A stretch of DNA of 64,000 nucleotides from Patiria pectinifera (taxonomy: Eukaryota; Echinodermata; Asteroidea; Valvatida; Asterinidae). Location: positions 33,159,366-33,223,365 of the forward strand of contig CM057135.1 of assembly GCA_029964075.1 (NCBI GenBank), given 5' to 3'. Made by a program: the position numbers and the translations under genes. Shown here one piece after another: positions 1-64,000 of this stretch (the stretch's first letter is position 1; every line of letters begins with the position of its first letter). The notes under the pieces were generated by a model. The model had not been told where the DNA came from, searched no databases, and saw only the letters and a list, made by a program, of their open reading frames with translations.

Positions 1-1776
1 AAAATATTGTGTCGAGTTGTTATTAATGTCAAAATCAATGTGGGCGTGAGCTATTTATTTTATTGTTGGGGGGGGGGAGATATTCTTTTAAATTTGTAAT
101 ACTTTTATTTTATTGGCGTTTGTCACATTTCACATGCTCTGATTTTATTTGACTGTATTTTCCATGTAATAATTGTTTTGTGTCCTGGAGTTTGTCGTTT
201 CTTTTTAAATTGATAATTTGCATCAATAAATGTCAACGGAAATTTATTTGCCATTTGCCCATGGTCACTTGATAGTTAAAAATCCTTATGAAAGGCTTTT
301 AAGATATTTAAACAGTTTACGTGCACGTCAATTTTCTGACCTGAACATCTTGCGCATCATTTACCAAAAAATCATGTTCTTTTTCCTCTGAAAGACAATC
401 TGTACACGGTAAGTGTACTATGTAAAAGGGCAGTTTCTATTTGTCATGATTTACTGGTAACAATGCACAATTCAATATGTGCTTTTTACCCCTTTGTAGA
501 AACGTATATCGTCCCCTTAAAAAAAAATTACCTTGAACGAGCAATGTTTGTAAAAGGTTAAAACGATTCTTAAATAAATGTTAAAGGGAGGCCGAATTGA
601 CAAAGTATTCGATAAGTTCCCGTGCTTTATTTTCATTTTGGGTGACAATATGGTAAAAGAGATACAATGTATGTGCATATGTAACACGTGACTTGTGTGT
701 CATTGATTTACATCATAACCAAACGCAACTGCCATTTAAATGCGAGTGCAACAAACTTTCTACAACTTGTGCAACTTTCTACTCCTCTTTCCCCCTTAGT
801 TTGTTCAGGTAAAGTTATTAATTAATGCTATAAAAAGGTAACAGTGTCATCAAATATACCAAATAAATAACATGTCTTCGTTGTCCTTTTTGTTTTTAAT
901 ATACACTGCAAATTAGTTTCAAAGACCCTGTCAGTATAGTTTGAGAAACTTTCCAGATCTCGGAAGGATTGCACACGCATCAGTTTTTGAAAGTAACATT
1001 TATAAATTCATATAATTTGTGTTAAAGAAATAAATATCTTTACAAAGCCATGAAAAGCTGAGCTCAAAATGATCCACAACGTCTGGAGAAAAGTGCCAAA
1101 AAATTATTCAAATTTAAGCTCACAAACCATAATTTAGATTTAAAATAAAATGTACAATTGATACATTTTTCACAATAAAATAGAATACCAGTACTGGTAG
1201 TGGGATATTTTTAAGCCAAAAATAAAATTACATCAATTAGTGCAAAATATGTCAACCCATATTTGCAAAAGCAAGGATTTTTCTTCAGTCCAATACATGA
1301 GCAACATTGTGTATACACAGGTATATATATGCACGTGTACATGAAGTACATGTATAACTATACAAAATTATTTAGTATTAATACAAGTCTATTATTCAGT
1401 GCAAGGTTTGCTGCCTGCATTGAGGGATGTAACACAAAAAGAAACATCCGGCGAAAAATTTGGGCAACACCATTTAAAAGTTGCAACCAAAAAATACCCC
1501 ACTCAATTAAAATGACGGTGTCAACTTTGTAAATAGAATAGTCTCCTTCTAAATGGGTTTTAAGCGTACCTCTCCCAGATTCTGCAAAATCAATCATTTT
1601 GGAGGATTTCGTAGGATATGGGTTGTTAGAGTCTAGTGGATCACAGTACTAGTTTACATGGAATGTGTCATTTGATTGCTTTACAGTGGTTGATTTTACA
1701 ATTTTTTGCAAAATTGCTCTGGGAGTTAGCATTTGTGTGATTCACAGTCGTATACTTGGTTGAACTGAGAAATCTC
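1..1776. other. 3' flank of the F-box gene, no gene seen
   Basis: AT-rich DNA downstream of the F-box stop codon. Small open frames here have no recognisable domains and no splice context. It probably includes the F-box 3' UTR. I see no other gene. Confidence 0.5.
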
Positions 1777-3764
1777 TCATTCAAACCAAGTGGGGAAGAA
1801 TTCCACATTCCACGGTCTCTGCAAATGTTTGGAGGCTTCCTGCACCATCCTCTCCATGTCGCACTCTGCGTCTTCGACCACCATCCCCTCGAACACGACA
1901 AGTGTGGTCAGCCGGGGCCCGCACAGCTTGGCCAGCCTCACAACGCCCGCGCAACTCATAAACGAACTGCTTAGCTCAACACCCCGGAGCTGCTTGCATC
2001 TCTGGCCGATTTCCAGAATCGCCCGGTCGACGGGATCCTCCATTCCAGTGTTCGCCAAGAGGAGCACCTGGAGTCGCGGGCAGTGCTGCGCCATGCGACA
2101 CAGCACCGGTTGCGACACGTAGCATCCGAAGTGAAGCAAAGTCACTGGTAGCCCGTAGTGGAAGAAGTTTGCAAAGCTCTCCTCCTCCAGTTTGAGGAAA
2201 TGCAAATTGAAACTCACATCCGGGGAGTGTTGGGCAAACGAGTCCCAGCCCGCCTGGCTGACATTCTGCCAAGAAAATGTCTCCGTGTCCTTCCCATCTG
2301 GCTCCACTACACTGATGTTAAGGTCCTTCATGGGAACGTGGGCAGGCGTTGAGAGAGCCCAAAGGAGGGGGTCACTCAGCTGATGGTAGTCCATGGACAA
2401 CTCGCACAGGTGCACGCAGGTACCAAGAGCACTTGTGATTCCTGCCAAGTGGAATGGAATGTCATTAGTGAAATTTGTTATGTTGTCTCCTTTACCACTG
2501 GCACGGTCATAAATATTGTTGTGGACCCCAAATCATTGCCTTCACCACTTGAGACAAATTCTCACCTGATGCAGAAAGCGCAGGGCAGAAGTCAATCTTG
2601 AGCGAGGTTAAGGTAGCCTGGCTCTTGCCTGCCATCATCTGCAACAAGGCATCGTCAACCAGCGTCTTCTCAACGGCAAGCTCCTTCAGAGGCGAGTTGG
2701 AGAAGATCCCTCCCATTGCCAAGGCAACCTGGAATAAGAAAGTTATGAAAACTGTTGCATCAAGACTCCAAAGAGGCAAGCAGATGCAGTCATAGACACA
2801 GCTGCGTATTGAGAATGCCAAGCGCAGGGCTGGACATCTCATTTTGTATGGCTCGGGAATTGTGCTCTAGAGTTTGCAGATTCAAATCCTTCTCCACCTT
2901 CTTTATTTGACTTAATATCAACTAAAGAAACTGTCTTTCTAACCTGCTTGGATTGCACTGATGTAAAGCTGTACCCCAACAGTGACCTGAGTTTTAACGT
3001 CTGCAGTGTGCAGCCTCCGAGCTGTGTCAGGACGTTACATGCCATCGCTGCCGACTTTTCCTGGCTGTCTACCTTGATGGTCACGTGTTTCAAGTCAGCG
3101 CTGTGCTTCTCAAATATCTGCCAAGACAAATTGGAGATATATGAACCTCAACATCCCGAGGCTACACAGATGATATCATAAAATGTCAAGACAAACATTC
3201 TGAAAAGGTGAGTGAATGACCGATTATTGAATCGTTTGTTTCCAGTGTCAATTTTGATTACTCAAAACTATTAAAGAAAAAGGGAAAGATAAATAACTGA
3301 AAAACAATTGTATAACTGCAGGCCGAGCCAGTGTGATGACAATCGACCAAAATTGTAAAGTAACTGAAAAAAATCTTTTGGTTATCCCCAACCCCTACAT
3401 TCCCCATCTCATTCCTCACCAGTTTGATCAGGGACTCCGGTGTAAAGCTGACAAGTGCCGTCTCCAGTGCAAACTCAAACACAAACTCGTGCCACAGGTC
3501 CGGCATGTGGCAGACGGCATGCCAGCGCATGCAGACGCGACTGCAGCGTCCTCTATCGGCCAGGGGCAAGAGCTTCAGGATGCGCACGAGCAAGTTGACG
3601 GGCAGCAGGCTCCAGACCGATCTCCTCTCCCCGGTCAGGCGCAGGTCCCGGGCCAGCTGTTCCATGCGCAGCTGCACGGCCTGCTTGCGCTGGGCACGGG
3701 ACTCCCGTGACCTCAGTTTCACCACCCCACCAGCCCGGGGCTGCGATTTCTCCCCTGGCTCCAT
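1777..3764 (-). CDS. F-box protein, FBXO33-like (4 coding exons, 448 aa)
   Basis: Likely substrate-receptor subunit of an SCF (Skp1-Cullin1-F-box) ubiquitin ligase. Coding exons on the minus strand are 3764-3420, 3117-2944, 2728-2566 and 2441-1777; all have AG/GT borders and join in frame to 448 codons. Residues 51-97 form the F-box, visible as WSLLPVNLLVRILKLLP then ..CSRVCMRWHAVC..PDLWHEF. The N-terminus is basic and rich in Arg, Gln and Glu. Residues from about 116 to the end are leucine-rich with repeated L..L.L strands. The C-terminal block (GWDSFAQHSPDV, LLHFGCYVS, LTTLVVFEG, LQRPWNVEFF) recalls vertebrate FBXO33 as I remember it. FBXO39 or another LRR-type F-box protein is the alternative. 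An AG acceptor lies 6 nt upstream of the ATG, so the 5' UTR is probably split. The exon model is strong; orthology to FBXO33 is an inference from memory. Confidence 0.88.
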
Positions 3765-4530
3765 GACAGTCTGAGAAAAATAAAGATCAGGCCAAATAAT
3801 ATGAACTAGTAAAAGTAGGATCTTTAGATGGTGACATGATGGGTGGTTAGTTCATGACAGCCATTGTGTGAAGGACTACAACCCCTAAATGTGGCTCAAA
3901 TACTGAACTTTCTCAGCATTATTAGTGAGCCGGATGCTGGTTGAGAAAAAGTTGTCCTTGACTCTTGAGGAAATCAAAAATGGGACTGGTTTTTTTTTTC
4001 ACTTGAAAGATACCTCAATTCCTGGTCAATGAGGAAGGAAAAGTAAAGTTTGTTTCTGTAGTGGCAAATCCAGCAGATGCAGAGGGGCTCCTCTCCCCCC
4101 AAATCCCCAGGCCCCCCCCCCATCCCCCGGCAGAGACCGAAATGTTTCACTTCATCTAATCTCCCCCCGTAAACTCTATGGTTGATATTCCATCTGCATA
4201 TGACTTATGTACAAACCTTTGGAGTCTTCACAGACGAACGCACTTGAGCATTGTCAATGGCAAACATGATGGCACTCAAGTCCACGGGCACAGCCACTTT
4301 TCAACCTACCTTTTAGATTTATACCGCAGCCACACGGATCACGCCCTAAAGTTACGATGCTAGCAACATTTAATAATAATGCTGCAAAGCTGGGAAATAA
4401 TAAAGGGGGATCACTAAAACTAGGACACGTCTTTGAAAGAATCAAACGTTGATTCAAAGTGTTAACTAGGTCAACGACCCAGTCACTACATGCACTATAC
4501 TATCAATGCACCATCCATATGTCCGCTTAC

Positions 4531-4700
4531 CTGCTTAAGCTTCGCACAGTCACGACTATTTTCTGAACACAAACAAAGCTCAGTCTCTTGGTTCATGGAG
4601 GAAGGCTTCCTCCATGCTTGGTCGGTGGAAAGGTAGCATCTGAGCTGGCGACAACATATGACCGCTCACATCCTTGCCACAGTCCTTTTTCATGTTTTTA
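4531..4700 (-). promoter_or_regulatory. Putative non-coding first exon and promoter zone of the F-box gene
   Basis: The F-box coding sequence begins just after a splice acceptor at 3771-3772, so a leader exon should lie upstream. On the minus strand a strong donor, AAGCAG|GTAAGC, occurs with the exon ending at 4531, and the DNA beyond it becomes richer in CpG and CACGTG towards 5.3 kb. This fits a short leader exon and promoter. No transcript evidence is available and the 5' end is a guess. Confidence 0.3.
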
Positions 4701-5451
4701 ACCCATTCTGAAACTTGGTCACTTATTATTGGAAGTGCAAGACACGTGTGTCCACACGACCCCTGCGTACTACATTCTGCTTGTAAATAAACGTAACATC
4801 GATTCTTATGTTAGATCGAATACGCTGTATGAAAATACAGAGTCGATCGCTTGTTTGACATATGGGCGGGGTTTGGGGAGGGGGGCTGTGTGGAAACCGA
4901 AAATTGATAAGACATCCTGATAGAAATGTTATGATGGACAGTTATTACTTCTCCTAGGGTGTGAAAATAATAAACGGATTTGATTTATTCATTTATCAAA
5001 GAGCTGCTCAAATGCAACGATCATGAGGTATGATCACGCAGCGATTCTACCCAATCGCGAATAACAGTCGAGCAAATCCAAATGATCGATTCCAAACGCG
5101 ATTGTAAGGAGGCCTCGAGGGTGCGTGCACGAGTACTGATTCTCCGCTGCCTCAGCTTTCTAGAAACCAAATCGACCTTCGCACGTGTACTGTATTAAAA
5201 CATGCACGACAAGGTTAAAAATAAATGGATCACATGCCATTAATTCACGCGTGCACGTGCGCGGGGCGGATGTGTACACACGTGACATATGTATCGGGAG
5301 ACGCTCGGGGCACACAGATTGCAAAAATAGATCCTATGATCTATAAATGCCTCGGAGGCTGGAAATATATCTCTAATTCGTGAAATCATTTCCATTTCCG
5401 TGTAACATTAATATTTTGTGCTTCAAATACATTATGCTGGCGGAAGCGGAA

Positions 5452-5690
5452 TCGATTTCAAGATATCGTGAAACGATTTCGAGATATCTGTAATTGATTT
5501 CAATAGGTTTATATCTCTGAATCATTTTCAGATATCTTGAAATGGATTTTAACACAAATGATTTCAAGATATCTTGAAATCGGTGGGTTTTTTTGTCAAT
5601 GCGACACGCGGAAACAATTTCGAGACATCTTAAAATGATTTTGAGATATCTTGAAAAAGGATTTGAAGATTTTGAAATGGATTGTGACAT
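5452..5690. repeat. Palindromic short-repeat array around GATATC
   Basis: Several diverged copies of a palindromic unit with core TTTCAAGATATCTTGAAA, separated by 15-30 bp. The unit is its own reverse complement, so each copy can form a cruciform or hairpin. The array directly precedes the 19-bp minisatellite. Confidence 0.8.
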
Positions 5691-5778
5691 GATGTGCGCC
5701 ATAATAAAACCTGTGGATGTCCCGGACAGGTTTGGTTATATATATATATATAGTTGCAGGCCCTTGATTGGTCTGCCA

Positions 5779-6312
5779 AGTATCTCTCCGGACCGTGAAC
5801 TAGAGTCTCTCCGGACAACTATATTATATAGTAGGCCTATCTCTCCGAACAATTGGTATCTCTCTGGACAAGTATCTCTCCTGACAACTAGCTAGTATCT
5901 CCCAGGAGAACCAGTATAACTACTGGTATCTCTCCGGACAACCGTATCTCTGGACAACTAGCATCTCTCCGGACAACTAGGCTATGTCTCTCCTGACAAC
6001 TAGTATCTCTCCGGAAAACTAGTACATGTATCTCTCTGGACAACTATAAGTATCTCTCCTGACAACTAGAACTAGTCATGATAGGCCTATCTGGACTACT
6101 GGTATCTCTCCGGAAAAGTCTTTGCGAAAGTATCTCTCCGGACAACTAGTATCTCTCCGGACAACTAGTATCTCTCCGGACAACTAGTATCTCTCCGGAC
6201 AACTAGTATCTCACGGGACTCTCTGGACAACTAGTATCTCTCTGGACGACTAGTATCTCTCCGGACAACTATATAGTATCTCTCCCGGACAACTATCTCT
6301 CAGGACAACTAG
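5779..6312. repeat. Minisatellite, about 19-bp unit GTATCTCTCCGGACAACTA
   Basis: More than twenty imperfect copies of the unit. The most regular stretch is around 6125-6200, where consecutive copies are nearly perfect; the edges are degraded. It encodes no long frame and lies in intergenic DNA. Confidence 0.92.
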
Positions 6313-7089
6313 TATACGCCAACAACTCAAGCTGGATCAGCTAGCAATCAAAACCAGTGCACCATGTTCTACAAAATCCACTTCGTCAATTTTCCACATA
6401 ATATTGTGTTCAACTTCACCCAGTATTAGGCAGATCCCAACATCATTTTCACTAACCAATCCATGCGTTAAAGAAACTCATCAGTCAAATCCTCATTCTT
6501 CGTACGGTCTGCACCATACCAATATAGAGCAGGCTCCCGCTGGAAGCAGTACGGGGGCCTAACACCCAGTTCATTTACAGCTTTTAAGGCAGTGGCCCTT
6601 CCGGCAGTGAGGGACATGCGTCCCACCACCACCCACAAGCACCTCTAAGAAATGAGGACATTTTTACTTGCATCTGTATCTACTGCATGCACCTGCACAC
6701 CTATAACTTGAGTCACCTCGACTTCTCTTTGGACAAGCAGCCGCTGCTTTCTACAGCTTTCTTTCTAGGAGTCTAAACACCAAGCACTAAGCCAATTAAT
6801 CGCGTATTTGCTTCCTGACACTCGTCATAATGTGTAAAAAAAAAAAAATCGCACCTCTCTAAAACTATATCCCCTAACTCCAATTCATAGGTGCGCTAGG
6901 CTTCCTTTTCTTTTTGTGGTCTTAGAGTTCATGCCGCACTTCACCATACTGTACAGATACCTTTATCTCTCGATATTTCACTCGTTGTCACGTTTTTTTG
7001 AGCATGTTTGGTTTGGTTTTAACTTTTGACATAGGCTATGTTGTAATGAAGAATTTGTGATGGAGAACGGTATACATTATGTGCTACTA

Positions 7090-7560
7090 TATTTTACGTC
7101 GTGAACTAGTAAAACTGATGGAACTGGTTTGCGAAAGAGTTCACTTAGTCGCCAGTAGGGCCTAGACTATTTATGCATAGCAGCAAACATTATTTTTTAG
7201 GATTGCCGACCGATTCGGAATTTAAAAAGCACGCATGCATGTACTTGAGTCGTTTATCGAATAGCCCATGACGTCTGAACCGTGACATAATGAAGAGGCT
7301 TGCCGAGGTTTGGCGTATCGAGACTCTTAAGAGTCTAAAGTATATATTGATACCAAACAAACTTGAGATAGGGAAACAACTCTTCCTATTTTTTGCTTGT
7401 TGGTAAGATAGACACTACAAGAGTCTGAAGGACCTTACGTTACAAGTCATGTCAGAGGTGCTTCATCTCCCAGCACTGCCAGTGTAGCCGCGGACTCTTG
7501 CATGTTTTGTTTTTGTTGCAGGGCGAAGCCGGTTTCAGCCCATCTTTCATGGGGATATAC
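7090..7560 (+). repeat. Dispersed repeat, copy A (partner at 21405-21860)
   Basis: Shares long diverged matches with 21405-21860 in the same orientation, including blocks such as AAGAGGCTTGCCGAGGTTTG, GAGACTCTTAAGAGTCT, ACCAAACAAACTTGAGATAG and CCGGTTTCAGCCCATCT. There are no open frames or clear terminal repeats, so it is probably a non-autonomous transposable element. Confidence 0.8.
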
Positions 7561-9278
7561 ATGTAAACACTCAAGTCATTAGAGGAGATCACATATGACC
7601 CTGCCCGGCTTGTCGTCTTGCTGCATTCCTAGGACTATATAGAGTACTTTATCTAAAATTCCACATTCCAGTAATTTAATATAGCCATATACTCCTCAGG
7701 GGATACAGCTTCCGACCCATCTATCAGTGTAATTGCAAAATGAATGCGCAAGTTCAGTATAATAATAATAGAACGATCCCATGTTTGATTACTTTTGTAT
7801 CCCTTGACTATAGCATACGCTCAAAGGCTTGCCATTCTGTGCACCAAGCTAAGTTATAGTTCAGGAATAACGTTGGTGTTGGACTCCCTTTTCCGCTTGT
7901 CGAGGCGAGTGAGTACCGGGGGTGAGTTCCACAACGCCGAGTAGTAACGCCTCACGAGAAGCAACATCAGCTTCGACAAGTGAACGATCGCGTTCAAAAT
8001 GTCCGTCGTTGAAGGCAGCAATCGTGTCCTTTTACACGCCAACACCATGCCATTTTAGGGTAAGTTATCTTTCTTAAGGAGTGGGTTCCTGCATGGATGT
8101 ACCTTTTTTTCATCTTGTATGTGTCATCGGTAATAAGCTTCGTTTTGCAGTGCATGGTGTTTTATAGTTGAACTTGAAATTTTCGGTCTGTGGCAAAAAT
8201 TGGTCTCAAAAAAAAATCGTCAAATTTTCTGGATGTGCTCAATTTGCTACAGCATCCAAGGACAGATCGAAAGTGATTTGGTTGAATTCAACCGTCAGTT
8301 AAGTATACCTTATGATATTAGTTTCTTACAGCGGGATTATGGTTATGTGTATAACACCCGTGTCTTTCGGCAGGTTCGTGATTTTCTGGACTGCATTATA
8401 GGCCTATAGTAGTAAGCCTATGCTAATACCGTTTCCCGAAAAAAACACGCCGATGTTTTTATGGCGTCATTGATCCGCGTCGACTAGATTTGAGCGAAAT
8501 CGGATCAATAAGGATATAATTCTACAACCCTGAGATAACCCATGCAGTTATACATAACATCATGTTGGTGGGGGGGGGGGGTAGCGGTTTTGACATGCAA
8601 ACATGGATGGCGATTCAAGGTGACAAACATTCGTTTATGTTTACAAAAATCGATGTTCTTGAACCAGTTTCTCGAGCATTTGGACCTTCAATATAGCCAA
8701 TGACCTGTCTCTGTTGTTCGCCCGGGGACAACTGAAGGAAATGCATTGTGTCTTTCAGAGACGGACATGATTCCTACAGCAAACTTTCACCGGACTTCGT
8801 TGTCACTCACTGATCCTTGGGGCTCCCTATATAGGCCTATAAGCCATGTACACAGCAGGAACCTAGTTCGTGACCCAACTTAATATTGTGTCAAGCCTGA
8901 GTGATGGAATATAATTATTATACAATTTAGAACCAACGAAGGAGGACACTTGGCCTGCGTCATGTCAATGAACAAACAAGGCTTACAAACTGTCAAAAGA
9001 AACGGTGGTCCTTGGAAGCTTTCACACACAAAAGAGTGTGTATAGACGCTGGCACCCAGTCCCATGGGAACAGCGAAGATCCCTCGTGTTGTGTACAGTA
9101 TTTGCTCAGTCATGCAGCTCGTAGGTATCCATCCTCATAACACTGCCCAACGGAGACGGGACAACGCACGTTTCTGTCGCGGTCACGAATTTGGAGGAGA
9201 TGTAAATTTACCCCGTTCTTCCTGTTCCAAGTTTGTTCAAACTGATCGCAGTTGGTTACACTGTTCAGTTTGAGGACT

Positions 9279-9371
9279 GTATATATACAAACTGGATTGT
9301 GTTTTCTTGAAGGTGTTTGCTGGATGGTGTATTCTGGCTCAGAGACTGTGAAGAAACTACAAGCTAGCAAG
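9279..9371 (+). promoter_or_regulatory. Candidate promoter and leader exon of channel gene 1
   Basis: A TATA-like run GTATATATAC at 9279-9288 is followed about 80 nt later by a consensus donor, AGCAAG|GTGAGTGG, with the exon ending at 9371. Gene 1 coding exon 1 has an acceptor 12 nt before its ATG (ATGTTAG, ending 11526), so an upstream leader exon is expected, and this is the best candidate I see. It is unproven: the donor could be fortuitous. Confidence 0.25.
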
Positions 9372-11209
9372 GTGAGTGGCACAATAATAAGTATCGTCAA
9401 CCCAGTATCATACGGATAATACCCACATAATTATGATACAGCTGGCATATGCAACTTAAGTTGTGCATCATAATCCAACCGATTACTTTGAAGGTGATGA
9501 GTTTCAAGGTAGCAACGTTCCCAGGAAAACGAAAAAGTGGGTGAACCTTTTAGTCTTTGTTGGATACACACGGATGATGCGCCATCAATAAACTGGCGAA
9601 AGTTGTTTTTGTCTTCAAAAGTCTACACGGAGTCGTGACCGTTTCGGGACTTCATTCTGACGAGTATATTGATGTTGGTATTTATCTTCGTGTCATTTTT
9701 TTCTGCTTAGAAAAGTGGCACCACTATAAAACTGGAAAAGCGAAGAACGTGACTATTTTGGCAAGCTGAAACAATATCTCGTATAAGAACAAAACAACAT
9801 CAAAAAGTATTTTCTTCCTTTCCGAACCGTATTAGTTAATACCGCCGTTTTGTTTCTCGATCTCTACTGGATCCTGAGGTGGCGTATGTGGCACTTCATC
9901 ATTTTTTGAGGACTTTGCATGAATCACACCTAATGTTTTGAACACAGAAAAGTGTCTAGCCGAAAGCAAGTGGCTATCCATACCATGAAGTATGATGTGG
10001 ATTGTCTGCAGAGTCGATCTCATTTGCATGATGTTTTTAGGTACCTCGCATTTGCGCGTAGTTATTGATAAAGGAACTACAGGACCGAAACGCCTTGCTT
10101 ATGTAACTGAAGATTTGCCAGGTAATGGTGCAGGTACTGTTTGACCTTGACGTCATGACATCGTGGTGGTCTTAAGCAGGACTTTTTTTATTGCATTCAC
10201 TTAAAAAAACCGAATTGAAGCCTGTTAATTACTCTATTGTGTTTCTCAATTTTGGCTTATGCACGCAAGGTATGCATTCGAAGTTGTCATATACCAGTCC
10301 AGCTAGGAGAACAAAATATATACAATTGATATTGAAACCAAAGACCAGCTCTCATTGTTTTGATACTCTATGATACGACTGATGATATTGAGTTTATCAT
10401 TGTATGTGTGCAAGGTGAGTGTAAACCACAACTTGCACGTATACAAAAGTGCAACTCAAGTGTTTTCGGTATCATTTGTCATAAATTGCATAAATTCGCA
10501 CACATTACCACTGTTTTGGGCCAAATAGAGAGTATGGCTGGATTGCTAAGAACTATGTACTGATTAGTCGTTATTTGAGCGAGAGGTGCTAAGTGGTTTT
10601 TGAGTTAGACAAAAAGTATAGGAATGGGGGGGGACTTTGGTTGAGTGTATTAGGCCTAGCAAATAACCATGAAGAATCAACGCACATCACATACCATTGC
10701 GGAAGATTTATTTACATGTATTATGCCAGCATATCCGTTCATCAGGATCACTTGTATGGATGTTAGGTTGTAATGGTTGGCAATAGAAATGACATATGAA
10801 GCGTTTAGTTGTATAACTTGTTACGGCTAGAATGAACCGACTACCATCATTTTTTTTTAGTCACATTAATCCATCAAGACATGCTGGTCATTTTGTGAAC
10901 TGCGCCGGCGCGTAGGGTGTGAAGAGTTATGAAGCTCTTGAATCGATCGATGGTCAAACGTCTGTGTTAATGATGAGAGAAAGTCGATTGTTGCTGGTAC
11001 GGAGTGTGGACAATAGTTCTCCAACCATCTTCAGAGAGTGTCCATTTGAGTAAAGCTAATCTAACTACGGAAAACCATATCCGCTATTCTTTGGACCCGG
11101 GCGTAAATCGGTGGTTAGGCCATAGGGGGATTTGTCAAGAGTATACATGTATATTGGCCATTGGATCGCCCCCAGAATTTGGTGCACAACCAAAAATTTG
11201 TTGCAGTTG

Positions 11210-11382
11210 TATTCAGTGGCGTCACCAGACTTTTCAGTCTGGGGGACAGACAGAGGGGGGGGGGGGGTTAGGTGAATATCTATATATTTTTTATTTTACC
11301 CTCAAAATCTGGGGGGGGGGGGGAGGGGGCAGGTTGGGGGGGGCAGGGCCCGTGCCCCCCCCTTGGCGACGCCACTGGTTGT
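11210..11382 (+). repeat. G-rich interspersed repeat with GGCGTCxCCAG end
   Basis: Begins with AGTGGCGTCACCAGACTTTT, has several poly-G runs and ends with GGCGACGCCACTGG. The start and end are inverted (AGTGGCGTC / GACGCCACT), like a small foldback element. Related G-rich copies with a GGCGTCGCCAGGATTTTT start or a CACCCCTGCAGACGCCCATTTTG block are at about 31265-31640 and, inverted, 26400-26560. Confidence 0.65.
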
Positions 11383-11538
11383 ATTTGTGAAAAACTTGTG
11401 CATGGACCTATAGACACGAGAACATCAAATCAATCCAAAAATAATTTAAATTTATAAACCTTAAAAAACCTTCTGTACTGATTAGAACTGGTATCAAAAC
11501 TTAGAAAACATTTATTTTTATGTTAGGGACAACCCTTG

Positions 11539-14500
11539 ATGATGACAGCCTCACGGACCCCAGAGATCAGTCTTGAGGAGGAGTTCGTCTCCACCACCAG
11601 CCTACACGGCATCGCCCGCGTGGCCAACAACACCACCCGTACGATCTTCCGTCTGGCCTGGCTTCTCATCATGCTCGTCTTCCTGGGAGTCTGCGTTGCC
11701 CAGATCACGGACCGTCTCCAGCGCTTCTTCATGTACAAGGCCAACACGGCCATCTCCGTGGAGTACGTGGGCGATCTGGACTTTCCCGCCGTCACAATAT
11801 GCAATTTCAATAGGTATTTTGTTTTGTTTTTATAATTCATGCAAATGTGTTCATTTGGATAGTTTTATTTGAAAAACGTGAGGGAGTGTTGTGGCCACGT
11901 GGTTAAGGGCATTGGATTCGTGGTCTGTGGGTAAAGGAGCAGGTTGTGGGTTTGAGTCCAGCCTGGGTCATGGTGTGTGTGCCCTTGGACAAGGCACTTT
12001 GTCACTCATTGCTTCTCTCCACCAAGGAGTAAATGGGTACCTGTGAGGGCAGAGATGGTTATTGTACTTCCTTGCGCCTAACAGACAGCATCGAGCTGTA
12101 TATACCTCAGGGAGCTGAGATGGTATTTGGAATGTTTCATTGGCCCAATGATCAGGGGTAATAATGATGTAAAGCGCTTTGATCTTAGCAGCGCTATATA
12201 AGAACCCTTTATTATTGTTATTATCTATACTATAATTCAAGGAATCTCTGTCTGTCTGTCGGTCGGGCTGTTTGTCTGTCTGTCCAGAACCGGGCACCGT
12301 ATGAAGTTGAAAATCGGCGGGTGTATTGCTCGGGACAGCAGAATGTGCAGTGCCAAGTTGGAAGTAGTTTGGACGAGCGGTTCTCGAAAAAGCTGCAAAA
12401 AAGCAGCATTTTTTAGCCTCAACGTGGCAGATTATATACCTAGAACACGCGCAGTCCCTTTCAATTGTTTACGTAATGTAAAGCTAAAGCGCGCGTGCTC
12501 AATACGGACGCAAACAATGCAAAGAGTACGGGCACGCACTCTTGATGCACTGAGCTAAAGTGCGCGTGCTTAATATGACGCAACAATGGAAAAAGGATGG
12601 GCACACGCATTGTAGGGCGATTATTATTCAGGGTATTTCTGGAACTCACGTACGTGAGTATAGTATCAGTGCCGGGGATGGCCTGGCGACATGTACAAAG
12701 TGCGCTCAACCTATGAGAGTGAGTTTAACCTATAAAAACAACACAATTAATCGTGTGCGATGTTTGCATGATATGAGCATTTTGAAATTGCCCCTACGGA
12801 ACAGGTGCATTTTTTGACGGGCCCTGCACTAGTTATAGTACAATTACTGCAAGTGAGGGCCGTCACCAAAATCTGCCGACATTATTGATCAATCTGTGAC
12901 AGTTATTTCGACTTAAAAATCACCAGAAGATTTCACAGTGTTTAGGTCCTTTTAGTTAGCCTAATCTATCTTTACATCATTTCGTTTTAAGTCGACCTTC
13001 CTTACCTATCTTGCGGTACTTCCAAAATATCCGTTAGTAAACAGCCGAATGACCTGAAACAATGACGGTGTCATTGCCTGCATTACAAAAGGTGATGTCC
13101 CTGCCTGTCCTCAATTCCCGAACAGGTATCGCATGAGTGAGTTGACAGCGGCCGACTTGCGGACGCTGAATTACATCCTGGATACCAACGATTACGATTA
13201 CGACGAGTACGGTGAATTGAGCAGCTTTTCCTCGTCGTTCGACAGCTACCCACTGGACGATGACAACACCAGCGCAGCTTTCAACTACACTGAGTTCACC
13301 CTAAGGGCGGGTTTCGTCTTGGACGACGCAACCCTCTTGAGCTGCGATTGGCGGGGAAAGAATAGCTGCTCGGCCGCTGTAAGGCTTGCTTGTCTTTCTG
13401 TCCTGTTTTCTAACTTGCCTATGTCTATCTTAAAACCCGGTGACGACAATCCTGGATCCGGTACCCATGATCGAGTTGGCACCGTGCTCGTGCATGCGTA
13501 CGGGTCATTATGCGCGCTCTCAATCATCCGACCAATGGGGTTGACAGAATGCTCGCGCTTTGTAGGCTATTTTGTAGCATTCGACCTTAAGCTCACAAGT
13601 GAGCTGCCACCTAATATGGCTGCCGAATAAAGCCATTGCTATTTTTTTCTGGCAAAAAAAAAACGGTTTTATGGCCTTTATTCATCACAACTTATACATA
13701 TCAGCTTGACACTCTATGCTCTGTTGCGAAAGTTGCATATTGATCACTTTTGCGGGGCGGGCTCGACCTTCCCGGGCATCTCTCGGAACAAAATTTTACC
13801 TTTTCACCATGAAAAAAAAATGTCCCAATCAAACACATCAAGATTGTTCAAATCTTTCTTCACGAACTCGGTTGAGCGGTCTGGTTTGTCCCTCACCCTT
13901 GCAGAACTTCTCGCATGTCTTCACTTCCTTCGGCAACTGTTGGACATTCAACGGTGGGTCAGACGGCGAGCCGATTCTGAAGGAGATTCAGTCGGGAGCT
14001 GGTAACGGACTCAGGATGATGATTGACATACAACAGGTAAAGTCTGGCCCCCGGGTTTCTTATGCCTTTCCTCGGTGTTGGCACGGCCTCAATGATAAAT
14101 GCTTCACCCAAATCCTTTTAAAACAGGCTGTAAGATAAGAATGTTTCTATTGTTTAAAGTCATAAAGTTAGACACTAAAAAAGTAAGTGCTTTTCTGTCG
14201 AATTTCCTGTTTCATCTCATTTATGATACACCAGACGAACGAATGTTTTTTTTTTCATTTCCCATTGCTCTTAATGTAGCACGAATACTCGGAGTCTCTG
14301 TCGGGGAACATAGAAGCCGGACTGAAAGTTCTGGTGCACGACCAGGGCACCCCGCCATTGATCGACTCGCAAGGCTTTGCCGTACAGCCAGGCGTACATG
14401 CCTTCGTGGCAACACGAAAACAACAGGTTAGGTCCATACTGCAGCTTCTGGGCATGTTGCCCAGTTTATTTATTAGCTTTTATCACAACTTTGTGTTGTG

Positions 14501-17500
14501 ATTCTGGGTTTTTCTTGTTGTTGTTTTTTGGGTTTTTTGGTGCTGGAGGGTAGTTGGCTTATACTTACTTGTACCTTACATTTCTTGCAAATTCATTTAC
14601 CTAACTGATTCTACTGCTGTACGGTACCCAGAAATAAATTGACAGCGTTTATTACTAGGGGAGATGTCCTAGTTTTTGTCCATTCCTTCAGCATATATAT
14701 GCCGCATGTCCATTCCCCTGAATTGTTGCACTAACTTTTGACTTCATCAACAGCATTTCATGCAGTTATTATGTCATTAATTGTAGGCATATCGGGGCTT
14801 TTTTAATGGAAATCATGACTCAACTCTAAATCTATGAGATTCCATCATGACCTATACCAGCCTATCAACGGAACAGCACCCCATTACATGCAACAACTCA
14901 TATCCACAAGACTGTGCGCCAACTACGTTCAGTGATGCGCACTTGCTTGTGGCTCCATCTTCACGGTTGAAGTTCTATGGACACGGAAGTTTTTCTGTTG
15001 CAGCCCCTCACCTATTGAACAGTCTGCCAATAGCCATGAGATCACAACCTGACACTGACTCTTTCCAAACTTGTCTGAGAACTTATCTCTTCATTCAAGC
15101 TTATCATTAATTGTCTGAGACTCCAGGCAGTGAATAGGTTTGCCTAGACATCAGCGCTATGTTTTCAATATATTATTATTATTATGACGAGCAATTACTG
15201 TTCAATGTTTCAGTTTCTCAACCTCGAGCCCCCATATGGCAAATGCGACGCCTCTAGAAAGCTGACCAGTTTCACTAAGTACACACTGGAAGGATGCAAC
15301 ATCGAGTGCAGGGCCCAAAGGATCTTAGAGATGTGCAACTGCAGGCTTGTAAGGTAAGTCGACAGGCTAAGCCCTTGAACAATGTTGGCATCTAGCCGGT
15401 AATTGTTTCTATATAAAACAACGATGATTGGTAAATGGTAATAAACAACGATGACTATAATAAACCTTAAATTATTTTCGGTCGCATGCGCGCAACTAAT
15501 AACGTTCATGGCGATTGCCAAGGATTGATATATTCAAGGCTTTGAAGACTAGCGACTTCACTTTCACATTTTTGCAAACCTCTAGTAGTTTAATAATAAT
15601 GAAGACGCGAAACAAATGCCCATTCTCAAAAAGAGAGAGAGAGAGACCAGAGAACGAGAGTTATACCAGAGTTTTGACGGTCTTCAGTGAGTGCCCAAAC
15701 TCTAAGAAAAGGAAGGCACTCTCCTCCCGAAGACCAGATATATCGGAGACGAACGTCGTCGAGTTTATACCTCTGGTTCTCTTCAGAACCATTCTCTTAG
15801 TTGAGAAATTATTCGCACATGGTGTTTCCGCAAACCCTTCATTATTTAGTATCTCCACCATGCAAAGCCTCAAATCTTACTTACTCTAGTAGTTTTTCAG
15901 TTAAAGACTGACTGACATATGGATATGCTCTATTCGTTAACAGACATCCTGGAACCGAAGTGGAGTGCACACCCAAACAGACAAATAATTGCGCCAAAGA
16001 CGTCTTGAGTAAGTTCACCCCGCGCTTTCATTTCTACTAGTATTACTGCAGTCTTTCATCAGATTCATAGTATCTTTTTGGATGTCAGGTTTGGCAAGTG
16101 GTACTTTCCTGACCTTCCATATCCACGTCTTTGGAATTCCGAGCTTCTATGCCTGTGCATTTCTAAGGAACCGTTCGTTCCAATGCCCAGAAGACGTCGT
16201 CATACCGTATTGAACCAAAAAAAAAAACCACCCAAATATATTTGAGAAAAATCTCAATCCATTCTTATTGATTACCCTATGCAGGTAAACTCAAGAGCGG
16301 GGAGCTCCCCGCCTGCGAGTGTCCGGTCCCCTGCAACTACACAAGCTACAGCACTACCTTATCTACAGCTGCTATACCCAGCAAGCGCACAGCTCAGTTG
16401 CTGATTGACCAGTACGATGAACTCTCACAATACACCACCAACTTGACATCAGGCTCTGCAAGTAGCGTTAGCAGCGTGGGAGAAAGTCAACAGTTACTAG
16501 ATAGTACTTACATGGAGTAAGACCCTTTAGTTAAAACGAAAAAAAACCCAAGTTTTATTTTGGCGTCTCTACTATACCACAAAAAAAGATCCATCTGTAT
16601 TTTTGTCAGGCAGCAAATAAGTCCATATTGCAAGATAAAATATTCCATTAGTAAACGTGAGCTGGTCTTTATGTTGATTCTCATTCAAAAGTGCATAATT
16701 GTTGTATCGCTAAAGAAATATAGCAATTTAAAATAATATCCGGAATCTATTTCGGGGTGAAACTCGACAAGAGAGACGAGATGAACAGCTTTATCACTTA
16801 ATTGTAAAACTAGGCCTACATGTCAAAACCTTTTTGTTACATTGTGATGTAAAACAAACAAAAAACCTTTTACAACAAAACGATGTTTGTATGGAAATAA
16901 TGATCAAAGCTGTAGGCCTAATCCTCTCTAAAAAAAATTCCTCCGATTAATCATGTCAGCACAGTATTGAACCATGACAGTTTAGTTGCAATAATGTCAT
17001 TTTTCTTCATTACAGGAACAATTGGATTGTGCTGGATGTGTTCTACGAGAATATTAATTTTCAGCTTTACGAGCAGTCAGAAGCAATTACATCTTCGGCG
17101 TTGATCAGTAAGTGCAAGTTGGCTTTATGCCAAACAGTTTAGTGTTTTTGATGGCAATCGTTTGAAACTCTCATCTTCCAGCCTTTTATTTTGATCACCG
17201 CCATGCGTAGAGCTACTTGAACAATATTAAAAAGGCAGATATTTGTAAATTTTGCTCTTGAGCTGAACATATCAAATTTGCTCATTGAAAACGTTTATGA
17301 GAAAACTTTGCTCAATGCGGTTTTCTTCCATGTGTACTGAAACAACGAATCACCAAAGACAAAAACATCTACGACAAAAAAACATCGAAAATTCCGGCAA
17401 ATTTTGGTGCTAAAATAGCTGCAACATTGAGGTTTCAGCCTCAACTGACATCGCACTTAGTGCTCATGAATATGGAAATTGACATTAGCATAACATCCAA

Positions 17501-18169
17501 AGAGGCACCAAAATGCCCTTAAAATGGCAAAATGAAAATTGAAATAAGGTTAAAAGGGACACAAAGGTGCATGCATTTTGAAGAATTGCATTGCATGGGC
17601 CCTTTAACGACAATAGGACAACATAAACAGCTGGTCAACGTTCGGAAAAAAACCAATAACTATTATGAGTATTTCCATTGTAATTACAATAAAGGCGATG
17701 TTTCCCGCAAACGGTTTGAAACGCCAATAATTTTGTTTCTTCTACAGTGAACATGTAATTTCTGTACATAATGTATACGTATTTGAACCACACACCACAT
17801 CTTAAAAATATTTGTGTTAATCTAATTTTTGGTAAATCTAAAATGCGGTGTTTCAGCAAAAGGTAGCAATGGCTTTCTTTTAACAAGTTTAAATTATTGA
17901 TATGCATCTAAAATAATTTACACAGAAAGTATCTGCTCAGCAGAAAAGTGTCACGCAATGTATTGTCATGTACCGTCTTTGCAGGCGACATCGGCGGTCA
18001 GCTCGGGTTGTTTCTCGGCGCCAGTTTCATCACTTTGACGGAGATCCTGTCTTACTTGGGCCGGAAATTGGGCAGAGTCCTGGCCCGGATAGAGCCAAAG
18101 AAGACCGCCACTAGCCCCGTGTGCGAGATGTCTGCAGTGCGTGAGATGGAGACGGTCAAAACTGCTTAG
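11539..18169 (+). CDS. DEG/ENaC (ASIC-like) channel gene 1, complete, 9 coding exons, 506 aa
   Basis: Predicted subunit of a trimeric, amiloride-class cation channel in the plasma membrane. Exons: 11539-11813, 13126-13378, 13905-14036, 14280-14426, 15214-15353, 15944-16008, 16285-16516, 17016-17107, 17985-18169. All introns are GT-AG and the join is 506 codons plus stop, within the usual ASIC range. HG gating motif at residues 23-24, TM1 about 37-56, FPAVTICNFNR 82-92. An acidic, Ser/Tyr-rich loop follows at about 112-141. FGNCWTFN is at 185-192, cysteine-rich CNCRLVRHPG at 310-319, and CECPVPCN with a glycosylation sequon at 348-357. TM2 begins after DIGGQLGLFL, with the GAS filter at 457-459; the tail is short. 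The ATG at 11539 is chosen over the second one at 11542 only because it is first. Intron 1 carries a SINE; intron 4 carries a LINE tail. The ligand is unknown. Confidence 0.95.
11885..12212 (+). repeat. tRNA-derived SINE, copy 1 (intron 1 of channel gene 1)
   Basis: Starts with a tRNA-like segment: A-box-like TGTGGCCACGTGGTTAAGGG and B-box-like GGGTTTGAGTCC. The body contains GCCCTTGGACAAGGCACTTT and ATCGAGCTGTATATACC and ends in AGCGCTATATAAGAACCC. It matches 45103-45456 closely in the same orientation. Confidence 0.85.
12222..12830 (+). repeat. Interspersed repeat with (CTGT)n block
   Basis: CTATACTATAATTCAAGG leads into a CTGT-rich microsatellite (12240-12290), then CCGGGCACCGTATGAAG, and the unit ends near GGGCCCTGCACTAGTTATAG. 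A related GACA-rich block on the other strand is at about 33050-33120. Several short ORFs inside have no domains. It lies within intron 1 of gene 1; the boundaries are approximate. Confidence 0.45.
14847..15110 (+). mobile_element. Non-LTR retrotransposon ORF2 C-terminal tail (LINE fragment)
   Basis: The translated frame contains VAPSSRLKFYGHGSFSVAAP followed by HLLNSLP and then SFQTCLRTYLF. This is the conserved C-terminal end of LINE ORF2 proteins (typical form: S.LK.YG.RAFSVAAP.LWNSLP....S...FK..LKT.LF). The upstream reverse transcriptase is missing, and a TATTATTATTATTAT microsatellite follows at about 15165-15185 like a 3' tail. It is a 5'-truncated copy in intron 4 of channel gene 1 and not functional. 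Confidence 0.8.
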
Positions 18170-18535
18170 AATCAGGGACCTGGTGTTCCTTTTACGCCAA
18201 AATATCAGAAAGGTGTGATGAAGACGCCGACGTGAACCTTTTTGATGGATGCCAGCCAAACGGAAATGATGCGGCTAAAGTTTCTGTTTGTGGTGCATTG
18301 TTGGAAAGTTTGTGCTACATAAAGCTCTCTATTCGTATGCAAGCTGACCCACAATGCAATGCAACGTTAACGCCCCACTGTGGTGTGTTTCCAATCTATC
18401 CATGAAAGAGTCTAGAACATGCATGGATTCATCGTACATGTACATGTATTTGGAACAGCTTACTGTGGATTGGAGGGGGTAGTTTATCCATACATGTACA
18501 TTTGTATATACATGTAGACTAAAATTCATAAGATG

Positions 18536-19053
18536 AAGGCAGGTCCTGGATGCCCATGGTATCTTCCCGTGGTCGAGACCCGTCGAGTCGTAGGCTTGAC
18601 TGTCTGTCGTTGCAAGCAGCATGTGATAAAGCGGCCTGCTTTGCGGCCAATGTAGTCCAACATAAAATACGAAGCTGGCCCCAAGGAATAGGCCCACAAG
18701 TGACTGGCCACCAATATCACCTGCGAAACAAACACAGAATTTGGGAAGGAATAACGTCCAGGTACCAGACCGCACTTGTTTGTAGCGTTTGTATATAAAC
18801 TAATAACAATCAGGATCGATTACAGCAGCAACCAAAGAAAAAATAAAACAGATATTGGTGTTGTTTTATATTTTTTGTGTGGTTTTGGTAGTATGTTTTT
18901 GTTCAAGAATTGTGGTGAATGCATCTCTTTGCCTAAGGGTATTAGATCCATCGCACGTACTCATTAAAGCTGCCGCGCTGATTACCTCGGATTGCACGTA
19001 TTTCTCGAAGTTCAGGGACTCGTAGTAGATGTCCAGCAAGATCCAATTTTTCC
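18536..19053 (-). pseudogene. Broken duplicate of the last two exons (8 and 9) of channel gene 2
   Basis: The exon 8 equivalent is 19052-18961 (92 bp, open, encoding NWILLDIYYESLNFEKYVQS). The AG acceptor before it is lost: gene 2 has CTGCAG where this copy has GTGTTG. The exon 9 equivalent starts at 18720 after an intact acceptor and reads GDIGGQ. It then carries a 6-bp insertion (adding SLV), continues to GLFLGAS, and has a net 8-bp loss right after the pore motif, which shifts the frame inside TM2. Flanking non-coding DNA is also homologous to gene 2's 3' end (about 18340-19640 versus 22446-23740), so this is a segmental copy and not a retrocopy. No exons 1-7 are found nearby. Confidence 0.85.
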
Positions 19054-19710
19054 AACACATTTCAAGACAGGAATTAAAGTATAATGTTCGGTAGTTCTCT
19101 GCCTAGCATTTCTGTGGCCGGTTCAAAGCTTGATATAAATTCGGGGAAAAAAAGATTGCCCAGATTTTTTTACTTCTTTTACTGCATGCTCTGCACTCAC
19201 GATTGTATTTACAATGATGGTGATAATGACCAACATCATGTATACATTTAGGCTGATGAAGTCGTGTAAAACTGTCGTTAACCGGGCCATTGGTGGTGAA
19301 ATTATGGCACAGGAACAACGCCAGTCGCATTATTGATTAACCATAACTGTCGGCGCTTTATCTTTGCCTGATGTTAGTTATGGAGTTTGGTATAACATAT
19401 CAATGTCCATGAACCCGGCGTAAACTCCAATGTTGACAAATCCATAAAATCACAGGAAACTGCCACATTATTCACCCGTGTCAACTGCAGGTTTTGATTT
19501 CAGAACAGCCGTTGAAATTTACGCACATAAGTCCATAGAGATAATAATGGAGGTAGAATGGTCTGATGGAAACGTTTTTAAACCATGGTGAGGTATGGGG
19601 GAAAATAAATTCAAATTGCAGTTTTCTCGCAAAACCCGAGAATGAGTTTGACGACAGGTTTAGCATAACCCTGCTAAAAAGAGAGGCCTTTCCTCCAAGT
19701 TAAAGTTAAG

Positions 19711-19857
19711 ATGGGAGGGGCCGTGGCTTGTACTCCAGAGGTTGCGTCAGACGTCACTTTCCGCAAACAGCTTAGGCAGAGAGGACCAATGAAGGTGGTT
19801 CATGCTGACAGACTTGAGCCATACAAGGGAGAAGAATTAGTATCCTGGCCGTACTAG
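19711..19857 (+). mobile_element. Ty3/gypsy-type pol remnant (integrase C-terminus)
   Basis: An open frame reads ...FRKQLRQRGPMKVVHADRLEPYKG..., then a stop at 19855-19857. The block KVVHxDRLxPY is typical of the integrase C-terminal tail of Ty3/gypsy LTR retrotransposons. The rest of pol is absent: the homology begins abruptly near 19680, at the end of the duplicated gene 2 segment. Confidence 0.75.
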
Positions 19858-20126
19858 AGGCAGTTTAGAAAAGCATAGTCGGGTAGAGGAGATAGAGAGA
19901 ATCGAAGAGGCAAGAAAGGTAGGGAGAAGTGAAGAGATGCCAAACATGTCATTGAGTCTGTCATTGAGGGCTAATCTCACGAGGAGGTATTGTCCGAACA
20001 ACCAGAGCTACCCCGAGGTTAGCAACGGACTCAACACGGAGGTACCCAAGAAGTGGACACCGACTGCCTTCGAGGAATCGGCAGAGAGAGGCATAGCTTG
20101 AGGTCAACCTATTGTCTACATATATG

Positions 20127-21350
20127 AAAAGGGAAAAGAGTGTGAGGTAGAGGTTCATTCTGTTGACCCTTCGTGTTTTCTTTTGCTGTTAGTTATTTCC
20201 AGAGCGAAGATGTCCGCTTGCCATGCAAGAGAAAGTAGACAAGAAACAGAAGAGCCTCAAGTGTAAAAGTATAGACTTTGAGACTTTTTTGTCGCTCCTC
20301 TCGTCAGTGTATTTGGGTTTTAGCTGGTTTGGACTGAGAGCAGTACAAAGCTAGGCTCGGTTCTGTGTGACGAGATAGGAGTAGCGACTGGGAACAAGTC
20401 TGCTGTTTTGATTGACGGGTCTAAAGATGCGCTTAGTGTTTTTAGCATGGCGACCGACTGTACGGCTTGAAGCAAGTCTACGCGATAGTGGCCAATCCGC
20501 AGCGCGATCATTGCTATTAGGCGGGGCTTCCGCCCATGCTTAGCTGTCGCGCTCGCTGTATAAAGGAGCGGTGTGCGGGGCGAAAATTCCGCCAGTTCTT
20601 CAGACTTCTGAGTTCTGGTTCTAGTTCTGTCAATTCAGTGTAAGAGTCCGTCAGTCTAAAAGTTCGTCGATCGGTTCATTTTCAGAGTCACTCCGCAGTC
20701 AGAGGTTCGAGTCTTCAGTGTATATCCCATTCGGAAGTTCGCCGTGTTTGTCTCCAGAGTCAGCACAGCGTGGGCTGGTGAGAAAATCTCATGTATTGTT
20801 CATAGAAGTTTACAAAGTTGAAACTTGTACAGCCGTGTGTTACAGTTATAGAAACTTGACTCGTGCGTATATTGTAGTAGTTTATATAGACTAATGCTCC
20901 ACACAGCGTAGACCAATTCCGCAATAGTGAAGTCAAGGACCAGACGTCACTGCAAAGAGTCTTGCCGTGTGAGGTCTAATCTTACGTTTAAACATTAGAG
21001 TGTTTTTGTTCAGAACAACCAGCTCATACTTAATTAGAAGATAAGACTGTGAAATTGGATAAATATTTGATTTGTAGAGGTTTTCTGTAGTGTTACATTT
21101 GTGTTAGGGTTTCCGATAAAATATGTATAATCTTTCAGAATAAATGAATATTGCTGTCCCTTGATGGCCCTGAGAGTTTATTGTTTCAGAGTAATTTAGA
21201 GAACAGACTATCAGCAACCAATCGGCGGTATATTTCCCCCAAACGAGCTCACATTATCCCTGGGCCTTTAGATTGCTCGAGTAGTTTCTAGGCTCCAGTA
21301 GTTTTTAGGGTCCGAGGTATAATTTGGGCTTGGAAATCCGGAAACTGGCG
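20127..21350 (+). mobile_element. LTR-like region following the gypsy pol remnant
   Basis: Downstream of the integrase tail is a purine-rich tract, GAAAAGGGAAAAGAG (about 20128-20142), as expected before a 3' LTR. A TATA-like GTATAAAGG follows near 20558 and an AATAAA near 21142. TGGCGCC at about 21347 resembles a primer-binding site, which would be unexpected after a 3' LTR unless elements were in tandem. With no second LTR in view the ends are not fixed. Confidence 0.45.
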
Positions 21351-21404
21351 CCTCGGATGGTGTAAGTATCTGGGGCTGGAAACTTGAATTCGACTGAAGG
21401 AAAT

Positions 21405-21860
21405 TACGTCGTTAACTAGCAAATCTGATGGAACCGTCTTGAATTTTTTTTTCACTGAGTCAGCAGTAGACTATGCATAATGTACCATTGAAAATGAGTT
21501 TCGGTCCTTTTATATGGATGATTTAATGTTAAAATGCGATTCTTTTATTTTGAGGATTGCAATAACATATCGACCGATTTGCGTGTACATGCATCGACTA
21601 GCACATGATGTCTTAACCGGTGACATAACGAAGAGGCTTGCCGAGGTTTGACATATCGAGACTCTTAAGAGTCTCAAGTATGTTGGTACCAAACAAACTT
21701 GAGATAGGAAAGCAACTCTTCCTGATCTGGTAAGACATTATAAGAAAGTCAGAGGTGCTTCATCTTCCAGCATCGCCGATATAGCATTGGACGAGTCTTG
21801 CACATGGACTCTAGTTGCAGCAAAACCGGTTTCAGCCCATCTGTCATGGGATAGAGCGAC
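21405..21860 (+). repeat. Dispersed repeat, copy B (partner at 7090-7560)
   Basis: Same family as the copy 14 kb to the left, same orientation, with several small indels. It sits between the LTR-like region and the 3' end of channel gene 2. Confidence 0.8.
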
Positions 21861-22154
21861 TTTATAGGGTAAAGACATCTAAATATTTATCAACGGTTAA
21901 ATGCCAAAGACCTATATTTTTTAGAATAGTCTCTTCCCACTCCCTCGTCTTAGATCAATTGGTGGTTTTAAAAACATCTTAAGAAATATCTATAAACAGC
22001 TATATTTAAACCGGTTATATTTTTTTTTACTTAGAAATGTTGCATGTCTAAATATACCGTTCCAAATGTTTCGCTTATCAATTCAACTGAACGTATAGTA
22101 CACTGAAGTAGTAATAGTAATTATACATTAATTCTTATTCATAAATACCTAAGA

Positions 22155-22230
22155 CAATTCACAAATTCCTATTGGTCGAAAGCCTAAGACAACAAATTCC
22201 TATTGGTCGAAAGCCTGTCAATTGGCTGGT
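22155..22230 (+). repeat. Short direct repeat containing inverted CCAAT (ATTGG) boxes
   Basis: ACAAATTCCTATTGGTCGAA followed by AGCCT occurs twice in tandem (period about 35 bp), followed by another ATTGG. CCAAT boxes in tandem occur in promoters, but no gene start is evident on either side, so transposon-derived sequence is as likely. Confidence 0.4.
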
Positions 22231-22567
22231 TTTAAATGGTTGATAAAACACCTGCCGTAAGCGCGCTCACGACTGAGCTGCGATTTATTTCCTTGCAAAG
22301 TAAGTTACAACCATGTTATCGTTTTGACTTATTCGTACATATAGATATATTCAAACAGTTGCTGACTGCTGTGATGTGGGAAATGCCGTTTTAAACCCCC
22401 TTGGGGCACATTTTTATCCATTTTCATATATTAAATTTTTGTAATTAATCTGACCATCAAATGCAAATTTACACGCCACTGTGTATTTCCAATCTATCCA
22501 TGAAAGAGTCTGTAAGAAATCCACAGCTTACTGATGATTAAATGGGGTATTTTGTCCGTACATTAAA

Positions 22568-25500
22568 CTACGATCCAGAAGATGAATGCAGGTCCTGAAT
22601 ACCAATGGTATCTTCCCGTGGTCGAGTTTTAGGCTTGACCGTCTGTCGTTGCGAGCAGCTCCTGAAAAAGCGGCCTGTTTTGCGACCGAGGTATTCAAAT
22701 ATCTCGGCCATTGTTATGAAGCTGGCCCCAAGGAATAGGCCCAACTGGCCACCAATATCACCTGCGAAGCAAAAAAAACAGCAATTGGAAAGGAATAACG
22801 CCCATGTACCAGACCGTACTTGTTTGTATAGCGTTTGTATAGAAACTAATAACAATCAGGATCGATTATAGCAACAACCAAAGCAAAATATTACGGACAT
22901 CATGCATTGATGTTATTTTCATTGTGAAGCTTTTGGTACAAAAACAATGAAGTAGGTATGTTTTAGGTGTTTAATTGTACAAAATGCATTTCTTTGCATT
23001 CGATCCATAACACTTACTGATTAAAGCTGATGCGCTGATTGCCTCGGATTGCACGTACTTCTCGAAGTTCAGGGACTCGTAGAAGACGTCCAGCAAGATC
23101 CAATTTTCCCTGCAGATTTCAGGAGAGGAATTATGAAAATGGAAATTTTGCTAGTTCTCTGCCTTGGATATATAGTTTGGTACAAACATATTAATGGCCA
23201 GGGTTCGTCTATACAGGGCGAGTAAAAAAAAAGCGGAAGCCATGGTGTTTGAAGACAATTGTGACGACCGTACGCATTTTTTGTACGAGTCTAGTTTTAG
23301 GGTCAATGTGTTTAAATGGTGACAGATTGACCAATTTAAGTAATGTTTTCATCGAAAAGTAGCTTATGGAATTGTCTTTGAGTCATTTTTATTTTTGGCG
23401 CTACATAATTTTTAACATATGAAATATAATTTTGGGGGTTTGGGTTCCGCTCTTTTTGACTCACCCTGTATATGAACACTCAATGTTGACAAATCCATAG
23501 AATCACAGGAAACAGCCATCGGGATCATTACTTGCCGGTGTCAACTTCCGGTTTTGATTTCGGAACCTTCCGGCTTTGACTTGGGAACAGCCGTTTAAAT
23601 TTACGCACACAAGTCTTTGGAGATAATCATAATAATGGGGGTAGAACGGTCTTATGGAAACGATCACCCTATTTTAATTAACTATGCATGGTGTAAACAA
23701 AAGAAATTCAAAAAGTAGGGTTTAGTCCTCGCGAGGCTCGGTTATGACTTTCATCCAGCAAAAAATTATAATGGACACTTTCATTGTGCGTTAGCAATTT
23801 TGCATGCTTGGCTGACCATGTCAGATGTTATGTTAATGAGCTATGTCAAAGTTCACGACTTCCGTGGTGTGGCACGTGTTTGTGTGGAGCGCCATTTTCC
23901 CCTACACGTATAGACATGTGAGCAACGATGCACATTGTTTTCATCCGTCACTTTTCAAGTTTAATGTGCTCCGTGTTCGTTACCATATTATATCCGTCTA
24001 AATAGTCTTCGCCAGCTTGTCTTTATGAACGCCATGAGTGGTTAATCATCGTGAATTTAGTGGATGTTGGGCTTGCTGATCGTTAGCGATAGTGCCGACA
24101 GGATACGAGTGGGCAGATCACCACAAACCGTGAGTTGAGCGATTACATTGCATTAAAAATCTCAAGTCAACCGTATCAAGTGTGGAGTGAAACTGGGGCG
24201 AATATTGGACTCCATATACATGTACATCGCCTTGATTTAAAGGGTGCAAACGGCGTAGTGTAAATAACCTGATGTATAATCCTGACTGATCGTCGGTGTA
24301 ATTAACAAAGTCGTCTGGGCTGTATAACTTCCACAGTTCCTCCATCACATTGTTGTTAGGCAGAACCGCCGTGGATAGACTGGTACGGAACTCGCTGTAG
24401 TTGCACGGCACCGGGCACTCGCAAGCCTTTATCTCACCCGCCTTCAGCTGCGCTGCAAGATGAAATACATACAATTGTATTCTTTTGATACAAAGTGGGT
24501 CTTTTCGTGCATCCAGTTAATACAATGGGATTTATTCACGAGTCGGCCATATTAAATTGAAAGCGAGGCAAAATCCTCATTTTTGAAACTTGCGAAGAGT
24601 TCATTCCAAATTAATACCAGTCTGCTCTGATGAATAATCTAAAATTTGTGATTAAACACGCCCTAATGCTTTATAAAGCCACATTAAAAAAAAACCACAT
24701 TGAAAGTGACGCTAAAATGCATAAATAGTCTGGCACCATCCCATTCAACAGTTCACAATTTATGAAATACATTCAGGGAACGCGCCCTAAATGGCGTCCT
24801 CGCGAATAAGGATGTAGCCCAAGCATTGGGTAACGGTACTGCTATATCACTGAAGGGGAATTTGTGTATATCAACATTTTCGAACGAACAGAATAGACAT
24901 TTCTGAAAAAACACACCATGTTCCTTTCAGTGTTTGAAGTTGGTTAATGAGGAAAGAAACGAGGCTATAATGAGGTCATACTTAAAACTGGAGTGGCGCA
25001 GTTCTTGACTTGTTTAGGGGAGCACTCTGTTTCATTCCCAGGATGCCTGTAATGTAAAAAATACAAACTAAATGAACCAGAGTCTATGGTGAAGGTCGAC
25101 TCCTTAACCTTCTACACCAAGACCAATAAACAGTTGAGGACAATTCTAATAACGATTTTTTTTTTATCAATTTGGGGTGAAATTTGAGAAAAAAATCGAA
25201 AACTTGAAAATTGATTAATGACTTTTCTAATTAATGAGCGTGGCATATATGCTACAATAGAGGACAATATCATGATATTAATTACACATGTAAAACGTAT
25301 ATAGCATATATATGCTCCATTAGGCGATAATGTTATTCTTTAATTGTCACACATGTAAATACGTATGTAGCATGTGTGCAACATGTACATTGGTTAATAC
25401 GATCTATGTTCATGTATACAATGGCCATGAGTACACGTACGCACTACACCGTCATCATCCATAGGTGCATATATGCTACTGGGTTTTTTTTTTCAAACAA

Positions 25501-28500
25501 AATCCTGCTTCAGGGCCAACATTTTTTACTTTGAAATAAGAGCTTTATGTGAATCTAATTGATATTGGGAAGACGATGAACAATGACATATTTACCTGGC
25601 AATCACCTCCAACTTTGTACAACGCCTCAATTTCCCAAAACAACATAAAACGGATGACCGCGTTGAATCTTGACAAACAATAGCATCACTTAACTAACTA
25701 TAACCAGTAGAGGGGGCTATAACACTTCTAAAAGAGTAGCTTAAGTGCTACAATGGATGACAAGTGATGGATTTTTTTGTATATGCCAGAATACTGGACC
25801 AAAGTGTGTGTACCAGATGTGCTACAATACTCGATAGAGGGTTAAGAATAATTACATGTGCTCCAATGATGATAATTATTGTTTTTACCACAATTTAAAG
25901 CGACTTGAAAGCAACGCATTCAATCTTTTGATTGTTAAGTATTTGGTGTTTGAATTTCTTTTGACACCATTGATGCCATGTTGACGCCATTTCTAAGGGG
26001 GAAAAACAATTCCTTTGCCGCCCTTTGGGTTGTCATTACCTGACGAGTCTGCATTCACAATTCTCGTAGATCTTCTTGGCTTTACACTCGATGGAACAGC
26101 CTTGGAGCGTGTACTTTTCATGATGTGTCAGAGTCTTCGTCTCGTCACATCTTCCCCACGGTTCCTCAAGGTTATTGTACTGAAAGAAAGAAATTACAAA
26201 TCGACAGTAAAAGTTTACACATATATACCGGTACACATGTACGCATCCGAACAGAAGCAGGCAGCTGCCGGTGTGTTCCGCTTTACTTGGAGATAATCAT
26301 GCAAATATCAGGGTTCGACCTCGCGAGAGGGGGGAAGGGGCAGCAAAAAAAAAGGAAATGGAGATGTGAAGTCATATTTGCTATTCGTTTAATAAACATT
26401 TAACAAAATGGGAGTCTGCAGGGGTGTCAATGGGGGTGGGGTGTGCATGTCCTGCTGCCCACCCTCCAAAAAATTGTTGCCAGTGAGAGAACAGTAATAA
26501 AAATTTTGAAGGGGGAATGTGCTTTGCCCCCCCCCCCCCGCCCCCAAGAAAAATCCCGAGGACGCTCATGACCTTAGCGGTAGCCCGCTTGCCAAATTCG
26601 AGTAAAAACAATGGCGGACTAGTCAAAAACATTCCTTAAGAAGAGTCCGCCTGGCGAGTCTAAATTAGTGTAAGTAACATTGTTGTTTATGACATTTTGA
26701 TGCAAACAATAAAAAATCTATTGCATCCTTGTGAAAAGGCCTGCGGACTAGATGAGAGTATGTTTCACTTGTCTGGCTGGCTAGTGAAAAAAGTTATTGG
26801 AGAACCCTGGAAAATGTTATGCCTGTAATATGCAACGGTCACTATACACGTGTCTTTCCAGCCTAGTGGTTGTGCGTAAAACCAAGGATTTATTGTGGAA
26901 TTTCGATTATTCTGTCCTATCGCCTTTCAAAATGATTGATTTTTTTAACCCTGGTTGGTACTTGGTACCTAGTTGGTATTTGGTACTTTGTAAAAAAAAA
27001 AGACTTCCCGAATCCTCTGCTGGCTTCCTACGTTGAGACAAGGAACACATAATCTGGATTTTGTTTGCGAAAAAAAGGATAATTAAGACAGGCCTCGAGT
27101 GTACCATTAAGACGATGGGCTCGCGAACACATTTTAGACCGCCTGAACTGAGCAATATATTATTAATGAAAAAACGAACCTCTCGTTTGCGTACACCAAC
27201 GAACGCGTGGACGCCAGGACCGATTGCGAACCCTTCCGCGTCGACAGAGGGCGGCGTTTCTTGGCCATGAACCAATACCTTCAGTCCGGCTTCCAAATTG
27301 CCCACCCGTACAGGTTCAGCGTATTCAGGCTGAGAATTGGAGGGAAACGAGTTGAGAGATAAGAGTTGCATGACAGCAAGTTTTGGAATTTGTTTAAGGA
27401 CCGACTTTTCATTAAAGAAAACTGTGATCTTAATTGATGTTGCCTACCTGCTGTATATCAATGATCATTCTCAGGCCGTTACCACTTCCCGGTTGGATTT
27501 GATGTAAGATTGGTAGGCGATTTCCATCCAAGTCTTCGCCGGAATTAAACGTCCAGCAGTTACCGAAGGAAGTAAACACGTGCGTGAAATTCTTCGGAAA
27601 AAAAATAATCAAAAGGCCTTGTTTTTAGGAAAATCTGTTATTCGCATCAAAAAGGGCCCCCATCCCAAGAGGTTGTAACTTTGTGTTGTGTTTTTAGGTG
27701 CATAGCTTTGAACAATTTTTTTTACATTGTAGCAAATATAAAATACTTTTACGTTCATTGTATAACACCGTAAATGTAGTAAATTCAATTCCGTTAGGGA
27801 TATTCGACGTATGGGCGATTTGTGTTATGAACTGTAAGTCAATTCAGTCCATGCAATTAGCTCTTTATAAGGACTCTTTATATTGAAACAAAAGCGATGC
27901 CGCACTGGCAGAAACGGAGGCTCTTTTCCTAATCTCAAGAACCCATCCCAGTGGCCGAAGAACCCATCCCGGTGGCTGAAGAACCCATCCCAGTGGCCGA
28001 AGAACCCATCCCGGTCGCTGAAGAACCCATTCCAGTGGCCGAAGAACCAATCCATTGTGGCTGAAGAGCCCATCCAAGTGGCTGAAGAACCCATCCCGGT
28101 GACAGAAGAACACACCCCAGTGGCCGAAGAACCATGATCTCGGTGTCTGAGGCCCAGTGGCTGAAGAACCCATCCCGGTGGCTGAATAATCCATCCCAGT
28201 GGCCGCAGAACCCATCCCGGTGGCTGAAGAACCCGTCCCAGTGGCCGAAGAACCCATCCTAGCGGCCGAAGAACCCATCCCAGTGGTCAAAGAACCTATC
28301 CGGCCCAGTGGCTCAAGAACCAGAACCCATCCCAGTGGCCAGGAGTACCTGTCCTAGTGGACAGAGAACCAGTTCCAGTGGCCGAAGAACCCATGTCAGT
28401 GGCCGAATAACCCACCGCAGTGGCCAAAGAACCCATCCCAGTGGCCGAAGAACCCATCCCTGTTGCCCAAGAACCCATCCCTGTTGCCCAAGAACCCATC

Positions 28501-30790
28501 CCAGTGACCCAAGAACCAGCCCCAGCGACCGAAGAACCCATCCACGCAGTGGCCAACGAACCCATCCCATTGGCCCGGAGAAACCATCCCAGTGGTCCCA
28601 GAATCCATCCCAGTGGTCGAAGCTTCAGTACATCTTTCTTTCAGCCCAAATGTGAGTCTTATTCCGGTAAATATCGTCAAAGAAAGCTCCGATCATGACA
28701 TCAAAAGAAAGACAACAAACGTCTATAACTTACATGCGCCTTGCAACTGTCTTTTTTCCCGCGCCATTTGCAGTCCATCAATGTGCGCTCGTCCAGTATG
28801 AATCCCGTGCGCTCAGTGAACTCCGTGTAGCTGAAGTTGGCGGCGGGCTCGTTTGGATTGGGCTCCTCGTCGGATGTCTCCGGGTCATCGTAGGTGTCGT
28901 AGTCGTAGTCGGTATATTCCAGGAGTACTTCCAGACTGGCCACATCTGCTTCAGTCAGTGCTGACAAACGGTATCTGAGATTAGATGGTGTATTAAAAAC
29001 AATTTACTCGATTGCTAATGACATAATAAACTTGAATAAATACAAATTATTAAATATTCTCATCATCACGGACTATTGTCAAAATTGAATTGTTTTGCAG
29101 TTGATTATTATCCGTCCTCTACACGTTGATGGGTACCAAACAAGAAGAACCAATCAGTCGTTAAAATCTTAAATTGAAACTAAATGGGTTTATTGTTTCA
29201 GAGAAACCAAACTTAAAGCACGTTTGCCAAAGCAAATGCCACGTTTTTGTTGTTTTTTTTATAGTGCAAATGACGATGAATACAATTGAGTGTTTGGCAA
29301 GTCTGCTTGCGGATCTCGTCGTCCTATTTGACAGTCGTTTGTTTTGTTGATTTGACATTTTGGTTATGGTCGTTTGCAGAGTCAACAATTGGCTTCAGTT
29401 GGGCGGTATTTACTTTTTAAATAAATATGTTATCAGATGGTCGCCGTCTCAATAAAAAAAAAATGAAAATAGTTAATTTTAAAGGCTCTTTGTGGTTTGT
29501 TTTTTCACGCCTACTTGTGCCGATTGCTGTTTGCTCCAGTAATCAGCCACTTAAAAACTATCCTGCAAAAACCCATACTAAATAGGCAGAAAGTACAAAC
29601 AAAGGGCTGTGCCATTTATTCAGCTGGTCAATATGCAAGGGCCAACTTAAAGGTAGTTGTACTATCTAAAGCCAAATAAATAACCTTGAGAAAGGGCTTT
29701 TTATACGAATTCTTTCCTATCCTGTCTGGAAAAATGATTATTAACGTACGATTGTCCGTTTGTAAATGAGTGCTATTTATCATGAAAAACATTTCCATAC
29801 ACGCAAATGAACCACAAACCCATTTTGTTATGAATGCAAAAGGAAAGAAGTATGGATTGGATTTTCAAAATCTGTTGATTAACACGAAACAAAAAGAAGA
29901 AAATTATTAATGTAAATGTAGTTTGGCTCTTAACCAATGGTATTCAACTCGCATTGCATTGCAGTAGCATGTGGAGTGGTGATCCACCATGTTGTCTAGA
30001 TTATGAAAGACTGAAATAGAAACCTTCCGTACAATTAGTAATATGGATACTGCTGTTGTTGTTGTCGGCCCTCCCAGGTCTTTTAGACATTGCAATGCTT
30101 TGAAGACTACATGATGAGTCTACCCAAGCATCGTTTGGAGCTTATGTACTGGTAGTTTACACGGGGCTTGATTTCCATGGAAGGAGTGCTTTTAGCAGCT
30201 AAATATGTTTCTGGAGATGGTAGATCGTGAAGGATTGAGGAAGGTTTATGCCTATAAATGCCCATAGCTCGGTTACTACGACCGACTCATTGGGGAGTGT
30301 TGCCTATCTTGGTTAGGATTTTTGACTCATGATCCGAGTGTCCTGCCGCCGGCAATGTGGGGAAGCCACTTGCCTCTGTCCACCCAGGAGTATCCTGCGA
30401 TGGACTGGCATCACATCCAGAGGGTACGGAAATATTCTCAGTCATTTCATGCCAAGGAAACCGGAGATAAACGCCGGACTGCACTGGTGAGCCATATATC
30501 GGCTCGTGAATGACCCACCTGTTGAAGTTGCAGATGGTCACGGCAGGGAAGTCCAGGTCCCCCACGTACTCCACCGACACCGCTGTAGTGGCATCGTACT
30601 TGAAGTACCGCCGGAACCGATCCGTGATCTGCCATACGCACACTCCGAGACAAACCAGCAGGATGGTGAGCCAGAGGAGCTTGACTAGGGCCCGGGAGCT
30701 CTCGATGACACGACCAATGCCGTGCAGGGTGGTCGTGGAGGCAAACTCCCGGTCCAGATCCGCCTGTTGCTTGCTTGCATCGTCTTTCAT
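22568..30790 (-). CDS. DEG/ENaC (ASIC-like) channel gene 2, complete, 9 coding exons, 493 aa
   Basis: Minus-strand exons: 30790-30519, 28974-28734, 27591-27448, 27329-27180, 26179-26040, 25046-24982, 24452-24269, 23109-23018, 22761-22568. All are GT-AG and join to 493 codons plus stop. HG motif at residues 23-24, TM1 about 36-55, FPAVTICNFNR 81-91. The exon 2 loop is very acidic (DYDYDTYDDPETSDEEP). FTSFGNCWTFN is in exon 3 and CECPVPCN at about 348-355. DIGGQLGLFLGAS has its filter at 441-443. Exon 7 is the shortest of the set (184 bp), trimming the extracellular segment before TM2. N-terminal sequence (DREFASTTTLHGIGR) pairs it with gene 5. A minisatellite fills intron 2 and a MITE sits in intron 7. 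An acceptor 9 nt before the ATG implies a non-coding leader exon. The 3' part was duplicated to 18.5-19.1 kb. Confidence 0.95.
23214..23468. mobile_element. MITE, 255 bp, TIR CAGGGYGAGTnAAAAAnnGCGGA, TA flanks
   Basis: The left end CAGGGCGAGTAAAAAAAAAG and the reverse complement of the right end (CAGGGTGAGTCAAAAAGAGC) match, and both sides are flanked by TA. The homologous stretch of the 18.3-19.6 kb duplicate lacks this insert, giving a natural empty site. There is no coding capacity. It lies upstream of exon 8 in an intron of channel gene 2. Confidence 0.85.
26400..26565 (-). repeat. C/G-rich interspersed repeat, inverted copy
   Basis: CAAAATGGGAGTCTGCAGGG then GTGTCAATGGGGGTGGGG corresponds, in reverse complement, to the CACCCCTGCAGACGCCCATTTTG region near 31390-31435. 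A long poly-C run is at about 26527-26540. It lies in an intron of channel gene 2. Confidence 0.6.
27930..28625. repeat. 21-bp minisatellite, core AACCCATCCCAGTGGC
   Basis: About thirty imperfect copies of a 21-bp unit fill most of intron 2 of channel gene 2. Because the period is a multiple of three, several frames on both strands stay open. They look like repeat proteins (plus strand EPIPVAEEPIPVAQ, minus strand GMGSSATGMGS). I treat these as artefacts: there is no conserved start, and the array sits between two well-defined exons. Confidence 0.93.
30285..30510 (-). repeat. Interspersed repeat in intron 1 of channel gene 2
   Basis: The reverse-strand sequence contains CCCTCTGGATGTGATGCCAG then TCCATCGCAGGATACTCC, a phrase found in widespread interspersed elements of marine animals. 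The open frame running from exon 1 through this block is read-through past the donor at 30519 and is not coding. Confidence 0.45.
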
Positions 30791-31264
30791 GATTATCTCC
30801 TATATAAAGGTCTCGTCCCGCTAAAGTTTAGTCCATAAATCCCTCCTGGGATTATGAATAGCGGACGTATTATGATTACGAGCCAACCGTGCAGTCTATA
30901 ATGATTAAACCAAACTAATGAATATCCACAAGCTTATACGTACTCCAAAAATACGTGAACTTGAGCCTATGGCTTAAGAACACACGTACAACCCTGCCGT
31001 TGGTTTTCCCTAATACGTGACCGTCGCTACGCAACTGTATGTTTGCCCAGCCTATTTCCCAACACAATTGCGCACTCATATTGTACTCCGATCACAAGTT
31101 CAATCGCGTGACGATGGATTTCCTAAATGAGCACTCATAGTGGGTTGTTGAATCTGTGATGTTTCCCGAGGGAAGTGTTTTCCATCTTTCAATTTCTAAT
31201 CAGATCCTTCCAGTGTGATCGTCCTCGGCAGCGCGTGATGCTTTTAGAGTTAATTAACCACGTC

Positions 31265-31640
31265 GACCATCATTGGCGTCGCCAGGATTTTTTTGGTGGG
31301 GGGGGGAGCACATTTTCCCAAAAAAATCCTTGTACTTTCGCTAGCATATTCTCAATTATCATTTTTTCGAGGTTGGGCGGGGGGACATTTTCCCACCTAA
31401 CCCCCATTGACACCCCTGCAGACGCCCATTTTGTTGTGTAGCAAATATGACCTAACGCCTCTTTTTCCTTTTTTTCTTTTATTTTTTTTGTCTCCTTTTT
31501 TTCTTTTCGGGGAGGGGGGTGGGGAAAAGCGCACCCCTCCCCCTCCCCTCCCCTCCCCTGTTTTTTGGCTTTTCCAGGAGGGGAGGGGGACAAGCCCACC
31601 CCCTTGCCATGTTGACCATCGCTTTTAACACAATGTCGGA
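31265..31640 (+). repeat. G/C-rich interspersed repeat with GGCGTCGCCAGGATTTTT start
   Basis: Starts ATTGGCGTCGCCAGGATTTT, followed by poly-G runs, an ACATTTTCCCACCTAACCCC block and CACCCCTGCAGACGCCCAT, then a pyrimidine-rich tail of CCCCTCCCC repeats. It is the same family as 11210-11382 and 26400-26565. Open frames over the low-complexity part are spurious. Confidence 0.65.
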
Positions 31641-34199
31641 AAATGATAGCCAAGGACTAACACGAGACTACCTATATGGCTTGCTGGGAATATGTGCAAC
31701 CCGAAAACGTCTACTAGTCTCTGAATAAAAGGTTCAAAAGGGCGTGAATTGCTTTGTGTCAAGTTTTATTATTTCATTCTTAGGATCCGTTCACACTTCA
31801 GTTCACGCGAATACATATTCATAGCCGTAAACCACTACCGCGGGTTTACCTTGGCCGTTGCTCACATTAACCTGCGTGAACCCACGTATAATAATACCAC
31901 CTGTGAGTTTTGTTTGCTAGAAGTATTTGTTGGCAATATTTTCCCGAATGTAATGAGTATTAAACTCACTCCGATGCATGTCAGTCGGCATTACTGTATT
32001 TTTGTTGTTGTCACAGTAGCATAACACCTGTAAACCCCAATGTTATTGCAACGTCACTTCAAAGCAACATATCAGAGAAGGTGAAAAGTAGATTTTCCAC
32101 CATTTAAAGTACTTTTAAATAATATATTCTCTTTTTAAAACACCACATTTTATACATGATATCGTCATACCTTTCCGTTCATCCTACGGCGGATTATATA
32201 TAGTCATCTGGGATATGCCATCTGACACGTCGGGTAAACCACTATTCTCATAATGAACCAACAGTCACTTGGGAATTAGAAACCAGAGTATTAATGGCGT
32301 GGTTAAGCATCATCAAAGCAAGCTTGCGTCCAAAAATATAATGGATTGAATTAATAGGGTTCATTTAATAATTAACTACGCACTTACAGGGAGGGGAGGG
32401 GGCTTTTTGCATTCTTTCACAAATTGGCTGCAGTGGAGTCATTAGGACGATGGCAAGGTATACACATCACCACTGTCCTGATATTCCTTTTTCTTCCGTG
32501 CCAATGGACGTCACTGTAAGTGGCCCAAGTTCCAACTCTGGTAATTATCAATAAACTAATTGGATTTGATTTCCATTAAGGCCCATCACTCGAAAAGACT
32601 CGGCATAGAGTGAAAGACATCCTTGAGACTGAAGCATCCAAGGCCTTCTTCAGACAGCATTACATGCCTACTAAACAAACAAAAATGATACAACATTTGA
32701 ACATGGATGGGGGACGCTATAACACATCACATAATGTATGATTAAAAGCTATGCAATAGTTTGAACCGATTGCATTGTTAACTTCCAAAGGGGTCTTGGA
32801 GTTTCCCTGTTTTTGTGTTCGGTGCTTTAATTATTATGGGGTCTACTCTACTGGCCAAACACTTATAGGCTAGACTACTTATTATACACAATTCAGCAAC
32901 ACAATAAAGCTCCTCCGTTTTGTAAGAAAAGTCTTGAAGAAAGTCTTGCGAGAAATCGATCAAAATGATGCCTGCCAGAGCTAAAAAATGCGACGCCGAA
33001 AAATGGGACGCTGATGACACATATGGAACAACATAAATACTTTTGGTCAATTTTCGAGACAGACGGACAGCCCGACCGACCGACAGACAGACACCACAGA
33101 CAGACAGACAGACCACCAAGTGACATGTAGAAGCTCCTGCCAGAGTTTTCGGGGGTCAGTATAAGTTTACCGTTAGATTGCATTGTTGCTCATGCGTTGT
33201 GCATGTCAACATCCGATAATAACACCTAAAAAGTATTAATTGTAAGCCATGAAACTCTTTCTTCGGCTATTTCGCAAAAAAAAATTCAAAAAAAATTTCA
33301 ATTTTTATGGTCATCAAACAAAAAAGCAAATTGAGTCGGCACAAAAGCATATGATCACACATGATGTGAAAAACATTATGTGCCACGTGTATATTATAAT
33401 AACAATCTACCCAGTTTGTTGTGGAGCGTTGCTATCCACAAGTGCCTGAAAGATGGTGATAATAGGAGGCCTTTTAATACATAAATGCGCAGTGAATTTG
33501 ACCTTCACGCCACTTCTCGCCCCCGCACTGCGAGTCGGCCGTGCATGTTGAACTACTAAGCATATTAGTCCCAATTGGTGTGTTGTTTAAAGTGTGTTCT
33601 CGTAATGGCGAAGAGCAAATAATCCATCACGGGAAAGAATAAGGGCCGTGCGGATCCAGTCAATTCAGCTGGCGCTTTCAGAGCAGCTTATCAATTAACT
33701 ACTACGATGACTAGCTTGATTTCAGATAATTATCTTGTGGGTGTTTGTTTCACCATGCATTTTGTGTGATGCGTTGTATCAGCACAGTATCGGGTGTTGA
33801 AGCGTGTTTTAATTCTTATAGTGTCCAAATCATTTCACCATCCGGTTGCCGCAATACTAAGCAGAAAAGTACTGCTCAACGAAGTATTACCTAAGCAAAA
33901 TAAAATAAGTTTAAAAAACAAACAAAAAAACCACACAATTCACAAGTGCAACAGTAATGCGGGCATTACACCTTGTAGATTGATGTAAAAAATCATATTA
34001 AGAAATCCAACTGGAGGAAACCCAAACAAACACAACACATCTTAGAGATAAAATGGTGGACACACAGTCTAGTCATTTTTACGGTGCAGATCAGTAAATC
34101 GGTCCGAAATTGCCTACGCCGGTCAAATCACGATTTGCATGCCCTCAAAATCTTCAGTATTTGAGCATGCTGTGGGCCACGAACTTGAGGGTTTGTAAA

Positions 34200-34545
34200 A
34201 AATATGGGTGGAAGCCGTGCAGAGGACTGGGAGCTTGCAGTTCTGTGTAATTTGGATGTAATTTGGACCCTAAAAGCGCTCTATTTTGCAATGAAGTGTA
34301 GGCATCGTTTTTCAAAATGGCGATGGGCTTCAGGACTATTTTCAGGGGTGATCATCTTCAGATGGAAATTTCTCCTAGAAATCATCAGTTGACCCCCCAA
34401 AAATTGAAAAGAAAATGAAAGATGATGAAATAAGCTTTAATTTGATGTGTGTCTCGAACACCTTCGAGAGTTATGAGTATTTTTCCCGAATTTTTGAAGT
34501 GGGAGCATTTACCATTGGGGTCTATGGAAGTTTATTTACTGGTCT
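34200..34545 (+). repeat. Diverged dispersed repeat, copy A (partner 43240-43555)
   Basis: Shares an ordered series of short matches with 43240-43555, such as ATTTTGGATG/ATTTGGATG with CAATTGG..CC..AA, ATCGTTTTTCAA.ATGGC, AAAATGAAAGATGA and GTCTATGG. No coding content. Confidence 0.55.
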
Positions 34546-35524
34546 GCTACCATAAAGGAACTTTAGATAGAGGAAAAAGTCGCGTGTTTTAGGCCTATCA
34601 CGCTTGGGATATTCTCTTTTCACCGACATAAGTCTCTGCAGTTACTATTGCCCAATCACGTGGAATGATATATGGTCTGGTTTTCAGCCAATTTCTGTGT
34701 GGCCCAATTTGAACTCATGCATGTGCTGAGTGAAGCGTGGGCGACGTCACGTAACGTATATAATTATTTTTTTTTTTACCCAATCTAATCATCCTCTAAC
34801 CGACTGTCACGATAGTGCCCAGTGATGTGCTTTTATAATTAAAGGTAACCATGGCAACGAGGAGCAGGTATGTTGCGGCGGGCTGACGTCATCCGATGAA
34901 AACATTTATTTATTTTCACACCGGTTGCTATGTGTTACCATGCAGCACTCCAGACCCCCCCCCCAAAAAAAAATATTGATTTTCAAGAACATATCAATAG
35001 GTCTGGGAGCTAGATCAGCCAATGTAAACAAACTATCCCGGATGTCGGCGCCCATTTGTTTCTGCATTTTTTGCACACATGGGCAAATGCATTATATAAA
35101 GAAAGGTTTCTCTTTGACTCCGAGACAACAAAACGTGTGAAATTTTTCGCATTATTAGAAAAAGGGGGAGGGAAAAAAAGATACATGCTCCCATCAAATT
35201 TTGATGCTTGGTGTCCTACATAACAGCTGAAAACTCATTCATTCAGGAAGCGAAACAAGTTGCTGTGGGGCGTCTAATGTAGGATTTAGTGTTTCGATCA
35301 GCCGCTGAAAACAATATTAATGATGCTGAATTACGTGCAAATGCGAATTTTCCCAGACGATTTTTATTTAGGGAGTAAATGTTGCCGCACCTTCATTTAG
35401 AAACACCGACATTTTCAAGATGTAGAAAAACCTCTCCCCGACCCGATCCTTCGGGCATAAGGCCCTTCTTCCGGGCACACGACGATTTAATCTTTACAAA
35501 AATTGTGTTTACATAACTCACACC

Positions 35525-35700
35525 GCGACGAATTGATTATGTGTTTACCCCGGACACCGCATACAAGAATAAAGGCGAACGTACAGCACAGGCAGGCACC
35601 AGACTATTCCTAATGTGCATACATGGCCAAAAATTTGTGAGAGAACAGGTAGTAGTGGGCGTGTACTGCTCGACACCCGGAGGACGAGGTTGTCTCTTCC
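35525..35700 (+). repeat. Dispersed repeat, inverted partner at 63485-63695
   Basis: CGACGAATTGATTATGTGTT, then CACCGCATACAA, CACAGGCAGGCACCA, ACTATTCCT, AGGTAGTAGTGGGCGTGTAC and TCGACACCC all recur in the same order on the minus strand of 63485-63695. That copy has a small extra segment. Confidence 0.8.
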
Positions 35701-36491
35701 CCGCCATGCCGCGCCAATGAGTCCAGAATTTTAATTTGGTACGCGCGGCGTTTCCCATTTACGATCTATTCCCCTAAGACCATCGCTTCTATCCGTACAA
35801 GGTTGGTCATCATCACACAGTCCACACTTTTTATAATTCAGTTGAGTTGGTTTAATTGCATACACGTGGATTTCAGAATATCTTCTTTTTTTTACAGTTA
35901 TAATATCGCATAGATAGAATTGCACTGTACAAAAAAACTGCCATTGTATTTGCACACCTAATGTAGGTATTTTCATACTAATCTGAAAATACCTCAATTG
36001 GTGGTTAATTCGGGCAAAATTTTAAAAACGTATGGGAAACAGTTACCCAAAATGTCGGCAATTGGATGTTGACCAACATTGGGCAAATACCAACTCATTT
36101 GCCCAATTTTTCTTTAATTTTTCTTTAAGTGTAATGATATAATTGTCCGAAATGCTCATAAACCATCTAACACACGACGGACGATCTTTATGATAATTAC
36201 AATGCTCTTTTATGTCTTCATCTTTTATTCTGTGCATTCAGCATAAATTATCATACTTGTGTATGTACGGTCTGTTCTTGCGTTCCTGTGATGTCTTATG
36301 TTAGATTGTCTTCGTCTCGTTTTGTATGTCTTTGTCAACAACAAAAATAAAATACAGCATTTCTACACCTGCCTTTTTGGCTTTTGAAGTAACTCTGCAT
36401 ACGAGCCTCCCCTATTTTTTTTTTAGGTCTATCTTGTAAATTCTTCCTCCGAATGTATCTCTGTATAATTATCATCATTATTGATTCACTA

Positions 36492-36974
36492 CAGGGTGAG
36501 TAACAATAAAGGAAACTCAAATGGCAGGACCAATTTATTGATGAAGTTCTGCATGTAACACCATCAAAATATAGGATATGAACTAATCAGCTTTCTTTTA
36601 GTGCAAGAATTATTCAAATCACTCATGTACTTTTCAAGTTACGGAATTTTAAACACAACCACCATTTTAAAGTTCTGTCCACGGATCACAAAAAAGTGTC
36701 TGTTCTTTCAGTAAAACGAAAACAATCCACGAACGTCCTATGTGAATTGTTTTCGTTTTGCTGAAAGAACACTTACCTTTTTGGTGATCACTTTAAAAAG
36801 GTGGTTGCGTTTAAAATTCCATAAAAAGCGCATGAGAGATTTGAATGATTCTTGTACGATAAAGAACCCTTTTTAATTGGGTTTATATCTTAGATTTTGA
36901 TAGTGCGACATGCATAACTTCATTTAAAAAAAAATTGGTCCTGCCATTTGGGTTTCCTTTTTTGACTCGCCCTG
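36492..36974. mobile_element. Foldback MITE, 483 bp, almost fully palindromic
   Basis: The left half (CAGGGTGAGTAACAATAAAG, GGCAGGACCAATTT, TTTTAAACACAACCACC, GTGTCTGTTCTTTCAGTAAA) is repeated in reverse complement on the right: GCTGAAAGAACAC, GGTGGTTGCGTTTAAAATTCC, AAATTGGTCCTGCCATTTGG, TTGACTCGCCCTG. The pivot is near 36735. The outermost ends match the TIR of the 255-bp MITE at 23214-23468, so both belong to one superfamily. No transposase is encoded. Confidence 0.88.
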
Positions 36975-37756
36975 TGTTGTGTATTTGCCATATATGGGAA
37001 AATACAAGTCATATGCACTCGAGCAGAAAACCTTGTGAAGCGCCGAGTGTTTTGATTAATAACGGCAGAGTGAAGATGGAGGGTTATTGCGTTCACCACA
37101 TTAATTGGATATTGGAGTTTACTGCATAAGGTATTGCAATTAGGTTCAATTAGCGGCGAAGCTCGTGCCCGTTGCTCTTTGAGTCGGAGGCTGGAGCCAC
37201 AAGTGGGTGGATTGTGAGGCACTGCTATCACAAGCACTACTTGAAAATACAAGTATTGATTGCCTGCTGAAGCAAAATTATCATTCAAGAGACCGTTGTA
37301 CACGCATACAGGATGAGTTAAAAAAAAAAGAGCGATACCCAAACCCTAAAAAGTATATTTCATATTTAGAAAAAAACATCATATATGACTGGAAAGGCAA
37401 TTTCATAAGATACTTTTAGATGAAAAAAAATACTGAAATTGCTTAAGAATCGTCGTCACAATTGTCTTTAAACATCACCAACGATTAAACCCCAGTTTTA
37501 CAGCTAAAGATACTCAACAAAGTCCTTTGGAAGGCCAGTCTTTAAAAAAAAAGAAAAAAAGTCAAACGACATTTGAAAGATAATTTTCCAATTTAACATG
37601 GCCACGTTTTGAACACGAAAATATTGCAGAACAAATAGAACTTGGTAAGTATACAGAAGGGTGGCCGACTTACTCGAATGTCATTGTGATATTCAGGTTT
37701 GCTATAGGCAAAAGCCATCAGTGTAGGGCAAACATGATTAAGCCCCTATGTCAGTT

Positions 37757-38255
37757 TTCGAAGATATCTCGGCACCAATTGTACTCCTCGGCTGTGATGG
37801 GCTACAGCTATGAGTTATAAGATTCATTTGATATAATGTCATTAAGTACCTCCAGTCGAGTCTCGTTAATACAAACTCGTTCGGACCTAGCAAAATTGTT
37901 TGTAATGTCAGAATTTTGTATTATTAAGAGGAACATCAGTCCCATTCATTGTGCACATCAATGCACAGTCGGGACAAAGGATTTATGTTTGTTATAACCA
38001 GAATTTTGTCATTGACGAAGATATATCGGCACTCCTCGGCTGTGATGGGCTACAGCTATGAGTTATAAGATTCATTTGATATAATGTCATTAAGTACCTC
38101 CAGTCGAGTCTCGTTAATACAAACTCGTTCGGACCTAGCCAAATTGTTTTTATATCAGAATTTTGTATTAAGAGGAACATCAGTCCTATTCATTGTGCAC
38201 ATAAATGCACAGTCGGGACTAAGGCTTTATGTTTGTTATAACCAGAATTTTGTAT
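37757..38255 (+). repeat. Two-copy tandem duplication, period 248 bp
   Basis: The segment containing CCTCGGCTGTGATGGGCTAC, CAGTCGAGTCTCGTTAATAC and CATTCATTGTGCACAT occurs twice head-to-tail with high identity. It lies just beyond the stop codon of channel gene 3 and may include part of an interspersed element ending in GAGATTCGACTG. Confidence 0.88.
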
Positions 38256-38420
38256 TAACAGAGTTTGTACTAACGAGATTCGACTGTATATACATGTACA
38301 TGTAGTTGCCGTTGTGCAATGGATGGATTTGACGTCACTGGTAAACAGCGTGCTAAAAGCCCCACATAGGAACAGTCAAGTGCATTTCAGCAGAGTTTCT
38401 GTATAGGTAGGGGCATCGGT

Positions 38421-41400
38421 CTAAACTTGGGATAGTAATGTCATTTGGTTGCCGTTATCAATCCGCACACTTTGCAGAGACATTTCCGTCCTGTTCCGAC
38501 CTCGCTGCCGTTCCAACAAACGCCGGTGCTTGTTGAGCCCGCGCTTAATCCAAAAGTCGATCTTTTTACCAAAATAAGACAACATCTCCGCCAAGGTGAT
38601 GAAACTGGCTCCTAGAAACAGACCGAGTTGGCCGCCTATGTCACCTGGAAATTGTAAAGACAGAAGCTTTAAAAGAGCTTTTATCTCGAAATTGCTCTGC
38701 TTTCATCATGTTTTCTTAGTATCTTTTTAAGTTCCCTTAAAAGAAATCCAAATTCCAAAATGGACTCCGAGTTCTAAGGGGACACTTTTACAACGTCTGG
38801 AAAACCATTCTCAACCCATCATGATCTGTTTGCCATTGGCCCATACACCAGTGCGCACGAGTCAAATTGTTCTATATATACATTTTCTCCAATATTTGCC
38901 CAAGCGGTGAAATTTCTCCTATAGGATTCATGCCATTTTATTCTATCAGGATAAGCTTAAACTTCGTCAAACAATCGATCCAATTCACTTACTGATCAAA
39001 GCCGATGCAGTGATGGCCTCCGATTGCTCGTACCTTTCGTAGTTGATGTCTTCGTAGAACACATCCAACAATACCCCGTTTTTCCTAAACAGTAAACCCA
39101 GAAAGTTATAGAATGGACTTATAATTGTGAACTTATACCGAGCTGGAATGTGAATCCTTTCTGACTCCTCCCCAGGTTTGATATAGCCTATTCCACCATT
39201 AAACGCACGTGTCCACTTGATGTTACTTTTATGTTAATTAATGCGACCACTATAACTTCATAATTCAGGTCTGTTTTCTGATCTGATCTTATTAATTAAA
39301 CAAGTAATGATTAACCCCACCCTTTCAATAGACTGTTCCCGCCCCGCACATCGTGATTGGTTATTTTCAAATTGCTGTTTAGCTCTGTGCATGGACGGTG
39401 ATCGAACACACGATTATCAAAAAACTCACTCTTGTCTATAACAAAAAGTACACAAAATCATCAGTTTCCCATGAAGCTAACTTGCAAGCATTTCAACTGC
39501 ATAGGTTTTAAATACTCAACAGTACTTTCTCTCTCTTAACTGATATTTGCCAGAGACACTTTTGAATTCAGCAAAAATCGAAGCTCATCACTTACGAAGT
39601 TGTACATTCGTGTCGTGGCCTATTGCCATTTTGCAATAAAGGCTGGTTGCAGGCAAATAGTACCGTTGTGGTTTCATTTCAGGAGTTGGCTACCTGTCCC
39701 CATTTTTGAAGTCTGAATGAAAGTGGGGTCTGGGAACCAGATTACCGTTTCAAAACCACACCTCTTGCGTCTAGTGTATTCTTTTGGTAAAGTGCAATCA
39801 CACTATTTTGTCGTTCTCTTCACTTCCAACACTGAATTTAAGAAAATTCTTACTCTAAATATCCCTCCTCGAATAGGTCCGTTTGGTCCGGCGATGGAAC
39901 AGTAAAAGACGAATAGGAATAGTCGCTGGAGTAGGAATACTGCGCCTGCGCCATGGCCTGGAGGTCAGCGGCCACGCTGTTGCTAGGTATGGCGGCTGTG
40001 GAGAGCGAGGTGGTGAATGTTGAATAGTTACACGGCACGGGACAGTCGCACGGGTTATCCGTCCCGCCTACCAGGGTACCTGAAGACAGGTAAGATAACC
40101 AAAAAAACCCTGTAAAATAGCACAGGGATTAAATATATCGCGTTGCATTGTGGGACGGTTTGCGCTAACGAATTAGGCATTTTTTTGGGGGGGGGGGGTA
40201 GCGCAAAGAGTGTCCCACAATTCTAAATGAAATTGCGAAAACATCAATAGTACTTGCATCGGGTTAAACAACAACACATGATATCACACAACAGACATAT
40301 GATTACGTAATTTTATCAAAACGGGCCTATGAACAAAATAGGTATTATAAGATATGATATGCAGAATTACGTATGAAAATTTGACGGAAATCATGCAGTA
40401 TAAAAACTGTATTTTAATGTACGCATACATTATGTAATAACAAGTATATATTTACATGTATTGCTAAAAGCCTTTACAAGTCCAATTCAATTTAAAACCG
40501 GCAAGCCGTGTTATAGCGCATGGTTAACAAGAGAACAAGCATGAAAATCGAATGCTTGACATTGCAATAAACGGCAACTCAAGTCTTTCCCAAAATAAAT
40601 GCATCGCACTGAATTGAAACAAGAAAAGAAAGCCAAAAAGAAAAGAAATATGAACTTGATTAGTTTGATTACGTAGCACTGAGCATGTTGTAGATGTGGC
40701 GTTACCGGTGTTGCGATAAGCTGAAGTTTATATGATTGTTGCTACATTCTTGCATCTTGAAATCAAGAAACAATGTCGACTTACACATTCAATATTCAAA
40801 TGAAACACTGAGGACAGATTCACTTGGCGTTTTCCGCCAATTACAAATGTTCTTACCAAGGGCGTTCATTGCGCAGCCGCTGGTCTGTTGGGGAGAACAT
40901 TCAGTCTCGTTCCCTGGGTGTCTGAAATCAAAACACATGAATTTGAGTTTGACATGCAGTAGTATAAGTGTGATATATGAAACGGTCTGTTTATTAAAGA
41001 CAATGAAGAGACCGGGCTGTCTGCTGCCACCAAACGTTTGAAAACGCTCATCTATACTTGGCCCTTACCGTACAAGCCTGCAGTTACACTTCTCCAGTAT
41101 GGCCTTAGCTCTACATTCGGTGTTACATCCTTCTGCTGTGTAATGAGTAAATCTTGTCAACTTCTTGGAGGCATTGCATTTCCCGTACGGACGTTCCAGA
41201 TTTAGATACTGAATTTAAAAAACAAAAAGAAAACCAGAAAACCGACTTATTAATTAAAAGAAGAAGTTGCACTATTGGTTGCGGTTACGTTCAGTGTTGT
41301 AACTTTGAATTTAGAAGTTCTTGTTTGGCAAAAAACATGATATACTTTCAATTATCGCTAAACGGTGATTGTACTGCAGTGTATAGGCATATAGCGGCCT

Positions 41401-44037
41401 AGGAGAGACTATTTGTAAGATATCTTTTTAAAGAAAATGTTGTGCTCTCCGAGCCAACGTTATGGTTTATGTACAACAAAAAGCATCAAATAGAGCTAGG
41501 TAAGTACTACACGCAAGAGACAGGCATTTATCATGAGTTAATTTTGGGGCTCAGAAATTGTCAATCGTTTATCGAAGAACTGTCTACCTGTTGTTTTCGT
41601 ACACCTATAAATGCATACACGCCGGGTGAGATAGCAAGCCCTGCTGATTCTACCAAGGGAGGCGTCCCTTGATCGTGAATTAAAACCTTCAGCCCTGCAG
41701 GGATGTTACCGTCCACCGTTTCCGTGTATTCGCTCTAGGGTAGACAAACAAAAGTTCATGTGAGAAACAAACGAACAGACAGACGATCTAGACACAAACA
41801 TTTTTTGAAAATGAAAAATGCAGGATGATCAACCCACCAAGGCAAATTCTCTATTATTGTACCTCTGTCTTGAATACTGTATTTTCATTGGGCTTGAACG
41901 ATCACGTGTTAAGTTTGTAAAAAGACATGGTGCACTACCTGTGGGATGTGTGAGCCATGACTTTGTGCCCTGCCTTTTTATCGTTGGTACCCACGCTATT
42001 TTACCATGTGTTTACGCATGAGTGGGAGCAGCGAACTAGCAGACGATCAGCTGTTTCGAGCAAGCTACATGCATGTGAGTTGACGTCCGATTGTCATGAT
42101 TGTTGCATTTATTGTTGTTTTTTCGTGACCTTTGCATCAAAATCAAAAGAATCCAAGACAGAGGTATAACAAAACAATTGTTGACTGCAGTGATGTGGGA
42201 TATGACGTTTCGCCTCCTGTGCTATGTGCCCCTCGGGTGTTCAAAAGTCCTATCCCACATTACAGCATTCACCAATTCTTAATTCGTACCTGTTGTATAT
42301 CGATAAGCATCCGAACCCCGTTGCCGCTACCAGCCTGAGTCTCTCTCAGGATCGGTCCGGTTTTCCCCGAGTTAAAAGTCCAGCAGTTGCCAAAGGAAGT
42401 AAAGACGTGAGAAAAGTTCTAGAATTCAGATAAAAAAATAATCACTGACTGTCAGAAAATACATCTCAAGAACTAAATCTCCCATAGAGATCTGGTACAT
42501 ATTAATCCATAAAAAGCCAAGGTCATGTTACTTCACTGTAAAGATGAAATCTTTAACTTTTCTTTTTTGCAACAGAGCGGATGGAACAATTCTGGTATTG
42601 CAGTGAGTACAAGTCTTCTTAAAGGTACGTCTTGTTTGATTTGTGAAATTATAGTTGTTAAAAACAACAGAGAAATAAAGAAAAAAGAGTATAATACCAT
42701 GTTCACTTCAAACTTACCGCGGGCGAACAGCTTTTTGTCTTTCGTCGCCATTCGCATTGACGTAGGGTGACGTCATCCATGAGAAAGCCCGCCCTCAGCG
42801 TGAAGTCCGTGTAGTTGAAACTCGTGCCGTTGACCCCGTCCTCAGAAGTCACGTCCCAGTAGTCCATGCCGGCCTGGCTGTCGCCGAACGAGTCGTAGTC
42901 GTAGTCGTTTGCCCAAATGATGTAAGGCAGAAATGTTTTGTCACTCTCTGTCAACGCACTTTGTCGATACCTGCAAAAAAGGCGATGCAAATTTGTTATT
43001 TTTTATCCATAGAGAAATAAAGGAAATATTTGTACATGTTATATCCATGTATTAAAGCAATGCGTTTAATCTGTAGAAAAAAAATTCTTTCCAAAGCCGT
43101 CCAAAGGGGTCGCACTTCTGATATGGTTACATTCCTCCAGCAACCGCTCTAAGGGTACACCCCTGTAAATAGGCCCAAAATCCATCCGCCGAGCTCAAAA
43201 TATTCTATATAAGAGAGTTCTGAGAGCCATGGAATTGGGGAATTGAAGAAATATGGCAATGAACCTCTGGCCCGGACTTGTGACTTCCGATTCTGAGCAT
43301 TTTGGATGCAATTGGGCCCGAAACTGACGCTATTTTAGCCATGTTGTGGAGGATCGTTTTTCAATATGGCTACTTTTCCGCTTTGGGAAAAATAGGGGTC
43401 GTCTTCTTTTGGTGAGAATTTCTCGAAAAGTTAAAGGTCAAACCACTATAAATTGAAATAAAAATGAAAGATGACATGTTGATCATCATTTTTCTGGGCA
43501 GCCTGAATACCTGTGAGAGTTTAGCACTGGTGTCTATGGGAATTTTGATACAGGGGTGCACCCCAAATGTACACGGACGCCATCTTGGTATCTGAACCCC
43601 GACGGCCAAAATAATTGCTATAAAGGCTATACCAAACCATCTTTTCTGAACCCATTGTAACACAATTGTAAGATGTACACAAAATAGCCGTGGAGTAGAA
43701 TAAGGAATAACACTGGCGAAGGAAAATCGGTTGCAACCTTTGGTACAAGGTTACAATACCTGTTGAAATTGCAAATGGTCACCGCCGGGAAGTCCATGTC
43801 CCTGGTGTACTCCACCGATATCTCGGTGTTGGCCTTGTACTGAAGGAACATGTAGAACCGGTCCGAGATTTGCCAGACGCAGACGCAGAGACAGGTCAGC
43901 ATGATGACAATCCAGACGGTCTTGACCAGCAGCTTGCTGGCGTGAAACACCCGGGCGATGCCGTGAAGGCTGGTAGACTCGGCAAACTCCCGCTCCAGGC
44001 TGTGCTTATCTTGAGCCGGTCTTGTCTCGTATGTCAT
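38421..44037 (-). CDS. DEG/ENaC (ASIC-like) channel gene 3, complete, 9 coding exons, 517 aa
   Basis: Minus-strand exons: 44037-43760, 42970-42718, 42418-42290, 41734-41588, 41208-41069, 40921-40857, 40079-39854, 39084-38993, 38644-38421. All are GT-AG; the join is 517 codons plus stop. HG motif at 25-26, TM1 about 39-56, FPAVTICNFNR at 83-93. The exon 2 loop reads NDYDYDSFGDSQ. CDCPVPCN is in exon 7, followed by an unusual Ser/Tyr-rich segment (QYSYSSDYSYSSF). DIGGQLGLFLGAS has its filter at 455-457. The cytoplasmic tail is the longest of the complete copies and strongly basic (KHRRLLERQRGRNR), ending in SQV, which fits a class I PDZ ligand. An in-frame ATG 138 nt upstream (44175) is less likely because its N-terminal extension has no counterpart in the paralogues. 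Exon 1 is nearly identical to that of gene 4. Confidence 0.95.
43240..43555 (+). repeat. Diverged dispersed repeat, copy B (partner 34200-34545)
   Basis: Lies inside intron 1 of channel gene 3, in the opposite sense to the gene, and is alignable with the intergenic copy 9 kb away. Confidence 0.55.
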
Positions 44038-44059
44038 GGTGTCGGGCGAAGGTCGACGG

Positions 44060-46427
44060 CTGTTTGTCCAAAGCTTAACCTGTTGGTCTTCCGACAAAAA
44101 CTCTATTAAAACAACTAATTTAACCTCCCAATACTTGTTGTTGTTATCGTATAACCTTGTATCAGTCCACCACATTTTATAGCCTATATCATCCTACTGT
44201 TTACCAATGATGTTGTTGATACCAAACTGCGTAAATAACCTGTCAAATGATTTTACACCTTGTTCATCATCTGATACAATTCCACTTGAATAATCCTACA
44301 ATTACGTATTATTTAAACTATATGCATTTAAAATTTTGCCCAGGGGCTCTGACTCACAACTGGACAAAAAACAGACAGTATGAACAGGAAGTATCTCTTG
44401 TTCACGGCTTATGTATGAATGACTACCGGTATTTTTGCTGACTTCGAGAACAATGATGAGAGTATAATCATACCTGCCTGTCTAACGTGTTGCCCATCGA
44501 AATGTGCAACGTCCGATCATGTTGGCAGCTACCTGACGCGAGGCATTAAAACACAAAAACTAGGAATAGCATGACACCATTATGGCACGATATAGCTCCT
44601 CAATATACGGATATTGAACCGCCTCTGTACCTATGTCAAACAAGAAGGCCTGAAATTGTCTGTTGGTTTATCATAGGATACTATAATGACTGTCGCATCT
44701 TAACAATATTCCCCAACACCAAATTCAACAAAGTGCCCAGTCGGAGTTCTTAAAACCATAGTACATCGTTCTATGTCGGCAGTTCGTGATCATCAACATT
44801 AGCCTAGAGACTTTTTACACCTACGTCAATTGGTGTAGCGGGGAAGAAAAGCAACAAATAAGGGGTCCAAAGTTTGAAAAGCCTATTGTCCCCACACTCA
44901 AGAAACTCAAACATACCCTGCCGTGGCCTTTTGAGCAAACAAGGCTGGCCCATGAGTTAACTATTAATATTGATGAACTCAATTATCATGTGAAATTGAA
45001 TAGTCTCGGATATCTTATATACTGAGTACCAATACCCATTCCAAGGGTCCGTGATGCAGTGGGGACCGTTGCATTTGACTCAAAAGCGTACGACATTTAA
45101 GTCGGAGTGATGTGGCCTTGTGGTTAAGGGCATTGGATTCGTGGTCTGCGGGTAAAGCTGCAGGTTGTGAGTTCAAGTTCAGCCTGGAGTCACGGTGCGT
45201 GTGCCCTTGGGCAAGGCACTTTGTCACTCATTGCTTCTATCCACCCAGGAGCAAATGGGTACCTGTGAGGGGGAGATGGGTGTTGTGATTGAATTATCTT
45301 CCTTGCGCCTGACAGGCAGAATCGAGCTGTATATACCCCAGGGAGCTGAGATGGTATTTGGAATGTTTAAATGGCCTAATGAGCAGGGGTAATAATGATG
45401 TAGCGCCTTGAGCACCAGTCCTGGTGGATACGTGCGCTTTATAAAATAATACCCACGTTCATTCGAAGCAATTTTGTTTGGACTAGGGTTTCGTGTACCC
45501 GACAAATGAACATTATTATAACGGTGGAAAAGATTATCTGCTATTCTTTTTCTGTGTCAAATACTTGGATGTCAGAAAGACACTAATCAGGTCAGCAACA
45601 CCGCATTGACATAATTTACGTTGGCTAACCCTATCCACGAGCCATATTCCCATCATCGGTGCATGATAAGTAATTTTTTCGTCAAAAAGGCATAGTTAAA
45701 ACGACATATAGGTGTATATCAATATACATTTACTTTTATTTCCACACAAACATGTCTTCTTAGAAGAACTTGTGCAATACGGAAAGAGAAAACCATTGAT
45801 AGAAACAAGAGTGAACGATGTTAAATTTCGGTAGCAGTATACGCTGGAGTATTATGGCTGTGAAAAAGTTTTATCGTTTAAACTCCTATAAGACAATAAC
45901 ATTAACGTATAATACAAATAATAAAGATGTTATAACATCAATGCATCGCTGACCAGTTCGACTTAAACTTATTTCTATAGCAAACTGTATCTACATGATA
46001 ATGTATATTTTTTCAATACATTTGCGTCTATACGTGACCTAGAAAACGAAATAACCTGAAAAGTCAGCCAAGCGCTGACCGTATAAGCGAGTAAAAACGC
46101 TTTAATCATAAACAGGAGTATGTTTGATGATTCAGCCTCAATTGTAGAAACGAATTATTAAGACAATCGAAATCATAGGCTTGAGGGCCTTGTCCAGCTG
46201 TGTACGGCTTACTGCAACCAGTTTATTGTCTCTATCACCTCAATTGAGGTCTAATATCCCCAGTCATTGGAAAAGCCTGCACCGCTGGGAAGTTTACGAT
46301 GAGCAGAGGTATACTGCGGTGTACAAACCAGATTTCGGCAAAGAAATGTAGGATATCTTAATTGAAAACTTGTGGGGTTTACGTTGGCTGAGACACCACC
46401 GATTTACGTTTGAATAATGTGGAGTGC
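44060..46427. other. Intergenic region between channel genes 3 and 4
   Basis: It should contain the gene 3 promoter and leader exon (an acceptor lies about 22 nt before the gene 3 ATG) and the 3' UTR of gene 4. A SINE is at 45103-45456. Otherwise I see no coding exon or distinctive structure. Confidence 0.5.
45103..45456 (+). repeat. tRNA-derived SINE, copy 2
   Basis: Highly similar to copy 1 at 11885-12212: GTGGCCTTGTGGTTAAGGGC, CATTGGATTCGTGGTCTG, GCCCTTGGGCAAGGCACTTT, AATCGAGCTGTATATACC, CAGGGGTAATAATGATGTA. It lies between channel genes 3 and 4. Confidence 0.85.
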
Positions 46428-49400
46428 TTAAGTCGAAGTTGTCACAGCGGTGCTTAGTTTACGTTCATCCTGCGGTCTGTTAGGAGGCCCGTGAATCCAT
46501 ATGTTCATCTTCCTGCCGAGGTACGAGAAAATCTCGGCCAGAGTGATGAAGCTTGCTCCCAGGAAAAGACCCAGTTGGCCGCCTATGTCGCCTGAAATGT
46601 AGCAAATAAAACCCGAAATGTTCATTTTGAGTCCAGCACCGTTTTCTTATGGCCCAAGGTACACTACAACCAAGAATATATCACATAATTCTGTAGATGG
46701 ATGGCCTTGTCCCGTGGACTATAAAATGTTAAACCAATTTAGCTTAGTGGACACCATTAGTTAACATATCAAGTATACTTTTTTTTTTATCTAAATCAGT
46801 TATAAATTTCCGCATAATTTATGAAACTCATGAAACCACAGCGCGCACGTGGCACAGCTTATCGTACGGCGCATGCGCACGCTCCGTGAGGCCCATGGCC
46901 TCCTAGGTGCAGGTTTTCTTTTGTGTTTCTAAGTTTCTAAAGAAAACTAACATCTTACTTATCAATGCCGATGTGGTTATGGCTTCCGTCTGTTCGAACT
47001 TCTCGTAGTTGAGGTCCTCATAGAATATATCTAGTGAGATCAAGTTGTTCCTGCATAAAAAGTCACCACAAATTACGATGTATTTGCCAATAAGATGTTG
47101 CTTTAATAACTCGAAGCTTTTATTTTTGTACATTTGTCAGAAATACTTTGAAAGCACTGTCAGTACTTTCATGTAATAGAGATTTTGTGATGTCCTGCAT
47201 CCTTAAGTACCTTATGTACTCTCCAACTTTGAAGACTGTCTCGGACACGTTCAGATTGCCGTCCTCCTCGCCCCAGGATGCGGGGTCGTCGGCGTATGAA
47301 GTTAGCGACGCCATTAGCGGGATAATCTTCGCGTTAGGTATGAATGCAGTGGAGAGAGTGGTGGTGAAGGATGTGAAGTTACAGGGAACGGGGCAGTTGC
47401 ACGGATATGGATCAATATCTCCACTCATCAGATCAGCTGGACAGAGGAGAGAAAAGCAATTGCATCAGTTCATACAACAAGTGGAAGAAAGGTCTTCTAT
47501 GCGGGGCGCTGTGGTCCATGGTACATGGGTTCAAACCCTGACCGTGGGAACATGGTGCTTGTGCTCTTGAGCAAGGCACTTTGCTTCGTCCTTCGGATTG
47601 GACGTAAAGCCGTAGGTCCCGTGTGTTATGTAATGCACGTTAAAGAACCCAGTAACACCCATCGCTAAGAGAAGGGGTGTGCCCTGGTGTTTCTGGCAGT
47701 GGCTGCAATATGCGCCGTAGCACCTTGTAAACCATTATAAGGTGCAACATAATGGGTCTCATATTTCTCATAAAATTTATTTACCTTTCTTTAATAATTC
47801 ACTTAATTACCAGCGCCGTGAGTACCTAATTGTACGCTATATAAGACTCCGTTATTATTATTACGTGTTATCCCAAGCTTGTCAAAAGAGGACGCACTGC
47901 AAGATGGCCGCATGCATTCGACCGCAAATTTGTATCATTTCAGTAACAATTTTCATTATTTTTTGGTAATAAATCTTTTTTGTTATCTCACTCACCAATA
48001 GTCTTCTTTGCACAGCCGTTTGCTTCTTTGGGAGTACATTCAACTTCGTTTCCTGGGTGCCTGCGAAGTTGAAAGATACTTCAACTGAGCCATCGGCACC
48101 ATAATGTAGTAAAGTCACTCTGTCTTCAACATTCGTAATATTACTTTATAATCATATTAATTGCTTGTTTCTCTTCAATTTTTTACAGGATCGTGATTGC
48201 ACCTATCGACAATAATACCAAACATTTTTTTTATTCAAATCCTTACTGGACCAGCCTGCAATGACATTTTTCCAGAACCACATCTGCTCTGCACTCAATG
48301 TTGCATCCATCGAAAGTGTAGCTATCAAATCTCTTTAGCTTCCTTGAGGAGTCGCATTTCCCATAGGGGGGCTCCAGATTCAAGTACTGCAAGAAAAGCA
48401 GATGTTTATTTCCAGGATGATAATTATGCTCTCTAAACTGTAGTGATATTCTTCTATGTATATACAGACAATGTTATCTGCTTTGTCTTTAAATACTTGT
48501 GGAATTTGAAATGTTTTCATTTTATTTTCTTCAACCCATCATCGTCTTGCGATATTGCTGCAACAGCTAGGACATTGTGATAATCATTTGCCAACAAAAG
48601 TCTTGCCCTCCAGACAGTAATTGCACCGTCTGTTGAGCATCGTTCAAACAATTTGAAAGCTTGTTGTTTCAAGAATGTGCATGTATACCAGAAGGGATAA
48701 ACAAGATGAGATCTACAAGCGAAATTTGACAAAGCTGACAGATTACTGGGCCCGATAAGATAGCGATTACGATATAATTTACAAACATTACTGATCCTTG
48801 TGTTGCTGTACACTGTGAGTCCTATAAATATTTACCTGATGTCTTTTAACAGCCATGAAGGCGTGTACACCTGGTGACAAGGCTAGTCCTGAGGATTCCA
48901 CCATGGGTGGGGTACTTTGGTCGTGAACTAAGACCTTCAAGCCAGCTTCGTCGTTCTGGGTTTCAGTGTATTGAGACTGGGTATAGCAAAGATATCAATT
49001 CACATTATGGTTTTTAGACATTCATCAGAACAATCTTACATTCGATGGATTGGGAATATAATTATGGAATAAGAAGGGACTCATGCAATGAGTAACGGCA
49101 TACCTGTTGTATATCAATATACATCTTCAGTCCGTTCCCGCTTCCTGGGTTGGTTTCCGTCAGAATTGGGCCCGTTCTGCCTGAGTTGAAAGTCCAGCAG
49201 TTTCCATAGGAAGTGAACACGTGTGAAAAATTCTACAATGAAAATAAAGTGTCATATAATGTCATTCATGTCCACCATAACTACAGAAGTCAAAACTGAG
49301 GTGATGCAACGCACACGCGCAATTGGCAAGCATTAATTTTAAAGCTGTTTTTGGCAACTTGGCCGAAACAGCTCTTGGTGGTTTTTTTTGCCCTTATCTT

Positions 49401-52400
49401 TTTCAGACTCCACTCCATAGCTTTCGTACTCTTTTACCCATATAGTTTGGCACTATTGTAAACTTGATCGACTTCAGATTTAGTACACACTTAGACCACT
49501 ACCTGAAGATGTATGCCGAAGATTTCCATTATGATGACGTCATCAGGCGTCAAAGTACGTCTTAATAAAGGTATTACAGGCATTTTTCCCCATAAGGTTT
49601 GTACACGTTTTACTATACACTTTGGCACTTTCATAAGGGACGCATTATAGGTAAATATTGAAGTGACGTCATCACAAGTCATGTGACGTCACATTAAATG
49701 AATGTATTCAAATGTCTGTACTACAGAATCATGGTTCCGATTAGGTTGTAACTTGATATGTATATCGGGATGTGTTATAGGTGCAAGTCATCTCGTCATG
49801 GCGTATCACATGTCATGTGGCGTCACACTTAAGGGTGCATTTTTCTTAAGCATGTATTTTAAGAACTGTGTATCCGATATGGTTGTAACTTGATAATATG
49901 TACTTAAACCGGGAAGTGTTATCAATTACCGCAGCGGAGCAGCTGTTATCCTTTCCTCGCCACTGGCAACCGCGCAGTGTCTTGTTGTCCAAGAGGAATC
50001 CCGCCCTCAGCGTGAACTCCGTGTAGTTGAAGTCTGACGACAGGTCGTCCTGGAACATGTCGTTGTTCACGTCGCTCTCTCCGTACGGGTCGTAGTCGTG
50101 GTCGTTTATTGACCAGATATGGCGGAGAACTGCTTCGTCGCCAGGGGCCAACGCGTCCTGACGATACCTGTAAAGAAGTACCACTTAATAATATTGACAC
50201 AATCATGATTCTACGAACAAAGCTTCTCGGGAGGGGATGACTAAAAAATACCAATTAAACCAGAATTCAAAAGTGTTGGTTGCGAGGCATATGAATAATT
50301 AATTAGCCATAATTCCAAAACCCTATAGTCATGAAATTTCTTGGGTATGTTCATGATGAGTTGCTCTATGCATGTATCGAGTGGGGTTTTTTCGTCACTC
50401 GATGACCGAGATCTTAGGGGGGGATTCCGCCCCCGGCTGAGAGATGGTCAAAACAACCCGGCCCTTTTAGGGTTAATTGACTTAAACGCAAGGAAACTAC
50501 AGGCGTATGTACATCGAGAACAACCCTACTCCCTAGCATGATTACTAGGAACCATACCCATCCTGGCAAATTCTAACAACATATGGAAAACTGCACACAC
50601 ATATTTGAGTGGTAGGGCACAACCCCACCACTCTTTGGATTTGTTGCAATTAATTGGCTTTTCCGCAAAGTTGCGGAAAAGCCTTTGTTTTTGTTCTCGT
50701 TTTTTTTTTTCTTTCTTCTTCTTCTTCTTCTTCTTTTTGTTCCACTTCAAATGCCATTGACTTTGTGCACGTTTTTTCTCAGTGCCACTTTTGGCATTAA
50801 TCTTTGCCATACATCATTCAAACTTAGCGTAAGCATAGTCCCTATAGCAAAGATGTGTCCCGAAGATTGACGTCATGGTGACGTCATCGACTAATTTATT
50901 ATAGATTTTTGAATATTTAATTTTTCCCATAGACTTTGTACACAGAAATTTAAAAAACCTTGTCGCTTTTCAAAGGGCATTTTTTACTCTTTGCCAGTAA
51001 TTCATTTACACCAATCTTTGTCCAAGCAAAGACCCTAATTTAAACAACATTGTGTAATGATGACGTCATGATGACGTCATCCGGTGTTTATTTATAGGCA
51101 ATTAAATTGTGACACTTTTAATATTCAAAATGCATAAAAATCAACCGTACGCGTCCGCAGCATTCTGTTGCCGGCAGGTGCTAGAATAGGTTGAGGTCTT
51201 TATTTCATTCAGTGTGCGTGAAATCACGTGACCCTTGCTTCCGGTCGAAAAAGGCCAAAACCGGAAGTGGCTTATCATTTGAAAGTGGTAATAGATATAA
51301 ACTTGCTTTCAACGGTGTTAGTCTCTTGGCCAATAGTATTCTTCAAATCATCTACCGATGACGTCATGCAATCTTCGAGCGCCCTCTAGCGACAGGTTGA
51401 AAATTAGCAAAATGTATGTTTAATAGAAGTCTGTTGCGAAGTTTGTCGTAATCGCCTAAATATTGGTGTATATGTTGACCTTGACCCACTTAAGACGTGT
51501 GCGAATTTTTAGGCAAATGACGTCATCAGACCGGAAGTTATAATAAAAGCCTTTTTTTCATTTGAAAATTCCTGTAAAATCAACCATGGCAGTTTTTATA
51601 TTTGTTTTTACTTTAATTGTCGAATGAAGGGTAGGTCTAAAACATTTCAAAGTTTCGAGGCGATAAGCGAACTCGAACATACCCTGCACACGCTTAAAAC
51701 TTCACGTTGACAATACCTCTGCTTCAAAACATGCACATAACAAGACGTCCACAATGTACATGTACATGCACGTACGTTGTACATAGGCACATACATCGTA
51801 TGTCAGTCAGCCTGCAGCGCACGTGTTGCTGAGGGCAAATCGTGTCCACAGTGACCGTTTTAGCCGATTTTCGGCTAACTTTGACAGATTTTATGTTCCT
51901 GCATGCGCATAGACAGGGACGTATTATAGCACTCTTGGCATTAATCTTTTTCAGATATCATTGAAAGTTGGCATAAGCATACTCCCTATAGCAAAGATGT
52001 GTCCCGAAGAGTGACGTTATGGTGACGTCATCAAGTGATTTATTATGGATTTATGAATAATTAATTTTTCTCATAGACTTTGTACACAGCTTTCTCCACA
52101 AGTATTTCCCTATACAACACTGATATATCTTACTGAGCAGTTCTGAACTTCGGCTGAGAATTACTATGAGATGGAAAAAGAAATCGTATTTTTTTACGCC
52201 TGTCATTTGATTGAAAATATTCCCAAGAGTTAGAATAGCAAGTAATATTTTATAAACATGTTTCAGTTTAAAGGAAAATCACGCATTTAAAGGTGCAGTT
52301 TTTCTGATGTGGGATTTTAACCTATTGACTTTGTACACGTTTTCAAGCCACCATTTTCATAACTTGGCGATCTGGAATCGTCATCAAAGTTACAGCCAAG

Positions 52401-55400
52401 GAAGACCCTCATACAAAAATTATGCCAAGACAATGACATCATGATGACGTCATCATCAAGTGATTTATTGTGGATTCATGAATAATTAATTGTTCTCATA
52501 GACTTTATACACAGCTTTCTCCACAAATCTTTTCCTATACAACACTGATATTTCTTACTGAGTAGTTCTGAACTTCGGCCGAGAATTACTATGAGAAGGA
52601 AAGAAATCGTATTTTTACGTTTGCCATTTGATTGAAAATATTCCCAAGAGTCATAATATCAAGTAATATTTTATAAAAATTTTTCAGTTTAAAAGCAAAT
52701 AACGTATTTAAAGGTGCAGTTTTTCTGCTGTTGGGTTTTAACCCATTGACTTTGTACACGTTTTCAAGCCACCATTTTTATACCTTGGCGATCTGGAATC
52801 GTCATCAAAGTTACAGCCAAGGAACACCCTCATACAAAAACTATGCCAAGACTATGACGTCATGATGACGTCATCACCTATTTTTATTGATTTTGAAAAT
52901 TTACGTACATATTATGAAGTCTTATATCTACAGAAATGTAAGTCCGATTGGGTTGAAACTTGGTATGTGGCTATACCAGGATGTGTTATAGATTTAAATG
53001 AGGTGACGTCATAATGACGTCATCCTGAGATTTTATATGAATATTTTTGTGTGTGACCTTTTAGCCATATCTCCCGAACGCAACATGCAAAATGCAAAAT
53101 TCTTTTTTGCATTTGGTCTGTTATGTAATAGCTATTCGCCCAAAACTTGAAAAATGTGTGACGTCATCATGACGTCATTAAAATGCGATTTTTCAAAACT
53201 CATATAAGGAAAGGTCCAATTGTCATGAAACTTGGTGGGTAGGTAGTTAATCATACTAGTATGCAAAGTTCGAAGTGACGTCACGATGACGTCATCGAAA
53301 AATTTAAAAATATTTGTCGATTTTCAAAGTGCCTTTTTGACTCTTTGCCAGTAATTTATTTAGATCACTCTTTGTCCAAGCAAAGACCTTGTACACACGC
53401 ACATACATCGTATTGCCGAGGTCAAATCCTGTCCACAGTGACCGTTTTAGCCGATTTTCGGCTAACTTTGACAGATTTTATGTTCATGCATATTCAGGGC
53501 ATATTATTGATTAAAAAAAATCATAATGCGGAAAAGCCCTATGTTCTGTTGCAAACAGACATAGATCTCTAGTCTTTCTTTCTTTCTTTCTTTTTTTTTC
53601 CGGACAATACTTCTCCGCGGATTTTCTCTTAAATGGTATATGGTATGAACTTGTAACTTTCAATATATATCGACCCTCATCCGAAGTGGTGCATATTACT
53701 CTGACGTCATGATTATGTCATCAGGTGTCAAATTACAAGTGATTTTAACTGAAAAAGTGACCAAATACTTTCACTTATAACTCTTGAACTAAACATTCAA
53801 TGATGTTTGTATTCTGTAATCAGATAGACCATTAATCGCTAAACATTTTTTTGCCGTGTACGTGAACTCGCTTGACCGTTACTTCCGGGTCTACCGGAAG
53901 GTCAAAGTTAAAAGAATTCAAAATGAAGACGTAAGCCTGAAATCAAAACAAAGCAACATTTCTTCCGAACGGTTCACGGTATGATCACAAAACCTTGTGT
54001 GAACTTGTACCTTGTTACGAAGATGTTATAATTTTTGTTACGTCATCATGACGTCATCAGGTATTTAAGGGCAAATTTTGACAAAATAGTTTGCGTATAT
54101 CTTTTGAACTAAATAGAGTATCGTGTTCGTTTTTTCGTGAGGTTGTAGACTATGCCGTGAGGAACATTTCTTGTCCCCAGATACAAAACCGCTTGACCTT
54201 TACTTCCGGTGTTACCGGAAGTGCAATAAAAACTGAATATAGCTCAAAAGCGGAAGCATTTTACTACAGACACATATATTATAAAAGTGTTTAGTGAGGA
54301 ATGCCAGACACAAAAACAGTGTGATGGCGTCATCATCCGGAAGTCAAAGTCGTTTGACCTTTCCTTCCGGGGCTGCCGGAAGGTCAAAGTAAGGTGAATT
54401 CAAAATATAGAAATTAGCCTCAAATAAAAGGAAAACAAGATTTCTTTCCATGACCGAATGAAAACGCGCCTCACCAGTTTTCCTCTCATATCTGAATGCT
54501 GAAATTAATATTTCCACAGCGTGTAGCCACAAACATTTCTGTACATATGAATTTGTTACCCCCACTTTTGTTCACTTAAATTTACAGTTTAAATCTGGCG
54601 CGCAGAGTACCACACAGAGGTCCAGGGCTACATAATCGGATTAACGCTGGCCCTGTGTGGCTGTGCGTTCAACCCTAAAATGTGGCCCGGCACATTCCAT
54701 TCATAAAATGGTTAAAACAAACCTATACATGACAATGTACATATAGGATTTGTGCACATATCGATGCGAAGGTATGCCTAATAGTACAACTTCTTGTCCG
54801 ATTTTGTCAAACTTGATGTAAACATCTTATTTCATTTTTGCATTCTTCAAGAAATCTGACGTATACACTAACGTGTATATGCATATAGATATCCTCCCCA
54901 CAAACAAAATGGTACAGCCCAATAAACAAGTGCACGTTCTTTCCATCACAAATTTCTATAACTGCCTTGAAGTGAACAGTATTCAGATCCAAAATTACAT
55001 TATTTTAAAATGAAATTAACTCCTAAAAAGACCACAGTTTTAATGCCAGATAACTGATTTACAAATGGATAGTTTTTAAATGTCTTATCTAAAGTAGAAT
55101 TGGGGAAAACGTGTCTTGAAAAACAGGTGATTAGCAGAGTCCAAGATCACGAGACACGTGGTAAGCAATGATACATTGATGTAAGTCTCGAACGATGCCT
55201 TATCGATCGAAAGTTGTCATTGGCCACTTTTTTTCTTTGTGAAAAGTACGGTGGTTTTTTTCAACCAATCATAATAAGTTTAACATGTAAGGAAAGAGGA
55301 GGAGCTAAGCTATTCGATTCCGTTTACCCCCACGCAATTCGATACTCTAGTCAGGAGTTACAGTCAAAAGAGTCGACGCGAGGGCGCTCAATCGGTGCGT

Positions 55401-56546
55401 TTACACTGGAAAATGATGAAAAGTTCACATTTTCAAAGCCGAAATTACGGGGATTTTTTTCAAGATAAAAAAAAATAACATATACCATGAGAAAGAGAAA
55501 GAGTTAAATTGTACAGAACCGTTTACCCCCATTGAAAAAGACCGCATGGTTATCAAACTATGACTCGAAACATCGAAAAAAGGGGGCCTTTTACCGGGAT
55601 TCTCGCCCGGAAACGGGCCCGCACAGAGGTTTGAGCTTAAGTGAACACAACAAATTCATATGAAAGTCAGTGCAGAATTGTATTATGCCCATGCAAAAGA
55701 AAAAAAATAAAAGCCATTTTATGATATGATTAGCATATGTTGCATAAACTCCAACGACGTAAGAGGCTCCGGCAAGTCTACCAATAGTCCCAACTGGTTG
55801 TATGCTTGAGTAGCCATCCATGTAGCACCAGATGTGCGCTTCCTGGTAGGCCTACAAGTCTTGTCGAGGTAAAGCAACAAGTTAAACTGCAGGTTGTGTG
55901 ATTTTCTTTGTGAAAAAAACACAGGGTAATGGATGCAGGGTAATGGGAGGGTACAGTGTGCAGTTCAATTATGATTAAGCCATTGTAAACACAAGAAAAT
56001 ATGCCAGCCCGACCACTCTGCGTTTGTAACTCAACAAACGCGAACCTCTAGTTCTGAATTTGATTCTGGAGGTGTGCCAACCCAACGTAAAAGACTGTCA
56101 GTTTAGGGGTACTGTACCCATTCTCACAGATTCCAACAAAATATGCATGCCGTTGGGGTTTGATAGGTTGAGTTCTGTAATCGTTTCAGCATCACGTCAA
56201 ATGCGTGCACGCAGACGCGGAAAGGATTGGCACGGCAGGATCGGAAAACCTAAAAAAAAACCTACCTGTTAAAGTTGCAGATGGTGATCGCAGGGAAGGG
56301 AAGATCCCCGACATACTCCACTGAGATTTGGGTGTTGGCCTTGTACTGAAGGAATCTGTAGAACCGGTCCGAGATCTGCCAGACGCAGACGCAGAGACAG
56401 GTCAGCATGATGACAATCCAGACGGTCTTGACCAGCAGCTTGCTGGCGTGAAACACCCGGGCGATGCCGTGAAGGCTGGTAGACTCGGCAAACTCCCGCT
56501 CCAGGCTGGGACGGGGAGACGGATCCTCGGGGTCCGGTGTCGTCAT
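46428..56546 (-). CDS. DEG/ENaC (ASIC-like) channel gene 4, complete, 9 coding exons, 491 aa
   Basis: Minus-strand exons: 56546-56266, 50167-49930, 49232-49104, 48976-48836, 48386-48247, 48060-47996, 47436-47211, 47050-46959, 46591-46428. All are GT-AG, joining to 491 codons plus stop. HG motif at 26-27, TM1 about 40-57, FPAITICNFNR 84-94. The loop NDHDYDPYGES is in exon 2, CNCPVPCNFT in exon 7, and DIGGQLGLFLGAS has its filter at 449-451. Exon 5 ends LVQ where its paralogues have LVR. Intron 1 is 6.1 kb and carries a modular repeat dense in TGACGTCA; a SINE sits in intron 6. An acceptor 9 nt upstream of the ATG implies a leader exon. Exon 1 is almost identical to gene 3's, while exons 2-9 are clearly diverged. 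Confidence 0.95.
47501..47864 (+). repeat. tRNA-derived SINE, second family (intron 6 of channel gene 4)
   Basis: The 5' part looks tRNA-like with B-box-like GGTTCAAACCC. The body contains CTTGAGCAAGGCACTTTGC and CACGTTAAAGAACCCAGTAA and ends GCTATATAAGACTCCG followed by ATT repeats. The head and the AAGGCACTTTG block are shared with the other SINE family, but the middle differs. Confidence 0.75.
49500..54400. repeat. Modular repeat rich in TGACGTCA palindromes (mostly intron 1 of channel gene 4)
   Basis: About twenty TGACGTCA or near-identical palindromes occur in under 5 kb, often as pairs such as TGACGTCATGATGACGTCAT. Examples are near 49536, 49664, 50870, 51060, 51360, 52025, 52450, 52858, 53006, 53160, 53277, 53702 and 54042. 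Each tends to follow a module like CCGATTGGGTTGAAACTTGG...GGATGTGTTATA. Palindromic CTTCCGG...CCGGAAG hairpins recur near 51240, 53882, 54202 and 54363. A hairpin GGCTTTTCCGCAAAGTTGCG marks about 50655, and GCGGAAAAGCC recurs at 53527. Exon 2 of gene 4 (49930-50167) lies inside the affected zone. Confidence 0.75.
52026..52875. repeat. Two-copy tandem duplication, period about 425 bp, within the TGACGTCA repeat
   Basis: TCAAGTGATTTATTATGGAT, TTCTGAACTTCGGC, AATTACTATGAGA, CCATTGACTTTGTACACG and GCGATCTGGAATCGTCATCA each occur once in 52026-52450 and again in 52451-52875, in order. The copies are highly similar, so the duplication is fairly recent. Confidence 0.9.
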
Positions 56547-56555
56547 GTCGGGATG

Positions 56556-59500
56556 CTGTAAATACCGTAAAAGCCAACTGCAATTTCAATTTTGTTTCAA
56601 ACTGAAACAAATAGTGCATGGGAAGCCATACCCATCATTGTTTGTGTGTAGGCCTGCCTAGTGCATAATGGCCGTGACATTTCCACAGAAAATTAATGTC
56701 GGCCTCTAACTGTTGCAGTATTGAATCATTAATGTAGTTTATGAGGAGGCAGGCCTTCAACAGCCCAACTTTTATGCTGGTGCACGTGCCAGCAAACCAA
56801 ATGTAGGGTAGGCATGATTCTATATGGACCTCATAAACAATGCAGCACAATAATAGGGATGTTGCAACATCGAAGGACGAGCCGTAATTGCCAATTGGTC
56901 TGATTGCCTTGCAATTTGATCACATTGCTTATAATACTCTTCTTTTAGCTTAACTGCCGTCATTTGAAGTGTATTCTATAATTGCGCTTTGAATGGTATC
57001 GTTGTGCGTCTCAAAAGCGTACCTTTACCACTTTAAATCATAAACCATAACTATCTCATTTTCCTAAAGTTCGGGCGAGCAATTTTGCAACCTTAATTAT
57101 TATCGGCCTTTTCGCCGAAGTGTATGAAATAAATTAAACTTGAATTTGGCGAGAGGCATTCATTCAGTGGCGCTACACCATCTGAATATAAACAAAAGGA
57201 CAACAGAGTGACATAAGTGTGCCATCGAGCTCAGAAAGATTCGAACTCGGTTTCTCTGGGGAGACTCACACACACACAAAATGAAATTTAACCAGGTTGC
57301 CTACCTCTTAAAATCGACGAATTGAAAACTCGAGATAACCTGAAGACCACAGCCCAAATACTCGTCGAGATTATCCCCCTTGCTTGCATGCAGCAGCCGA
57401 GTTTTCACTTGTAACAGCAACTAGCAATAACGTGAAGGGTTTTGATCCTCTATAGAATACATTATTTTTGTCTTCACGTAGTAACATCATCAGGTCAATC
57501 ACATCGTTTAAAAGGAGGGATTAAATGACATGAACATGTAAAATAATGCAACGCGGAGCTCACCGCTTCTCTTTTTGAGACATTCAGTCTGCATCTTAAT
57601 CATTTTATGTGAAGACTGCGGTAAACATGCTGCTACGTCACTGCATGAGGGCGAGCTAAAAGCCTGTTAGCCGTGCCTTAGTGTCAAATTTATTTTATTA
57701 TCATCTATCTTTTCATTATCCGCACTGATGAAAATTGTCCATGCGCAATTTCGCGATAGCTAATGGAAAACGGGATTTAATAATTCACCGGTGACCTTGC
57801 ATTGCTAAAGGGTTTAAGTAAGTTCAGTTGAGCAATTTATTCCACCGTTGAAATCGGCGACAACAAGCTCTGCTCCTTAAGACTTCTGCATACACAACCT
57901 TGATTCTTAATGCATGTCTCATGGCCACCACTCGTGAAACTGCAACCACTTTCTGCGTTTACTTTGTGGATTACGAACGGCATTCTTCGATGCAGGACGG
58001 GATATAAGGTTGTATTTATATGAACTAGGCCTTACATGTTATTAAATAATATGTACAGCTGTACGTATTGAATTATTTAAAGTCATATTCATTGCTAACG
58101 TTTTACCACCGTGCGCCATCGGGCTTTCCATGTCCCAAATCTTACTAAATCTTCAGAAACCTTGCAAAGTTGCAAACAATGTTGTTGTTGTGTCTTATGG
58201 CTCCGGGCCCTACGTCCCCATATTGTCAAAGATATTGAGCCGAGAAGTGTATAATTTTTTTTGTCTCCAAAAGAATACATTTCGCCATATCGTGACAGAC
58301 ATGTTAGTAGTCTGGTTCCAAGACCAAAAGACTCTGACTGTTTCTGACGAATCTTTGGTCAGGCAGCCGCCATGGCTAAAAATAGACGCAGCCAAAAAAT
58401 GGGACGATCCTGTCCGTTTCCACAATGTCCGAAGTTTACCGAATGCATTTCGTCATACTCTCGGAAAGCGCACGTGTATTTCAGGGTATGAAATAGTTTG
58501 TATTTACCTGGCATGCACCACTTTAATTCGCTGCTTTGAAATGGGTGCAAAGATATCCCTGCGTCAAAAATTAAGGGTGTGTCTTTCATCATCAAACATT
58601 TTTCATACGTTTCTAATCGAGATACATGCCTTTCTCGTTTAAAGGCAAATACATTTCCTCTTTGGAACTGTTTTTTCCAATTCCATTTTTAATGTGGGGC
58701 TGAAAAAAAGAAGAGCGGAGCACCGCAGCAACCGAGTTTCATTCCACACAAAAACCGTATTGTCCAAACTGTTGTGTCGTAAATTCTTGGGAGTTGTCAC
58801 TTTCTGTAACAAATCAGTGAATTTATCCTAGATGTTCTTACACCAATAGAGTAGAACGCTGCACTATAAGAAACAAGATGGGTCTGTAAAAATATGTTCA
58901 TTATAGTGGTCGTTCGTTATAGTGATAGTGCATTATGACAGAATTTAATATTTCGGGAGCCAAGTGGGATGTTCGTTATAGCCAAATAAATGGGCCGGGT
59001 CGTTACGGATCGTTAATCAGGTGCATTCCGGGAATCTGCTCTGCCTCTGCCATTTTTTTATAGACATGATTTGTTTTTTCTTGGAAAAGAGGCTTTAAAT
59101 ATACCTATATGTTAATGCCTTTGGAAGCATTGGTGTAACAGGTTAGTTTTTCTTTACATGTTTTGTACGAATAATACAAATTATCTTAAGCGAAATGTTT
59201 CGTTTTGAAGTTTCTTTGTTTCTGTTGTCGTTATCCATTAACGCTCGCAGCTACTTTTGTTGATTCAACACTCCCGAATGAACCAGATGTTTCAAACACA
59301 GATAATTCTCTGTCAACAAGTTCAACAGCCTGTCCCGAAACCTAACATTTTGGATAGAGCTCCTGCACACTGCTGTACAGCGTCCATTGTCAAAAGAGGT
59401 TGACAAATCTATTCGGAATAAGTTAATACCCAATTCGCTGCCGCCTTGATCCTGACAAACCGGAGTGTTGGTGCAAACAGAGGTTCGGTTGAGCACCATC

Positions 59501-59565
59501 CTTGACGTCTGCCTGTTTCATGAAGTTCCCTCGTATCTTTCTGAAAACTCCGGGAGTCAATAGTT
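56556..59565. other. Intergenic region between divergent channel genes 4 and 5
   Basis: Genes 4 and 5 are head-to-head here, so both promoters and leader exons should lie within these 3 kb. I cannot place a TATA box or leader exon confidently. A 170-codon plus-strand frame at 58130-58642 has no recognisable domain and reads like repeat-derived sequence. At 58895-58975 a GTTCGTTATAG phrase recurs, typical of an interspersed element. Confidence 0.5.
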
Positions 59566-62500
59566 ATGGGTGGAACCGACACCGACCCGGACCGGGAGTT
59601 TGCCGCCTCCACCACCCTCCACGGTATCGGTCGGTTGGTGGAGAGCTCTCGGGCTTACTTCAAGTTGGCCTGGCTCGCCATACTGTTGACGTGCCTCGGC
59701 GTGTGCATCTGGCAGGTCACCCTCCGATTCCAGGCCTACTTCAAGTACGAGGCAAACACTCAGATATCGACGAAGTATGTCAGTCATCTTGAATTCCCCG
59801 CCGTTACCATATGCAATTTCAACAGGTAACCACTGGTTTGGATTTCGTCCGTCTCAAGTATAGCCAGATTGTTTCGGTCTTAGACGGAGAGGTTAAGTGT
59901 GACACAAAGAAAAATTCTGGTCAGGACATACGCCTATACTTCGGAAAAAGAAAAGGAGCGGACCTGAATATTATCCATCGGATAATAGTGATATTAGTAA
60001 CTGATGAATACCCATAAAGCAAAATGAAACATGGACGTAAAAATAATGTTTCAGTCTTTATTTAAATGATTAAAATCTCATTTGCATTCGAATGTTTTTA
60101 TGTGATCTGCGTATGGTGTACTGCGCAATTTTGGCGGCAACCCAAGCATGCAGTCATTTTTGTCTCAGCCTCCAACGGACAAACACGGGATTGAAAACGT
60201 CTCCAAAATTTTGTTGAAACGTCCGGAGAAGTTCGTTATTTCTTTTGGCCTACATTGTGAATCCTCTGGATATATCCATGTGAATAAGGACACGCAATTT
60301 CAGCATCGATACAACTTTGTTTTTCTCCACCGTTATAGCTGCCAGTGGACAGCTAGAAAAATTGAATTTTTTTAGTAAAACGTGCGTCACTTCCGAAAGC
60401 ATGGATCAATTTCGGTAATCTCTTCTTTAGACGAGTGGAAAAACATGCTCGTTTAAGGCATATACTTCATTGGTATTTCAAATTGGATATATTTTAAGAA
60501 AACAATAGTTAGGATTGATTTCTTTTTCACTCCCCCTGTATAGCACCGAGGAAGGCATTTGTCATCGTTTTTTTACCACATTGGTTTTGCCTCGTTTATT
60601 TATTAGATACCGTCAGTCGGCCATCACACCCAACGAGAGTGCCTGCCTGAAGTCCCTCATCTCGATGAACGACTACGACCACCATGGCTTTTTTAGTTCC
60701 TACTCGTACTCCGAGGACGTGAATCCATGGGACTTCCTCGACTACCACCAGCAACAGAGTGACGTGGGTAACGTGGACTGCAGTGAATTCAGCTTCACCG
60801 ACTTCACCAAAAGAACTGGCTTCATTCTCGACGAGGACACCCTTCTGACTTGCAACTGGCGCGGGAGGAAGGGCAGCTGTTCCGCAGCTGTAAGTTGAAA
60901 TAAACTGATATCCACCCTTGAGGAAATTCAGTCCCTTTCTTCTTCTTTTTTTTTGGGGGGGGCGAGTTCCTCCGTCTTAAAGTGCATTTGTAATATTTAA
61001 TGATGAAAAACTGAAATTTTGAGCTTACTCTTTAACTGTGCAGCAAATAACTTCGACTCAGTTTCCCACACTATTTTTCCCATTTCTGCTAAGCGAATGT
61101 GACTGGATAATGCTAAGAAAATAAAGCAAAATAAGACTTTTCTTTAATATAGGCTTAACATTCCTGCTTATTGTGTACAATTGTATACAATTTTGCTTAT
61201 ATATATATATCCCTTAAAGTGGTCTTGGAATTGCTATCGTTCAAACCTGACTTGTTGTTTGTTTTTCTGAACTTTGTTCGTGCAGGATTTTACACACTCG
61301 TTCACTTCCTTCGGAAATTGTTGGACTTTCAATTCGGGTAAGAATGGCGCAGCCATCGTCTCGGAGTCATTGCCAGGGAGCGGGAATGGTTTGAGGGTGC
61401 TCATAGATATACAACAGGTACGGATTTTCGCGCAAGTGTTCAGTTGTCTATGAGTGTGACAAGTTAAGAATAGGCCTGGGATCTAATGACGTCACGCTTT
61501 ATTCACATGTGCGCTTTCCTATGTGGTAGACGGTCCCTTCTTTGTCTGGCGTCCTAACTTCGCTCCCTTATAGGACAGTGCATAAATATATATATACACG
61601 AAGCCATTATACGTCATCAAGTCTCAGGTTTTTTTTGTTTTATTGATTCCCCTTACTCGTTCATCATTCATACAGTTTTGCGAAATAAAAAGAAGAGTTC
61701 AATAGAGATCCGAAAAGAACTTTCTTACGCTCGAGAATTGAGAAAATTGAGAGTAAATTTGTCTCTTTTTTCAACTATTCGCTCTTTTCACGCTCCGCCA
61801 GTGGGCATGCAGAGCCTCGATCTGGCAACTTTACACAATAAAAATAGCCGGTTTAGTGATCTGAACCCCGACATGAGAATCACTGACCCGGCTATAGGCC
61901 TATTTATTGTGTAAAGTTGCCAGATCGAGGCTGTGCATGCCCATGACAGAAGTGTGAAATAAAAGAGCGAATAGAACCAGATCCAGCTACAAACATCATG
62001 ACAGGACAACAACAAGTAATTTAATAAGGCATGCTTGGTCTGACACAACCATTCTCAGTAGTACATTTCAAACGATGTTTAAAGTTTTGTGTGTGATTTA
62101 ACAGTTCATTTTCCTCCGGTAACGTCTTCAGCCTTCAGCTTCATTTAAGTAATATTGCCAGCTTTGCTTCATGCTTAATTTCTTATGCTGCTAATGCAAT
62201 TTTAAAATAAATATCAAGAGCACTTCTTTTTTTTTATCTCGTCTACCATTCACAACAAGGCTTGAATCATTTCAAATTTGCCACTCAAATTTTCATGCGA
62301 TCGATACTGAAAATATTGCTTGTTACCATCGGAATTACAACCCTCATTTTTTTTTTTGAATTACAGTCTGAGTATACGGAAACTCTGGAAGGTAACTTTG
62401 AAGCTGGTCTGAAGGTGGTGATCCATGACCAGGGCACCCCGCCTGCTGTCGACTCGGCTGGTATGGCCATACAGCCGGGTGTCCATGCCTACATCGCAAC

Positions 62501-63367
62501 TCGGGCATTGAAAGTGAGTACCAACCGTGGGGGGATGTCGCAACCTCCCCCCCCCCCCCACCCCCACCTCCGTTTAGTCGCTGACTAATGGTATGAAACT
62601 ATAGTAAAAAGGGGCCAAAATAATAAGTGGAATGCTAAAGTTCCAAAATGTATCATCTCATTTTGCCTCAGAATTTAGGAATTTGTTTTGTTAAACATTG
62701 AAGCCTTATTTCCTATGAGACGAACCCACTGTCGTCGCTTGGAAAAAAAATTGTAGTTTTGATGCGTTGATTTAGTAGTGGACATTTTTGCTGCCTCGTT
62801 GCATTAAACATGTTATCTGGTTCATCAACTCGTACCTTTATACAAACAGTACGAAAATCTGGAGCCGCCATGGGGTGAATGCGACGCGTCCAAGACGCTA
62901 GAAAATCAACAGGCATACACCATGGAGGGATGTATGTCAGAATGCCGGGCCAGGCTGGTCTATAAACACTGCAACTGTAGACTTGTCAGGTACGAGAGCT
63001 GTGTTTGGGTTGCAATACGATCCTAGCTACTTATACTGTAATCATGCTTTAGGTCCATTTCATTTTGTACTTCACATTGAACAAATGCGTCTAACGCTTG
63101 AAAGAGGTTTATCAGGATTATTGGTCTTTTAGCTTGTGTCATTTTACGTTCATGTCTTTGTTCCTCTGCAGTATTTCTATGGACCCCATGAATCAAAAAA
63201 GTTGTTTTAAATTCCTGTCGCTATTTTATCTTCTTCTTTTTTATCGTACGCATAATATACACGGTTTTTAAGCAAACCAAATCTCATTCTTTTATGTTTT
63301 AGACATCCTGGAAAAACAGTTGAATGTACGGTTGCTCAAACGAAGGACTGCGGCATGAAAATACTGG
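59566..63367 (+). CDS. DEG/ENaC (ASIC-like) channel gene 5, partial (first 6 coding exons; 3' end outside the window)
   Basis: Exons seen: 59566-59825, 60607-60889, 61286-61417, 62367-62513, 62850-62989, 63303-63367, all GT-AG and in frame for 342 codons. By comparison with its paralogues, exons 7-9 (the CxCPVPCN segment, the 92-bp exon and TM2 with the GAS filter) should lie beyond 64000. HG motif at 19-20, TM1 about 33-52, FPAVTICNFNR 77-87. The exon 2 loop is the longest of the set (283-bp exon) and has histidines, NDYDHHGFF. Exon 3 begins DFTHSFTSFGNCWTFN. It is closest to gene 2 at the N-terminus. Whether the gene is intact cannot be judged from this window. Confidence 0.92.
61776..61974. 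repeat. Long inverted repeat (foldback), about 75-bp arms
   Basis: Left arm: CTATTCGCTCTTTTCAC ... GGGCATGCAGAGCCTCGATC then TGGCAACTTTACACAATAAA. Its reverse complement returns at 61896-61974 with few mismatches. The loop is about 40 bp. It lies in intron 3 of channel gene 5; a transcript would form a long hairpin. Confidence 0.9.
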
Positions 63368-63484
63368 GTAAATCCCTTTTTTTCTTCTTTCGGAGATCAT
63401 GTTTATTTTACAAATTAAATACAAAATTCAATGGTTCGTCAGATCCGAAAGAGTGTAATAACAAAACGCCTCTTGTTTCTGATT

Positions 63485-63695
63485 CAGTGTTGCATTAACC
63501 TCGTCCCCAGGGTGTCGAGAAGTACTCGCCCACCACTACCTGCTCTCTTACCGTGGTATTGGATCATTTGCACGTGCAAAATTTTTGAACACGTATGCAA
63601 AGGAGGAATAGTTTGGTGCCTGCCTGTGCAATTACATTAGCGTTTGTTTTTGTATGCGGTATCTGGGGTGAAAACAGAATCAATTCGTCACACCA
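63485..63695 (-). repeat. Dispersed repeat, inverted partner of 35525-35700
   Basis: Reverse-strand order matches the 35.5-kb copy (GTGACGAATTGATT, ATACCGCATACAA, CACAGGCAGGCACCA, GAGAGCAGGTAGTGGTGGGC). It follows the last visible exon of channel gene 5. Confidence 0.8.
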
Positions 63696-64000
63696 TGAGT
63701 TACGAAAACAAGCTTGTTTTCGAAGTTGAAATGTTAAAATCTTATCCTGCTAATACACAATATCACATTTCATATAAATATGAGCAAATTGGAAAGGAAA
63801 TGAGTATTTTTGAGAAGGTGTGGTGTGGACATTATAACTTGCAATGGGCGTGAAAACACGTAATGCACGTTGGAAATAAAAACACCAAGTACACAATCCA
63901 AATCAATTAGGCCTACTAGCCAATTGCGGTATCGAATCAGGATACAGGAAGAAAGTATCCGATCCAGGGCTTACTATTGGAAACGAGGTTGGAAATAAAG

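Follow-up and report, generated by a model that had tools for sequence, protein, structure and literature searches.

Probable interlocus gene conversion over a short tract of exon 1 in two adjacent and otherwise strongly diverged channel genes

The locus described here raises a simple question: how can two neighbouring paralogs, which have diverged almost to synonymous saturation in most of their exons, remain nearly identical over a part of one exon? The window, i.e. the whole 64-kb stretch of DNA that was analysed, holds five acid-sensing/ENaC-type channel genes with a common exon plan (five copies of exon 1 were found, with the later exons arranged in matching order). Genes 3 (coding exons 1–9, 38424..44037, minus strand) and 4 (coding exons 1–9, 46431..56546, minus strand) are adjacent, face the same direction and have their first exons 12,506 bp apart. 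Genes 1 (11542..18166, plus strand), 2 (22571..30790, minus strand) and 5 (exons 1–6, 59566..63366, plus strand, no exons 7–9 being seen before the window end) were used as comparison paralogs. Exon cores were placed by eye from translations, and at splice sites they may be offset by a few bases from the true exons. In gene 3, exons 1–9 occupy on the minus strand positions 43762-44037, 42715-42969, 42290-42418, 41588-41731, 41071-41208, 40858-40923, 39853-40071, 38991-39086 and 38424-38645; in gene 4, also on the minus strand, they occupy 56268-56546, 49927-50166, 49104-49232, 48836-48973, 48249-48386, 47997-48062, 47210-47428, 46957-47052 and 46431-46592. Intron 1 is about 6.1 kb long in gene 4 versus about 0.8 kb in gene 3. 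Exon 8 of gene 4 (46957-47052, minus strand) has no GT donor where the other genes align, and an in-frame GT found 3 bases further on may serve instead.

Translations of exons 1–6 matched the Pfam profile ASC (PF00858) with 241.6 bits for gene 3 (E 2.3e-71) and 242.6 bits for gene 4 (E 1.1e-71), the curated cut-off being 23.6 bits, and by this match both genes are predicted members of the DEG/ENaC superfamily. The Pfam run covered genes 3 and 4, and the family placement of genes 1, 2 and 5 is given by their exon-by-exon matches to these two. The closest solved relative of the gene 3 model is ASIC1 (E 8.1e-75, top of 30 PDB sequences), with the alignment spanning model residues 17–377 and 415–502. 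In sequence, genes 3 and 4 resemble the acid-sensing channels of the DEG/ENaC group; their gating stimulus may be protons or another one.

A preliminary description of this DNA had reported a single mismatch in 142 bp between 43861-44002 of gene 3 and 56367-56508 of gene 4 (both minus strand). Ungapped alignment reproduced this core block exactly, with the only mismatch at position 43870, which is synonymous (CAA/CAG) and leaves 132 bases (43871-44002) of uninterrupted identity. The same description had high identity continuing beyond the block through the TM1-coding part: the similarity does extend to 43825, but TM1, as placed by eye, already lies inside the 142-bp block and the additional 36 bp encode residues immediately downstream of it. 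The full tract (43825..44002 in gene 3, 56331..56508 in gene 4, minus strand in both) comprises 178 bp with three mismatches, the other two of which share one codon at 43851 (ATG/AGA), so that the copies differ by 1.7% (3/178 bp; 95% interval 0.4–4.9%). With labels borrowed from the ASIC literature, we read the product of this tract as the N-terminal region that carries the LHG motif, followed by TM1 and a short run of residues.

Both ends of the tract are sharp. Similarity is lost immediately at 44003, and the start-codon end of gene 3 exon 1 (44003..44037, minus strand) has only 12 of 36 aligned bases in common with gene 4 (33%). From 43824 on, the exon has 63 bp left, i.e. its last 21 codons (43762..43824 in gene 3 and 56268..56330 in gene 4, minus strand), and here identity drops to 70%. 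Self-comparison of the window gave 91% identity over 246 bp for the first exons of genes 3 and 4 and 69–73% for the nine other pairs; within the tract, genes 1, 2 and 5 are 63–66% identical to gene 3 or 4. Exon 2 proteins of genes 3 and 4 share 51% of amino acids over 79 codons, i.e. about half as noticed before, and the C-terminal tails beyond the conserved GDIGGQLGLFLGASFITLAE stretch differ, again in line with the preliminary description. Thus, two otherwise near-saturated paralogs share a sharply bounded tract of low divergence within an exon.

Such a picture might be produced by an assembly artefact, if reads or gap-fill of one exon 1, perhaps from the other haplotype, were put into the other gene. 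The length of the tract is about that of a short read, and three differences in 178 bp are compatible with a heterozygosity of 3.2–4.2%, a value given for lancelets in PMC12500494 that may not be the host's. However, each copy has distinct flanks on both sides, the reading frame is uninterrupted and each first exon is closed by a GT donor. The two sequences are not exact copies, the window contains no N, and misplaced reads would have had to align to a diverged exon. We consider the artefact improbable.

Uniform divergence after one duplication had been held insufficient for this contrast, and the exon-by-exon comparison indeed rejects it: synonymous divergence in exon 1 is not equal to that in exons 2–9. 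For pair 3–4, the tract has pS 0.04 (1.5 synonymous differences per 42.3 sites) and Ks 0.036, against pS 0.66 and near-saturated Ks 1.57 in pooled exons 2–9, which are 50–75% identical. The 21 codons that close exon 1 are likewise near saturation (pS 0.71; 10.0 differences per 14.0 sites). Exon by exon, Ks equals 0.34 for the whole exon 1; among exons 2–9 the lowest values are 0.78 (exon 6) and 0.83 (exon 2), and the highest reach saturation. These counts omit the final codon of exon 2. In exons 6 and 8 the opening codon probably takes in the acceptor AG, which slightly lowers divergence outside exon 1 and therefore acts against the observed contrast. Synonymous divergence is thus low inside and high outside breakpoints that lie away from the exon ends, which is the pattern characteristic of a conversion tract.

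Duplication of the whole exon was tried as a candidate and rejected, since its last 63 bp are near synonymous saturation and comparison of intron 1 and 5′ flanks of genes 3 and 4 gave only chance-level matches (13–23 bp, E 0.06 or worse). Self-comparison of the window found no intron match between these genes at E 1e-6.

The first exon is compositionally special in the whole cluster. Its GC3 is 0.77–0.82 in the five genes, above every later exon listed for the same gene, and its pS is below that of the pooled later exons in 10 of 10 pairs (0.46–0.60 versus 0.70–0.83 in the nine pairs other than 3–4). This generally lower pS matches the high GC3 and looks like a compositional effect, which leaves the tract unexplained. 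The high GC3 itself could stem from a 5′ GC gradient or from GC-biased conversion. One may suppose that purifying constraint on DNA, imposed by a regulatory or RNA element in exon 1, preserved the tract since the duplication, and the peculiar composition of the exon would suit this idea. Yet the same tract has pS 0.45–0.56 in the nine other pairs, identity stops abruptly within the exon, and the RNA fold is ordinary in either copy (z 0.02 and 0.21). High GC3 may explain generally lower pS, not the identity of 54 out of 55 codons at degenerate positions with the same residue. For pair 3–4 the corresponding counts are 7/15 downstream of the tract in exon 1 and 113/216 in exons 2–9; in the nine other pairs, 42–66% of such codons are identical in the tract. 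Constraint on DNA is therefore barely credible as the source of the tract.

Two narrower candidates were discarded as well. Codon bias failed because encodings resampled with exon-1 codon usage gave P of about 2.5e-16 for one differing codon or none. A structured RNA in the tract was dismissed on the folding z values given above and on the lack of Rfam matches at gathering score in the window.

Conversion was assessed by a GENECONV-like fragment permutation test over polymorphic sites, run with our own script and not with the GENECONV program. It was applied to exons 1–6 of five genes and exons 1–9 of four genes, with nucleotides and third positions, and to exon 1 alone with nucleotides. For pair 3–4 the score of the best fragment was reached in 0 of 601 permutations in both multi-exon sets and in 0 of 5000 for exon 1 alone. 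This fragment coincides with the tract if mismatches are allowed, or with its mismatch-free part if they are not, so that the test is positive at the region where conversion had been suspected and identity between the paralogs is raised relative to permuted sites, as is typical of interlocus conversion. The tract signal was confined to pair 3–4 among 10 pairs. With exon 1 alone, the lowest other pair was 1–2 (102/5000, uncorrected); in the multi-exon sets, among 56 rows for other pairs, eight fell at 22–49/601 (uncorrected) and the remainder were higher. Nucleotide scores were 67.0–91.1 for pair 3–4 versus 7.0–12.2 for those eight rows. The earlier alternative of conversion or a very strong constraint on codons can thus be narrowed: the Ks contrast and the permutation test support its first branch, while the second is disfavoured by 54/55 versus 7/15 identical codons and by the lack of conservation in the other three paralogs.

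The donor could in principle be a third paralog located elsewhere in the genome, which gave the tract to both genes 3 and 4. That would also be conversion, and the five family members considered here are those seen within the 64-kb window only. It needs, however, two events versus one, and over the tract the other three paralogs of the window reach only 63–66% identity with gene 3 or 4, which makes an outside donor very improbable.

Gene 3 groups with gene 4 in trees built for the tract, for DNA of exons 2–6 and for protein of exons 2–6 (supports 100, 97 and 83, respectively), while the tree for the 63 bp at the 3′ end of exon 1 does not pair them (weak supports 55 and 63). The two genes are probably true sisters. 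Since the same pairing is obtained in the tract and in exons 2–6, the case for conversion rests on the contrast in depth and not on a conflict of topologies. At the synonymous mismatch CAA is present in gene 3 only, while genes 1, 2, 4 and 5 have CAG; at the other variable codon, AGG as an ancestor of ATG and AGA would need one step per gene. Both patterns may polarise changes that followed the event, not the direction of transfer.

Most probably, the 178-bp tract represents a short non-reciprocal transfer by interlocus (non-allelic) gene conversion between adjacent paralogs 3 and 4. One paralog would have suffered a break in exon 1, repaired with the same exon of its neighbour as a template. 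About 140–180 bp would have been copied, replacing the recipient's codons for the N-terminal gating region and TM1 with the register preserved, and the exon start, last 21 codons, splice site and neighbouring intron of the recipient would have been left untouched. We infer an origin in recombinational repair, either as one recent event or as the latest of several, and fixation in the species. The residual difference, with its interval, implies that the tract is young compared with the duplication; in a lancelet, it would be similar in size to the variation between alleles (3.2–4.2%).

The initiation of such an exchange deserves separate discussion. According to PMC3924818, conversion proceeds mainly above 80% identity, with a low rate below this level, and in yeast and rodents the minimal processing segment measures close to 200 bp. 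The present flanks of the tract (33% and 70%) and the other exons (50–75%) lie below the identity usual for homologous repair. Poor present homology means that either previous conversions had kept the exon similar or copying took place by another mechanism. Repeated conversion since the duplication and low-homology template switching would each solve the initiation problem, and the data favour neither. Nothing points to older and wider conversions, as the edges are sharp and divergence in the remainder of exon 1 is ordinary. The poor adjoining homology suits low-homology mechanisms, so that template switching, or a short piece of exon 1 being inserted or duplicated, should be considered in place of ordinary homologous repair. 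Insertion, however, would lengthen the sequence, while the tract is in register and genes 3 and 4 have equal length both within it and downstream of it in exon 1; on balance, this group of mechanisms is unlikely. The likelihoods attached here to conversion and to its rivals overlap, as template switching and a third donor also imply copying, and they are not intended to sum to one. A further, rather doubtful idea is that repeated and selectively retained conversion kept the gating N-terminus and TM1 of both subunits alike, while their extracellular domains diverged to saturation. This would amount to concerted evolution of paralogs limited to one domain, at identities well under the usual limit, and joint assembly of the two subunits might be the reason.

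Interlocus conversion is a process of known kind, and what is unusual here is its occurrence between genes whose other exons are 50–75% identical. The closest parallel is provided by tandem sodium-channel paralogs of salamanders (Nav1.1, Nav1.2 and Nav1.3), for which PMC8476164 reports short exonic tracts detected with GENECONV, from 56 to over 626 bp long, both between paralogs and between duplicate exons. Their exon-1 tracts of 64, 93 and 128 bp carry 0, 5 and 5 differences, and the length found in genes 3 and 4 fits this reported range for tandem channel genes. That study (PMC8476164) differs in dealing with another channel family and several species and in having reads across the break points of one duplicated exon, while the present data come from one assembly. 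Allelic non-crossover tracts of Branchiostoma floridae have a mean of 99 bp, with 90.9% being shorter than 200 bp, although these lancelet values, taken from PMC12500494, may not be the host's. According to a review (PMC3966223), adjacent and moderately diverged paralogs convert via local segments of high identity. Its example of fog-2/ftr-1 in Caenorhabditis elegans resembles genes 3 and 4 in adjacency, and the tract there enters a 77%-identical region, but overall Ks of that pair is 28% (PMC3966223), versus near-saturated 1.57 in exons 2–9 of genes 3 and 4. In titles and beginnings of abstracts, with subscription papers outside the scope, no conversion among DEG/ENaC genes was found, which is weak evidence of its absence.

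The locus offers a clean case of conversion over a short distance, bounded by two breakpoints within one exon of ion-channel paralogs that are otherwise near saturation. Trees or dates based on exon 1 of such genes would mislead. If the tract is real and recurrent, one may ask how exchange starts between such diverged neighbours and whether a common TM1 serves joint assembly.

Several other features of the window were registered. Just downstream of gene 1 and on the opposite strand, positions 18358-19574 (minus sense) contain a partial second copy of the gene 2 3′ end (exons 8 and 9), with 75.6% identity over the main 640-bp match; its exon 9 appears frame-shifted, and the copy is probably a relic. 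A 21-bp minisatellite array with long open frames on both strands occupies 27884-28585, between exons 2 and 3 of gene 2, and intron 1 of gene 4 contains several repeated blocks (50786-53491), most pairs of which are 88–94% identical. Two copies of a dispersed repeat (11883-12182 and 45104-45411) are 86% identical and presumably resemble a tRNA-derived SINE; ARAGORN found no tRNA in the window. Palindromic stretches at 36491-36975 and 61775-61974 are each 76–77% identical to their own reverse complement. Finally, open frames at 1780-3851 (minus strand) look by eye like an F-box/leucine-rich-repeat protein.
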